This document shows positions 1 through 64,000 of a stretch of 64,000 bases of DNA, piece after piece. Below the pieces are notes generated by a model. That model was not told the origin of the DNA. It was given only the letters and a program-made list of their open reading frames with translations, and made no database searches. The stretch's first letter is position 1. Each line of letters begins with the position of its first letter. The DNA lies in the NCBI GenBank assembly GCA_009192285.1, contig WBVU01000021.1:464995-528994 (forward strand), in the 5' to 3' direction. Origin of the DNA: Morchella semilibera. Its lineage: Eukaryota > Ascomycota > Pezizomycetes > Pezizales > Morchellaceae. The translations under genes and the position numbers were made by a program.

Positions 1-418
1 CGTGCCATACTTATGAAGTGCAATATCGGGATGGGGCTCGTATTGCACATACCCAACACCAGTGCGGCGCCGCCCACTGCGCCGTGCAGCTTTATTATTG
101 GGATTAGCAAAGCGACACTCGCGTCAGTAGGAGTGGTAGTTAGCCCCATGGGCGGGTGGTATAGTATAATGTGGCTTTTTCGCCCCACTCGCCGGCTGGC
201 AGGTCGGCGCATACATCTAGCGCCCCACACCCTAGCTTGCGGCTAGCGTTTGGCGTGTCGTTCCTAACCGGTCATGGCCAGCTCTACGGGCCACGGGCTG
301 TCCTGGTGATTGTGGGGTTGGCTACACCAAGAGTCGCTCTCTACATTGGCATCATGAACTCTCACTCGTGCTTCACGGACGGGCTGTGTCGTAATTTTAT
401 TTATGCTTCTTATATGCG
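1..418. other. Left edge without a supported gene
   Basis: Two short overlapping open frames exist here but show no domain, no codon pattern and no splice structure, so no gene is called. The stretch is GC-rich and holds short inverted motifs such as GGCGCCGCC. Confidence 0.5.
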
Positions 419-460
419 TGCAACCCGCACTGCCTCATCGTGGTCTTAGTGCGGGCTGCA
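419..460. other. 13-bp-arm hairpin downstream of the first coiled-coil gene
   Basis: The arms at 419-431 and 448-460 (TGCAACCCGCACT and AGTGCGGGCTGCA) pair at 12 of 13 positions around a 16-nt loop. The hairpin lies about 90 bp beyond the stop codon of the minus-strand gene that ends at 549. It could be a 3' processing structure or a small foldback remnant; nothing decides between them. Confidence 0.5.
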
Positions 461-548
461 CAAATAAAATGACAAAGGAGATGTAACCCTCCCCACAACG
501 ACCGAGAAACCGCAGCGCCACACAAGTTCTCCCAACCGCCCCCAACCC

Positions 549-1172
549 TCAATCCCTCGCCACTCCGCCGTCCTCCCGCGGCCGCGGCGCCCCCATCTCA
601 AGGTTCCACCTCACCGCCCCAAACCCCGGCACCCCCCGCAGCCTCAACCTGCTATCCCCCAGCGCACGGTTCAGCCGCTCCATCTCTCTACGGACGCCGT
701 CCGTGATGGCGCGCACCAGCACCTCAAACTCCTGGTCCGTCCCCTCCGCGCCATGCTGCAGCAGCCGCCGAACCCGCCGCTGCTCCCGGATCAGGTCCAC
801 GCTCTCGACGTAGCCGTGCAGCTGGAACTCGCGGCTCAGGTTTGTCTCCAGCTGGCGCTCGGCGCGCTCGAGGTCGGCGCTGGCGGGCTGGGTCACTGCG
901 TTTGTTAGCCGCGGGCTTGGAGGGGGGACAGGGGGGGGGGGACGTTTTAGCTCTGAGAGGAGGTGGATCAGCTTTGTGCTGTCGCGGATTAGGGACTTGA
1001 CGGTTGAGGCTTGGAGGCGGAGGTGGGCGAGTTCGCGGTCGTGGAGGGTGGCGAGGCGGGTGGGCAAGGGGGGCGGGGGTGGTGGGGGGCTGGGGGTGTA
1101 CTTCCTGGGAGGGGGGGTGGGGGACGGCGGGGAGACGTGGTATTCGATGAGGTCGGGGTCGCTGGTGGACAT
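549..1172 (-). CDS. Proline-rich coiled-coil protein with ARD tail (207 aa)
   Basis: Function unknown. Residues 10-40 form a proline-rich segment with runs of up to seven Pro. A helical stretch (about 40-75) is followed by a second Pro-rich linker (76-90) and a charged helical part rich in Arg, Glu and Leu (100-180). The protein ends in Gly-Gly-Val-Ala-Arg-Asp and a TGA stop. The same Ala-Arg-Asp-stop ending closes the coiled-coil genes at 27978, 29481 and 32281, so I place it in the same family. The second Pro-rich linker is encoded by a C-rich stretch that ends in CTAACAAACGCAG. That resembles a branch site plus acceptor, at the point where the paralogues carry their intron, but the matching donor would be a poor GTCCCC. 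The ATG at 1172 opens the frame just beside a GGTGT repeat. Alternative: a chance GC-rich frame, which the shared tail argues against. Confidence 0.6.
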   Translation of the reverse strand: MSTSDPDLIEYHVSPPSPTPPPRKYTPSPPPPPPPLPTRLATLHDRELAHLRLQASTVKSLIRDSTKLIHLLSELKRPPPPVPPPSPRLTNAVTQPASADLERAERQLETNLSREFQLHGYVESVDLIREQRRVRRLLQHGAEGTDQEFEVLVRAITDGVRREMERLNRALGDSRLRLRGVPGFGAVRWNLEMGAPRPREDGGVARD

Positions 1173-1197
1173 GGTGTGGTGTGGTGTGGTGTGGTGT
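1173..1197. repeat. GGTGT microsatellite, five units
   Basis: Five copies of GGTGT lie directly upstream of the start codon of the minus-strand gene at 549-1172, in its presumed 5' leader. Confidence 0.8.
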
Positions 1198-1907
1198 ATG
1201 CGGGTGCGGCGTTGGGTTTGGAGGTTGATGCAGGGGCTTGGCTGCAGGGATGGCTGTATCCTTCAAGTACCCCGCAAAAGCAAAGTTGGTCATGATAAAA
1301 AAAAGCACATCTCCCCGCATTCTAGGTTAGGGGCCTTCGTGCCTCCTTTCTGGACACTCGTCGGAGAATCGTGCTTCTATTTCGTACAATTAACCCGATT
1401 AAGTGCATAAAAGTGCGGTGGAGAATCCTCTGGCTGGCGGTGTGGTGGTGGGGTAGGATGATGGTACAGGTCTGCTTAGGTTCGCAGCACTGGGGCTCTC
1501 TTTCAGGGAGGCGGGCAGGAGGGGGTAAGAGAAGTCGGGTATCGATATTCTTGGTAGAGGATGAGGTTTCGAGTCTCTCTGCTCGCCAGCACATTTCTAC
1601 ACTATCGTGCTGGTCTCTCCCAATACCTAACCCTTAGTGCTTCCTGGGTACTCGCGATATTGGACGTACTCTACTCGGGTTCATTTTGTGGTAAATGATC
1701 AGAGGGCTAGGGCTCCGGGTTTACCCTAGGGCGGGGTTAGGGCCTGCTTTGTTTTTTATTACCCCTCTTTTTTGTTTGTTTCCGATTGTAGGCTAGCAAT
1801 CATATACTTGGCAGCCAGGAGGTGTGGCAAAGAGGGGCAGAGAGGGGAAGGTGACAGGGGGTGGAATAAACTATATAAACGGGTTGCCTCCCACCCTGCT
1901 CTGTGCA

Positions 1908-1976
1908 GAGTAATTTACTCCGGGGTGGATGTGCCCAGGTGTCTTCTCACTCACACTCACCCCCGGAGTATTACTC
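1908..1976. repeat. Imperfect inverted repeat
   Basis: The arms GAGTAATTTACTCCGGGGTG (1908-1927) and CACCCCCGGAGTATTACTC (1958-1976) are near-complementary, with one small length difference, around a 30-nt loop. Confidence 0.6.
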
Positions 1977-2800
1977 CCACTACTACATGTAGCACCCGCT
2001 CTGCTAGGGTTGATAGCAAATTGATCTTGATTGGGGGGGGGACACCCTGATAACTGGCTACAAGCGTTATCCTGGCTGGTTTTTTGTTGAGGTCCCCGTC
2101 TCGTTTCCTGGGAATATACACAAAACCAAAGCTCAAATTACATTTCCGGTGCTTTGTGAGTGAGTACCTGGAATCCATTCTTCAACTTATACTTTGTTGG
2201 AACTGGCCAAGCATTGCACAGAGAATGCACATCCGAATGAAAGTTTTCTTCGCTGTCGTCACTTTCAAGGCTGTAGAATTCTATCCTATTTCCAAACTTA
2301 TTCCCGACCCTGAGCTCGAGATTGAAACTGCTGTTGATATGAAATCATTGCTCATTCTACCATGTATCAAGTCCACTGGGTTATTCCCGCTGTGGGTGAG
2401 AGTGAGATATTCTTCAGATACAACTGAAGGGCAATTGCTCCCTTTATTCCTTTGGCGGAGTGAAACAAGGCATTAGAACTAGTTGCAAGGACGAATTGAT
2501 GCAAGGTAGAGAGTAAGGAGAGGGAGCTTTTAAACCCCCGCTAAGACCGAAACTATTATGAGAAAACCTACCGGTATTATAGGCCTTTCTGGTGGGGTCC
2601 TTATATGAAGTAGCAAGGTGCTCCGGTACGGGCAAAAGTCTATCCCAGGCCGCACACCCGCCCCGACTCTGCCCCCGGAATCTGGAGGCCAGACCGAAGC
2701 CACCACCCAAAAGGCTCCCCAATTGAATGTTACACACACCCAAGTTGTGGCATAAGTGGCTGACTCCGCTTCGTATGTGAAGTGGAAGCCAGGCTTCTAC

Positions 2801-2877
2801 TTGCCGAATTTTCAGGTTTAGGACGGTTGCCACCCAACCTTTGGTTATGTCTCGTCCTAAACTTAAAGATTTGGCAA
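2801..2877. repeat. 25-bp-arm inverted repeat
   Basis: The arms 2801-2825 and 2853-2877 pair at 21 of 25 positions. All four mismatches are transition-type differences (G/A or C/T). It may be a foldback element remnant. Confidence 0.6.
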
Positions 2878-3009
2878 GCAGCACCCCTGCCTCTATACTC
2901 GCTTCTATATCCTAGAAGCCATCTCGAAGCCACACAGATATGGCTCCTGCCCCTTCACCTACTTCCACACGCTGACTCTACACTCTTCCCGGCTCCGCCC
3001 CCGGAGCCT

Positions 3010-4815
3010 GAAAGTCAGACCTTTATTTAGGGTTAGGGTTACTGGAAGCATCTGGATCATGCACAGTAATGGCTACTAAAAAGGAAGTATTCATTTGGGA
3101 TTGTATCGTACCAAGGATTAAAAAAACTGATGAGAAGATGATATAGGGCAAAATCGGGGCTTGTGTTTTGGGACCGTCCAAATTGGAGAGATATCAATAC
3201 ACAAACCGATGTGGACCAAGTTGTCCAAGCTGTTCTCCGTCCCTTCCAGTTCTACAGGAGTGGGATAGAATCACCTGCTTTTTCAGGTTCTTATGGTGGA
3301 TAACTAGTATCCCATAAATAGACAAAAGATTTGTCCGGAGATAAGCGGAGGACGAGCACTCATGCGGGCAAGGAGGGAACGATCCGAACTTTGAACAGTT
3401 GATTACTGGGGAGGGAGCTGAAACACCCACAGCCAGAATCAACTGCTATATAAACTGATATGTCATCTATGAATTCCCAAGAACTCATATAGTAAGGAGC
3501 ACCCCATTGAAAAATAAGAACTTGGATATAATATAATGCAACTACCTTTATATACTCATGCCCGAGGTGTTAGTCCATTGGACAGTATAAATAGCTATGC
3601 CTCTCTTAAATGGGTTTAGCTAAGATATAGACAAACAGATAAGTGGATATTCAGGTCAGAGTAGGTATTGAATTTCAAATTTCCTAACTACAGCGGGTGG
3701 CCGGAGGCCGCACTACACTTGTACTATACAATGGAATAAAAACAGACAACAGCCACCATCAGTCGCGCGCTGCACACCCCACAGCTTCCCTAATCTCCTC
3801 CTTCCCTAATCTCCTCCGTACTCTGCTCCTGCTCCTGGCGCTGCATCTGCAGCCACCGCCTCGCCGCCTCCTCCCGGTGCTGGTCCAGCTCCTCATCTAA
3901 CTCCTTGCGTCGCTTACCCTCCGCCGCTCTCTCCAAGTGTAGGCGCTGCAGCTCCGCCTCCATGTCCCTGTACCGCCGCTTCTCCAGCTCCCTCGGTTCC
4001 TGCAGCAGTTTCGCACCCTCCTCCCGGAGCTGGTCCAGCTCCTCCTCCAACTCCTTGCGTTGTTTACCCTCCGCCGCTCTCTCCGATTGTAGACACTGTA
4101 GATCCTCCTCCAACTCCTTATGGCGCTTAACCTCTGCCGCTCTCTCCGATTGTAGACACTGTAGATCCTCCTCCAACTCCTTATGGCGCTTAACCTCTGC
4201 CGCTCTCTCCGAGTGTAGACGCTGCAGCTCCGTCTCCAACTCCTTGTGTCGCTTGCTCTCCGCCGCTCTCTCCGAGCGTAGACGCCGCAGCTCCACCAGC
4301 GCGTCGTGCACTTGGGAGGGGGTTGGCATCCCCCCGTGGTCACATAGCTGTTTGTATAGGTCAGTCATGTGGTCTATGAGCTGCTGCTCCCGCCAGGCCA
4401 TGATATCCCGGACCCCTCGCCATCGGACCACGAGGCTGGAGAGGCATTCGACGGGGAGCTGCAACACCAGCCCTGCCAGTTGACTCGGAGGCGGCATAGT
4501 GTCGGCCTGATATGTTAGTGCTGGTGGGGCAGGTAGTGGGAGTCGGTGGCCTTACTGCTTCTTGCCCGTGGATGGTAAGGCGGTGGAGCTCCTGCATTAG
4601 GGACTGGTAGTTGGCTAGAACTTGGTCTTCGCTTGCACGGAGAGAGGCGAGCTCGGTCGCTAGATCTGGGGAATTTGCGGCGTCTTGTCCTGTAGGAGAG
4701 TCGTCCATGGCTCGGTGGGCTCGTGGTTGGGGAGGCGATGGGAGATATGGTCGGGGTTAAATGTTTAGGCATCCGCACAAGGGCAGGCGGGGACAGTAGA
4801 TGACTAAGCATGTTA
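3010..4815. repeat. Segmental duplication, left copy
   Basis: This block matches 27175-29405 in the same orientation. Shared landmarks in the same order are the GGGTTAGGGTT motif (3028), an AAGGAAGTATTCATT-like stretch (about 3082), the non-coding run at 3190-3440, the run GCGGGTGGCCGGAGGCCGC near 3695, the whole coiled-coil gene with an identical 49-bp intron, and GTAGATGACTAAGCATGTT at about 4796. The right copy is longer mainly because its gene holds more 63-bp repeats. Confidence 0.85.
3790..4708 (-). CDS. Coiled-coil protein, 21-residue repeats, two exons, ARD tail lost
   Basis: Function unknown. Exon 1 is 4556-4708 and exon 2 is 3790-4506. The 49-bp intron (GTAAGG donor, CTAAC branch, CAG acceptor) is identical to that of the paralogue at 27978-29292, and the splice keeps the frame, giving about 289 aa. 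The N-terminal 50 residues hold a short helix with Tyr-Gln-Ser-Leu-Met. Exon 2 holds about five units of a 21-residue (three-heptad) repeat of the type LxRLxSERAAExKRHKELEEE, a parallel coiled coil. At the 3' end a 16-bp stretch (TTCCCTAATCTCCTCC on the plus strand) is present twice in tandem at 3786-3817. This moves the frame to an early stop, so the protein ends in Gly-Gly-Asp. The codons for Cys-Ala-Ala-Arg-Asp-stop are still present, out of frame, just downstream. The gene is otherwise intact. Confidence 0.75.
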
Positions 4816-5674
4816 CACTCGGGTGTGGTGCGGCGCGACATGCCTGTATGGTTGCGGACACTTGTATCCGGAGCACTTTTCGTACCTGACTTCGAGGGAT
4901 GATACTTTCTAACCACCACCATTTGAAAGTATTAGAGAGGTGTAATTATATGCTATAGCTTATCACAGCGTAGAGCTCGGTTGAGTGATGTTGCGGGAAG
5001 AGGGATTAGTCGGGGATTCTCTTATGTTCTTTGGGTTTCGGTATCAGGGGTTCGGTTCGGGAATAGGGTCTCGGGTATAGGGGATAAGGTCGGGTTCGGA
5101 TATAAGTGTCTTGGGAGGTTCTATGGGGTTCTGTACAGGGTTACTGGGGTTAGTCATCGGGTTGGGTGGTGTGATATATATAGGGGCTTTGCCTTCGCTT
5201 TTAGATAGTTTCTTTCCTTTCCTCTTCACGCAACCTTCCTGTCAATTAAGTTGGGTCAAGACTTCGGGCCTTCGAGCCAACCCCTTTAGTTTCTGTTTCG
5301 CCTCGTGCCTCGTGTATCAATACGACTTCGCTTCGCCTTTGTCTCCCCTTCGGTCTACTCCCCTGTCCTGTCCTACCCTACCACACCCCGCCCCGCTTTA
5401 GTATTATACTTTGGCACGTCCTGACCCTGTCCTCGCCTCGCTCCGTGATATAGCTCCCAAAAAAGAGCAGGACAGGGCCCGATCAATAAAATATTCTGTT
5501 GTTGGGAAAGTATTAATTTAACAAAAGCTGGATTTTGGGTGGGCGGGCCGAGAAATGTCGCATATCAAATTACTATTTTACGAATAAATGCTGACTAATA
5601 GACATCAATAATTCCGTTACAATATAGATAATACTTGTAAATGGATGTATTTGAAACTGATATCAGAGCGGTAG
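4816..5674. other. Intergenic, no supported gene
   Basis: GT-rich up to about 5200, then pyrimidine-rich (5210-5460). Open frames here are simple-sequence artefacts with no domain. Confidence 0.5.
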
Positions 5675-6484
5675 TGTCACGGTGACGGAGTAACCCAACG
5701 CAAAGTAGAAGATGACAATGATGACGCAGAAGGACTCGAGGAGCACAGCCAACGTAACGAGGAGGCCAACGAAGACAGGATCAGCACCGGGCAGGCACAA
5801 GCACAAGCACTGGCAAAGGCAAAAGCAAGGGCAACGGCACAAGGGCACAGGGCAGAGAGAGTGAAGGCCGGATGAGCCTCAACGAGAATGATGAGAATTG
5901 CTATGAGTTTTCCTCTTGAAGAGAACAAGATCTTCAGGGCGAGGAACTATGCCTTAAGAATAGGAGTAGCTTCCTATGTACCAAGATAACAGGAAGACGA
6001 GACAGAGAAGAAAGAAAGAAAGAACCAAGGAAAACAGCTATGACCACTATTTAATACCCTTCCCTCGGCAGTCAGGCATGACTCATACATCAGCCCATAG
6101 AAACCTATAGAAATCCATCGCACCCATACCTCGTATTCCTCTCCACCATCTATGCTATTTACATTACAAATCCATCACGCCATTGAACCTCCTAGAATCC
6201 AATGATGACACCCCTTCCCTAACTCACCCCTTCCTCGCTTAACATTACCCTAACAATCATAACAGCGCTTCGACTACCCAATACTCGGGACCGATTCTAA
6301 GATGCCGGGACAATCTCGCCACTTCCCATTACCAATCCTTCCTGCAACCGAACCTCATAGAACTTAATGACAACAACCTCACCCCATCTCACCCAACCCT
6401 CACTTAACATAACTCCATCTATCGCAACAGCGTTACGTTCACCGAACCGTCAGGACCGATGCCAATACGTAAGGGCAGAACAGA
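5675..6484. mobile_element. Solo LTR fossil, same family as 14611-15241
   Basis: Starting at TGTCACGG/TGACGGAGTAACCC it aligns with the solo LTR at 14611-15241 over its length: the run with ATGACGCAGAAGGACTCGAGG, the GACGAGACAGAGA block, the TATTTAATAC/CA region, the CATCACGCCAT block and the final GGACCGAT stretch with CGGGACA near 6312. A partial second copy of the last part of the LTR follows (about 6313-6484). No internal retrotransposon region is attached on either side and no clear target duplication was found. It is an old, broken solo copy. Confidence 0.7.
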
Positions 6485-6838
6485 ATTTGTTATAGTGAGA
6501 CGAATTTTTGAGATATTGCTACGTGACTTTATATAGATATATTTATACACTATATATATGATTCTACGGTGTCAACAATTCCATATTATGAATTCTATAA
6601 TTTCTGAATTTCTTTGCTGGTCCCCAGCTATAAAATATATAGTAACCTTAAATTATTTATATCACAATAGGTTTTTAAAATATTGGTTTGAGATTTAAAT
6701 AATATATATTTGTATACTATATATCCCTTTATATAATATCAAATATATCAAATTTTGACTTCCAAAAATCCAGAATTTTTCAACCTGATATATATGCTAT
6801 CTCAAATATGGCTAATTATACTGTCATACAGAACCGAT
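6485..6838. other. AT-rich spacer
   Basis: Strongly AT-rich with many TATATA runs. No gene seen. It lies 3' of the JmjC gene relic. Confidence 0.5.
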
Positions 6839-8295
6839 TTAAGCCTTCTCCTTACCCTTTCCCTTATTAGCCTTCTTTTCCTTCTTCATTGCTTTTTGAA
6901 GGTCCTGCTCCTGCTTTTTGTCCTCCAAATATTTCTCAATAAGCGTCAAATCCAAAATGATTGGCTCAGTTGGAGAAATATCACAGTCGCAAAGTTGATA
7001 TTTTTTTGGCCTCAGGGATCCGGTCTTCAGTGGCGAAATTCATTGCTTCTGCAAGATTCGAGCCACTATTAATACCACAATGGTAAGCTACAGGCCAAAC
7101 AATAATTATTCCATTCTTTTCTTGAATGAATTAATGACAAGCATAACCATATTGTAACCAGAGTACAAGTGTAATAGGTGACTGGGAAAGCACAAAACCC
7201 TGATGGCGAAGAGTCTGTGGGCAAGAGGTAATATCAACTTCTAGAGTAACTATTCCCTTAGTTGACATAAAATTCAGAATTTATAAGCTATGAGTATTTA
7301 CGTTTAGATTAAGCAACAAAAAGCTACTTAGAATGTTCAGGAATAACATAGCAGATATTGGCTGCACCATTAAGGACAGTATTGGTGGAATAGCAATGAT
7401 AATTCTCTACATGCCAGGAAAAGGCAGTACCTGGAGTACCAAAATAAATATAGGTAGTAGTAATTCCAGGAATTGCAGGAAGATCTGGAGTCAGGAGTGG
7501 GTTCCAATCTAGGTCATTGAAAATGTGTGTCCAACTCTTGCTCATGTTGATCAAAGAAACTATGTTAAGGCTGTTAGTGAATTGGATTTTGATGAAGTAG
7601 TAAAGGTAATACCTTCAGTATCAACCGCATAGTTCCTAACTTGAGACGAAGCTTTATTTTTTGAGGGTTCCACCTTCTTTGCGATCTTACCCCAGAACTC
7701 ATACAAGGTACCAATGAATTGATAGTCAATCTTTTTCCCAACCATTTGAGTTTGCCAACGAGATATAGGAAGCTTCCCAGGTAAGTACGCAACGGTATAA
7801 GCTTTTCTTACATAGTTGGTAGTGTAAGAGAACTCCTCAAATACTTGCTTACTAACTGTCGGATTGATTTGGGCTAAAGGTTTAGAAACACGATTCCATT
7901 TCTTTACTTCAACTATAATTGGTAGCTTAAGCTTCACAGTTCCATAAAACCGTTCAAGCTCTTGTAGATATTTCAATCAAGTTGGAAACTCCTTAAGGCC
8001 TTGAATAGTTGGGATAATAAGTTGGAGTTGAGTTTTATCAGAGTGCTCAATCCTGGCATGGGTGTCAAGAATCTTTTTAAAACCTTGACGGGTGTAGGTA
8101 GAAATTTCAGCAGTTGATTTCGTATCAGGGAGTCTGATTGGATTGTTTGCTATTTATATATTAGTATATCAAAAATCTGATTTTGAAGGGATGGAAAGTA
8201 CCAATCTTGAAGCCTCTCTGCTTATGGTAGTAAAGAAGTTTCCTAGCTGCTGCTGTTGCGTCTGCGGCTCTAGATAAGGATGTTTTATTCTTCAT
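6839..8295 (-). pseudogene. JmjN/JmjC (KDM4-like) histone demethylase gene, degenerate
   Basis: JmjC enzymes are Fe(II)/2-oxoglutarate dioxygenases that remove methyl groups from histone lysines. On the minus strand a start at 8295 leads through two good introns (8150-8201, with ATACTAAT branch; 7560-7612, with CACTAAC branch), both of which keep the frame. A JmjN-like segment (IIPTIQGLKEFPT, then KLPIIVEVKKW) lies near 8020-7890. The JmjC core at 7554-7324 reads TTTYIYFGTPGTAFSWHVEN and then YVIPEHSK; the His-x-Glu of WHVE would bind iron. The distal half (CPQTLRHQ, then AYHCGINSGSNLAEAMNFATE, with the second iron-binding His region) is at about 7230-7040. A Lys-rich tail ends at 6839-6841. 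An in-frame stop lies in the JmjN part near 7977, and another falls between the two JmjC halves near 7130; after IPEHSK the frame also closes. I therefore call it a pseudogene. It sits between a solo LTR and a Gypsy fossil. A host gene fragment or a transposon-captured gene are both possible. Confidence 0.75.
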
Positions 8296-8831
8296 AGTTT
8301 CGAAGGTAATATTGATAAAGACAGCTTGAGAAGGCATGGTGTAGTGAGGTTATTGACTCTTGTTTGTTGTAGTGGTGATGTTTGATGTAGTGGTGAGGTC
8401 TAGTCCTGCCTGTTTTGGTAGTTAGGTAGGGTAACTTTACAAAAAACCCGGCAGTATATGCTTTCGCGGTAGAGAAGGCGGCCATCCACTTCGGTACACT
8501 CTGCCAGAGATATTTCTTTGCAATGTTTCGTATTCTTCTGTCGTAGGTCCAAAATCTTTTGTGGGAATGGGTCAGCTTGATATCCCTGATCAAATAATTT
8601 CTGTAGGAGGGCGTTCTTTTCAGCGGGTTCATTTGTCAAAGAACCCGCCAACAAATTTAGCTTAGGATCTAAATTTTCCCTCTTCAGAACCGTCTGACTC
8701 TGATGTAGTAACCTTTCATCCCCTTCCCCAGGGAGATCTCCTGATCTCCTAGTTAATGCATCCGGTTTCCCACCTTGTTTCCCTGGCCTGTATTGAATAA
8801 CAAAATTGAAGCGTGATAAATATTCAGCCCA

Positions 8832-10607
8832 TCACACTTGCCTTCTATTAAGTTGCTTGGTTGACATAAAGTATTCAAGGTTTTTGTGGTCGGAAGTAAC
8901 CTCAATCGGGTGTTTCGCCCCTTCCAACTCGGGTCTCCATTCCTCGAAACATCGGATTATCGCTAATAACTCCTTATCATAAATTTCATAATTGCACTCC
9001 GCAGGTGTATGCTTTTTGGAGAAGAATGGAACGGGGTGTAGCTTTCCTTGTTCATCATATTGAGAAAGTACGCCACCGGCAACATAATCCGATGCATCTG
9101 TTTCCACTGTAATTGGTTTTTCGGGGTCGAAATGAATTAGAATAGGGGCGGTGGTAAAGGCTTCCTTCAGAAATTGGAAGGCAGCTTCTGCTTCCGAGGT
9201 CCACACAAAGGAAATATTCTTCTTTGTCAATTTGGTAAGGGGAGAAGCCAACTTAGAAAAGCCAAAAATAAAACGACGATAAAAATTCGCAAACCTTAGA
9301 AAGGCTTGCACATCCTTAACTGACTTGGGGGTAGTACATTCTTGTACCGCCGATACCTTGTGAGGATCCATGCGGATGCCATCAGGTTCAATAATTAGTC
9401 CGAGATAGGTAGTGCTTTGCGTATGAAACTCGCACTTTTCCGGTTTTAGCAGAATCCCATTCTTCTGTAAGACTCCCAATATAGTTTCGACGTGTTGCTC
9501 ATGTTCTTCAAGGGACTCGCTATAGATAAGAATATCATCCAAATACGCTGTGTAGAATTGGTCCAGATGTTCCTTAAGGCAATCATTGATAAAGTGTTGG
9601 AAGGTAGCGGGGGCATTGGTCAGACCGAACGGCATAACTATGTACTCAAAGTGGCCGTAGCGGGTCCTAAATGCCGTCTTCCATTCCTCTCCCTCGGCCA
9701 TGCGAATTTGATTATACCCTTGTCTCAAATCCAGCTTAGTATACCACTTAGCTTTTGAAAGGCGGTCCAGAGTTTCCCGTATTAGAGGCAATGGGTATCG
9801 ATTCTTCACCGTCAACTCATTCAATCCTCGATAGTCCACACAGAGACGCAAGGATCCATCAGCTTTCTTAACAAATAAAACTGGAGCCCCAGCCAGGGAT
9901 GAGCTGGAGCGGATGAAACCCTTGGAAAGGTTCTCCTGAATATAGTCCCTAAGTGCGAGCAGCTCATCCCTGGACATACCATAGAGGGGGCCAAACAGTG
10001 GTTCCTTCCCTTCTTTCAAGGGTATCTTATGGTCATAGGGGCGTCGGGGAGGTAGATCCTGGGCAAAAGCTTCGTCGAACATATTTAACTGATTGTGATA
10101 ACATTTGGGGATCCTTTGTTTCCATTCATTCTTTGGGGTAACCTGTAGAGCTTTTTCGATTTCGTAAAGAGTTATGCTGCAAATTTGTAGCTGTTTGCGA
10201 CGAGCCAGGCGGCTGAAGGGTACTGGGCCTATCATATAGGTCGGGGGTTTAATGCCTGGAATAATATCGGCGTTTCTCATAACATTACAGTTCTTTTTAC
10301 AGAACTCCGAGTCGAAAGCTACCGTGTTGTCTTTAAATTTCAGGGTGGCGTCATGATGTTGTAGCCAAGGAATACCAAGAACCAGGGGGTACTGTCCTAG
10401 TTTGGTAACGAAGAAAGGAATTTGTTCCTGATGGGAGCCAATAAGTAGAGGAACGCGGCAAATCAAGGTAATTTGGCCAGACGCTATAGGCCTTCCGTCA
10501 ATAACTTCGAGCACACAAGGAATATGAAGAGGAAATTGGGGGAGTTGGTGATGACGCGCAAAGTCTTCATCAATCAATGCGAATCCCGAGGCTCCAGTAT
10601 CAATCAT
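8832..10607 (-). other. Gypsy fossil: protease, reverse transcriptase and RNase H region
   Basis: The order is typical of Ty3/Gypsy pol. An aspartic protease motif (DTGAS) lies at the start. The reverse transcriptase follows, with LRLCVDYRGLN, the LDLRQGYNQI palm motif, MPFGLTNAPATFQ and the catalytic YLDDILIYS. The RNase H part begins with TVETDASDYVAGGVLSQ. Treated as part of a fossil element; no intact protein is claimed. Confidence 0.85.
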
Positions 10608-10919
10608 AACATAGGTGGAAATAGAGTTCTTATTGTGAGCAATGTTACAAGCTACAACTAAGTGGTCTCCATTTACATCAGCAAACTCAACTTGTGACTG
10701 TAGTCTCCCAACAGTCTCCCAGGTCTCCTGAGAGTCTCCTGAGACCCCTGGATATTTTCTGAGTCTCCTGAGGCTCAGGAGACATTAGGAGACAAATGAA
10801 GTCTTGCTGATGTAACTCCTCCTCTGCCGTAACCGAAACCGAAAAATCCGAAATAGAAAACGCAGATAAAGAAAAATCCTTTGAAGGTCCCTGGCGAGGG
10901 CCATGATACTGACCAGGGA

Positions 10920-12251
10920 CTACTGAAAAACCGAAAAACCAGAAGAAGAAATAACATCCGCGGAAGAAGAAGAAGACGAAGAAATAGGGGGGTCACTAGG
11001 AGCAGCCGGAGGGGCAGATAGGGCGGCGCCTCTCATAGCCGGAGGAGGGCCACGAGGGCGGTTGCCTTGGGGGCAATTAGCAAATACATGGTCGGGGGCG
11101 GCGCAGTAGGCACCGCGGCCATTCTCCATTCTCCATTTCTTTTCCGCAGCAGTGGTCTGTAATCGGCCGTGGGCAAACGTATAGCGCTCTTTTGGTGGGG
11201 GACGGATGGCTGAGCGGGTTTGGAGAGCTGAGAGGTCCATTGAGGCGAGGCCTCCTGGGGTATGCGACGGGTGTGGGGGAGCAGATTGTACGGCAAACTG
11301 TCCCATGGGGTTCCTATTGGCCTTATGGGCATCTTTCCTAGCCCTAATCCTATTATCCATGGTCATGAGCCTTCTAACATATGCGTCGAAGCCCTCCGTA
11401 GTGGTATCCTGATAAATCATTGCATCCTTGAGGTCATCAGACAGCCCATTCTCTAGGGCGTCCTTTTTGGCTTCCTCGTTGTAGTCGAGTTGGCCCATGA
11501 TGCGCAAGAATTGTGTAAGGTAGGTGGCGAAGTCTCCTTTGCCCTGGCGGAGGCTCTGGAGTTCCCGCCTGGCGGTACCCTGGGGGTCCGGGTCCCCGAA
11601 GGAGGCTTCCAAAAACATGACAAAGGTAGCGACCGAAGCGAACGGGGGGGCGTCTCCGGTGGCCATGGGGATAACTTGGTCTAACGCTTTCCCCTCTAAC
11701 CGAGAAACGGCGTAGAACACCTTGGCCTCCTCGTTCAGGAACCTGTCATGGTTTACCCTGAGTTTAGTACGGAGGAGATTTAGGAACCCGGGCAGCTCCT
11801 TACGAGCTCCGTTGAACTTGGGGGGGTCTGGGAATTTCTCAGAGCGGAAAGCTGGAGGTGGAGCATTGGCGGGTGGGGGAGGCACTGCTGGGGGTGGTGG
11901 TGGTGGTGGTGGTGGGGGTGGGGGTGGTGGTGCCCGGGCCGCGGCGAGTTGGAATTCCAGGGTGCGAACCTGAGTTTCCAGAGCATCTGTGTGGTTGTTA
12001 GAGGCTGTGAATTGGTCCCTTGCGGTGGCCAACTCTTGTCTGGTTTGGGCGTGTAGGTTTCGGCTAGCATCTCGTTTTGCCTTCCATCGATCCCCTTCCC
12101 GTATAAGGGTTAGGAGATGTACGTAATGATAGTGTAGATCCTCCACTGCTTCGAACTCTGTGAAGGTCTGAGGGATTTGGTAGTTGCCATCGAGGGTGAC
12201 CCAATCCACGATGGTGGCTGGGGGAGGAGGTGGAGGAGCCGGGGTAGACAT
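10920..12251 (-). other. Gypsy fossil: gag-like region
   Basis: A 443-codon open stretch upstream of pol in the same orientation. It has a Pro-rich N-terminal segment, a coiled-coil part, a long proline run, and then a retrotransposon-gag-type helical domain (FLNLLRTKLRVN, YAVSRLEGKAL, FASVATFVMFLEASFGDPD). A zinc-knuckle-like Cys/His cluster (CAAPDHVFANC) follows near the C terminus. This is the usual gag order for fungal Gypsy elements. Confidence 0.8.
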
Positions 12252-12720
12252 GATTGGGTGCAGTGTGGATGACGACGCAACGTAATCTCAAGGAGGGGGT
12301 GGCAGCGTGGCTTTGTTCCACAGGGCATGAGTGGTGACAACGATACGACCCAAGTATAAGGGAAGTATGGGGAAGAAATCGAACGGGCAGCGATAGTCAC
12401 TAAAGAAGTAGAGACTATAAAGTATATTAAATACTAGTTACAGAAGACGTTGCGTGAAGAGAAAAGAAAGAGAAAGAAACTACAGAAGTAGGCGCCGTTG
12501 CCTCCCTTATATACCCAGTATTCCGGAGCCAAGCCTGACTCATATCCTCGCGTAACCCCAACTATGACTCACATCCCTGCGTAACAGAAACCTATGGAAC
12601 CTACTCTGACTCATCCCCGCCTCCGAACTTACAGTAATCCCATCCCCGCCAATCATTCCAGTCCCCCGAACCTAGCGTATCTATAAAAACTACGCGTATA
12701 CGAATACTTCCACAACTATA

Positions 12721-13029
12721 CTAGATTAGGAGTTGATATTTGTAGATAAGATATATCACTACGGTAGTATTGGTTCCTAAGCTTCTAATAAAAATAATCC
12801 CGAAAATTAAAAAAAATATATTAATAAAAAAAAGTATTAGAGTAAAAATATGAATAAACTTTAGGAAATAATGAGAATTAAATAGTAGATGATGAGAAGT
12901 AGAGAAAATATATTCTCACCCGCATGGACTCGTATACAGAATTGCTTGTATAAGCTTATACTATCTGGGTTTAAACAAATTGAATATACTAAGTTGAGGT
13001 TGAGAAGCAACTTCTTGTAACATTTTGCT
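12721..13029. other. AT-rich stretch between Gypsy fossil and Pogo relic
   Basis: Very AT-rich; no gene seen. It probably contains the far end of the Fot1/Pogo element, but no terminal inverted repeat was recognised. Confidence 0.4.
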
Positions 13030-13343
13030 TTGCCATATTTTTTCCAAAGAGCTGAGGCTATCCAGAGCCTTTAAAGCATCTTAGGGAGTACCTTCTACGT
13101 CCACAATGATCTTTCTTACCATATTTCTTGTTGCTTTTAAAGCTTCTTTTATAGAAAGGTATGGTTGAGTTGGGACAATCTCCCCTCATCCTCCTCCTCT
13201 CCTCTTGATATCCCACCCTTCTCTTGAATTCTCTTCTCCTCTGCAATCGAAAACTTTGTCATTCAATGATCTCCTCGTCATTGAGCTCGCCGGTTATTTG
13301 TTCCTCACTATAGTTAATAGATTTTCCAATTGACATAGGATCC

Positions 13344-13864
13344 TGTTACGGGGTGGGGTCGGGGAATCGAGACGAGAGTTCTAGAGCAGAAGTAGGGTCG
13401 GGCAGAGAGTCCACAGGGAGTCTCTGATTTCAACGTATATGCGGAGGCACCAGTAGATGACTCGGATCACGGTCATACGCAGGGACTAAGTGCGACAGGA
13501 GGCCAAGGGTCCAACCGAGGCAGGCAGCTTCAGGACACGGTGTTACCAAGGGGCACAACTAATAACAGGAATGAGGCGAAGTATAGAACCAAGTATATAT
13601 TTAATATCGAAGCAGGGAAAGAAACCAGATAGAAGACAGAGACAGAGGAACCTAAAGGGAAAGGTTGATAACAGGAGGTTGCGTAAGGAAAGAGGAAAAG
13701 GAAAGACAAAGGAAATCCCAGCCCATATATATATCGCTTCCCTACTATCGATTACTAATCCGTACTATGGAACCCCATAGAATCCCAAAGAAATACCATC
13801 ATTCTACACACCCGATCTTCCATACTAAACCCCGATCAATCCAACCTGAAGAATCCCGATACCA
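13344..13864. mobile_element. Solo LTR fossil inserted in the Pogo relic
   Basis: Begins TGTTACGGGG and ends near CCCGATACCA, which is partly complementary to its start. It separates the DDE part of the Pogo transposase from its C-terminal segment. It contains a TATATATAT promoter-like stretch near 13725. The ends are approximate and no clean target duplication was found. Broken solo copy. Confidence 0.55.
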
Positions 13865-14560
13865 TTACCAACCACTTCTTCTCATCCCTAGCACGTAGAA
13901 TATGCCGTGACAGATCCTTTATTCTTAATTTTGACATATCATTCTCCAAACTAGCACTTATTCTTTCTACCTCAAGCCTGGCATGGCTTGATAAGAAGTA
14001 ACCGTTAGCATGTAGATGTCTCTGGGCTGCAGCTGCTTGGTTGCGGTCTACTGCAGGGCCAATTCTGGGGATAATATCATGAAAATTATTGGGTATAGGA
14101 AGCCCAGGGCCAAAATTCCCAGCGAGGCCAACATGCTTCCAACAATTTTGAATATAGGTAGGAGTAACAAGGTGCCAGGCTTCTCGTGCTAGCTCCATCG
14201 CCTCTAGCTGATTAATTTTGAAGGGAACAATAGTACTGTCCTCTTCATCTCTAGCAATAGCTCTATCGATGAATAATCTCCTATAATGGGCCTTGAAGCA
14301 ACGGATGATACCAGCATCAAGGGGTTGAAGCTGGGAGGTAGAATTCGGCGGGAGATATTCTAGATGGGTGGCCTTTAAATCAAAATCTGCGTCTAAGTGT
14401 GCAGGGCAGTTGTCAACTAAAATAATAACCTGACGGCCCTGTCTTTCCATATCTCGATCAAATGCCTTCAACCACTCCAACCAAATAGTTCCAGTCATCC
14501 ATGCCTTTTTATTTGACTTGTAATTGAACCCGAAACTGCTGACAGATCTTTTTCCATAGC
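13864..14560 (-). pseudogene. Fot1/Pogo transposase, DDE-domain segment
   Basis: This is the longest open part of the Pogo transposase (open frame down from 14498). It carries the second catalytic region VILVDNCPAHLD and the third region LPPNSTSQLQPLDAGIIRCFKAHYR, both with their Asp residues. A C-terminal helical part (MSKLRIKDLSRHILRARDEKKW) follows and is cut by the LTR at 13344-13864. The upstream remainder lies beyond two more LTR insertions. DDE transposases cut and rejoin element ends; this copy cannot, because its first catalytic Asp region is altered and the gene is split. Confidence 0.8.
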
Positions 14561-14610
14561 ACCTTGGCCTTTTAGCTCATCCAATAACTAGCGGTTCTCG
14601 TTTATCACTA

Positions 14611-15241
14611 TGTGACGGAGTAACCCGACGCAAGGAAGAAAATGACAATGACGACGCAGAAGGACTCGAGGAGAACAGTCTACGCAACGAGGAGACCAAC
14701 GAAGACAGGAACAACACCGGGCAGGCACAAGCACAGGCACAGGCAAAGGCAAAGGCAAGGGCAAAGGCACAAGAGCGCAGGACAGGGAGAGTGAGGACCG
14801 GATGGACCTCAACGAGAACGATGAGAGGTACTATGAGTTTCCTCTTGTCAGAGAATCGAGTCTTTGGTACGAGAGGCTATAGCTTAGAAATAGGAGTGGA
14901 TTCCTATGTACCGAGATAACAGGAAGACGAGACAGAGAGGAAAGAGAAAAGAACTAAGGAAAACATCTATCTCCGCTATTTAACACACCTCCTCCACTAG
15001 TCCGCTATGACTCACACTTTCGCTCATAGAACCTCATAGAAGCCCGTCGCTACCACACTCCGTAATCCTCCCCACCATCTCCGGTATTTACATTACCAAT
15101 CCATCACGCCATCGAACCTCCTAGAACCCAATGACGACACCCCCTCCTCAGCATACCTCCTCCTCGCTTGACATTACCCTAACAACTACAACAGCGCTTC
15201 GACTACCAAACCCTCGGGACCGATGCCAAGACGACGGGACA
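14611..15241. mobile_element. Solo LTR fossil (631 bp) inserted in the Pogo relic
   Basis: Begins TGTGACGGAGTAACCC and ends CGGGACA. Flanking pentamers are CACTA (14606-14610) and GACTA (15242-15246), a probable 5-bp target duplication with one difference. Pogo coding runs on both sides (INATGS on the right, SDKREPLVIG on the left). Same family as 5675-6484. Confidence 0.75.
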
Positions 15242-15325
15242 GACTACCGGTAGCATTGATACAAAAGCCATATGAGATTCTGACTTTACTGCTCTTATGA
15301 CCCGATGTTTGTTGAGTAGCAAGAC

Positions 15326-15808
15326 TATCACGGAGTGATGCGAGGACGTAATCAGAGGAGCCAAGGTACACAACCGAGGCAGGGAAGCGGAGCGAAGCGA
15401 GGCGAGGCGGGCGAGGTAGGAGGTACTAGGATAACCAAGAGCCAGGACACGAGGTACTAAAGATTACGGGAACTATGGAGGTAGAGCGAGATCCCCGAAG
15501 GGGGGTTCGAGACTAGAGATCCTAAAGTGCAGTATTTACTAAAGGGACAGAAAGGTTGCGTGAAGAAGAAAGGAAAGAAAGAGAAACTCTACAAGCGAGG
15601 GAGGGAACTCCCTATATATAGTCCTAACATCCCTTCGCTGACTCATACCATGGAACCCCGTAGAACATTAAGGAAATCCTATCCATTACCAATCCATACC
15701 CCTCGTTGACTCATAAAATCCCTGCCACAGAAACCCGTAGAACCTAATAGAAAACCCTGACTAATCCTTCTTCCCGTAACGTCACTTAATACGCTCCACG
15801 CCGTGATA
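15326..15808. mobile_element. Solo LTR fossil (483 bp) with perfect 5-bp target duplication
   Basis: The ends are TATCACGGAGTG and CACGCCGTGATA, inverse repeats with one mismatch in 12. The flanks are AAGAC at 15321-15325 and AAGAC at 15809-15813. Pogo coding lies directly on both sides. It contains a CTATATATAG stretch near 15614. A 5-bp duplication is typical of LTR retrotransposon integration. Confidence 0.8.
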
Positions 15809-16743
15809 AAGACCAACAGAAGGAGACATATAGTAGAATAACCCCGTCTCATTAAAGTTGCAACGGTTTTCTTCAGCAAAATTGACAAAAACTTCGTTGA
15901 TTTCGTCCAGTCGTTCCGAATAGGAGTTGGAGTCAATTGACTTTGCTTCACCATAAAACTTAATACGGCGCAAGCCTACCCTTCTCTTAAACCATATAAT
16001 CTATCAAGAGCTCCATTTAGGCCTTTCATTTTCTGGAATTTCAGCTAAGTCATAAAAACGGATCGCTTTTCCACGAATTGCACTCCGAGAGTACAATTTC
16101 TTTACCCTCCATTTGTTGGACCCATATAATAAAGGACTGATCAATTTCTGGCAGTTTAGGTTGTCCCATCCATTTTTGTTTCAACTCCATTATTGTCATT
16201 TTGGCCCAATGATCATAGCCTCGGTCGAGAATATTGGTGACAGTTTTAGGATCGATGTTATATTTTTTAGCCAGAAATTTATCGGTAGGAGTAGACGGCA
16301 GTAGATGAGGTATAGGATGGCCATGGGCAATAGAATCTGCTTTGGAATATTTTGCTTTATAAATCTGAAATTTGATAGCATTGGTAAGAGTAGGTTTGAC
16401 TTTGCGGAATGATATTTTGATTTGATGAGTAACAGAACAATGGCTACAATTTTCAGTTTTTTAAGTATCATGAATACTGTATAATTATTATTTTATTTTC
16501 CCATAATTTATTTGCGCAACTCGCCTTTTGAAACTCTTAATTTTATTGACCCGTTGCTGTTGGTGTTGGTGGGCGTTGATCGTTGATATCACCTTTCCAA
16601 TGTATGGTAACCATGGAAAAATGGTCGTGCACCCTAAGGAAATGGAGTTTTGGTAGAGATGGAATTTGGACGGGTTTCACACATTGAACACAATATGTGG
16701 CGGTCACAGGCTGGAATTATTATAGGTATGGAATTATGGCATG

Positions 16744-16755
16744 CCCTGTAGTACA
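16744..16755 (+). repeat. Left terminal inverted repeat of the CMC element
   Basis: CCCTGTAGTACA, preceded by the ATG target duplicate. It pairs with the inverse of 26126-26137 at 11 of 12 bases; the similarity continues weakly to the first TGTGGTTTA motif. Confidence 0.8.
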
Positions 16756-16769
16756 TATTAGTGTGGTTT

Positions 16770-17200
16770 AATTTAAACCATGTAAATAAACCACATTATG
16801 GTTTAATTCAAACCATAGAGTGGTTTGAATTAAACCATGTTGGTGTATTATAATTAGTTAATTTAGTAGTAGGGCGCTTTGTTAGGTGGTTTAATTTAAA
16901 CCATGTTGTGGTTTGATTCAAACTATATTGTGGTTTAGTTCAAACCATGTTGTGGTTTGATTATGGTTTAACTCAAACCATGTTGTGGTTTGAACTAAAC
17001 CATATGGTGGTTTAATTCAAACCATGTTGTGGTTTGAATTTAAACCACGGATCTTTTGGGAAATTGTCAGTTGTGGTTTAATTTAAACCATGGTACATCT
17101 CATTCTGTGGTTTATTTTAAACCACAGTAGTGGCTAATTTGGTTTGTAGTTTGATTTAAACCACATCAGTGGCTAATTCTGTGGTTTGATTTATACCCCT
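16770..17200. repeat. Left subterminal array of palindromic 17-18-mers
   Basis: About a dozen copies of TGGTTTRAWTYAAACCA-type palindromes, spaced by a few to some tens of bases. Similar clustered short repeats at CACTA-type ends bind the transposase or an accessory protein; here that role is inferred. Confidence 0.85.
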
Positions 17201-17708
17201 AATCCCTAGAAACCCATACCCCTATATATAGCTATGCGCTTCCACCGTACCACCTTTAAAATCTAGATCTAATAATACAAAAAAAATATGAAAACCCGAT
17301 GAAACCGTTTAATGAATATGCAAAAGAAAATACGCCTGTAAATATGCAATGGTATACAATTATAACGAAGCTCAAGTTGGAAAATGAAAGTTAGTCGTGT
17401 GATGAAATTGATGTTCCTAATATCCTATATTATATGTTGACGTTATATGCCTATGATATTAATCGTGGCACGCGCTGGTACGATTGTCCTAGGCCTGTAT
17501 ACACGAATGTAAGAGTTAGTATAACTGATTGGTTATAATTATTTAGTGATCGGGACCTACCGCTAAAAATAGGCGACCAGCTAAGTTTTTGAGAATATAG
17601 ACCCGCAGCCAGCAAGGGTCTATGTATGTTCCGGTAATCTAATGTTATATATGATGAGAAAAACCTAATCCAGATCATAATCCAGGGGTATCACTGGATA
17701 GGGTGCAT
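17201..17708. other. Non-coding stretch 3' of the AT-hook gene
   Basis: AT-rich, with no supported gene. It lies between the subterminal array and the 3' end of the AT-hook gene and probably holds its 3' UTR. Confidence 0.5.
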
Positions 17709-20079
17709 TTAGATTGTAAATGTCTCTCGTTGTTCTCTTAGACGTTCTCTGGCCATTGTAACATCATTAGCTGCACACTTTATCTCCAGATCCTCCTGTG
17801 TCTGTTGGGCCTTCTCACTTTTGTGTACGATTCTGCCAACTCGCGTGGTCGTGACACCAGTCCTGGTTCCGCCTGGCTCCATCGATTGTCTGTTGTTGGC
17901 GGTGGTGGGTTTGTTTGTTGTGCTGGTTGATCCTGATTCAGGTGATTGTCCAGATGCAAAGTCCGGGAGAGGGTTCTTACGGGGCCGGCCAGGTTTCCTT
18001 TTTTCCGGCTTATTATTTACCAATTGGGTCCCAGATGCTCCAATATTCACCAACTGTGTACTATGTACAACTTCAGGTTCTTCCGATATAGGTTGTTGAG
18101 TTTCATGTATTTGTGGCGGATAAAATTGAGACGCCGGTATTTGAGCGTCTTGTAGCTGCGACTCGGGTATACATTGCGATTTATCCGATGCTTGGTTCTT
18201 CTTGGTGCGTTGTGTCTTGCCCTTTGCCTTCGCTTCCACAACCGGAGGGATTTGACTATTCTAATATTAAGGTTAGTATCGGAATATTCATTGGAAGGGC
18301 GACCAACCTTCAAAATTTTACGCCTAACTAACTGGATACCAGCTGATTGTGTTTCGGGGGAGGCGAGTATCGCAGGTGTCGCAACATCGCGGGTATCGTT
18401 GTCGGAATCCTTATAAATCTCTGTCAGTTATGTTCTCACTTTGGAACGATTGTTACTATATATATATATACCTCAAACCAGTCACCCTCCGCCAATTTGA
18501 CCATAACCCCAAACTCATGAAACTCTCTAATAATCTTATCCCAATCCTCTGGTCTTCCAAGTGCTGACCATGGCAAGGCCTTACCGTGGTTTCTTCCTTT
18601 GTAAAGAAGAAAGGTAGAATCGTCCAATTTGATATGTTGAGCAAGCCTCTGCTCGAGCTTGTTGTATGACGTATCTGTTGGTATATAAATTGGACCGCCG
18701 GACTTACCCTTAATATAAAACGGAACAACAACAAGTTGCGGGATGGCGGCGGCAGTAGTTTCTTGAACGATATTCGGCTGCAGCTAGTTAAGAATTGTTA
18801 AAAACGAGGGGATATTTATTCGGGGGGATACCTGTGTTTTATGAGTAAGAAGGATTGGGTCGATCTGTGATTCCGGAATATTGGCCTCGGCATCAGATGA
18901 GTTGGGCTCATTACTCTCACTACCACCATATAAATTTATAAGGTCTAGTTGACTTACCGGAGCGGATGATAGTGGACTGGTTGGAATTGGGACAGACATA
19001 ACCCCCGATGATCCGGATGCTTGAAATTGTGACAATGTCGAGTTAGGATCACCTGGGCCGTCCAGAATGGGAGGGGGGGCGTGCTTGTTCATCAGAGTAC
19101 CCGGAGCCTTACGTTTTCTTCTGGTTGACTCGTTTTCGGAGTCAGAGAGATCGGATACCACAATGGCGGGGGATTTTTGTTTCCGTTTTTTTTCGTTAGT
19201 ACTCTGTTTCGGGGCCGTCCTATGTCTAGTGTCATCTTTATCATTCTTGGATTCTCCACGCCGGTCATCGGAATCACCCATTATTCTATCCTTTACATTA
19301 TCGTTGCGGATCATATCGATTAGGACCACATGGATCAAATCGCGGGTAATATCCGCCGGCCAGTCTTGGCCATACTTGAGCCTCATGTCGTGAGTTTAGG
19401 CCCTTTACCATTTTGTGCATTTCTTCGGCCGGATAGTCTTCAAATGGCCTATCCAGGTCAAATCGTCGACGAAAAGCCTCCTTCTTGAGGTGATCCCGGC
19501 GTTCCCTAACCTTTCTCATGACATGTTTATCATCAGGATCAAGTCCCATCCGTATCTTCAAACCTCTTCTGTCTTTATAACCAGCCGGGTTTGAATTCGA
19601 ATTCGCTGGTCGTTTTTTTGTAGGTGTTTCGGCATCGTCGTCAATGCCGGAAGCAGTGGAGTTAATGGTCATAGGAGTAGCCTCAACATTTGTATCACTC
19701 GATAGGCCATCGCTGCCATGACCCTCTGTTCGCTGTTGATTTGTGTTTTTCCGCTTGGTCTTGCGGGCTTTGGGTGTTGGGGAACCACCGTTATCTCGCG
19801 TTGATGAAGGGGAGACTGTTGACAGCTTCGCGTGCTGGGCGCGTGATTTATCACCAGCAGTGATTTTCCCACCAGCAGTGGTTTTCCCATCTATTCTCAT
19901 CCGTCAGTAACACATTTGATTGAAAGACAGGTCGATAAGATAAGTATGTACGCACCTCCGGATACTTTGTTAGCACCGCTAGTTGGCCTAGTAGCTGCGC
20001 TTTGCGCATGCCAGTTCGCTTCCGCAATCCTCCGCTGCTCTGCCATGTATTCCTCGAAGCTCATACTGTGTTGATTCAT
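17709..20079 (-). CDS. Six-exon AT-hook accessory protein of the CMC element (about 705 aa)
   Basis: Not a family I recognise. Frame-consistent exons are 19956-20079, 19409-19890, 18832-19374, 18472-18777, 18308-18418 and 17709-18260. The start is MNQHSMSFEEYMAEQRR. Four introns (54, 47, 65 and 53 bp) have GT..AG ends, and the one at 18261-18307 has a clear CTAAC branch. The one at 19375-19408 would be only 34 nt (GTAAAG, CTAAAC, AAG); otherwise a frameshift separates the halves. Residues 1-200 are basic and Ser/Thr-rich. A middle region is rich in Ser, Asp and basic clusters (KRKQK, RRKRK). A compact hydrophobic segment from the 18472-18777 exon (QLVVPFYIKG, TFLLYKGRNHG, IIREFHEFGVMVKL) looks folded. 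The last exon carries an AT-hook (KRKPGRPRKNP) and repeated SQ dipeptides. AT-hooks bind the minor groove of AT-rich DNA, which fits the AT-rich palindrome arrays at the element ends. A role in transposition is inferred. Confidence 0.7.
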
Positions 20080-20090
20080 GTTGATGTGAT

Positions 20091-20120
20091 GAAAAATGAT
20101 GAAAAATGATGAAAAATGAT
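20091..20120. repeat. Three tandem copies of GAAAAATGAT
   Basis: A 10-bp unit repeated three times exactly, just upstream of the AT-hook gene start codon, in its likely 5' leader or promoter. Confidence 0.85.
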
Positions 20121-20410
20121 GGAATGGTGGGGGGGGTAGTGGAGATGAGATAGGTTCAAGAGGTGTAGATGTAGGTACGCGAGAGGTATTGTTGATCAAA
20201 AAAAAAAAGGGTAAGGGGCACGTGTGGGGTGGGGTTAAGCATAAACCCTGCGCATGCACCATCCAAGCATGTCAGGGCTGTTTGGTCTGGGCGCACGTCA
20301 AAACAGACATGTATAACGATGCGTAATATATTGTCGATTTTTGTTCTTAATGAGTCCTATTAACTCTCGAATATTTTCCGCTGCTATTACTTCTTTTTTA
20401 TTGAATCCTG

Positions 20411-23400
20411 TTACATAAAGTAGTCGGTCATCTCGATTGACTTTGAAGGGTTGTATGAACGCCAAGCTCTTGGCTGCATGTCTTGGGTGCGCCGTCGCAT
20501 GGTTAGGAGTCCTCCGGCGCTCATGAAGCTCGAGCTCTTCAACACCAGGCTCCTCAATATTGACCGAAAAAAAAAAATCACTTCCGCGTATCCACTACGT
20601 ATAGAACCGTCTGAAATGGCCAGCTCATACCGAATGTATGACGAGTTCCTGTTATAATTGCTTTTTCTCATAGTAGAAGACGTAATCAAAGTGGGCTTGT
20701 GCTTTTCTACTTTTTGCGTTTCAGAACCATCAACTTCCATCATCGGCCAGCGAGTACATTTTTTGGGGATGTCGTCCATATCAAGTTGCGTATAGAAAAA
20801 ATCTGATACATTACTGCTTGACAAGTAAGCCTTCAAAGCCCGTCGCTGCCATGTGTCTAGAACGCCCCTCCTCGGATGTCCCCTGAAAATGGGATGCTCA
20901 TGATTTAAAGTCAATCGGTCTGAGATGGCGATACTTGGTTGCAGTCGCCTTATGAATATACGGTGTAGGAGTACGTTACCGTCCTCGTCCTCCCCTTCAC
21001 CATCCCCGAGGTCTGCAACGTTTGGTGAGGGCCGACGGATAACGTATGGAAAATGGTTTTGTTGCTCGTTCAATGTCATAGTAATCGCAAGGTTTCGATT
21101 TGCTGAGACTCTAGATTTTGCTGAAGATGCAATCATACCACATACCCGTTCCATGGGCCATTGCCAATATACAAACATGGGACCAGCCCAGCGTAACCCA
21201 TCCGCAACATGGAGGATTTGGTGGAATACCGGTAGGCATGCAGGTAGCCTTTCCCAACGTCTACCATAATATCGGCCTTCGTAGTACTTTGCGAAGCGCT
21301 GGAGACGTGACTCGACTACATCTATCTCAGCCTCTGTTATCTCGAAATCACAAGAGAGGCGGATAGCATCTATAAGATTGATAAATTCGTTGTAATCACT
21401 TTCCGGAAGTCTGTCTTTCAGATATATAGGTGCTAGCTGCAGAGCGAATGTCTGCCACTCTGCCGCCTTCATGTGACCACAATTCTCAGTAAAATCTCTG
21501 ATGGGCTCTCCAAATAAGGCAGGGAACGACTTCGCACTCTGTGCCATATCCTTGCCAAGTTGAATCCATTCGTCGGGGGGAATATTGTAAGGATCGTCAT
21601 TTTTCACGAATTTCTTGGCGGTATTTGTCGTGTTGGTAATGTTCGCGGCGTTGCTCCTTCTTCCTCTTGGTACCCTCCTTTCAACCCTTTGTTCATCTCC
21701 AGATCCCTCAACACTGGACCCCCGATTTGCCGATATTATGTTAGCGGTGGCAATATCAGAGAAGAACTTACCGCGCCAATGCTTAACCATATCAGGTATG
21801 ATATTCTCCCACCATAAATGCATCGCATCCGGTGGAAAGCTCCTCGGGATATCAATAGAAGCTAGCTCATCCAGACAAGATGGCCCTTTGATACCGTAGA
21901 ACTTCGCCGCCCTATCGTCACCGGTTCGGAGAATATGATGAGCAGTTTTGCGTGAGTCTTGATCATTTCTCATAGGAAGATTAGTAGCGTCGTAAGTCTT
22001 CCAATCAGAAGTTACTGCACCTCGTGCATTGATATTGTCAGGTGGGTTGGATGGCGGAGCCAATGGGCAGTATATTCCACGGTTGTGGATTCCACGGATA
22101 TAGCAGTAAGGACAGTAGCTAGTAGCGCGATTTCCTTTGAAGTTCATTAACTTCTCCCTTCCCGGCATATCAGCTCCGACAACCGCAATATAGGCGTGGA
22201 GAGTAAACACCTCCTTCCGCGAAGCATTCCATGCAGAAATACCCGATCCGAGTTGTATGAATTCCTTTACGAGCGGGAACAAAAAAGAATCCAAATCCTT
22301 TGGATTATTCGGCCCCGGAACAAAACCCACTAACAGCATGTTTCGTTTCTTGAACCTATCTGCAGGATGGATATTCAGGTTTATCTACATTGAGAAGTTA
22401 AAGAGTGTTAGTCTGACATAAACGTGCTAGTATAGTCATGCATATATTGAAAGGAGAGAGACATACTAAAAGTATCGGCCATATATTGAATGCCTTCCGA
22501 CTTTTAAAGACTCTCACCCCATCCGAACTCATCATGAATGCCATGTCGGTATCATCTTTAAAGAGCTCTTTTTTTGTTTTCATGTCTTCAAACAGATCAC
22601 TAGACCAATAATCAGATCTTAACCCGGAAAATCGATCCTGCTCAGCCGAATATCTATACGAGACAAGGCTTTCAGCAGTGGATGCGTCAGAATACATCAG
22701 CGACAAGCGATGCTGAACAGGGATGTAGCTATGTGTAGCATATGCGATTTTCTTTCCATCCCGATTGACTTTCCACCTTGGTCGATCACAATATAGGCAT
22801 TTGTCCAGATCGGGATACATCGAATATGACATATGGCTTTCAGAACAGCAATCATATTGTACTTCCTTCACACCCGTTCTTCGTTCAATCCGGCTTCTCA
22901 CGGTGCGGTAATCCAAAGGTCTATCAGCTGGCCGCTCGACAGCCACTGCAAGGAGATCCGCATGGTCACGAGAAGCACACCTAGCGATTTTATGCTGAAG
23001 AGAGATGTCGTGCTGCGCGAAACTTATCAATTCTTGTCTTGTGAGAGGTTCACCAAAAGGGTTCTTATAATCGAACAGATTTCGATTTTGATCTTCCTCC
23101 TCTCCAACCTCTTGTGCATTGTTGTCATCTCCTTCGTCGTCCGAATCAGAAGTTTGGATAGATTCCTCATAAGAATCTAGTTCATCATGGGAATCAGGCT
23201 CATCGGAGACCACTTCCCCAGGCTCCGAATCCACACGCACGAAACCACGGTTCATCTGACCAAACGGTTCGTCACTATCACAACTACCCGAAGACGTTGA
23301 TAATTGATCAAGTATTGGAGGGGCGTCAGAAACTTCAGTTGTATCATCCGAGCCCTCTCGGTCATCTATGGACATAGTGATGGCAGGTGGGTCCGGAGAT

Positions 23401-24092
23401 GGAGGTGCAATGCTACCAGGGTCGTCCCCGGTACCGGTATCGATAACCACATTGACGAGATCACTTACAGGCATAAGATCGTCCTCATCATCTGCAAACC
23501 AAGATTCATCTTCTTGATCATATCCAGCTCGGGAATCATTATCAGACCCAGAGATCCCGTGAACAGGATAGTCAGAATCCGAGGAGGCTGGGTCTTCTGG
23601 GTCACTTGGAGGCGGCAATTCCGGATCAGAATCTAGATCATCGGCTTCGAGAATGGGTGCTGGCAATTCCGGATCAGAATCTAGATCATCGACTTCGGGA
23701 ATGGGTGCTGGTATTTCTGGATCTGAATCTGAATCTTCATATATGACTGGATCTGAAACATTATCCGGCTCGTCGATAATCGGGGGTTCCGGATCTGAAT
23801 CGGGTTCCTCAAGATATGGGGCTGGTAGTTCTGGATCTGAATTTATATCAACTTGGGGGGGATTTGACGATGGATCTGAGTCGCTGGAATCATGTAAAGA
23901 AGCGTCTTGATGCGCTGACCTGGGCGCTGTTGATGGTACCAATGTACTCGCGATCGGCTGCGCATGCCGCAATTGTAGAGCAGCGCGGCGTACATCTGCC
24001 CTCTTAAGTGCAGCGTGCCTCGCCCAGTCCCGCTGATTGGTAACGATGTGGACAGGTCCCCCCATCATCGAGCAATCGCATTGTCGACTCAT
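20411..24092 (-). CDS. Plavaka-like CMC (En/Spm-type) transposase, two exons, about 1,199 aa
   Basis: Exons 22467-24092 and 20411-22384 flank an 82-bp intron with GTATGT donor, CTAAC branch and TAG acceptor; the splice keeps the frame. N-terminal Cys/His cluster (CDC, then HIVTNQRDWARHAALKR) resembles the zinc finger that opens such transposases. Residues about 50-320 are a long acidic Asp/Ser/Glu-rich linker with repeated SDSDPE-type units. The catalytic part follows. A Cys pair lies in DKCLYCDRPRW; SSDGVRVFKSRKAFNIWP likely holds the first Asp. Across the splice come INLNIHPADRFKKRNMLLVGFVPGP, a zinc knuckle (CPYC), FPPDAMHLWWENI (second Asp) and WPMERVCGMIASSAKSR (likely catalytic Glu). 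SSYIRYELAI near the C terminus is also typical. The frame is open throughout, so the enzyme could be functional. A further intron in the last 130 codons is possible. Confidence 0.85.
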
Positions 24093-24204
24093 TGTGAAAG
24101 ATGTTGCAATTGCGTTGTGTGGTGTGAGTTCAAAACGTGGCCTGGTGGATGCTCAATATCATGCATGAGCAGGCACCATGCAGGACCGATAACGTTATCA
24201 TCAC
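24093..24204. promoter_or_regulatory. Short divergent promoter region in the CMC element
   Basis: The transposase (minus) and the small two-exon gene (plus) start within about 110 bp of each other, so their promoters must overlap. It contains a TCACGTGA palindrome just downstream, at about 24194-24201. No clear TATA box. Confidence 0.45.
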
Positions 24205-25094
24205 GTGATAGCCAATTGCACACAACGCGTACGTCATATGCATGTAGCTCGCTCTGTAACCGTACATACCTTCAACCATCTCAACCTCAACCAATTGCGT
24301 CAATCTATCATCGAAAAAGCAGAGGAATCGATGGAATACATCATGAAAAGCGGCGAGCCAGGCTTGGATGGCATCAATACACTAAACGAAGTCAGAACCG
24401 AGACCCCCGACGCCGGCGCCCGCACCGCTGATCAAAATACCACTAGATCTAGAACTGCGCCTGTCAAGCACGAAGACACGAGCGGATACCCAATCAATGA
24501 ATTCATCGACGATTCCATCAAATCTGCCATCAAACATAATCATGACGAAGAGTTGGGGGTCGGAACATCCACTGCAAAGATCAAACGCGAAGAAGGTCCA
24601 GTCAATCTCATCAAATCCACTTCCGAATCTGATGCAGAGTTTCCACTATCTGGGCATGTCGGTATCGTCTGTGAGTTATGCAAGACTTCATTTATCATTG
24701 ATGTAACAACATGAGAAGAAGAGGAAAAGACTGACAATAGGCATGAATGCTAGATATCGGGGGGACCCTTTACCCTGGCCGCGCCCCGCGTGTAGGCTGG
24801 CAGTACTGGGTTAATAAATGTTGGTCCAGAGAAGACGTACCGACTATCGGTGCTCAACTGCAAAGGCCTGAGGGTGATCAAGTGGTTTTGTGTGGGTTGG
24901 TTAGACGCAGGCACAATGCGATCATCATTCATCATCTCGACAATGGTAGACGTGTCCGTGGACGTGTCCTTGAGAGGGAGCCGTGGATGTGGGATGAGGA
25001 TCAATGCTATTGGGGCCTAATGGAATGGGAGGTAGTTGAAGTTCCGGCCAACAACGTCACTGCTACTAATACCCCCACGGGCGGGGGAGGCTAG
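24205..25094 (+). CDS. Unknown two-exon protein of the CMC element (about 268 aa)
   Basis: Not recognised. Exon 1 is 24205-24670 and exon 2 is 24754-25094. The 83-bp intron has a strong GTGAGT donor, a CTGAC branch and a CTAG acceptor, and the splice keeps the frame (phase 1). The N-terminal half is polar and charged (ESMEYIMKSGEPGLDG, INEFIDDSIKSAIKHNHDEE). The second exon encodes a compact aromatic-rich part (VGWQYWVNKCW, GDQVVLCGLVRRRHNAIIIHHL, EPWMWDEDQCYWGLMEWEVVEV) that looks like a small beta-rich domain, then a Thr/Gly tail. It is divergent from the transposase and lies inside the transposon ends, so it is element cargo or an accessory gene. An alternative start is the later Met near 24331. 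Confidence 0.6.
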
Positions 25095-25469
25095 GGAGTA
25101 CCGCCAACCGCTAATAACAATGTTAACGTCTAGCTCGAGAGTACTACTAATATCACATGTACATGTACTAACAAAACTGTAACAACTATAGCTAACCCTA
25201 TTAACGTTAACGTATATATATTAACATGTATTATTAATACGAGAGAACTCACTAGTACTAATAACTAACTATAGCTATATATATTAACGGCGCTATATAT
25301 GTATCAATTGATATATATAATTCTAGGGCACGATATTGAGTGCAGTCCTGTATATCTATATAGTTAATTACATGCATATATAATAATATTCCGGCTATAA
25401 TATAATATAATTATAATTGCACATATATATACATGTATGCATGGATTTTCCTAAGTCCAGTAAATTAAA
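25095..25469. other. AT-rich non-coding stretch
   Basis: TATATA- and TTAACGTTAACG-rich, no gene. It lies between the third gene and the right subterminal array of the CMC element. Confidence 0.6.
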
Positions 25470-26106
25470 CCACACACATATTTATGTTTGGTAGTTTAAT
25501 TCAAACCACGGGCGCAAAATTAATATTGTGATTTAGGGGGCGTGGTTTAATTCAAACTACATACACGGGCGCATAGGGGGCTGTGGTTTAGATTAAACCA
25601 TGGGCATGATGATATGGGTGTGGTTTGAATTAAACCATTGGCATGGAGCGGCGTGGTTTGAATTAAACCATGAGCGGTGTGGTTTGAATTAAACCATGGG
25701 CATGGAGCGGGTGTGGTTTGAATTAAACCATGAGCGGTGTGGTTTGAATTAAACTATGGGCATGGAGCGGGTGTGGTTTGAATTAAACCATGGGCAATGT
25801 AGCGGGTGTGGTTTAAATTAAACCATGGCAATGGAGCGGTGTAGTTTGAATTAAACCACGGGCATGGAGCGGTGTAGTTTAGATTAAACCATGGGCAATG
25901 GAGCGGGTGTGGTTTGAATTAAACCATGGGCATGGAGCGGTGTGGTTTAGACTAAACCATAGCCAGGCCAGTGATGTTGTGGTTTAAATTAAACTATATG
26001 CGTGGTTTAGATCAAACCATAGAAGCGTGGTTTAATAGAAGTGTGGTTTAGTTCAGACCATAACGTGGTTTAAATCAAACGTTATGGTTTGAACTAAACC
26101 ACTAAA
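25470..26106. repeat. Right subterminal array of palindromic 17-mers
   Basis: About twenty copies of TGGTTTRAATTAAACCA, many separated by a regular GGGCATGGAGCGGGTG-type spacer, giving a higher-order unit of roughly 35-40 bp between 25590 and 25960. The left array lacks this spacer. Confidence 0.9.
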
Positions 26107-26125
26107 CCACACTGGTGTGCTCACT

Positions 26126-26137
26126 TGTACCACAGGG
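26126..26137 (-). repeat. Right terminal inverted repeat of the CMC element
   Basis: TGTACCACAGGG followed by the ATG target duplicate at 26138-26140. Confidence 0.8.
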
Positions 26138-26199
26138 ATGGTGGAATTATGATAGGTTTTGCTGTACCATACAAAAAAGGGCTCAATGCCATGTTTAGT

Positions 26200-26565
26200 T
26201 ATTCTTTATCAGGAAAAAAACTCAACAGCATATTTATTGGAAAGCTATCAAAAAAAATACTCGGCACTAAATCTAGTCCCTCCCTATCAAGAAAAAAGTC
26301 TCAGAAAAATATCTTTCCTATTAGGAATACCATATAAAAAAGAGTCGGTAGCATGTCTAGTCCTTCGCTATCAAGAAACAAAAAACCCGTCAGCATGTCT
26401 AGTCCTTGCCTATCAGGGAAAAAAAAACCCGGCAGCATGCCTAGTCCTTCCCTATCAGGAAAGAAAAACTCGGCAGTATGTCTAGTCCTTCTCTATCACG
26501 AAAAAAACTCAATTATACAAAAAAACTCGGCAGTATATTTATTAGGACACTATAAAAAACAAGTA
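26200..26565. repeat. Degenerate minisatellite, unit about 50-55 bp
   Basis: Each unit contains CTCGGCAGCATGTCTAG-like and CCTTCCCTATCAGGAAA-like parts, about six to seven imperfect copies. Long A-runs occur in each. Open frames over it are repeat artefacts. Confidence 0.75.
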
Positions 26566-27174
26566 GCACAATATTAGTTGTGGTTGTGTTGCTAAAGTCA
26601 TTTTGCAATTTGGTTTATACGTGCCCCCGTAGCCAGCTGAGGAGGACACTTGAACAGTTGGAGAACAGTGAGTTCTTACCACCAGAGGTGTCGCACAGGC
26701 ATGGGAGGATCTCTGCAGCAACCATTGCAAGATAGTTATTGATTCCTTCCGGCACGTTAGACTGTCTCTTCCAACTGATAGAAGCGGTGACCATGAACTC
26801 AATATTAAAGGGTTCGGCCCAGTAGAAATAGGAGATTGGAGGTGGCTAAAAGATCAGAATGAATTCAGAGAAATTCCTGTAAATAATGACGAGTCCGAAG
26901 CAGTAAGTGCAACAAGAGAACAGTTAGCAAATGAGTTTCTGCTGTTCAGGGATCGCTATTGTGCCAGGTCAGCCGTTGTCATGAGGGGAGCCCTTGAAAA
27001 TTTTCAGGTATCTTTCTGCTATCGTAACAGAAATTTCAGCTTCCACTATTGATTTCCGGCATCTGGCTGTGGTTCAGTCACAGATATCCATGGCAAGAAC
27101 CTGAAAAGGATCCCGAACAGTCGATACCTGGCGTTGCAGAATCCCTCTATTCCGGCTTCGGCCCTGGGGTCTGG
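26566..27174 (+). other. Spacer with one exon-like open stretch
   Basis: From about 26815 a plus-strand frame stays open for about 65 codons (FGPVEIGDWRWLKD, then EAVSATREQLANEF and LFRDRYCARSAVVMRGALENF). It ends at a GTATCT donor-like site near 27007, with an ATTTCAG acceptor-like site 32 nt later. I do not recognise the peptide, and nothing downstream extends it convincingly. It may be a decayed exon. Confidence 0.25.
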
Positions 27175-29405
27175 GAGTCAGACCTTTGGTTAGGGTTAGG
27201 GTTACCTGTGAGTGCTCCATTTAGTTGTGTGGTACTGCTGGAAGTACTTGGATGGCGATAATGATTACTGAAAAGGGAGTATTCATTTAGGATTGTTTCG
27301 CACCAAGGATTAAAAGAAGCTGCTGAGATGATGATATAGGGTGTTATCGTCGGTGGTACAGAATCCGTGGTATACTGCTCGTTATCCACCATCAAAAGCT
27401 CAAAATGCAAGTGACGAGGATAGGGATAATTAGCTGGAGAACTGTCTTGGCCCCATAGACCTATTTGCACCTGCATTTTCAGCTTCTTGATAACGAGTAT
27501 CCTATAAACCGACAAAGAATTAGTCCCGAGATAAGCGGAGGACAAACACTCATGCGGGCAAGGAGGGATCGATCCCGGCTGTGAACACTTGATTGCTGGG
27601 GAGGGGGGTGCCAATGACTGGAAGGGCGAGCACCTCTAGTCGGGATCAACTGCTCCATAAGCCGATATATCATCCATGAATTCTCGAGGACTCATATAGT
27701 AAGGAGCACCTTATTAAGAAATAATAACTTGGATATAATACAATGCAACATGCCCGAGGTTTTGATGGTTGATCAACCTAAATCGATTGGACAATATATA
27801 TAGCTATTCCTCTCATAGCTGGCTTTAGCTAATATATAGACAAACAGATAGGTGGATATTCAGGTCAGAGTAGGTATTGAATTTCAAATTTCGTGACTAC
27901 AGCGGGTGGCCGGAGGCCGCACTACACTTGTATCATATGATAGAATATAACCACATAAAAACAGACAACAGCCACCATCAGTCGCGCGCTGCACACCCCA
28001 CAGCGTCCTCAGTCTCCCCCGCCCCCTGTTCCTGCTCCTGGCGCTGCATCTGCAGCCAGCGCCTCACCCCCTCCTCCCGGAGCTGATCCAGGTCCTCATC
28101 CAACTCCTTGCGTCGCTTACCCTCCGCCGCTCTCTCCAAGTGTAGACGCTGCAGCTCCTCCTCCAACACCTTGCGTCGCTCACTCTCCGTCGCTCTCTCC
28201 GAGTGTAGATACTGTAGCTCCCCCTCCAACTCCTTGCGTCGCTCACCCTCCGCCGCTCTCTCCGAGTGTAAACACTGCAGCTCCTCCTCCAACTCCTTGC
28301 GTCGCTCACCCTCCGCCGCTCTCTCCGATTGTAAACACTGCAGCTCCTCCTCCAACTCCTTGCGTCGCTCACCCTCCGCCGCTCTCTCCGATTGTAAACG
28401 CTGCAGCTCCTCCTCCAACTCCTTGTGTCGCTTACTCTCCGCCGCTCGCTCCGAGTGCAGACGCTGCAGCTCCTCCTCCAACTCCTTGTGTCGCTTACTC
28501 TCCGCCGCTCTCTCCGAGTGCAGACGCTGCAGCTCCTCCTCCAACTCCTTGTGTCGCTTACTCTCCGCCGCTCTCTCCGAGTGCAGACGCTGCAGCTCCT
28601 CCTCCAACTCCTTGTGTCGCTTACTCTCCGCCGCTCTCTCCGAGTGCAGACGCTGCAGCTCCTCCTCCAACTCCTTGTGTCGCTTACTCTCCGCCGCTCT
28701 CTCCGAGTGCAGACGCTGCAGCTCCTCCTCCAACTCCTTGTGTCGCTTACTCTCCGCCGCTCTCTCCGAGTGCAGACGCTGCAGCTCCTCCTCTAACTCC
28801 TTGCGTCGCTCACCCTCCGCCGCTCCATCCGAGTGTAGACGCTGCAGCTTCGCCTCCAACTCCTTGTGTCGCTCACTCTCCGCCGCTCTCTCCGAGCGTA
28901 GACGCTGCAGCTCCAGCAGCTGGGCCTGGTAGAGGGTTCCCGTCGTCTCGAGGTCACTCAGTTGGCCGCGCAGGTACTGAACCTGGTCCTTGAGGTCCTG
29001 CTCCTCCTTGACCATGAGATCCCGGACCCCTCGCGATTCGGACACGAGGTTGGAGAGTTCTCTGGTGGCGAACCGCGACACCATAGGTACCAGGTAACTC
29101 GGAGGCTGCATAGTGTGGGGCTGATATGTTAGTGCTGGTGGGGCAGGTAGTGGGAGTCGGTGGCCTTACTGTTCCTCCCCAGTGGATGATAAGCCGCTGG
29201 AAATCCTCCATTAGGTGCTGGTAGGTGATTAGAACTACCTCTTCGTTGTGATTGAGATAGGCGAGCTGCCTCTCGATTGAGGTATCGGCCATGGCTAGGT
29301 GAGTGCGTGGCTGGGGAGGCGATGGGGCATGAAGTCGGTGGTAACGGTTAAGGCATCCCCACATGCGGCAGGTAGGGACAGTAGATGACTAAGCATGTTT
29401 CACTC
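27175..29405. repeat. Segmental duplication, right copy
   Basis: Matches 3010-4815 in the same order and orientation, including non-coding 3' DNA, the gene, its 49-bp intron and the 5' flank up to GTAGATGACTAAGCATGTT. It begins with a GGTTAGGGTTAGGGTTA motif. Confidence 0.85.
27978..29292 (-). CDS. Coiled-coil protein with thirteen 21-residue repeats and ARD tail (about 421 aa)
   Basis: Function unknown. Exon 1 is 29170-29292 and exon 2 is 27978-29120. The 49-bp intron (GTAAGG, CACTAAC, CAG) matches that of the 3790-4708 paralogue base for base, and the splice keeps the frame. The N terminus is a helix ending in YQHLMEDFQRLIIH. Exon 2 starts with a segment containing RGVRDLMV. It continues as about 13 units of LQRLHSERAAESKRHKELEEE, three heptads with Leu at core positions, so a long coiled coil is predicted. 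Six central units are almost identical at the DNA level (63 bp each), which points to recent expansion. The C terminus is DAVGCAARD-stop. It is the first of three coiled-coil genes in tandem. Confidence 0.8.
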
Positions 29406-29480
29406 AGGCTCGTATCTGCAAGGAAAGACTGGTACAATATCATTGTATTTAATCTACCACCAAGCGATAACCGGCCCCTA

Positions 29481-31211
29481 TCAATCACGAGCGACAATAA
29501 ACTCCGACTCTCCTTTCATCATTGAACCCCCTTCTGCTTCTGGCTCCACTCCATCCAATCTTACAAGATCCTCCAGTTTCATTTTCACCTCTTTCTTCAT
29601 ATTTTCCCTAATCTCCTTAATATCATTCCGTACTCCCTCCATCAGCAGCGCCTTCTCCTTGTTGAAGTGCTCAAAGAACCCATTATATAGCTCCTGCCGC
29701 ACCTGTGACCTTTCCTCCTCGATGGCCGCTTGGAAGTCCCCTTCCCTCGGTTGCTCCTCCACCACTGGCTCCTTCCGCAGTTGCTCCTCGAGTTTTGTTT
29801 CAGCTACCTTGGCCCGCTCACGTGCTTGGTCCAACATCTCCTGCCTCCTCAGAAGCTGCTCTGCCAGCTCTGCCTCGGTCGCCTTGGAGTGCTCGAGTGC
29901 TTGGGTCAATTGGTTCGAAAGTTCTTCCTCGTTTCGTAGCTGCTCTTGTAGGTTGGTCTCGACTGACCTGACCTGCTTGCGTGCCTGTTCCAATTGCTCT
30001 AGAATCCCCTTCTCTTTTTGAAGATACTGCTCCTTTAGTTTGGTCTCCGCTGCCCTGGCCTCTCCCCGTGCTTGGTTCAACTGATCCTCGAGTCGCCCCT
30101 CCTTCTGCAGCTGCTCCTGCAGCTTGGCCTCGAGTGACTCGACCTGGTAGAGTGCTTCTTCCAGAACGATCCGCTGCTGCAGGAGCTCGTCCAGTAGCTT
30201 GGCCTTGGTTTCCTTGGCTTCCACTCCTGCTTTTGACATTTGGACTAAAAGCTGCTTCTCCTTCCGCAGATGCTCCCGCCGCTTGGTCTCCGCTGCATTG
30301 GCCTGCTCGCATGCTTGGTCCAAGGCCGCCTGCTTCTTCAGGAGCTGCTCTAGTAGCTTGGCCTCCGTCGACTCTGCTCGTCCGCGTACATCGTCCAAGG
30401 TCTCCTGCGCCTTCTGTAACTCCTGGCGTAAATTTGTCTCTGTTCCCTTTGCTTCCTCGTGTACAAGGTCCAAGCGCTCCTGCTTTTCCCGCAACTGGGC
30501 CTCTAGATTTTTCTCCACTATCGTGGCCTGTGCGCGTGCTTGGTCCAACATCTCCTGCTTCCTCTGCAGCTGCTCCTGTAAGTTCTCGTCTGTCGCCTTC
30601 GCCTGCTGCCATGCTTGGCCGAACATCCCCTGGTTCTCCAGCAGCTGCTCCCGTAGGTCGGTCTCTATTGCCTTGGCCTGCTCGCATGCCTCGCGCAAAA
30701 GTTCCTGCTTTCTCTGCAGCTCCTCCTGTAGACCTGCCTCTGCTGCCTTGGCCTGCTCGCGCACATGGTCCAAGGGCCCATGCCCCTCCTGCAGCTGAAC
30801 TCCTAGATTCCTCTCCACTATCGTGACCTGTGCGCGTGCTTGATCTAGGATCTCCTGATTCCCCAACATTCCTTCCTGAAATTTGGTCTCAGTTGCCTTA
30901 AGCCGCCCCCGTGCTTGGTCCAAAATCTCCTGACCCCTCAATATTCGCTCTCCCGATTCGGTCTCAGTTAACTTGAGTTGCACGTGTGCTTCATCCAGCG
31001 TCGCCTGATTCCTCAACATTTGTTCTTGCAACTTGGTCTCAGTTTCCTTGAGTTGCTCGCGTGCTTGGTCCAGAAGCTCCTGCTTCTTTCGTAACTCGAG
31101 TAGATTGGTCTCGCTTGCCTCGGCCCGCTCGCTTGCTTGTTCCGTCAGTAGCTTCTCCTGCGGATAGGTCTCGCTTCTCTCGGCCTGCTCGCTTGCTTGT
31201 TCAGTTGGTAG
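29481..31211 (-). CDS. Coiled-coil protein with 25-residue repeats and ARD tail (5' end unresolved)
   Basis: Function unknown. The frame is open for about 576 codons from 31211. A TAG at 31212-31214 could be a stop or the acceptor of an upstream intron (CAACGGTAG), since the paralogues have a small first exon. I could not fix that exon, and the first Met in this frame is near 31016. Most of the protein is a coiled coil made of units about 25 residues apart (for example EQLLKKQAALDQACEQANAAET and QELQKAQETLDDVRGRAEST), a spacing of 7+7+11 residues. The last 90 residues hold VRQELYNGFFEHFNKEKALL followed by MEGVRNDIKE, shared with the gene at 32281. The end is EFIVARD-stop. Confidence 0.7.
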   Translation of the reverse strand, partial: LPTEQASEQAERSETYPQEKLLTEQASERAEASETNLLELRKKQELLDQAREQLKETETKLQEQMLRNQATLDEAHVQLKLTETESGERILRGQEILDQARGRLKATETKFQEGMLGNQEILDQARAQVTIVERNLGVQLQEGHGPLDHVREQAKAAEAGLQEELQRKQELLREACEQAKAIETDLREQLLENQGMFGQAWQQAKATDENLQEQLQRKQEMLDQARAQATIVEKNLEAQLREKQERLDLVHEEAKGTETNLRQELQKAQETLDDVRGRAESTEAKLLEQLLKKQAALDQACEQANAAETKRREHLRKEKQLLVQMSKAGVEAKETKAKLLDELLQQRIVLEEALYQVESLEAKLQEQLQKEGRLEDQLNQARGEARAAETKLKEQYLQKEKGILEQLEQARKQVRSVETNLQEQLRNEEELSNQLTQALEHSKATEAELAEQLLRRQEMLDQARERAKVAETKLEEQLRKEPVVEEQPREGDFQAAIEEERSQVRQELYNGFFEHFNKEKALLMEGVRNDIKEIRENMKKEVKMKLEDLVRLDGVEPEAEGGSMMKGESEFIVARD

Positions 31212-32280
31212 CTACCGTTGTGGATTGGTCCCCATCACAAACCTTCGTCGCCCCTCCATATCTTCCCCACAAACATCCTCAGTCAATATGCTCATCCTCC
31301 TCCTCCCTACCCTTAACCCCCTCCCCCCGTACCTCCCCCATCCGGTCTCTTCGTACGGCCACCGGGAGAATGAAGGCATACCGCCGATTTGTAGAGTTGG
31401 ATCGGGCTGAACGTATTTCTCTCGCCCAGAGTTTACGGATATCCTAGCCTCGTGTCAGGTGCGAGTCTGGCCTGGCGGGGGTCGCCGCGGGAGTTAGCTT
31501 CATCAGTGAGCGACAGCGGGGTGTCAATAACTCACATGTGGCCTGGCGCCTGCTACGGTAATACTAGCACGGTGGTGGTGATGGCGGTGATGGGTGGTGG
31601 TGTCTGCGGCAGCGGTGGGGGTCGCGATGGTGATGACTAGGCCTCCAACGAGGTTAGGTTGCTGACTAAGCACGCCTTGTCTCCGCGCAAATTACCCTTG
31701 CCCAGAGTCGGGAGGTGAGAAAAAAGATGTTTGGAACTCCGGTGGAACCAAAGGTATTGTTGCATCTAGGTAGTCTCGTTCCCACGGTGATGTTAATGGT
31801 GGTGGTGGTGGTTGTATAATTTAGGTTCATCACAGTAGGTTCTGGGGCAATAACTTTTCGGGAAAAAACCGGGTTTCTAAATAACCTCGCCGGACTTTTT
31901 TTGGTAGAGAATCCGGAGTTTTTGGCATAGCAACCGGGGATTTTGGAGGGCAACCGGACTTTTTTTGGTGCAGAATCCGGAGTTTTGGGGGGCTCTTTGG
32001 CATAGAAACCGGACTTCCGGCATAGCAATGGGCAAAAAAGGGACTGGTACAAACCTTTTGGGCAAGCACACCAGACCCTTCTGGTATTGAACCATACAAC
32101 CAAAAAAATACTGCTGGGGTCTGGGAACGAGACTAGCATCTAGGTTCCTTCTACGTTTACCATTGTCCTACCCGGGTCCTAGAACAGAGAATATCAAATA
32201 TCAACTTTACTTATATCTGTAAAAAAAGACTAGTACAACATCATCAAACATTTCATCCGCCCGAGTGATAGTAGTTCTCA
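31212..32280. other. Spacer between coiled-coil genes with simple repeats
   Basis: No complete gene. It may contain the first exon of the gene ending at 29481. GGTGGTGATGGCGG-type triplet repeats lie at 31571-31630. The block repeat at 31865-32060 is listed separately. A plus-strand pyrimidine-rich stretch runs from 31240 to 31340. Confidence 0.5.
31865..32060. repeat. Short imperfect direct repeats
   Basis: A block with CCGGACTTTTTTTGGT and AGAATCCGGAGTTTTTGGCATAG elements occurs two to three times, with unit spacing of roughly 65-75 bp. Confidence 0.65.
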
Positions 32281-33744
32281 TCAATCACGGGCAACGTCAC
32301 TATCCCAATCCTCTCCCACGATTGGCCTCTCTTCTCCTTCTAGCTTAACCTGATTCAATACCAATATATCCTCCTCTTTTATATCTTCATGAATGTCTTT
32401 ACGCACCCCTTCCATAAGCAGTGCCTTTTCTCTAGTAAAGTTCTCAGAGAACCCACTATAGAACTCCTGACGCACCCGTGCTTTTTCCTCCTCGACGGCT
32501 ACCCGAAATCTCTCCTGCTCTTCCTCCCTCTCTTTGTGCTCATTCCGTAGCTCCTGTTGCAGCCTAGCCTCGGTTTCTTTAGCCTGCTTGCGTGCTTGTT
32601 CCAATTGATTCAAAAGCTCCTGCTGCAGCCTGGTCTCGGTTTCTTTGACCTGCTTGCGTTCTTGATCCAATTGATTCAAAAGCTCCTGCTGGAGCCTGGT
32701 CTCGGTTTCTTTGGCCTGCCTGCGTTCTTGATCCAATTGATTCAAAAGCTCCTGCTCCTTCTGCTGCTGCTCCTCTAGTTTGGTCTCGGCCGCCGCGGCT
32801 ATCTCGCGCGCTTGTTCTAGTTGTCCCTCGAGGGCCTTCTCCCTTATCCAGTGTACCTTCTTCACTCTCTCTGATTCCCGGCGCGCACAAATCCTCTCCA
32901 CCTCAAGCTCCAAGGAGTAGCGCTTCTCCGTTTCTTCTTGGATTCTTCTCCGCTCCCTTCCGAACTCATTGAGTAAATCCTGACGCACTTTTACCTTCCC
33001 GCTCTCTCCTGTAAGTTGGAGCCTCCTTATCTCTCGATCCATCTGGTCTCGGTGTGCACAGCGTGCTTGTTCTAAGTTCTTGTCCTGCTGCCGCAACTCT
33101 GCCAGTAGCACCTTTCTGGCTGGAATATTCCTCTCCAACTCTCTGACCAATTCCTCGTGCTTTTCCTCCATAGATGTCATCCGGTTCTGTACATCAACTC
33201 TTTGTCGCTCCCATAGCTCCTGCAATTCGGTCACTATATTGTTCGCATCCTCGAGGTCCTTCCTTAGACCTTGGGTTGCGGCAGCTGCTCCCTCCGACTC
33301 TCGTAGCCGGCGCTGGAGCAAGCTCTCCCTATGCTGCATTTTAGTTCGCAGGTCCCGTTCCCTTCCCACAATCCCGCGGATTACCTCGTTTAGTCTCACG
33401 TGGAGCTCCAGCCTGGCCGAGATAACAGTTAATGTCCACCCCATAGCGGGCGATATGCCGGTATCGGGAACTTACGGGCTTCCCCTCTCCCGCAGTATTC
33501 GGATAGTCTCCGAACTATAGGATAGCATGTAAGCCTCGTCCTGGAACAGGCTATTGAAGGTATTGAACAGCGAGGGTAGTTGGGTCGACGAGTCTGGTGG
33601 TGGTTGTGGTGATGGTGGCGGCAGAAGTACTTGGGGCGTCGCCATCGGGCTTTGTAGGGGTGGTACTTGCCGACGATCCACTTCTCCGTGGTGCGCTCGA
33701 AGCACTTTCCCCCACTCCCTGATATTTTCTTGAAGATTGGACAT
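32281..33744 (-). CDS. Coiled-coil protein with 22-residue repeats and ARD tail (about 466 aa)
   Basis: Function unknown. Exon 1 is 33476-33744 and exon 2 is 32281-33412. The 63-bp intron has a GTAAGT donor, a TTAAC-like branch and a CAG acceptor, and the phase-2 splice keeps the frame. Exon 1 encodes a Pro-rich segment followed by SLFNTFNSLFQDEAYMLSYS. Exon 2 is almost wholly coiled coil, with three nearly identical 22-residue units (ELLNQLDQERRQAKETETRLQQ type, two hendecads, 66 bp each). The C-terminal block VRQEFYSGFSENFTREKALL followed by MEGVRKDIHE matches the gene ending at 29481. The end is SDVARD-stop. It is the third of the tandem coiled-coil genes, all on the same strand. Confidence 0.8.
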
Positions 33745-36700
33745 TCGTATAGCTGGTACGGCGCGAGGAGTTGGCGGTAGTGGTAGTGGTAGTAGTGAGT
33801 GGGGCAGTTACTAGGCCCCCAACCACTCGCGTGAGACCGGCTGACTAAGAACTCTTAGCGAAAACTTCAGACCCATCAAACGGCAGGCGAGAAATTAAGG
33901 TGGTGTTTGGAACGCTCTTTATATCATTAACCTACCTCAAACCGTTAGCGGAGCCTACCAAAGAATCGCAAAATATCAGGTCAGTTTACCACCTTTTCCC
34001 TTGATATCAGAGCGCAGCCCCCTCAACTGTGCCACAGCCCACCCCGGCCCCCCGGACCTCTGGACGCCCAGTAGGATTTTCCTTTGCGACCTCTGTGCCT
34101 GATTCATTCCTACCTACCTCAGCTACCCCACGACGAATCTCCAATACCCAAGGGTAAGGGTATCTGGTTTTCAGGGTTAGGGTTGGCTCGGCCAACGCTT
34201 GGATATCATAATTCATTTATTCATTTATTTATTTATACTCCATACGTATTCACCCATTTAACCCGCTACTCTAGGAGATCATAATTGGATATGAGGCTTT
34301 CCTTCTTTTCATTTAATTTCTCACTTGTGTGCGGTCCCTCGGCTATGTACTAACGCAGTATTTTCTCCTGCCCACCCACCGCGTCCCCGACATAAGAAAG
34401 TAAAATAACCACGAGAAAAGGGGTATGAGGCCCCTTACCAAGTCCTGTCAGCATATGTATACATGTACTTACCTACCAAACCCCCCAACCCATTACATAT
34501 ATAGAAGCCATTCAAGGCACCAGCGAGACCTCCGCATGTGTTTAGTAGACACCCTGCGACAAGCGCCTCATGCCGGCGGAACCTACAAGGTATGAGCTAC
34601 CCAGGTTCCAGGGGGTCTCCATTTATCGATAGCTCAGTAAGGGGAACGCGCCCGGGCAACCCGGAGCTTACTGGCCTGATTATGGCGCACTGCAACAGCG
34701 ATTGGTTGGTTTTTGTACCCAGCATCCAGTTCATAGTAACGTTGTGGGACGCCTGATTTGAAGCGTCAATTTGGAAGTAGGCTTGGCATGTGGCGCCTGT
34801 TTGGCGCTTGGTTGGTCGGCGCGTGTTAGGCTTGGCAGATCTTTTCTCACTCCCCCCTCCTTTTGTTTCGTTTCTCATCAATCAATCATCATCGTTCATA
34901 GCATAAAGTTCGCATCGTGAACGCAAGCGTCTATCTAAAGTACAAAACCCTCTTTTACGTCCACAAGCCTACAACGTCACATGAAGCAACCATATCCCCC
35001 TACAGGCACCCGCCACTTACGGAGAAGGGTTCTTTCGTAAATCATTACACTAGTAAGCTCAATTCGCTTAGATCCCATATTGAGACCACTAAAGTATTGT
35101 CTAGCCTGTTTATTCCTCTGATCAACACCTATTAGACAAAAAAATTTGATCAACACTTCTACCGGGGTGCGTCATCGGTTATCACTCGTCTGTAACGAAC
35201 AAGTGGGTTTATTCTATTATTTATTTATTTTGTTTAATTCATTAATCTTTCAGCTATAGCAATATCGCAGTATATTTAATCCCGAGAATACTACTCCATC
35301 CACCACAATCTCAATGGGAAGAGAGGAGATAATAAATACACTCTGTCTCATGTTCAACATTGACCAACATGGTGCGCTCACCATCTCTAGCCTCTCCATC
35401 CACCATGTAAACCCTCCCCCATCCCTAGCGAGCAAACGAGTGATTGATAATTCATGCATGCATGCAACCCGAAGGCTATTGCAAAAACCTTCCCCACTCA
35501 CCAGTGGCAAGACAAATATTCCTCGTTCGTGGGGGGGGGATACGGGAGGGGTAGTGATCTGTCACTGACTCCCACAATAGGAACCAACTCAGCGCGCTCA
35601 CTATCTCAAGCCTTGATCTGTCAAATATCGAGATATTTGTTTGGGCGGTATTGGGAAGTGAAGGGGGTGGTGAAGGGGGCTTGTATTGCCTATGGACCGT
35701 AGGACCGGGAGTGCTATGGTTATATTGCCGTGCATTCCGTTTGGGAAGACGTGGTTAGCCCAGGAAACTTGCTGGACGGTGCTGGTTTAACGAGAGCTGC
35801 GCAATATTGGTGCTTGGATGGGTCCTGCCTGGCGAGCTTATACTACTATGGTGGCAGAAGGTCCTCTGGCAGGTGTGGTGAGATGCCTGGGAATTACATT
35901 GTAAGAGGTTGGTTATATAAAGTCATGATACCCGCCACAATCGGCCATGTTGCTGCCGGCACCTCCGGATTTTCTTCCGGCGCATTGTAGACTGATGTAA
36001 GAACTGACTTAGAAGGGAGGGAAGATGGGGGGGGGGGGTTGATCTGGTGGGGTGCTTGCTGAATGTAAGAAGCGCAATCCTAAACCTGGTGACATTAAAA
36101 AAATTTCTTTTTCCGGTTGTGGCCTGTACTGTTTCGGTCTATTGAGTTTCAAACAATAGTCCCCCGCCCGCAATCCACGAGCTGAAGGGAGTTTGTCTTC
36201 AGAGGTATAGATAGGGAGCCGTGAATGAAGGCGCCGCCGGAGAAGCAACTACATCCAAAGGCTCACAGAAGATCAGGTAATCCATCATAAGCGGCACGGG
36301 ACCTGGACAAGTATGTGACGGCCAGTTGGAGGCAACAGCTCCTGTTTTTGGACTTTCGGATACTGTTGCTTAAACAAAGCTGTCGAATCAGACAGGTGTG
36401 GTCAGGTTCGGTGGCGACCAACAAGGAGCTACCAGATTGTCTTCGACCGCATTGCATTACTGATGCTGACAGGAATCCTAATAGAGAATATCTCTCGGAG
36501 TCGTTTCGCTCCCGAAATGAGTGATGAGTAGACCGATTTTTTCTGGTTTGAGAAGACCTTGACTGACCTGGAATCTCGGTAATCTGCTCAGTTTGGGAAC
36601 AAGCCCTGCCCCTACCTTGTTCTAGTACGGAGGGTGCTTATAGACAAGTGTGTAAGAGAAAAGAATTCTTGGTCCCTATTGAGTATCTGATCTAAAATCA

Positions 36701-38854
36701 TAAGTTTTATATCCAACCAGAGAGTACTTTTTGGCGCAAAATTGAATTACCAAGGCTATAGAGCGCCAGAATTTGAGCCTGTCCCGGCGTGCTAGCGAGT
36801 ATGTATGCCCGGGCCTATGATCCCCAAGCGGGGGAGGATCAATATTTAGAGTGGCGTCTACCAATCTAAAGCCAAACATCACTGACGCGGAACCGAATCC
36901 GGCCAGCTTGGCCATTCCTGGGGGACCACATGTCCTTGATAAGTTCGTTCCATGACTTTAGCAACGCGTGGTGGGCAACCCGGGCGAAACTACTTGCGTT
37001 GTGGGCAAAGAACGGAACACATCTGAGCGGAGATGGGGTCTCCGGGGCCAGTCCTGCGACGTGTTAGGGAGTCGTAACATGGGTAATCTCATTCCTTAAT
37101 TATTCCGCCCCCCTTCCCCCAATGTTTTATCTAAGAAGACCTTGAACCTCCGCTGTCTGGATAAGATACAACCACCTCATCTGATCCTCCAACCTCGGTA
37201 TTTGTGGGACCCCCCCCCCCTCCCCGCGAACCAGAATTTATCGAATATCTTGAGCACACCTAACACTCCTTACCTATTAAATTACAAAGACAAATAGCCC
37301 CGAAACCAATAACCCAGGTGGGTAGTACCTCCTCACGGTTAAGAGGACCAGTCACCTCTGCACGGAACGCTAAAATATTTGGCCGGAAGCTCTATCCCGA
37401 TCACTCCATGCCCGAAATGCCCCCGTCACTACAAGACGTATCCTTTTTTCTTTTCTTTCATGTTATTTCTTTATTTATTGAGTTGGCGGTGGAAGGAGGG
37501 CACCCTAGAGATAGGGTGGTGTGTCTCGTCATAACTGTAAGGTTGAATACGGGTAATGAATTAAAGAGAAATGTCCCCCTCACACATACCAGCTAACGTG
37601 CGTTGCAAACTACCTCCTACTGCCCGGGGTAGTGTTCACCACCCGCAACCCCACCCTGTGGCCCGGAACAAGAGGCCCGGTTCCGAGATCTCTGCCGCAG
37701 CAGATACGCGAGTAGGGGCATCTAATTACATTTTGAAGACATCTAGAAGCCACAGTGCGGTGCGGCAGAGTAGCAGGTATTTGCCAGGGTTATGAGGGCC
37801 AGAAGAACCCGGAGTCCGTTTGCCGGGGTATGGATGTAGCTCGGCGATCAGTATATAAGTTTATTCTGGGGTATGAGAGAATTCCTAAGAAACCTGACGT
37901 CTACCGTACAGGTAAAGGGACGCTGGGTGCAGTGTGTCGGGTATATACTCTCTATACATACTGTCGCGGCAGATTACGTGGCTTGCTGTTCTAGATTTCT
38001 TTCTAGGTTGAGGAGAAGGTTAGTTGATATACGTATCCACAATCACACTCCGCCCGCGTAAGCAACACGTTGAGGCCCCTTAGTACTTAGTTCGTAGCCA
38101 TTGTGGCTTTTGCGCCGAATTGGAGGAAGTGCCGGGCTATCATGATATTTACAGCGCACACCGGAGGGGGGCTTTTAGCGCCTGGTTGCACGATTCATAC
38201 CTCATGATTCATTTTCCCCACCCCCGGTATGGGAGGTGGGTGTCTGGCGTGAGCACGCATGTATAAATATCCATCAGACAATGTCAGGTCTTGGTGTTTG
38301 GATTATTAGACTCACAGTTCACCACCCGATTGCGCCCCTTCCGTTCCTTTTTCCCCATTTACTTTGTTCATCAACTCCCTCCATCCGCTCTCTCGGGTGG
38401 CAGGGACATCTGGAGTGCAGGAACTGGTGGTGATTAAGAGCGGAAACCTTGACAATTGGGGATGAGTTACTTGAATAGAGCTCCCAAATCCAACGACCAC
38501 ATCCAAGTCGTGGTCGTGATACATGCATGGAACCAGCCTCCGGAGTAAATGTCACATCCGGGCGCCCACCCTTTATCCCCCAGATCTCCGGTCATGGTAC
38601 AGAAAAGGAGGACAGCTTGAGGTTTTACTTAGCCCCTGAATTCGCAGGAGTGGCCGTGGTGCAGGGTGGGATGGACGACCAGGCGGGATGGAGGACCAGA
38701 CCTGCGGGGAATATTCTTCAAGATACATAATGTTTATCTCGTACTTAATGCAACACACTTCGGTTCCTCTCTTGCCTTGTCGAGCCGCCCTATCCGGGCG
38801 CTATCCTGTTAACGAAGCTTGAGACAGGCAGCATAATTGGGGGGCTCACCATTG
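33745..38854. other. Intergenic stretch without supported genes
   Basis: Only short open frames without domains, splice pattern or repeats. Noted here: a GGGTTAGGGTT motif at 34170, an ATTT-repeat near 34210, a run of ten G at about 36028 and a run of ten C at about 37211. The sequence looks like decayed non-coding DNA. Confidence 0.5.
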
Positions 38855-38933
38855 GCCTTAGGTACCGCACTGGCGCTAGGAACTTAAACTTTATCGCTAG
38901 ATTTAAGATTTGTTGTTCGGCTACTGCAAACAA

Positions 38934-39026
38934 GCCGCGGTGGTGTAGTGGTTAGCACACCCAGAAACTCAGCACGTAGAAGATAGAGCTGTGAGGGTGA
39001 CTTGGGTTCAAATCCCAACCATGGCA
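38934..39026 (+). ncRNA. tRNA-like sequence, copy 1
   Basis: 93 nt. Acceptor-like arms are GCCGCGG and CCATGGC (G-U and one mismatch). The D-arm/box A is TGGTGTAGTGGTTAGCAC. The T-arm/box B is TTGGGTTCAAATCCCAA. An inner stem CACCC/GGGTG closes a 32-nt loop in place of a 7-nt anticodon loop. A T-run follows at 39029, as for Pol III termination. The anticodon cannot be assigned; tRNA-derived RNA or a tRNA pseudogene with insertion. Confidence 0.65.
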
Positions 39027-39313
39027 TTATTTTTTTCCTTTTTTACCACTTTCCATCCCTCGTTCATCGGTAAAGACATCATTGCCAGGCCTCAAACGCA
39101 TTTGCTCGCAATATTGGATTTCGGAAATTCGCTGTTAGTAGGCGACTCGACTGCAGTTTCCACTGAGGCGACAGCTTGCTATCAGTAACGTGCAAGTGCA
39201 GGCCTGCGCTAACCCACAGTTTGTTTATACTTCACACCCATAGGTTATGGAAACCGTCCTCCTCCTGCTTGCCGGAAGTGGCTCCTCAATTAAAAAAACA
39301 TAGAAAATACATA

Positions 39314-41581
39314 CATTACCGCCAGTCCGTATAAAAATATCGAGACCCGTGTCTGATTAGAGCGTGATATGAGCTGTAGATGCAGAATCACCCTCAATCT
39401 TTCCTGATTGGGCGATAACCCTGATATCTTGGGCCTATCCACATCCCAATCAGGCCCAATTAGGGGTGAATCATTCACAGGGAAATCAGGTTATCAAAGA
39501 ACCTCAGCGGAAATGAGGGTTAGGGTTGGGGACATGCAGATAAGTACATACTTTACCGCCCGTCCGCATATCAGTATGAGACTAAATAAGGGCTCGATAG
39601 CGTATAAAAGCTTGTTATAACCCTTTTATCAAAATGGGCCTTAATCGAGCCAGATTTGGAGATTATACTGATATTTGGCATATAATTATAGCCAGATAGG
39701 GCTCAATTAATAGTCTTTGGGAAGCGTGAATATAGAAATAGGGATTAGGAAAATCCGTAAGCTCTTGAGGGTTAGGGTTAGGACTTAGCAGATATCAAAT
39801 ACGCACGCCTTCCGTCTCTACACCTCCTACACCTACACCTCTACACCATCATCTCCACACCGTCGTCCCCACTGCAATTAAGCATCCTATCATCGTCCAG
39901 ACATGAGCTAGTCGGTGAAGCAGGCGGCGGGTGAAGCAGCGAAGTGGCGAATCCAGTGAATCCAGCAAATCTAAACGAGTACGGAATCAAGCACCTTCAT
40001 CTATGCCCCCACCCCCGCCGCAATTAAACATCCTATCACCGTCCAGACATGGGCTAAATCGGTGAAACAGGCAGCGAATCCAGCGAATCCATCACCCAAT
40101 CCGGCGAATCTATCAGGACCAGCACCCAATCCAGCATATCCAGCACCCAATCAAGCAGCTCCTAGCCAAGCAGCGAACCAAGCAGGCATTGGGGGCAGGT
40201 AAGCAGGCAGGTACAGCAGGCAGGCGGGTAAGCAGGTAGGAAAGGCTGTTAGTAGAGAGAAAATGTACATATTAAATCGAGAAATAATCAAGAGTTTTAT
40301 TTGGGAATTCACCTATGCTAGAAGGGGTGTGAATACTGGCCTACCTGCGCATCCAGATCTTTCACCGAATAAAGTAACCCTTTCATAGGCATTATCACAT
40401 ATACTAAAGCTGAATATATATAACTCCCACCGAAACCAGAGCATTTTAAGGACGTTATAGAAAATACCAGAACTGATATCAAGTAATGGTTAACTCGGAC
40501 GTATGTAAGCATGCTATAATCCTGATATGGATATTCGTACGGGCGGTAGTGTATATCATGTCCTTCTCCTCTCTACACCTTCCCTACACCTTCACCTCTA
40601 CACCTTCATCTCTACACCTCTATGCCTTCACCTCCGCTGCAATTGAACATCCTATCACTATCCAGACATGGGCTAATCGGTGAAGCAGGCAGCGAATGAA
40701 GCAGCGAATCACTACGGCTTAATCTCTACACCTTCATCTCTACGGTTTCATCTCTACGGCTTCATCTCGACGGCTTCATCTACGTCCCCGCCTCCCCAAT
40801 CAATCAAAATCATCATTAGGATATGGGCTAATCGGTTTAGGCACCTAATCCAGCGAATTCAGCACCCAACCCCGCGAATCCAACGAATTCTGTACCCAAT
40901 CTAGCAAATCCAGCAAATCCAGCAAATCCAAACGAGCGCTCCATTGAAATCAAACACTGTACTGTAATGTACTGTACTATGGCGTACCGTACAGAACATG
41001 CAATGAAGCAGCCAAGCAGCCAAGCAGCCAAGCAGCCAAGCCGCTATAGTAATAATTTTTAAACATATGGCGCCCAGAGTCTAAAACCCACACCTCGTTT
41101 CAAATCCCTAAGGCTTTTCACCACAACCCAAAGAATTGAAACAAAATCCATAATCTCATAAAGGTAATATAGGCCTAGGCGAATATAGTTTTGTTTCTTG
41201 AAAAATATGTGTTACTGTTGAGGAGTAGGCTAGTTTATGGATTTATCGCCGCCAAGATTATTTCACTCGAGGTGTAGGGACTAGATGCTTGGCGCCATAC
41301 ATAGTAAATCGTGAAATGTATAAGAATTTAATCTCTGAAATTTCCTTATGCAGAACAAGTGTGAATACTGGCCTACCCGCGCATTTGGGTTTTTCAGTGA
41401 GTAAAATCAATGTTATATAGGACTTTTCATGATATCATATGATAAAAATCTCAGACTGGGTCAAAGGTTAGCTTCGGCGAGGCATGATAAAAAATATCAT
41501 ATGAAACGCCAAATTAGCAATATATCCTGTTTAACTAAACCCTATATCAAGCTGATAATAATATGTGGACCGGCGGTAAAG
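39314..41581. mobile_element. TA-type non-autonomous transposon E1, carrying nested E2
   Basis: Ends CATTACCGCCAGTCCG and (inverse) CTTTACCGCCGGTCC, flanked by TA on both sides (39312-39313, 41582-41583). There is no transposase. The interior has GGGTTAGGGTT, CTACACCTTCA repeats and AATCCAGC repeats. About 1.27 kb without E2. TA duplication and TACCGCC ends suggest the Tc1/mariner superfamily. Unoccupied versions of the site exist at 44235 and 45595. Confidence 0.75.
39551..40551. mobile_element. TA-type non-autonomous transposon E2, nested in E1 (1,001 bp)
   Basis: Ends CTTTACCGCCCGTCCGCATATC and inverse CACTACCGCCCGTACGAATATC, TA duplicates at 39549-39550 and 40552-40553. It contains GGGTTAGGGTTAGG and CTACACC repeats. 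E4 is a reverse-oriented near copy. Confidence 0.8.
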
Positions 41582-41986
41582 TATTGGAATGACACTGCGG
41601 AACCTTCTCGTCTCCCTCAGGCTTCCTCCACTCACCCCCCCCCTTTAACTATTCATTCCCTTTCTAGTCCCCCCTCTCTATTGATAATTAATCTCGTTCT
41701 CACTTCCCACATCTATCTCGTTGTTCCCATCTTCATTCGTATGCCTTCGGTGACACCCCTGCATCCAGAGGCCTGCTTTAATACCGTCTTCGCCCCAGTG
41801 TAGGGCTCTTACATTTGTATGATGGGGGTGCCACGCCATTGGTTCCTGTGCATTCGCATTTGGTAGGGGTGTCTGCCGCCCTGCCGCCCTGCTCCTCTGC
41901 CATCTTGCGCTAACCCCATTGGCGCTAGCAAGAGATTTAAACTTTAGGCCGGAGCTTATAATCTCCTGCTGCGTCCATACAAACAA

Positions 41987-42079
41987 GCCGCGGTGGTGTA
42001 GTGGTTATCACACCTAGAAACTCAGCACGTAGGAGATAGAGCTGTGAAGGTGACTTGGGTTCGAATCCCAACCATGGCA
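41987..42079 (+). ncRNA. tRNA-like sequence, copy 2
   Basis: 93 nt. Box A GGTGTAGTGGTTATCAC and a consensus box B, GGTTCGAATCC. The inner stem is CACCT/AGGTG, fully paired, a compensatory change relative to copy 1. A run of T follows. Confidence 0.65.
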
Positions 42080-42365
42080 TTATTTTTTTTTCATAACTTC
42101 ACATCCCTTTTTTATCGATAGACCGCACTGCCAGACCTCAACCGCATCTGCTCGCAATATTGGGTTTGGGAAGCACCGTCCATAGGGGGAAATTCACTAC
42201 AATTCCCACTAAGGCGACAGCTTGCTACAAGTAGCGTGCAAGTGCAAGCATGCGCTAACCTACAATTTATTTATCCTTCATACCCGCAGGTTATGGCAAC
42301 CGCCCTCTTCCCGCTTGCAGGATGTGGCGTGATCATCCTCCTCAATTGAAGAAACATGGAAAATA

Positions 42366-43249
42366 CTGTACCGCCCGACCGTATAGAAATATCAGCCTGT
42401 TTTGTAGACCTAGAGCTGATACGAGCTTGATATATGCTTTATCTATAGGATATGCCATATTTCGACCTGTTTAGGCAATAATCTTGATATTTGGTGCCTA
42501 TTTAGGGCCGAATAGAGCTCGATCAGGTTCTTTTTGCAGAATAGCATGCACGAATAAGATCAGATTATCAAAAACTCTCAGCAGGATAGGGTTAGGGCTG
42601 TGGACTTAGAGATATCTACGCCCTCTACACCTTCATCCCCTCTACACCTTCACCCCTACACCTTCATCTACGCCCTCCCCCCTAATCATCGTTATCATTA
42701 GGATACGAGCTATTCGGTGAATTAGATACCCAATCCAGCGAATCCAGTGAATTCAGCACCCAATCCAGTGAATTCAGCGAATCCAAACGAGTGTGCCAGC
42801 GGAATCAAGCATAGCCGCACAGCACAGCACCTCACCATATCGAACGGCACCGTACCGCACCGTACCTAAAAGTACGGAATCACTGTACCTGACAGCACGG
42901 AATCTAGTAGTGAATCAAGCAGGCACGGCAGGCGTCTGCAGTGAAGATAGTTAGACAAATGTACATATTAAATCGAGAAATAATCCAGAGTTTTATTTGT
43001 GAAATCCACCTATTCTAGAAGGAGTGTGAGTACTGGCCTACCTGCGCATCCAGATCTTTCAGTGAATAAAATTAATTTTATATCGACATTATCATATATC
43101 ATAATCTTCACTAAATATCAGCTTTAGCGAAACCATAGACCAATTAAGTCCTGATCTAAAATATCAGGTATAAATCATAAAAGCGTGATTGATATCGGAC
43201 TGAAGTCAGCTTCAAATCAAACTGATATTTTATACGGTGCGCGGTAAAG
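42366..43249. mobile_element. TA-type non-autonomous transposon E3 (884 bp)
   Basis: Ends CTGTACCGCCCGACCG and inverse CTTTACCGCGC, TA at 42364-42365 and 43250-43251. Its insertion point is 4 bp from that of E1 in the equivalent position of the neighbouring array unit. Confidence 0.75.
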
Positions 43250-43672
43250 TACATATTGGAATGACGGTGCGAAACCTTCTCGGCTCCCCCAAGCTTGAAG
43301 CTCCACCCCCCCCCATCTTTAACTATTCATCCCCTTTCTAGTCTCCCCTTCTCTATTGCCGATTAACCTCGTCCCGACTTCCTATATGTATCTCATCATT
43401 CCCATCTTCTCCATTCGTATGCCACGGTGACACTTCTGGATCTAGTGGCTTGCTTTAATACCGTCTTCGCCCCAGTGTAGGGCTCTTACATTTGTATGAT
43501 GGCGATGCCGTGCCATGGCTTCCTGTGTATTCGCATTTGGTAGGGGTGTTCTGCCGCCCCGCTCCTCTGCCGCCCTGCTCCTCTGCCACCCTGCGCTAAC
43601 CCCATTGGCGCTAGCAGCAGATTTAAACTTTAGCCCGGAGCTTATAATCTCCTGCTGCGTCCCTACAGACAA

Positions 43673-43765
43673 GCCGCGGTGGTGTAGTGGTTATCACACC
43701 CAGAAACTCAGCACGTAGGAGATAGAGCTGTGAAGGTGACTTGGGTTCGAATCCCAACCATGGCA
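43673..43765 (+). ncRNA. tRNA-like sequence, copy 3
   Basis: 93 nt. Same boxes as copy 2. The inner stem is CACCC/AGGTG with one C-A mismatch. A run of T follows. Confidence 0.6.
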
Positions 43766-44404
43766 TTATTTTTTTTTCATCACTTCACATCCCTTGTTTA
43801 TCGATAAGCAGATAGACCCCAACCGCAGTTGCTCGCGATATTGGGTTTGGGAAGTCTACCGTCCGTAGGGGGGATGTACTGTAATCTCCATCGAGGGGAC
43901 AGCTTGCTACAAGTAGGGTGCAAGTGCAGGCCTGCGCCAACCCACAATTCATCTATCCCATCACCAGTAGCATAGGGCTTTGGAGCCCTCACCAGTAGCC
44001 GATCGTGCCTGGCTCTCAACTGTATTTCTCAGATCGACCTCAGGACTCATCAACATGGTCTTCTATGCGTGGAGCCCGGACCTGTATCGTCTCATGAGCC
44101 GTGGGTTGCAGGGCAGGGCTGTAGTCAAAGGGTCAAAGCCAAGTTACGAGCCATGGAATACTTCATACCCGTAGGTTATGGAAACCGTCCTCTTCCTGCT
44201 TGCCGGAATTGGCGTGGTCATCCTCCTCAATTGAAAAAACATATCGGAATGACACTGTAAAACCCCCCTTGTCTCCCCCAAGCTTTCCCCGCTCCTCTCC
44301 CCTAGCTATTCATTCCCTTTCTAGTCCCCCTCTCTAATGTTGATCAACCTGGTCCCCACCTCCTACATGTATCTCATCCTTCCCGTATACCTCCACTATT
44401 CATA

Positions 44405-45383
44405 CACTACCGCCCGTCTGCATATCCATATGAGGATTACACCATGCTTATATACGTCCGAATCAACCATTACTTGGTACTAACTATGGTATTTCCAATA
44501 ACGTCCCTAAAACGCTATTGTTTTGGTCAGAGTTATATATATTCAGCCTTAGTATATGTGATAATGCCTATATAGGGGTTATTTTATTCGGTGAAAAATC
44601 TGGATGCACAGGTAGGCCAGTATTCACGCCTCTTCGGGCATAGGTAAATTACACAAATTAAACTCTTGATTATTTCTCTATTCAATATGTACATTTACTC
44701 TCTACTAGCAACCTTTCCTACCGGCTTACCTACCGGCTTACCTGCCTACCTGCCTGCCTACCTGCCTGCCTACCTGCCTGCAATACCTGCTTGGCTGGGT
44801 GCTGCTTGACTGGGTACTGGATTCGCTGGATTAGGTGCTGAATTCGCCGGATTGGGTACTGGGTTCGCTGGATTGGGTGACGGATTCACTGGATTCACTG
44901 CCTATTTCACCGATTAGCTCATGTCTGGACGATAACGATGATTTAGCAGGGCCGTGACGGCGGTAAGAAGGAGACTATTATTACGGTATCCATGAAGTGG
45001 GGGGGGGGGGAGTGCAGATGACGTGATGAGCTGTGGGGATGAAGCTGTGGAGATGAAGAAGCCGCTGAGATTAACGTGGAGGTGAAGGTGAAGGTGTGGA
45101 GGTGGAGGTGTAGGGGCGGAAGGCGTGCGGTTTGATATCTGCTAAGTCCTAAACCCTAACCCTCAAAAGCTTACGGATTTCCCTAATCCCTATTTCTATA
45201 TTCACGCTTCTCTCCCGAAGACTGTTAATTGAGCCCCACACGTCCCTAATTATGTGCCAAATATCAGTATAATCTCCAAATCTGGCTCAATTAGGCCCTA
45301 TTTTGATAAAATGGTTATACCAGGCTTTTATATGCTATCGAGCTATTATTTAGTCTCATACAGATGTGCGGACGGCGGTAAAG
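44405..45383. mobile_element. TA-type non-autonomous transposon E4 (979 bp), inverse copy of E2
   Basis: Ends CACTACCGCCCGTCTGC and inverse CTTTACCGCCGTCCGC, TA at 44403-44404 and 45384-45385. Its interior is the reverse complement of E2 (CCTAACCCTAACCC at about 45157; TACCTGCCTGCC repeats at 44720-44785). The unoccupied site is visible at about 45767 (ATTCGTATGTCTTCGG). Confidence 0.8.
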
Positions 45384-45956
45384 TATGTCTCCGGTGAGAC
45401 CTCTGGATTCAGAGGGCTGCCTCGATACCGTCCCCGCCCCAACTCAGTGCCCCCATATCTGTATGCCGGGGGTACCGTGCCGTGGCTTTCTTTTGTGTTC
45501 GCATTCGGCGGGGTGTGTCTGGTACCCGTAGGTTACGGCAACCGCCCACTTCCCGCTTGCAGGATGTGGCGTGATCATCCTCCTCAATTGAAAAAGCATA
45601 TTGGAATGACACTGCGAAACCTCCTCGGCTCCCTCAGGCTTCCTCCACTACCCCCCCCCCCCCTCTTTAGCTATTCATTCCCTTTCTAGTCCCCCCATCT
45701 CTCTATTGCTGGTGAATCTCGTCCTCACTCCCCACATGTATCCCGTCGTTCTCATTTCTCCATTCGTATGTCTTCGGTGACACTTCTGGATGTAGAGGCT
45801 TGCTTTAATACCGTCTTCGTCCTGTGTGTTCGCATTCGGCTGAGGTGTGTCTGCCGCCCTGCTCCTCTGCCATCCCGCGCTAACCCCATTGACGCTAGCA
45901 ACAAATTTAAACTTTAGCCAAGAGCTTATAATCTCCTGCTGCGACCCTAGATACAA

Positions 45957-46049
45957 GCCGCGGTGGTGTAGTGGTTATCACACCCAGAAACTCAGCATGT
46001 AGGAGATAGAGCTGTGAGGGTGACTTGGGTTCAAATCCCAACCATGGCA
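45957..46049 (+). ncRNA. tRNA-like sequence, copy 4
   Basis: 93 nt. Box B GGTTCAAATCC. The inner stem CACCC/GGGTG is fully paired. A run of T follows. Confidence 0.6.
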
Positions 46050-46701
46050 TTATTTTTTTTCATCACTTCACATTCCTCGTTTATCGATAGACCTCACTGT
46101 CAGACCTGGACCACAGTTGCCCGCAATATTGGGTTGGGAGGTCCACCGTCCGTAGGGGGGATGTACTGTAGGCTCCGCTGAGGTGATAGCCTGCTATCAG
46201 TAACGTGCGGGTGCAAGCCTGCGCCAACCTACAATTTATATATATTCTTCCCGCCTGCCGGAAGTGGCGTGTTCCCCTCGTCAATGAGAGAGATTATAGG
46301 AGGTATCAGAATGGCACTGCGAGACCTTCTCCCTGAAGCTTCCCTCGTTCCTCTCCCCCTTAACGATTCACCCCCTTACTAGTCCCCCGATCCATATTTC
46401 TGTTCAACCAGGTCCCCATCCCTATCTCGTGGCCCTTCTCTCCTCCGCTCATATGCCTTCGTTGAGCCTTCCAGACCTCGAGGGCTGCCCCGGCACCGCC
46501 CTGCCCAAAGGAGGGGATACCGTGCCCTACCCTCTCTTCTACTCGCATTCGATGGGGATGTGTTTGACGTCCCAATTTCTGTCATCTTGCGCTAACTCCA
46601 TTCTATGGGCCAATATGCACGGCAGGTGCTGCACTAGCGCTAGCAACAAATTTAAACTTTAGCCAAGAGCTTATGATCTCCTGCTGCGTCCCTACCAACA
46701 A

Positions 46702-46794
46702 GCCACGGTGGTGTAGCGGTTATCACACCTAGAAACTCAGCACGTAGAAGACAGAGCTGTGAGGGTGACTTGGGTTCGAATCCCAACCGAGGCA
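46702..46794 (+). ncRNA. tRNA-like sequence, copy 5 (divergent acceptor arms)
   Basis: 93 nt. The acceptor-like arms are GCCACGG and CCGAGGC: six pairs and one A-A mismatch, so two of the arm changes keep pairing. Box B is GGTTCGAATCC. The inner stem CACCT/GGGTG includes a wobble. The array unit ends shortly after its T-run. Confidence 0.6.
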
Positions 46795-46800
46795 TTATTT

Positions 46801-49800
46801 TTTTGTGCCTTTGGGGTTTTGGTGGCCGCTTGGTGGAGCTAGCATGGACTGCCACTGGGTCTATTGACCCGCTCGTTGTGGTCTTGGAAGACTGGCTGTG
46901 CTCCTTTAGCTATCGGGTAGGATGACATCAGGCTGGTGAGATGGTAGATTTGTGGGTTGCGCCCAATGCTGGGATTGGGCGGGTACGCAAGCTCGGGGGT
47001 CATCAGGTCTTGTATTGGAGTCATTCTGGCTACCTTAAATACTGCCGCCGATCCCTCAACGCAAACAAACGCAGCGAAAAAATGGGATATCCCCGTCCGC
47101 TGCCGCCGGTTATGCTTGGGTGGGCTAGCTTTCACGTATGCCTCGCAGAGCATCAAAGGAGGATACTCCCCAGGTTTAGCCACTACCCCTCAGGTGTTTG
47201 TAGAGCACTAGTGATCTAAACAGAATTGAGTTAGACGAATCCAATATTCACATCTACTCCGGGAAGAGGGGGGAAACGGTTGCCATGACCTAAGGACTAC
47301 ATGCATGGATCAAGTATCAATATATAAACGGATGAGACGAATTTGATATAGACCAGCTTGCCCATAAACGAGCACGGCCCATCAGCGAGCGTTGCCTGCA
47401 ATTTTTCCCGTTGCAACGGATGGCTGAACTCTTTCATTTTGAGGATGTCTCACGGCAAAGAAGTATTTGATGTGTCATACGCTCTGCGTTGAGGGGGCCG
47501 CGCTCTCTGATGAGGGGCAAGGCACTAGTATAGGCTATCAGAGTCGAAGAACAGGATCTTGCCGGGGAAAGGGGCGTAGACGAGTCGTCATGCGCCCTAG
47601 AGATAGAGGCCGCCTGAGGACGCTGTCAAAATTTAATGCGCTTCCTGATGCGCTGTATGTAGATCACATTTCTAACCGAATATCGCCCGTGAGAGTTGGA
47701 CAGCTGCTCTACGATCTCGGGCCGGAAGAATCGAATGTCACCCCGATTAGCACCAAACCGATTTTCCCCGAACGGAATAGTTGCGTGATACGGTCTAATT
47801 TTCCTACTTACCTAGTTACTGAACCACATTTGAACGAGCATGAGGCCCGCACCATACACGAGAGAGAGCAGGCGGGCGGAGTAGAAGCTGGGCGCACACT
47901 CGCTCTCGGCATAGGGATCAGTATTGTATAAGAAGAGAAGGCGACGGCCCGGAGCGCACTGCGGATACCTGATGCTGAAAGGGGCGAGTTGGGGGGATAG
48001 TGAGGAACGTAAACCACTGACGGACACTTCAATTCGCCGTCTGGTTTGTGACTGCAGAGACATGTTTGCTTAGACGTGAGGTGGTTCCGAGCTGAGAGTC
48101 AAGGCTTCTCTCTCATCCACGCGGGGCAGGGCTGCTTCGCTAGAGTTTCAGCTGCTGGCCGCCTGGGGGTTGGAACCTTCCTGAGTCAATCCTGTCTAGT
48201 TAAGTGCTGCTTGCCACCTATCGTAATGGGTTTATATATTGATATGGAATTTGAGCGTTGCTCGAGAGGAAGGGCTGATCTCGCTCAGAATGTAGAACTT
48301 ATTTCTTTTTTGCGAGAGTGGTTCGGGTCACAGGCGGTAATAAGCGCCATAGTTAATGATATTGGAATTTTCTTGGCTCAGAATATCTCGCTTGGCTAGT
48401 CTTTAACTAGACGAAGGGAGTATAGTCCCATGATAGCATGGACTGTACTGACTTAGAGCACTGGAATGTCATACTAAGAGTTGATTCAGTGCTCTAGATG
48501 ATTAAGTCGTTTAGTAAAGTTCTTAACTTGGACGGTATGGAATTGGTTCAATTGAGTCCGTCCGCGCAGGAATGTTAGTACTACTATATGCTCAAAATGA
48601 TAGATAGTCTTGGAGTTAGGCTCATATGAGAGGAGTATGTGTGGATGATATAACCAGCTACTATTGACCTTAGTCTGCCGACACGTAATACTTTCCTGTG
48701 CTACGCGCTCGCCCAAGCCATCCAGAAGTCCTTCCCCACTCCCACGGGCAATTTTTGATCGTCCTTATCGACTCTACTTGACATTGACCTATAATTCCTA
48801 CACCAAGAATCATACAAGAAGGGATAGTGACAGTCAAGGAGAGAGGGTGTGTTGATCGCTTATTATGTCACTGATCAGACCTAGCGCACTCCGAGCGGAC
48901 AGCAGCTACTCAGAGTGGTACGGTTCCTACAGAGGTCAAGTTGCGTCGTTGGAAGTGGCGGCCGCACTGCCAACAGTATGATCGTAGTAGGTAACCGAGC
49001 TATGAACAAGAATTGAAAGTAGTGTGATATAGCGTAGCGAGTAAATTATCTCATTTGAATCTTCATTGTATCCCTACAATAATTCGAGTGGTAATCATGA
49101 TGCGAGGTGGAGGAGTATTTTTTGTTGGTAAGGTTTAATGCATCGCCGTCGCTCCTAAGTTACATGGCTAATTCTGGCGACGGCTTTGAACCTGTGTCCC
49201 TATATAGTTTACATACGAGACGACTAATATGACTTCATAGTTTCTAAACCGTTACCACGGACAGCTACGACCCATCAGTAGGGACGCAGGTGACATTGAA
49301 GGTAGAGAATTGGACCTCGGTGTACCAGTATAAGCCTAAGGTAAACTAGCGGAACCTGAACAGATAGTGAGAACCTACGTGATCAAATTTATGTCGAGAT
49401 TTTGAAGGCCCGTTGTATTCAGAGTCTTAGGTCTCACGTCAGAAAATGGTGCAAGCCATAGGTCACGTACTATCGAGGTGGCCCCGGAGCTCACATGTGT
49501 CTTCACACCCCGCTGTTATAGTAACCCAAGCGAATCGGCGGCCCGTAAGCTGGTGCTGGGGGGCAGCCCATCCACCCGAGAAGGGAACAACTCACTCTTC
49601 CATGGAAAGGGCCTTGTTCAGATGTGGCAGAGTCTCGTCCCTTCCGCGAGGACTGCCACGCAAGCGAGTTTGTTACAGCGTGCGGGGATGTATCTCGTCT
49701 AGACTTAGGTCTGTTTGCGGCGCTGAACATGTTCACCGCACTGAGTAAGATCCTGAAGCGGAACCCCGGCCCGCAATAATACTTTTTATTACTATGGCTC

Positions 49801-52800
49801 TTCTGCCGAATGTGGTGTTTGGGCAAGCCATCGAACCGACTAGAGAAAGAGCAGCTGCGTCGCAGTGACTAGAATGTGTTGGTGCAGTATGGAAATCAGA
49901 CACAAAACATAGATTAGAGAATCACAAGAGGGCAGTTGTGTTGGAACGATAATCATGGCGAGCGGGGCTCGAACTGGTAGCTTTAACGAAAGGAACGATC
50001 TACGATAGTCGAGTCTTACGATCCGCGTGGGGGTTACACACTTTGCAAGGCACACGAATGTTTTTTTGAGTTCTCTATAAGGGATAACTATTAAGGAACT
50101 AACGATGACGTACTATGATAGTGAGCAGTAGATATAGGTGAAAAGTATTATCCGGGTGTCTCATGGTCGTCATCTACTTCCTCTGCTTGTGTGCATCAGG
50201 CTAAGGATATGTATGTGACTTCTATCGTGTCTCCGCTATGCAGGTCTTTAGCCCTCTGACCATAGGTTTGTTCGTCTTCATAATGGATATGGCCGTAGAT
50301 CTCCTGTAGGGTAATTAGCTGTGTGGACGGTCTTTGGTGGTCGAGACCGTATTGTAGTAGGTTGAATGACCATGAGATATGTGTACATGCGTGAAGAGTG
50401 TAAGTCATAGAGACCACATGAGTATGGGCGCTCGTGCTATGAGTGTGATGAGCAGATAGTAGCCTTTGCACGGGAGTTGCATTGCAGTGCTAATTCTGAT
50501 TTAACTTTGATGCGACCACTCGAGTCTGTCACGATGAGGAGTTTCATGTGTATGTGCGTACTAGTTTTAGGTGTCATATAATTCAGTCCGGGTCGTTTGA
50601 TTAGCTAAACTTCACTTATGTATAAACAAGGTGGACCGGACTAGTGTCGGGAATTCTCTCTTCCCGCGTGAGCTTAGCAATACAGCCAAGGACTTTCTCG
50701 ACTGGCTTAGCCCACTCCTCTACACCCTGTCCCACAATCATCACTAACATGCAAACTAGCTACCGCAGTGGCAAACACCAAGCCGACATCCCCTAGCCCG
50801 CAGTGAGGCTGAAACCAAGGCCGTTGTTAGGTCTCTCTCGAGACGATATCATCTACCTAGGAAGTTGAGGTTCTGTCTAAATGCAGGGCCTCGTGACGCT
50901 CTCGAATAGTATAGGGTTATGGGGGCAGAGAACATTATGGAAAAAAAGAAAATGCGTGGGGTTCCCCCGCCAGCCCCCATCTCACTTGTCTCACTATTCG
51001 CTTAGGTTGCTCGGTATGTGTCTTTGGAGTTGTACATTTATTATATTATTGGAGAGGGGTTTGCGTTCGAGGGGTCACTTTGAAGTAAGTACGATGTGGG
51101 TCTTAGTAAGAATATCGAGGTGAATCATTGGATACGATATAATCTTCTTACACTAGCGCAGAGAGGGCACCTTTCCTGGTCGCTGCCGATGACAAACTAA
51201 CTGTCGGTGACTGAATGTGATTTTCTCAAGTCTATATCCCGTCACGCATAGGATTTGATTGCTCCGGCTCACGGGCCAACGAGAACTTTTGATCTCCGGC
51301 CACAAGAACAACACCGACGTAGCCAACACCACCAGGACAAAAAAGCACACACAGGCTATATATACGTGTGCCGTCAAAGAATTGCTCATTATCCACCTGA
51401 AACAGTAGTACAATAATATATAATGACTTGAGCATCATCAGCGTTGGCTAAGAGTGACATGTCGTCCGTACCGTACATGCGCGCCACTCGAGGCGAGCCA
51501 CTACATCGCCAACGGTGTATCTCCCTGGTAAACCCTGAAGGGCCTGTCCAGGCGCCCTCAGACATGCCCCCGGCTGAGTACCCTAGAGCTTGGAGAGGTG
51601 TTCTCGCGCCATAATTGCGCCACAGCGGTGTTGCCAAAGACGAGGCCAGGGATATAGCCCGCGCACACTTTAGTCCACAGAGATTCCGCAGCCAGAAGAA
51701 CTACACAAACTATGTTATGTGTTAAGCTTTAACCGCACATGTGTCGTGTATCTAATGGAGTATCTTAAATCCCGCGATCTCCCATCAGGCGCATCCAATG
51801 TCAGGCTGGGACTTTATGTCTCCTGAGCACAGGGACTGTATAACTTACAGTGGTTCCGCTATAAATAAGCGAAAGTACAACTTCCGAAGTATAGGGAGGT
51901 CTACTTCATGCAACACTATAACACCCCCACGTTTGCCAGCGATGGCCGCCAAAGGAAGGCGAAGCATCCAGGGGTGCTTAAGAGGTTTTTGGGGGTGTAC
52001 TCCAGGATAAAGTGAATCCGACTTGAGCCCACTAAGGACAATTGTTCTTGAAGAACAGTACCTGCTCCCACCTGGCCAATGACTGTCACTCTCCTGCGAG
52101 AGCACGAACAATCTGCACATTGGCCAATGCGGCCTCTTTGGCTCCGCCAGGCGAGTTCTGCTCAAGTAATTTTTCCGCGCCGACGTTGTCGTCATACAGC
52201 CACCAGTGTTGATGGCCCATTGCAAGCCTCAATCTATCACGCGGTTAACTACAATCCGTTATATTAAATTTACCGGCTTTATGTCTCATCTATAGTGCAC
52301 CGTGATCATGGAGTGTTGGTTGGGGATGAGCTTAGGGGATGACCGTTATAGTTTGTGTGCCGAGTACCTGCGAATGAGGGCCCTTATGTCAGGTGAATTG
52401 CCCAACCCAATAGATCCTCTATCACGCCCCTCTGCAGGCTCACCACCTCCAAGCGGTCACTACTGACGCACACTGCACCTAAACCTTAACAACTAGACCA
52501 CAAGGATAGATCCTTGTTATACACAGAACGCCCACATGGAGCACGAATCGAGAGAGCGAGTAGGTATGTAAGAAGCATCAAAACCACTCTCAGAGGAGGC
52601 AGGGAGAGTGTGCCAGGCTAAATCGGTGTGGTTTTCAAATTCCGTAATGCACGGTCCCACATTGCACAGCCCAGTCATGTCAGCACCTTTTATCGCCGCG
52701 CCTCCTGATTAGTTCCATGAGCAGAACGTAGAGGCGAGTATGGTGGCAGGCGCGTGAGGGGTGGCAATAAGGTAACCGTTATACTTTCTCGCGGATCCGT

Positions 52801-55800
52801 CCCCGTTTAAAGGAAATGTATGTCTCGTGTGAACTGCAGTCTTCAAGCGCACAGCTGTTTCTTTCCGTAAGCGAATAATCATTTTTTAATCGGGCATCCC
52901 GAGTCTCGCATGACACAAAACAGCGCGCGTCGCGTGCGCGAGAGCAGTAATACTCCCTCATCACTATTAATCTTCCAGGTCAGCTTTCCTCATTACTCCC
53001 CTGAAATTTAGGGGATCTTATAGTCCAGACGCCTCGAGACAACCTCACCAGCACTTATATTTATAGGACAGTATTTACAAAGATCAAGTCTCGAAAGGCT
53101 AACAATATGTCTAAGAGTATTTTATCTCTTAAACATGTGTACTCTTTACGGCCACTATCTCAATTAGGCTGGGGATGTCGAAGGCATGATCTTCGATTAT
53201 CAAATTAATACATATAGTCTACTTGGTTTGCTAGGCTATTTTTAATTTAGTGATTAGGGACCTTTTTGAGTTGTTTGAATACAACCATAACCGATTTCTG
53301 GTCTGCCGTTTGAGGAGTTCGTGCTAATACAATAGTGCGAGAGTCGAGTTCAGATGGGTAACCGATAGTATATCTGCCGAAGAGCGGAGCAATTAGTCAC
53401 CTAGGTAATGACTCTCACCCAGATGTGGATTCATATTGGGGAGGCAGCGTTTAGGTTTGGAGGGCAGCATGGCGCGACATTGTATATGCAGGGTCAAGGT
53501 GGTGCCGTGTGCCTCTGAGCTCAGATTCGCCATCTGCATTCTTTGAGGCCTCTCCAGCCCTGGCGCACAACATACATATCAATCATAGGTTTATGTTACG
53601 TAGTATATCCAACCTAAAGAATCCCAACGAGATTCTATTCCGCCGATTTAGTGGATAGAAGCCAAGATTGCTCGCTCTCTCCCTGACTGGATTTGTTATA
53701 AACATCTTGGTGCCACAGGAGTCTTGGTCCATTGCTGTATGGCGGTATAGGCGAAAAACAACCCGATACAAGCTTCAGCCGTACGCTAAAGGACTCCCCT
53801 CCGGCGCTTGGCACGCCGGTCATGTCCCAGGAATATGATTTCCAGTGGCCCAAAGTGGTTCCTTCTATTCTAATTTCGTTGCCAAATACCCGGCACCAAA
53901 AAACTAACTACACGATTCGTCCGATATATGCGTGGATCATAACGTAGGTCCCAACCCGCGCCGAAAACCTCGAGCGTCTGGCAGAATCTATCTTGCTTGG
54001 CGTGGCGCAGCCCGCCAGTCCCTGTATAACTAGCTGGCGTATCGTGGATGCGAGTGCGGAGTTTTGAAATAATTAAGCAGACAGGGAGTCGTTGTCGATG
54101 TCAAGGCCCCTACTGATCACTCATACTATATGTATGCCGTCAGTCGAGACACCGTCATTTTCACGTGTCCTTGATATCGTAAGGTCGTGAGTGTAAATAG
54201 ATACGCAAACCCTCACTTGCACCCACTTGCAACAATCCGCCGAATCTCACTTAAGCTGTCAGCGAGATACGCGTACGGAATTCTCCTGAGCTCTGTTTGA
54301 TTTCCTTGTTCTCTGAGAGGAGCCAATTCAATTAGCTATCGCTCAGTCACATTTCCTCAAGACTATACTTTTGCCTTATTCGACGACCACCATACTCATA
54401 GTAATTGTCCTGGGAGTTTCTGCACCGTGCTATCCACGTGTCGAGTAGTCGAAGGTACCTCAGACTGTTAATATTGCGTGGTCGACATGCTCGTGTATTT
54501 CACGGTGGCATGGAAACAATTCTTTTGTGACTCGCTCCCGAGACCATTTAGAGCGCCAGCGGTAATCACCAGTCCACCTTTAAGATCGCCTGGAAGAGTC
54601 ACATCTTAGACAGAATTCCACCGCAATGGGAGAGAGGGTATCGAGGTCCATAGTGAGTGTCGGAACGTTCACCATGAGTCGTCGGCAAGCTTATTTAGAC
54701 TACACACCGACATAGAGTAATTTTACTAAAGGCATCGCGGAACTGAGCATAATATTCCGATTCCTAGAGACGCACGAGATATCAAATAAGTTCTAAGTGA
54801 GATTCAAAAATGTCTTTATTAACCTAAATAGGGCTACAATCCTGATATGTCTTCATAGAGTTCTTTTGATATTCTCTTTGCTTGTGAAAAAAGGTACATT
54901 CGACGCCTGAGACCACTGTTGTTCTGCTCAACACCTATAATAGCTGCGGCCGGAACCATAGACTTCTCGTGTGGCCTCTATTCGTTAGAGTTCTTAGGAA
55001 CTGGGCTCAATTGATTGTGCGATGCTACCCCAAAAATTCAATGAGCTTGGGCGTATTATTTTGTACGGCATGCAATATCAGTCGCGTCCATAAATGCCAG
55101 CGAAATACGAGTAAAGTCTCTCCCCCGTAGGTACGGGGGGCTAGGATCGGGGTTGATGCCACGCGAGGGTAGGACCGTGCAGAGTATTCATTTGGTTAAG
55201 CCCGGCCGCATCCACTACTGCAAGAGCTCGAGAAATTGGCTATCTCCGGCCAGGGATTACCTACCTTCTTTACAATTGGTTGAAGGATAGATCAGGTCTG
55301 CTTATCTGATAGATGGTCAGTCCGAATGACAACGAGACACTTAAACCCTTTCTACTACTCATTCCATGACGTCTCGGATCACGACCAATATTGCATACAC
55401 ACAAAAAGGTGCCAAGTCCCCCCATTTGTATGGTATGCAATATTGGTTGTGTTCGGAAACGTCATGTAAGGGCGAGTATTAACCGTGAAAAAGCGCACAG
55501 AATCGAAAAAGTGTCACAAACTATCACGCATGCTGGAAACTCAGACTTATTAAACCACGTTGCTATAAAAGATTAAGTGTCTCGGGTTGTAATTTGGGCA
55601 GTCTATCAGATAGCAATTTGATCTCATATGCGGTATTAACTTGCCGGAGAGATCCGGCGTTATGGCATCGATGGCGAAAGCGCGCTCGATCAGCTCAGCA
55701 CGATCGTGCCCCAAGGGACAACGAGGGCAACTCAGCCGCAAAGCGCCGAGCAAGCTGTTTGGCCAAGAACGTGTGGAGGGTATGGCAGGCTCTGGAGGAT

Positions 55801-56672
55801 GGAGGGGTCGCGGAGCGTGGAGCTAATGGTACAGCCGCAACCCGACCGCCAAGACCCTGAAATTTCGTACAGTATAGCAAAACCCGGGATAGCAAATTGA
55901 TTTTGCACTAGAAAGAGGATCCGGCATATTGAGACATAGAATATGTATTATGTCATAATGACTAGAGTTTATCAGATATATCTGTGCGATCGTTTTGACT
56001 CGGATTATTAACTGGATAACTTCCCATAAAATTTAAATTCCAAAATTTATAGCTAAACAAAAAAGGAGAAAAAACAGATGACTTCCCGTCGGAAATTTAA
56101 AACCAAGCAATCATATTACCGCATTAATTCAAAATTCGTTGCGCTGCAGCAGGGGTATGAGCCAACTAGAGGCAGGATCTGGACGCCAATATGCAAGATC
56201 TGGTAGAGAAGACCCTTGCTGCAGCGCAACGAAATTTCTCTGAACCAACCCCTCCCCCGCTCTCTAAATTCCCCCGGGAAGTCATCCATTGGTTTTATTA
56301 TTGAGAAACCTCATAGCAGGGAACCCTCTCGCTTGACATCGGAATATTTAGATAAGGCACACAGTGATGTAACAAGAGGTTATTGGTCACATATTCTCAC
56401 ATCGGGATATTACTCGAATGGAGAGTGCTAGTCACCAGCTGCGCCCGCCACCGGAGTTTGGTTTATTCCGTTGCATAATAACCATAGAGCCAATCAGAAA
56501 CAGCTGTTAGCTGCCTGCTTAAGCTAGGAAAATGTGAATCCCTGGGACTTGGTGCATACGGAGGTATTTTCTCTACCAATCCGTAGGAAGGAAAGCTCTT
56601 GGTGGCACGGGGAACGGTGTGCCCATGTACCGCTAGAATTTTCCCAGTAGGCTATCTTCAGCGTCTGGAGGT
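46801..56672. other. Long stretch without supported genes or repeats
   Basis: Open frames here are at most about 155 codons (47467-47931) and show no domain or splice structure. I see no tRNA, no transposon ends, no tandem repeats and no strong composition change. Confidence 0.5.
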
Positions 56673-56674
56673 GT

Positions 56675-56687
56675 GTATATATACATA
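56675..56687 (+). promoter_or_regulatory. TATA-like element upstream of the membrane-protein gene
   Basis: GTATATATACATA lies about 100 bp before the ATG at 56789, a normal distance for a fungal TATA box plus 5' leader. Confidence 0.4.
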
Positions 56688-56788
56688 GGCTGGATATCTT
56701 TTCTGTGGGTGCATCTCCCAGCGCTACACACCCCAACAGCAACCGAACAGGCCGCAGACGAGACTCTAACCCTTCAAATTTTACCACC

Positions 56789-58440
56789 ATGAACTCGACT
56801 GGCCATATCGTTTCAACATCGGATGGAGAGAGATACTGCCGCCGGGCAACGTGGGTCGACGTTATTCAGTTCTTTGCCCTCAACTATGGGCTTCATGCTT
56901 TCACAGTAGTGTCCCGACCAGGGGGTGGCGGTCTTTACGCATTTGTCGATGGCCTAGCAGCAATTATATTGCCATTCTCTGGCATGTTTCGTGCGGTTGA
57001 CAAGATATGCAGGTCTCTCATCTCGAGGAAAGATGCTCTGCAGGTGGCTAATTGGGCCAGAGCATTATGCATGCTTGTACCTGCATCTAGTAATTATGGG
57101 TGGGTTCCCAGGCTGTCTCCTTACATTTACCCGATGCACCAAAGCCCAACCGTGTAGATACATGGCAAGGCCCTTAGGACGTCGTTTATAGAGCTCCATC
57201 TAAAACCTGGACCCTATTGTCAGGGTTAATAAGATATTCATCATGATTTCAGCTAAGCTAATACACCATTCTAGAATGATATATTCACCTATGCTTACAA
57301 ATATCCATGGACAACATCCTATTAGGATTCCCTCGATCCTTGAATATATCAAATCACCCCTCACCTACTCACGCCTACCTAGTGATGAGGCAAGTGAAGC
57401 CTACAAGTTAGTTGAAGTCCCGGGTGGCTTTGTTGTAAGGCCGTTACCTACCTCATCAGATAGCGCCGGACAGCAGCCCCAACTAGCTGGGAATATTAGC
57501 TTTCTGAAGACATCGGCTGCGATTGTCCAGATAATCTATAGCTCATACGAGCTATATCATGCAAACAAACATCAACTCAATCGACTTGGCTACGCCGCAT
57601 ACTCTATCACTACAATTCCCTATATTTTGATGTCCTTTATCAATCTTTTAGCATCACTTTCCGAGCCTTCTTACCCCTGTCTATTCCTAGTTTACAGTTG
57701 TCCTGGCGGTGTTCCGTTTAGTGGTACTGGGCAAATATGCTCATGTGGAAGGAGGCGGGATGAGAAGAGAGACGAAAGTGAGCTAGCACGCTGTAGGTTC
57801 ACTTGGACATGATTGGTCATAGTGAGAGACTAACCTTGTGGATCCAAGGTAACCGTATGATCGGTGGGGCTGTGGGTTGCGCCTATGAGATGGAGGATTG
57901 GGTGTACACAAGCTCTCCTGAAGTTTTGAAGTTCCGAAAGGAGTTGGAAGAGCTGCCGGACACAGTTAGTAAATCTTTCCGCCCTGCCGTTGCCCTGGTG
58001 GTTCCTGCTAACCTAGAGAAGTCCATCGACAAGAGGTGGCCTGCTTTTTTGTTCTGGGGCCTTACTTCCAGCCTAATAGTCTTACCATACATCATTATTG
58101 CGATTCTCACGCGATACCACACTGGTGAGAGTACAACGTCTGAGCGAGCCTGGATAATGTGCTCTTTGGTATTCGGACAGGTCTTATGGATTTTTGTGGT
58201 ACTTTCTCCCTTTAATGGGATCGCTTGGTCAATTGGCAATAGCATACCTGCCTGGGCAGCCCAACGGGGGGCTTGGGGACAAAGATAAGGTATTGGCTTC
58301 AATCCCCTGTTAATTCTCTGCTTGGTCTCTTCCTCTTCACCATCATTACGTCTCCCCCGACCATCGGAATGTTGGTTACCGTTGCTCGGATGATCTTGCA
58401 AGACGAGGTCTGCGTAAAGGTATCAGCGCCGCTTAGCTGA
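56789..58440 (+). CDS. Multi-pass membrane protein of a fungal family of unknown function (multi-exon, possibly degenerate)
   Basis: The start codon at 56789 has a good context (ACCACCATGA). The first coding block (to about 57090) includes WVDVIQFFALNYGLHAFTVV and LAAIILPFSGMFRAVD, hydrophobic segments typical of this family, and ends near ALCMLVPAS with a candidate GTAATT donor. A second block (about 57255-57690, acceptor ATTTCAG) holds YKLVEVPGGFVV, FLKTSAAIVQIIYSSYELY, ITTIPYILMSFINLLASL and SEPSYPCLFLVYS. A third (about 57830-58255) holds GGAVGCAYE, RPAVALVVPANLE, FLFWGLTSSLIVLPYIIIAI and MCSLVFGQVLWIFVV. The last block (WLQSPVNSLLGLFLFTIITS, ending at the TGA 58438-58440) is in another frame with no clear intron near 58250. 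So either there is a frameshift or an unrecognised splice. Six or more membrane segments are likely. Exon edges are uncertain. Confidence 0.55.
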
Positions 58441-61400
58441 AAGGCATGAATCCCAATAAGGGTGTCGTTTGCTCGGTTGAGGGAGTATTTGCTGGGTGGG
58501 ACTATGGCGATTCGGTTAGAGTATTGGGTGAGGTATATGGAGGATTTTGAAGTATCAATTTGCTGTGGGTGAGGTGTTTTGTTCATTCCTCGATTTGCTC
58601 GGATTATGTTCCTTTTGTTCATTCAATTTCTATCTATCTCTACATTTGTTTTGGTGGGGGAGGGGAGGGGTTGGGGGCAATCCTCCGACAACTAGGTGGT
58701 AGGTCTGGAGATGGTAGATGCTAGGTGATTTCAGGTATTTAGTTAGTCTTCATATCTATGTTACTCTTCTCTCATACCTCGACCGCGTTAAGTAAACTTC
58801 CTATACAAAACGATCACAAAATGTAGATGCCAGCCACCTAGTAGACTTCTGCGTAGTATCCATCGAACGACAAGCTCTCTTCAATTACCCAGCGCTATAT
58901 ACCTATAGTAACCGATCAATACTTACAAACCAGTCAAGTCCAAAAATTAGATACATAAATATTCAGCTGAATAGTAATGGATACAAATCTATAAACTGAT
59001 CGTCCGTCCTAAGTTGGGGGAGTAATCCACTCAATGCTAGAAGCCGCAGCTGGTGATTGGAGAGGTGTGTAGGTAATCATTAAATACCCAACCCGTTCAA
59101 CACCACTAAAACTAGTTTGGTTGAGCTATCGGATTTATGGATTAATTGGCTGATGTATCTGGCTTCATCCTCCCGGATACGGCACTATCGACATCTACTT
59201 CCCCCAGAGCCTAAACCTCTTGGGATAAGATGCCCGAACTAACAACCCAGGGACATGAAACCTATACCAGGAACCTCACGCCTCTAGATCTCCTATTGCG
59301 ACCCCGGAACCACCGTCCTCTGTCTCCAACCCTCGGCAAATGTCTTCCTCTTGATGATGCAGGTATCCGGTGTCTGTGGTGCGGATTAATTCCCATTTGT
59401 AGAGTGGATAGGATATGTCTCTCTTAGGAGCAGCATTTTTTCAGTTTAACGGATCGCTTCGGGGGGTGATTTCCCCGACAAGAGGAGTTTGTGCAGTTGT
59501 TGACACAAGGTGCGGGGACTAGCATAATGGATTCTGAGTGTTTTTAGAGCTCAAATGGGTATCATGCAATCAACGGTGTTTGATCGATAATGAGATGGGC
59601 TGATGGGGCTGGATAACAATCGCTCCAGTGGTGCGAGAACGTGTCTATTTGTGGGATATCCAAGGACAAGGTTAGGAGAGGTTGGGGAAGGGTTGGTGTT
59701 TTTTTGTCGCTCACATTATCTCTCGTTGGGGAGACCTGAATTGAGCTTTCTGGTTTGAGGGCTTGTCTGCGAAAGATATACTGATACCGTGATTTGCCTA
59801 TTGTGTTTCACAGGATTATGGGAACGGTAGACTGACTAGGCACCTCCGCGCTATATCCTGCTTTGCAGTTGAAGTTTTGGCAGCTATTGACTTTGGAATT
59901 TAGGGGTTCTTCCGGAGCCTGGGCCGCCAGCCACCGACGAGTCAGCCAGGTGAAGCCTGAGAGGAGGTACCTAGCACTGACCTAGCCTAATAGCAGCCTT
60001 CCTTATTATCTATAACGGTGATTTGGGCTTCGATGATCCATATTCATTCTTTGCGCGCGGGGAGTCATGGGATGTCACTCGGTTTTGCTGCCCTTGGCAT
60101 ATAGCTTTTTTTTCATAGATTGGTTGATGGGGGCAGCCGGAATGTTATTAAGATCCTCCTCGTCTGGAAAAAATAAAATAAAATATAGCCAAGGACATAA
60201 GTAAACGCCAGACCACGCAATGGGTGAACCTGAGTTTGATTTAGGCCTCACCCAACCCAACCCACGTCATGAGCGTCCTTACCCGTGCCCAGCCCAGCTC
60301 GGCCTGTCACACCTGGGCTACCCACCATGGGTACACTGGTACAGAAAACCTCCCTGGCGATGGATAGAGAAAATCTTATATTTAGTGGGTTAGGGTTATG
60401 GAACATTTCTTTGGCAAAAATCGTGCATTTTATATGTGATCATGACTCACCACTCAGCCCGTGGGTTACCTACGTAGGTAAAGATTTTCTCACACTAACC
60501 CACCCATTATTTGAGGCTCACAAATAGCCCATCGCCTGTTCCGGGGCGGGAGTAGACCAATCTCTCTCTAGGCCCTCCATGTACTTCACACGGCGTTGTG
60601 CTCCCGGTATTGATCTAGAAACTTAAGCAGATAGATTCTCAGATGTCCCTTTCCAACCGATCTCCCTGGCCGGACTGCACCTCTTGTTCCTCTTCACGCT
60701 CCTCCGCCTCTTCGCCCTGGAGGCTTACCCGTGTACAGCGGGTAATAAGTCATCGGACGGAACGCCACCAGAATGCGTGTTTGCAGAAAAAGATTGTGGT
60801 TAGGTCATCCTATGACCTATTACCCACCGCTGTACAATCTACCATCTGTAGAAATATCTTTACACCAGTGTCATTGGCCTTTTCTTTTCTCAAGTCAATT
60901 GATTGGCACAGAGGTTCGCCACTACCTTTCCTGGTAAGATTTCATTTCCCATTTCTCCTTTACAGGCTATAACTACACCTTATATTTAACTCCCCTACAC
61001 TAGGCTTATCCGATACCATACTTACATCGCACTTCTGTTCTGCAACCCCAATGCCGCGTTTCCGGCCCTGATGTTCCTCGGGCTTTGCTGGCCCTTTATT
61101 TGGAATTCCACCATAGCCTACTGACCGTGGGGCAGTAATACTCTACTATTACGCTAGCTGCCTTTGCATTACTTTCTTAGGGTAAGTCGGAGATTTCATT
61201 ATTATCTCGGCATCTCACCCGGAGAGAAGCCATGCACTTGCAGAATCATGGTGAATCGCGTCCGTTAAATTTCATCCTGCTTTCGCGGAACCTGTTCCAG
61301 TGGTGTTTCATCTGACATCCGGGAACACATCCTACCACACTCCGAAGTAGTAGGGATGTCGCATGGGAAAATATGAGTGATTACTTCTAGGTAGGCGAGG

Positions 61401-64000
61401 GGTGGTTCCTATGATTCCGCTTGGCTGGGGAAAAGCTGTAGTCGATGAGCCGAGGTCCCTCACAACTAGAGACACAGCCATCTCCATGAGCGATACTATG
61501 GCGGTGTTACCAGGTCACCTAGCGCCGGACTAAACTCACTTAAAGTAGTGTATAGGCTGGTCAGCTTGCCGGGCGGGCTCACGCAATCGTGAGGCCTTTC
61601 GCTGCCGCTCGTCGCACGCTTCAGGTTTTTAAGCGGATCTCGGCCATGTGAGGGGGGAGGGTTGCAGCACCGCGGAGGCAAACAATGGCTCGTTTAGTGG
61701 CGCAGGAGTATCTGTAGCGAAGCCATGTGAGGAGATGGTCCTAGGTATTGTTTAGGAGAGGGATGACCCACGGTAATATGATATCATACCAGAGGGTAGT
61801 GCGGCGTACGGAGTGGCATTGGCCACCACATGGGGCCGAGCTGTGCACGGTGGACCTTCGGCGGATGCGGAGTTCGTCGCCACTACCCCCCCCCCCCGGG
61901 GGGTCTTCCCCGCGTATTTGCATCCCTTTACAAGAATGGTAGCTACTACAGCAGTGAGCGCGTGCGATGCACCCCGGACTCAAAAAGAACATGAGAGGCC
62001 GTGCTGGAGCTTGGTGAAAGTGGAGGAGTAGCTGATCTAGCCGGCGGTTGAGCGGTGCGCTATGCGCCGGTTTGCTCGTCGCGCAGGTGCAGGCGGTAGC
62101 GAGCTTTGTCGTGGCAGTCGTAGTGGTAGTGGCGGTTGTGATGGTAGGGATATTGGCGTAAGTGGTGTGAGTGGAGATGTGGTGTAGGGAGCGAGCCGGG
62201 ATTGTGGTGGAGGGGGGTGGAGATGCGGTTGGCGGGGCTAGATATGTTGCTGTGTCGTAGTGGGGGCCTGGTTTGTGCACGCAGCAATGGAGTCAGTAGT
62301 ATCGCCGTTGACGCATCCATAATATTTGCCCATACCCTGACTCTACCGTCCCATTCAGGGCCCAGCCGCTCCATTGAGCCACGTTTATCCCCCGTCTCAA
62401 TAAAATTTAACCTCCATCACTCCAGGAAGGAATTCGATGTGGCTTTACCAGCGGATATTAATTATCCCCCATATAAATATAACTCCGCTATTACAGGACC
62501 AGGGACCGGTAAAGGAAGCGATACTCCGAGGTGTAGCAGAAGTTAGTCGAGTGATGAAGTCCTGAAGTATATGCATATTCTCCCCGGCTGAGCTCTAGGT
62601 CTCCATCCCGAACTGCTCATGAACTGGTGCGCACCGATCACAGGTATACGTTTCCTGTCATGCGGGCTCTTGCAGTCGCGTTCGCTAGGATATTGTGTAT
62701 ATAAAACACCCAGAACAATAATCCCTCGGGTTGCTTCTTTTGCGCCAAAAGTCCGGTCCATGAAAGAAGCGAGTGATGCATCATGACTCACTTTAGTTAT
62801 TATTTATTTATTTATGCTTCATACACGCACGCAGCGCTTAGGCTATGGCTACTGGAGTAAATGTGGCTCACCTTAGTTACATATTTCAGCACGCAATCCA
62901 AAGGTTTTGACGAAAACTCACCTCCCCGTACCGCGGGTAGCATAAACCCCCCTCCCCTGCTAACAGTGTTCCAAACGCTCAGACTAGGTGAAAAGAAAAG
63001 CAAAGTAAGGTAAAAGCAAACCTAAAAAATTAAATGTATCTCTGCATGTCCCCGTCCCCCTTGTTGCCGTATACAGTGGGGCACCTTTGTGAAATCAGGG
63101 GGTATTGGAGGCAGTACGATAGAGGTAGGAGGTTAGGTATCCTTTCCATCAGTTTCGGGAGTATACGTGGCGCACCAAATCTACGCGCCACTCTGGAATC
63201 CATTATCGGCCCTGTGCACATGTCACAGTACTTCTGCACCACCCGCTGGGGAATGGGACTCGCAGTGTTTCCAACAGCTGTAACCGGATGGTACTTTCAG
63301 CCAAACTAAATTAAACGGAATAAAAATATTTCGCAACTGAACCGACCGAAAAAGAACCAGCTTATGCTGCAGAACCATTCTAAGGTTTTGGCACTGGTCT
63401 AACAGGAACTGTACACCAAATGACGTGGCCAGGGTTAGGGTCTCCTCTAATGAGTAGTTCTAGCTGCACACAAAACCGGCTTTGTCTTAGCCCAAGACTG
63501 AACTGAACCAAATAGAGAGAAGACAAAACTGAACTGAACTATTTCGTTAAACGGTTCTAGTAAACCTGTTTGAACTGGTTAATTCGAGAATCGTTGGGAG
63601 CACTGGACCGTGGAGTGCTAAGGGTTAGGTAAAGTAGTGTATGGACCGGGGCCCCTAATACCTGATCAAATTATCAGACGTGATTTATTTCGAAGGGTGG
63701 AGGTTGGTCCACCACTTAGGTACTGACCAGTAATACAGGACATGTGTTGATATTTTCCTCTTGCAGGGGCCCACATTTCCAGCATTCAATTGACCACGGT
63801 GTGCCATAATTGCTTATTGGAAAGTGAGTTACCGTGGCTGTTGGGTGTGGGAAGGTAAGAAAAACAGGCCGATATCCCGGAATCATTGATCCGGTTCTTT
63901 TAGCCCAGTACATGGATTTTGTGAGTGCCACGATGGATGCAGCCGCCCTACCTGGATGTTAGGATTGGGAAATGGGTGACAAAATGGTGTAACCGTCCGA
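58441..64000. other. Intergenic right end without supported genes
   Basis: Short open frames only. Notable items are the foldback element at 60732-60836, triplet-rich DNA at 62095-62220 (GTGGTAGTGG type), a run of ten C at about 61889, CTGAACTGAAC-type short repeats at 63335-63540 and a GGGTTAGGGT motif at 63432. Confidence 0.45.
60732..60836. mobile_element. 105-bp foldback (MITE-like) element
   Basis: Both ends read TGTACAGCGG..GTAATARGTCAT.GGA towards the centre: 60732-60758 on the plus strand and 60807-60836 as its inverse. The arms of nearly 30 bp match at about 25 positions. It has no coding capacity. A TA- or TGTACA-type target duplication could not be separated from the palindromic end. 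Confidence 0.55.

Follow-up and report, generated by a model that had tools for sequence, protein, structure and literature searches.

The Hsp70 and Hsp90 chaperones carry a C-terminal EEVD sequence that is bound by TPR clamps, and the peroxisomal sorting signal PTS1 consists of three C-terminal residues, of which the last is hydrophobic (Leu, Met or the like). The wtf drivers possess multiple membrane spans, and we know of no fixed C-terminal motif among the features of wtf proteins. According to PMC9562144, the wtf genes of fission yeasts are clustered, fast-evolving paralogs located near LTR elements, with tandem repeats in coding exons and with pseudogenes, and the FLEX element is present in only part of them. 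The fungal NLR/HET allorecognition genes are also fast-evolving, and positive selection and repeats are among the terms of PMC4986451.

The locus described here belongs to contig WBVU01000021.1 (C17) of Morchella semilibera, from which a stretch of 64,000 nt, referred to as the window, was analyzed. The data showed that eight neighboring genes, all on the minus strand, occupy 39 kb of C17 (459.4-498.7 kb); D, F and G lie to the left of the window, with F and G placed between D and E. The eight genes share the tail consensus [V/I/A/M]-A-[R/K]-D-COOH. Similarly to the wtf genes, the cluster has paralogs beside transposons, which interrupt it, as well as coding repeats, a broken copy and fast change. 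It is set apart from the NLR/HET genes by Pfam, which detected no NACHT/NB-ARC or HET domain in its members. The tails resemble EEVD in that a free terminal Asp carboxylate stands behind an acidic, flexible linker, but Arg/Lys and then Ala (-1 and -2 counted from Asp) take the places of Val and Glu, and no chaperone domain was matched by Pfam in the members. Like PTS1, they would be short signals placed at the free C terminus, having a small residue at -3 and a basic one at -2, while they differ from it in ending with Asp instead of a hydrophobic residue.

Genes of the cluster and their relationships

Five of the genes are located in the window, to which the positions below refer unless C17 is named, and all features are on the minus strand. 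Gene E (549..1172) is a 207-aa frame ending in GVARD-TGA, and removal of a tentative 48-nt intron (943-896) would leave 191 aa. Gene A' (3790..4708) consists of exon 1 (4708-4556), an intron (4555-4507) and exon 2 (4506-3790), and its end is damaged: the frame closes with EEIREGGD-TAG, having left the AARD frame, while VGCAARD-TGA is found by pattern match in another frame, with the AARD-TGA codons at 3759..3773 (C17:468753-468767). The two frames part at a 16-base direct duplication (3786..3817), the adjacent copies of which have their first bases at 3817 and 3801. Gene A (27978..29292; exon 1 29292-29170, exon 2 to 27978) encodes 421 aa with 21-aa repeats and the tail GCAARD-TGA, and its intron (29121..29169, alternative end 29106) is identical to that of A' at 49 of 49 bases. 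Gene B (29481..31211) is a 576-aa open frame made mostly of 25-aa repeats and ending in IVARD-TGA, with an in-frame TAG (31212-31214) at its upstream edge. Gene C (32281..33744; exon 1 33744-33476, intron 33475-33413, exon 2 33412-32281) encodes 466 aa with the tail DVARD-TGA. Hence, the first-pass annotation was correct that the genes at 549, 27978, 29481 and 32281 end in (V/A)ARD-TGA, and that the gene at 3790 keeps these codons beyond a frame change. One gene of the cluster is thus damaged at its end (A'), and the 5' end of B is tentative.

A short exon 1 followed by one short intron is common to A, A', C, D, F and G (49-72 nt) and is tentative in E, and the phase of the intron varies by group (0, 1 or 2). 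Repeats of about 21, 25 and 22 residues, respectively, have enlarged the helical bodies of A, B and C. The promoter octamer CTTAGTCA is present at 4801..4808 (-100 of A'), 29386..29393 (-101 of A), 31663..31670 (upstream of B) and 33842..33849 (-105 of C), as well as at -91 of G; these are the only five minus-strand copies in 153 kb, each upstream of a cluster gene, and the octamer is absent from D, E and F.

The sequence comparisons support well the division of the members into three paralog groups, which are B/C (tblastn E 6e-25), A/A' (tblastn E 1e-48) and D/F/G, where the exon 2 similarity of every pair was reached in 0 of 5000 shuffles. Such same-strand paralogs, with three groups in 39 kb, are a feature of a tandem diversifying gene family. 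The exon 1 sequences link C to D (0/5000 shuffles), and the exon 1 helix links D to E (3 and 8 of 5000 shuffles). Leave-one-out profiles of exon 1 recovered only D and F among five members, and missed E. No significant similarity was detected between A/A' and the other groups, the best of 20 comparisons being that of A and F in exon 2 (49/5000 shuffles), so that A/A' are joined to the rest only by the octamer, the tail and the strand. When five members were used in tblastn, each found at most one other member, and no match outside C17 in their own genome was obtained with the frames of C, A and E or with F and G exon 2; a plus-strand match at C17:493351 was rejected as the antisense of gene A's own repeats. 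The bodies had been described as quite different coiled coils, which holds in that most of them are unalignable and the repeats of A, B and C are helical, but B/C and A/A' are plain paralogs, and E is a short helical protein with no evident coiled coil. Overall, the cluster is best explained as one local gene family, not as five unrelated coiled coils, and a common ancestor of all groups is probable.

No Pfam family was above the cut-off for A, B, C, D, E, exon 2 of A', F or G, and ankyrin, TPR and WD domains were likewise without a match in the members scanned. The sub-threshold matches to HMMR_N and LOH1CR12 (A), DUF3584 (C) and Pec_lyase_N (F) were judged to be chance similarity of coils. 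Against solved structures, gene E and the tail piece of B gave no more than weak hits (best E 0.11 and 0.044), which were judged to be chance helix matches. In the prokaryote and viral collections exon 2 of gene C was without a relative, and none of the 10 and 132 stretches matching the pattern was confirmed. A described family with such a tail was not found in the part of the literature covered by the search, and, together with the Pfam result, this agrees with the earlier remark that no such family was known.

The C-terminal Ala-Arg-Asp tail

The frequency of the tail was determined in 153 kb around the window, where 5 of the 76 frames with 150 aa or more end in ARD, and any other tripeptide ends at most one; among frames of at least 100 aa ARD ends 5 of 254. 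When the tails were shuffled, a count of five was reached by ARD in 0 of 2000 trials and by any tripeptide in 2 of 2000. Genome-wide, [VA]ARD-TGA occurs at 30 sites versus 17 for the reversed-pattern controls, and the only ones of the 30 to terminate a frame of more than 101 aa are four inside the window. The IARD-TGA pattern has 17 matches, seven of which encode Ser, and among the 10 true sites one, located in the same C17 cluster, closes a frame longer than 55 aa. In total, 5 of the 40 [VAI]ARD-TGA sites of the genome belong to a frame exceeding 101 aa, and all five are within the cluster, although this frame-length criterion would miss any genes elsewhere that end in a short last exon. A widespread ARD-marked family is therefore not supported, since in this genome ARD on long frames was observed only in a single 39-kb group of same-strand genes, a pattern more in line with tandem duplication than with the convergence of many proteins on a signal.

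Related ends were also counted, and further AKD-tailed genes may be present elsewhere in the genome. No genome-wide excess was observed for [VIM]AKD-stop (41 pattern matches versus 34 for the reversed pattern); eight of these matches end in TGG, which is not a stop, and the 33 with a true stop are divided into 4 on C17 and 29 elsewhere. Two of the four on C17 are F and G, while the match at window position 26357 was dropped as part of a simple repeat, and that at C17:395293 was dropped as a 15-mer that occurs at 5 places. Before TAA or TAG, [VIAMT]A(R/S)D has 138 matches in the genome versus 79 for the control, and none is on C17 among the first 100 of the 138 in contig order.

Several observations support the conservation of the extreme C terminus at the protein level across mostly unalignable bodies. 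The tail Arg is encoded by CGN in A, A', B and C and by AGG in D and E, and these synonymous differences indicate that conservation acts on the protein end. The C-terminal stretch of B (29481..29735) matches C (32281-32508) with a dN/dS of 0.10 across 40 constrained codons and 0.84 in the loose linker that follows, after which VARD is identical, with two silent changes in its four codons. The claim that the last three residues are kept as ARD thus stands at the level of protein, with the qualification that Lys is tolerated: the D tail is IARD, while of its neighbors F and G one ends in IAKD and the other in MAKD. The linker ahead of the tail is variable, and pLDDT is below 50 in the last 34 residues of the E model and the last 39 of the C exon-2 model; with a mean pLDDT of 54 the E model is of low confidence over its whole length, so that little weight can be given to the disorder of its end. 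Stop-codon read-through was rejected, because each group has different bases behind its stops, which leaves no shared extension. Taken together, the near-fixed ends on fast-drifting proteins point to a short docking tag.

Divergence of the A/A' pair and possible roles of the cluster

The pairwise comparison of the N-terminal coding part of A (28902..29292, exon 1 and the start of exon 2) with A' gave dN 0.485, dS 0.194 and omega 3.62 (p 4e-4), a result for one gene pair of which one member is damaged. Nonsynonymous sites differ at 93 of 261 versus 47 of 359 noncoding positions in the intron and flanks (p 4e-11), while synonymous changes (14/81) do not differ from noncoding ones. The omega test on exon 1 alone was not significant (p 0.18), and the stretch ahead of the tail is nearly unchanged. 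An overlapping frame was rejected as the cause, because the exon 2 core is stop-free in both genes only in the predicted frame. These data support diversifying selection on the N-terminal part in the A/A' pair only, so that the nonsynonymous excess of a tandem diversifying family is seen in a single pair, while B/C show the opposite, purifying selection in the C-terminal stretch.

On balance, we think it somewhat more likely than not that the cluster is an undescribed, local, fast-evolving family of helical or coiled-coil proteins, in which the tail, flexible and acidic, would expose a free C-terminal motif for the docking of a putative ligand. The free Ala-Arg/Lys-Asp end could be a short linear motif at which a single conserved partner docks, and the helices or rods would hold or present this partner, while the variable N-terminal part could meet something fast-changing, as in recognition or conflict genes. 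The bolder version, that [VIAM]-A-[RK]-D-COOH is an undescribed C-terminal docking code connecting rapidly diversifying helical and coiled-coil proteins to one conserved cellular machine, and that the locus serves recognition or conflict with a novel type of fungal protein, is unlikely. Somewhat unlikely, too, is an ordinary fast-diverging structural family of such proteins in a transposon-rich region, where the tail provides a housekeeping contact or determines stability, and where recognition or conflict plays no role. Tandem duplicates drift and specialize once duplicated, coiled-coil repeats tolerate change and grow by slippage, as the repeat arrays could reflect, and both the purifying selection over the 40 codons of B/C and the limitation of omega above 1 to one pair are consistent with this explanation. 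Relaxed constraint, however, would give an omega of about 1 instead of 3.6, and nonsynonymous change would not exceed that of the intron and flanks.

The diversifying selection in A/A', the local clustering, the damaged copy and the coding repeats would also suit a cluster of killer meiotic drivers or incompatibility genes in the style of wtf, where transposon-side local paralogs carry variable repeats and include broken copies, and for which PMC9562144 reports tandem repeats in coding sequence along with gene conversion and pseudogenes. This is very unlikely, because neither an exact copy of the Mei4-type FLEX 11-mer GTAAACAAACA, found near the poison start in wtf, nor of its first 10 bases is present on either strand of the 153 kb, and because a crude scan of the eight proteins, with maximum 19-residue mean hydropathies of 0.34-1.59, gave no clear, strongly hydrophobic membrane span. 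Less likely still is that the tail acts as a known kind of sorting signal, for example a variant PTS1: Ala-Arg at -3 and -2 would suit the consensus, but Asp is last in 8 of 8 tails, a position taken in PTS1 by Leu, Met or another hydrophobic residue, and the hydrophobic residue is at -4 instead. Non-canonical fungal PTS1 ends do exist (PMC12316961). Repeat-rich DNA yields long frames in several frames, antisense included, and untranslated low-complexity frames could end alike by chance or through annotation; this is the least plausible explanation, given the outcome of the tail shuffles, the confinement of all long-frame sites to one cluster, and the codon-level signatures, purifying in B/C and diversifying in A/A', in the predicted frame.

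The docking-tail family that we favor would offer a clean handle, as the N-terminal coding part of A/A' has outpaced the intron and flanks of these genes and the residues at the end have stayed fixed. The tail could be used as a bait for a common partner, and as a filter for unalignable relatives in other fungal proteomes. Since ordinary homology searches are nearly blind to such families, a mark at the C terminus would allow an orphan locus that evolves fast to be traced. Should strains confirm the diversifying selection, the locus would be a candidate for recognition or conflict.

Gene models of the cluster and its repeat-rich surroundings

The cluster consists of eight minus-strand neighbours on contig C17. 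D (C17:459437-460017), F (C17:460802-461440) and G (C17:462181-463029) lie left of the window, with F and G placed between D and E and each predicted to carry a further exon upstream, set off by a short intron (72 nt in F, 63 nt in G). Inside the window (C17:464995-528994), the frame of E at 549 stays open whether a tentative 48-nt intron is removed or kept. Splice sites were predicted for A', whose first exon starts at 4708, whose intron is that of A and whose stop is at 3790; for A, with exon 1 from 29292, a 49-nt intron and exon 2 reaching 27978; and for C, with exon 1 from 33744 and a 63-nt intron, ending at 32281. The open frame of B runs from 31211, with an in-frame TAG just upstream, to 29481, and a search 5′ of this frame found no first exon. 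The introns are short, with CTAAC-like branch sites. The repeat units differ: that of A spans 63 nt (21 aa), most of those in B 75 nt (25 aa), and that of C 66 nt (22 aa). With the 49-nt intron kept in, one alternative frame, common to A and A', remains open over part of both genes (28954-29388 and 4361-4756, minus strand); the intron, perfectly conserved between the two, then encodes an identical 16-residue stretch.

On the same strand the window contains a Ty3-type retroelement (8400-12287) with reverse transcriptase, RNase H and gag frames, a DDE_1 transposase frame (13836-14576), and a CACTA-type element (20411-24152), the Tnp2 transposase of which matched Pfam Transposase_21. Frames resembling the latter were seen by eye at C17:422-426 kb and 549-553 kb. 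Interstitial telomere-like repeats of the TTAGGGTTAGGG type occur in or near the cluster at window positions 3028 and 27191, and CCCTAA repeats lie upstream of D near C17:460.2 kb. The TTAGGG repeats, the Ty3- and CACTA-type elements and the short introns are in keeping with a fungal genome. An array of short diverged repeats with a GATAG-GAAGGACTAG-like unit occupies about 26150-26600, and GCGGCTAGAGATTAG was found on many contigs, often paired about 8 kb apart in an LTR-like manner. The contig pairs C9/C10, C12/C13 and C21/C22 show the same patterns at near-equal coordinates, as if two haplotypes had partly both been assembled; the cluster itself was seen only once in the assembly.

A fixed C-terminal tail

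The first-pass annotation had reported coiled-coil genes ending in ARD, and minus-strand reading bore out all the named tails. In A' the AARD codons are present past a frame change, and a 16-base direct duplication lies at the point where the frame departs from the AARD-ending one. Among the 76 frames of at least 150 aa in the 153 kb around the window (C17:415000-568217), five end in ARD, and every other tripeptide closes at most one. A comparison with shuffled tails also upheld the excess: when the last 60 residues of the 254 frames of at least 100 aa in this region were shuffled 2000 times, five ARD ends were never reached, and any tripeptide occurred five times in two of 2000. In the whole 56.8-Mb assembly of 23 contigs, [VA]ARD-TGA was found at 30 sites (14 + 16; reversed-pattern controls, 11 and 6), four of which, all inside the window, close a frame longer than 101 aa. 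The IARD-TGA pattern matched 17 times (control, 10); 10 of these matches are true sites, with a frame longer than 55 aa at one site only, which is gene D. Hence, a long frame ends at five of the 40 sites, all five within 38 kb on one strand, by a frame-length criterion that misses genes elsewhere with a short last exon. The ARD ends in the cluster are more frequent than expected by chance, and they are local.

A relaxed tail search of the 153 kb added two 118-aa minus-strand frames, F and G, with the tails GGIAKD-TAG and DIDMAKD-TGA, which extends the motif to V/I/A/M-A-R/K-D at a free C terminus. Acidic residues number 3 to 7 among the 12-17 residues before the tail in the five genes that end in ARD. 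Genome-wide, a count of [VIM]AKD-stop sites gave no real excess (41 versus 34 for the reversed pattern); 29 of the true-stop sites are off C17, and AKD-tailed members may exist elsewhere in the genome. The data did not support a dispersed family with ARD as its sole mark; they showed a single local cluster that evolves fast and has a motif slightly broader than ARD.

The codons of the tail vary. Its Arg is encoded by CGN in A, A', B and C and by AGG in D and E, Lys by AAG in F and G, and the Ala and Asp codons vary as well. Over 75 codons, B and C differ with pS of 0.57 and pN of 0.26; dN/dS is 0.10 in the first 40 codons, indicating strong constraint, and 0.84 in the last 25, which are hardly constrained, yet the two genes share their last four residues despite two silent changes. 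This pattern looks like that of a short linear motif to which a loose linker leads. Helices were predicted in AlphaFold models of E (one sequence, mean pLDDT 54) and of C exon 2 (two sequences, mean pLDDT 78), and the terminal 34 and 39 residues after them, respectively, have pLDDT below 50; both models are weak, that of E especially, and they agree with a flexible end. The earlier reading of the tail as a C-terminal signal is supported as regards conservation of the protein end, on account of the synonymous codons and the identical last four residues of B and C.

Tests of kinship among the eight genes

Shuffling comparisons clearly relate D, F and G to one another: the count was 0 of 5000 shuffles for every pair in exon 2, and for exon 1 the counts were 0 (F-G), 5 (D-F) and 11 (D-G) of 5000. 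In tblastn the frame of C found B (6e-25, residues 211-382 of 396), and A found A' (1e-48). Aligned directly, B and C correspond up to their ends, and the DNA alignment of A and A' spans 5′ flank to 3′ flank. Exon 1 also connects C with D (0/5000) and D with E (3 and 8 of 5000); C-E gave 93 and 89 of 5000. Sequence similarity does not tie A and A' to the other genes: the best of 20 comparisons of A/A' with C, D, E, F and G in both exons, A-F exon 2 at 49/5000, falls short of significance once the number of comparisons is considered. Leave-one-out exon-1 profiles run against the 153 kb recovered D (E 0.025) and F (E 0.052) as best hits, and did not recover C, E or G. The intron phases, 0 in A and A', 2 in C, and 1 in D, F, G and tentatively E, argue against one conserved splice site.

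The promoter octamer CTTAGTCA provides independent support for one family. Each of its five minus-strand copies in the 153 kb precedes a cluster gene: A (at -101), A' (-100), C (-105), G (-91) and B; one further copy is on the plus strand. Since the octamer was chosen from the A/A' alignment, the test of it is confined to B, C and G, and the 160 bases upstream of D, E and F contain no copy within one mismatch. On balance, the evidence suggests that the eight genes are one family by descent, extremely diverged, in which the link of A/A' to the others is only probable.

Divergence of A and A' and a possible role

With the 63-nt repeats set aside, A and A' align over 114 codons, which gave dN of 0.485 and dS of 0.194, with changes at 93.1/260.7 nonsynonymous and 13.9/81.3 synonymous sites (Fisher p 0.001). 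Omega was 3.62 in a pairwise codon model (p 4e-4 versus omega 1), with 3.99 for exon 2 alone (p 0.0025) and 2.23 for exon 1 alone (p 0.18); these values come from one gene pair, in which A' is damaged at its end and GC3 is 0.68-0.75. Noncoding differences were 0/49 in the intron, 27/201 in the 3′ flank and 20/109 in the 5′ flank. Nonsynonymous change exceeded the noncoding level (93/261 versus 47/359, p 4e-11), and synonymous change did not differ from it (14/81, p 0.37). The 3′ flank is probably near neutral because it contains a dispersed repeat, shared by the 3′ flanks of A (27600-27949) and A' and matched 15 more times on 12 other contigs, at 12 places. Segmental gene conversion could have levelled the flank divergence. 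In the two ungapped cores, changes at codon positions 1/2/3 were 10/11/5 and 22/20/12, and the predicted frame had the highest ratio of the six frames in both pieces (5.98 and 2.98; others 0.47 to 2.2). The 39 codons directly upstream of the tail differ at 8/117 sites (0/3/5 by codon position). With these caveats, and for this one pair, the substitution pattern indicates that the body of A/A' is driven apart.

No Pfam cut-off was reached by A, B, C, D, E, F, G or exon 2 of A', E and the tail of B had only weak matches among solved structures, and viral and prokaryote collections held no relative of C exon 2. The tail does not fit the PTS1 consensus, its last residue being Asp. The cluster shares its evolutionary style with the wtf drivers, but neither an exact FLEX element, in the 153 kb, nor a strong membrane span, by a crude hydropathy scan, was found. 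A literature search of open-licence papers returned no family with such a tail mark, which is weak evidence of novelty.

The variable N-terminal half, the differing rod repeats and the fixed free end suggest that the cluster proteins could be adaptors or scaffolds. The terminal Ala-Arg/Lys-Asp carboxylate would plug them into one common partner, a docking that we infer from their anatomy, and the opposite, N-terminal end would track something changing. A candidate role in conflict or recognition would be a reasonable extension of the selection result. We regard the cluster as a gene family of the local, tandem, diversifying kind, in which the fixed C-terminal anchor is unusual.
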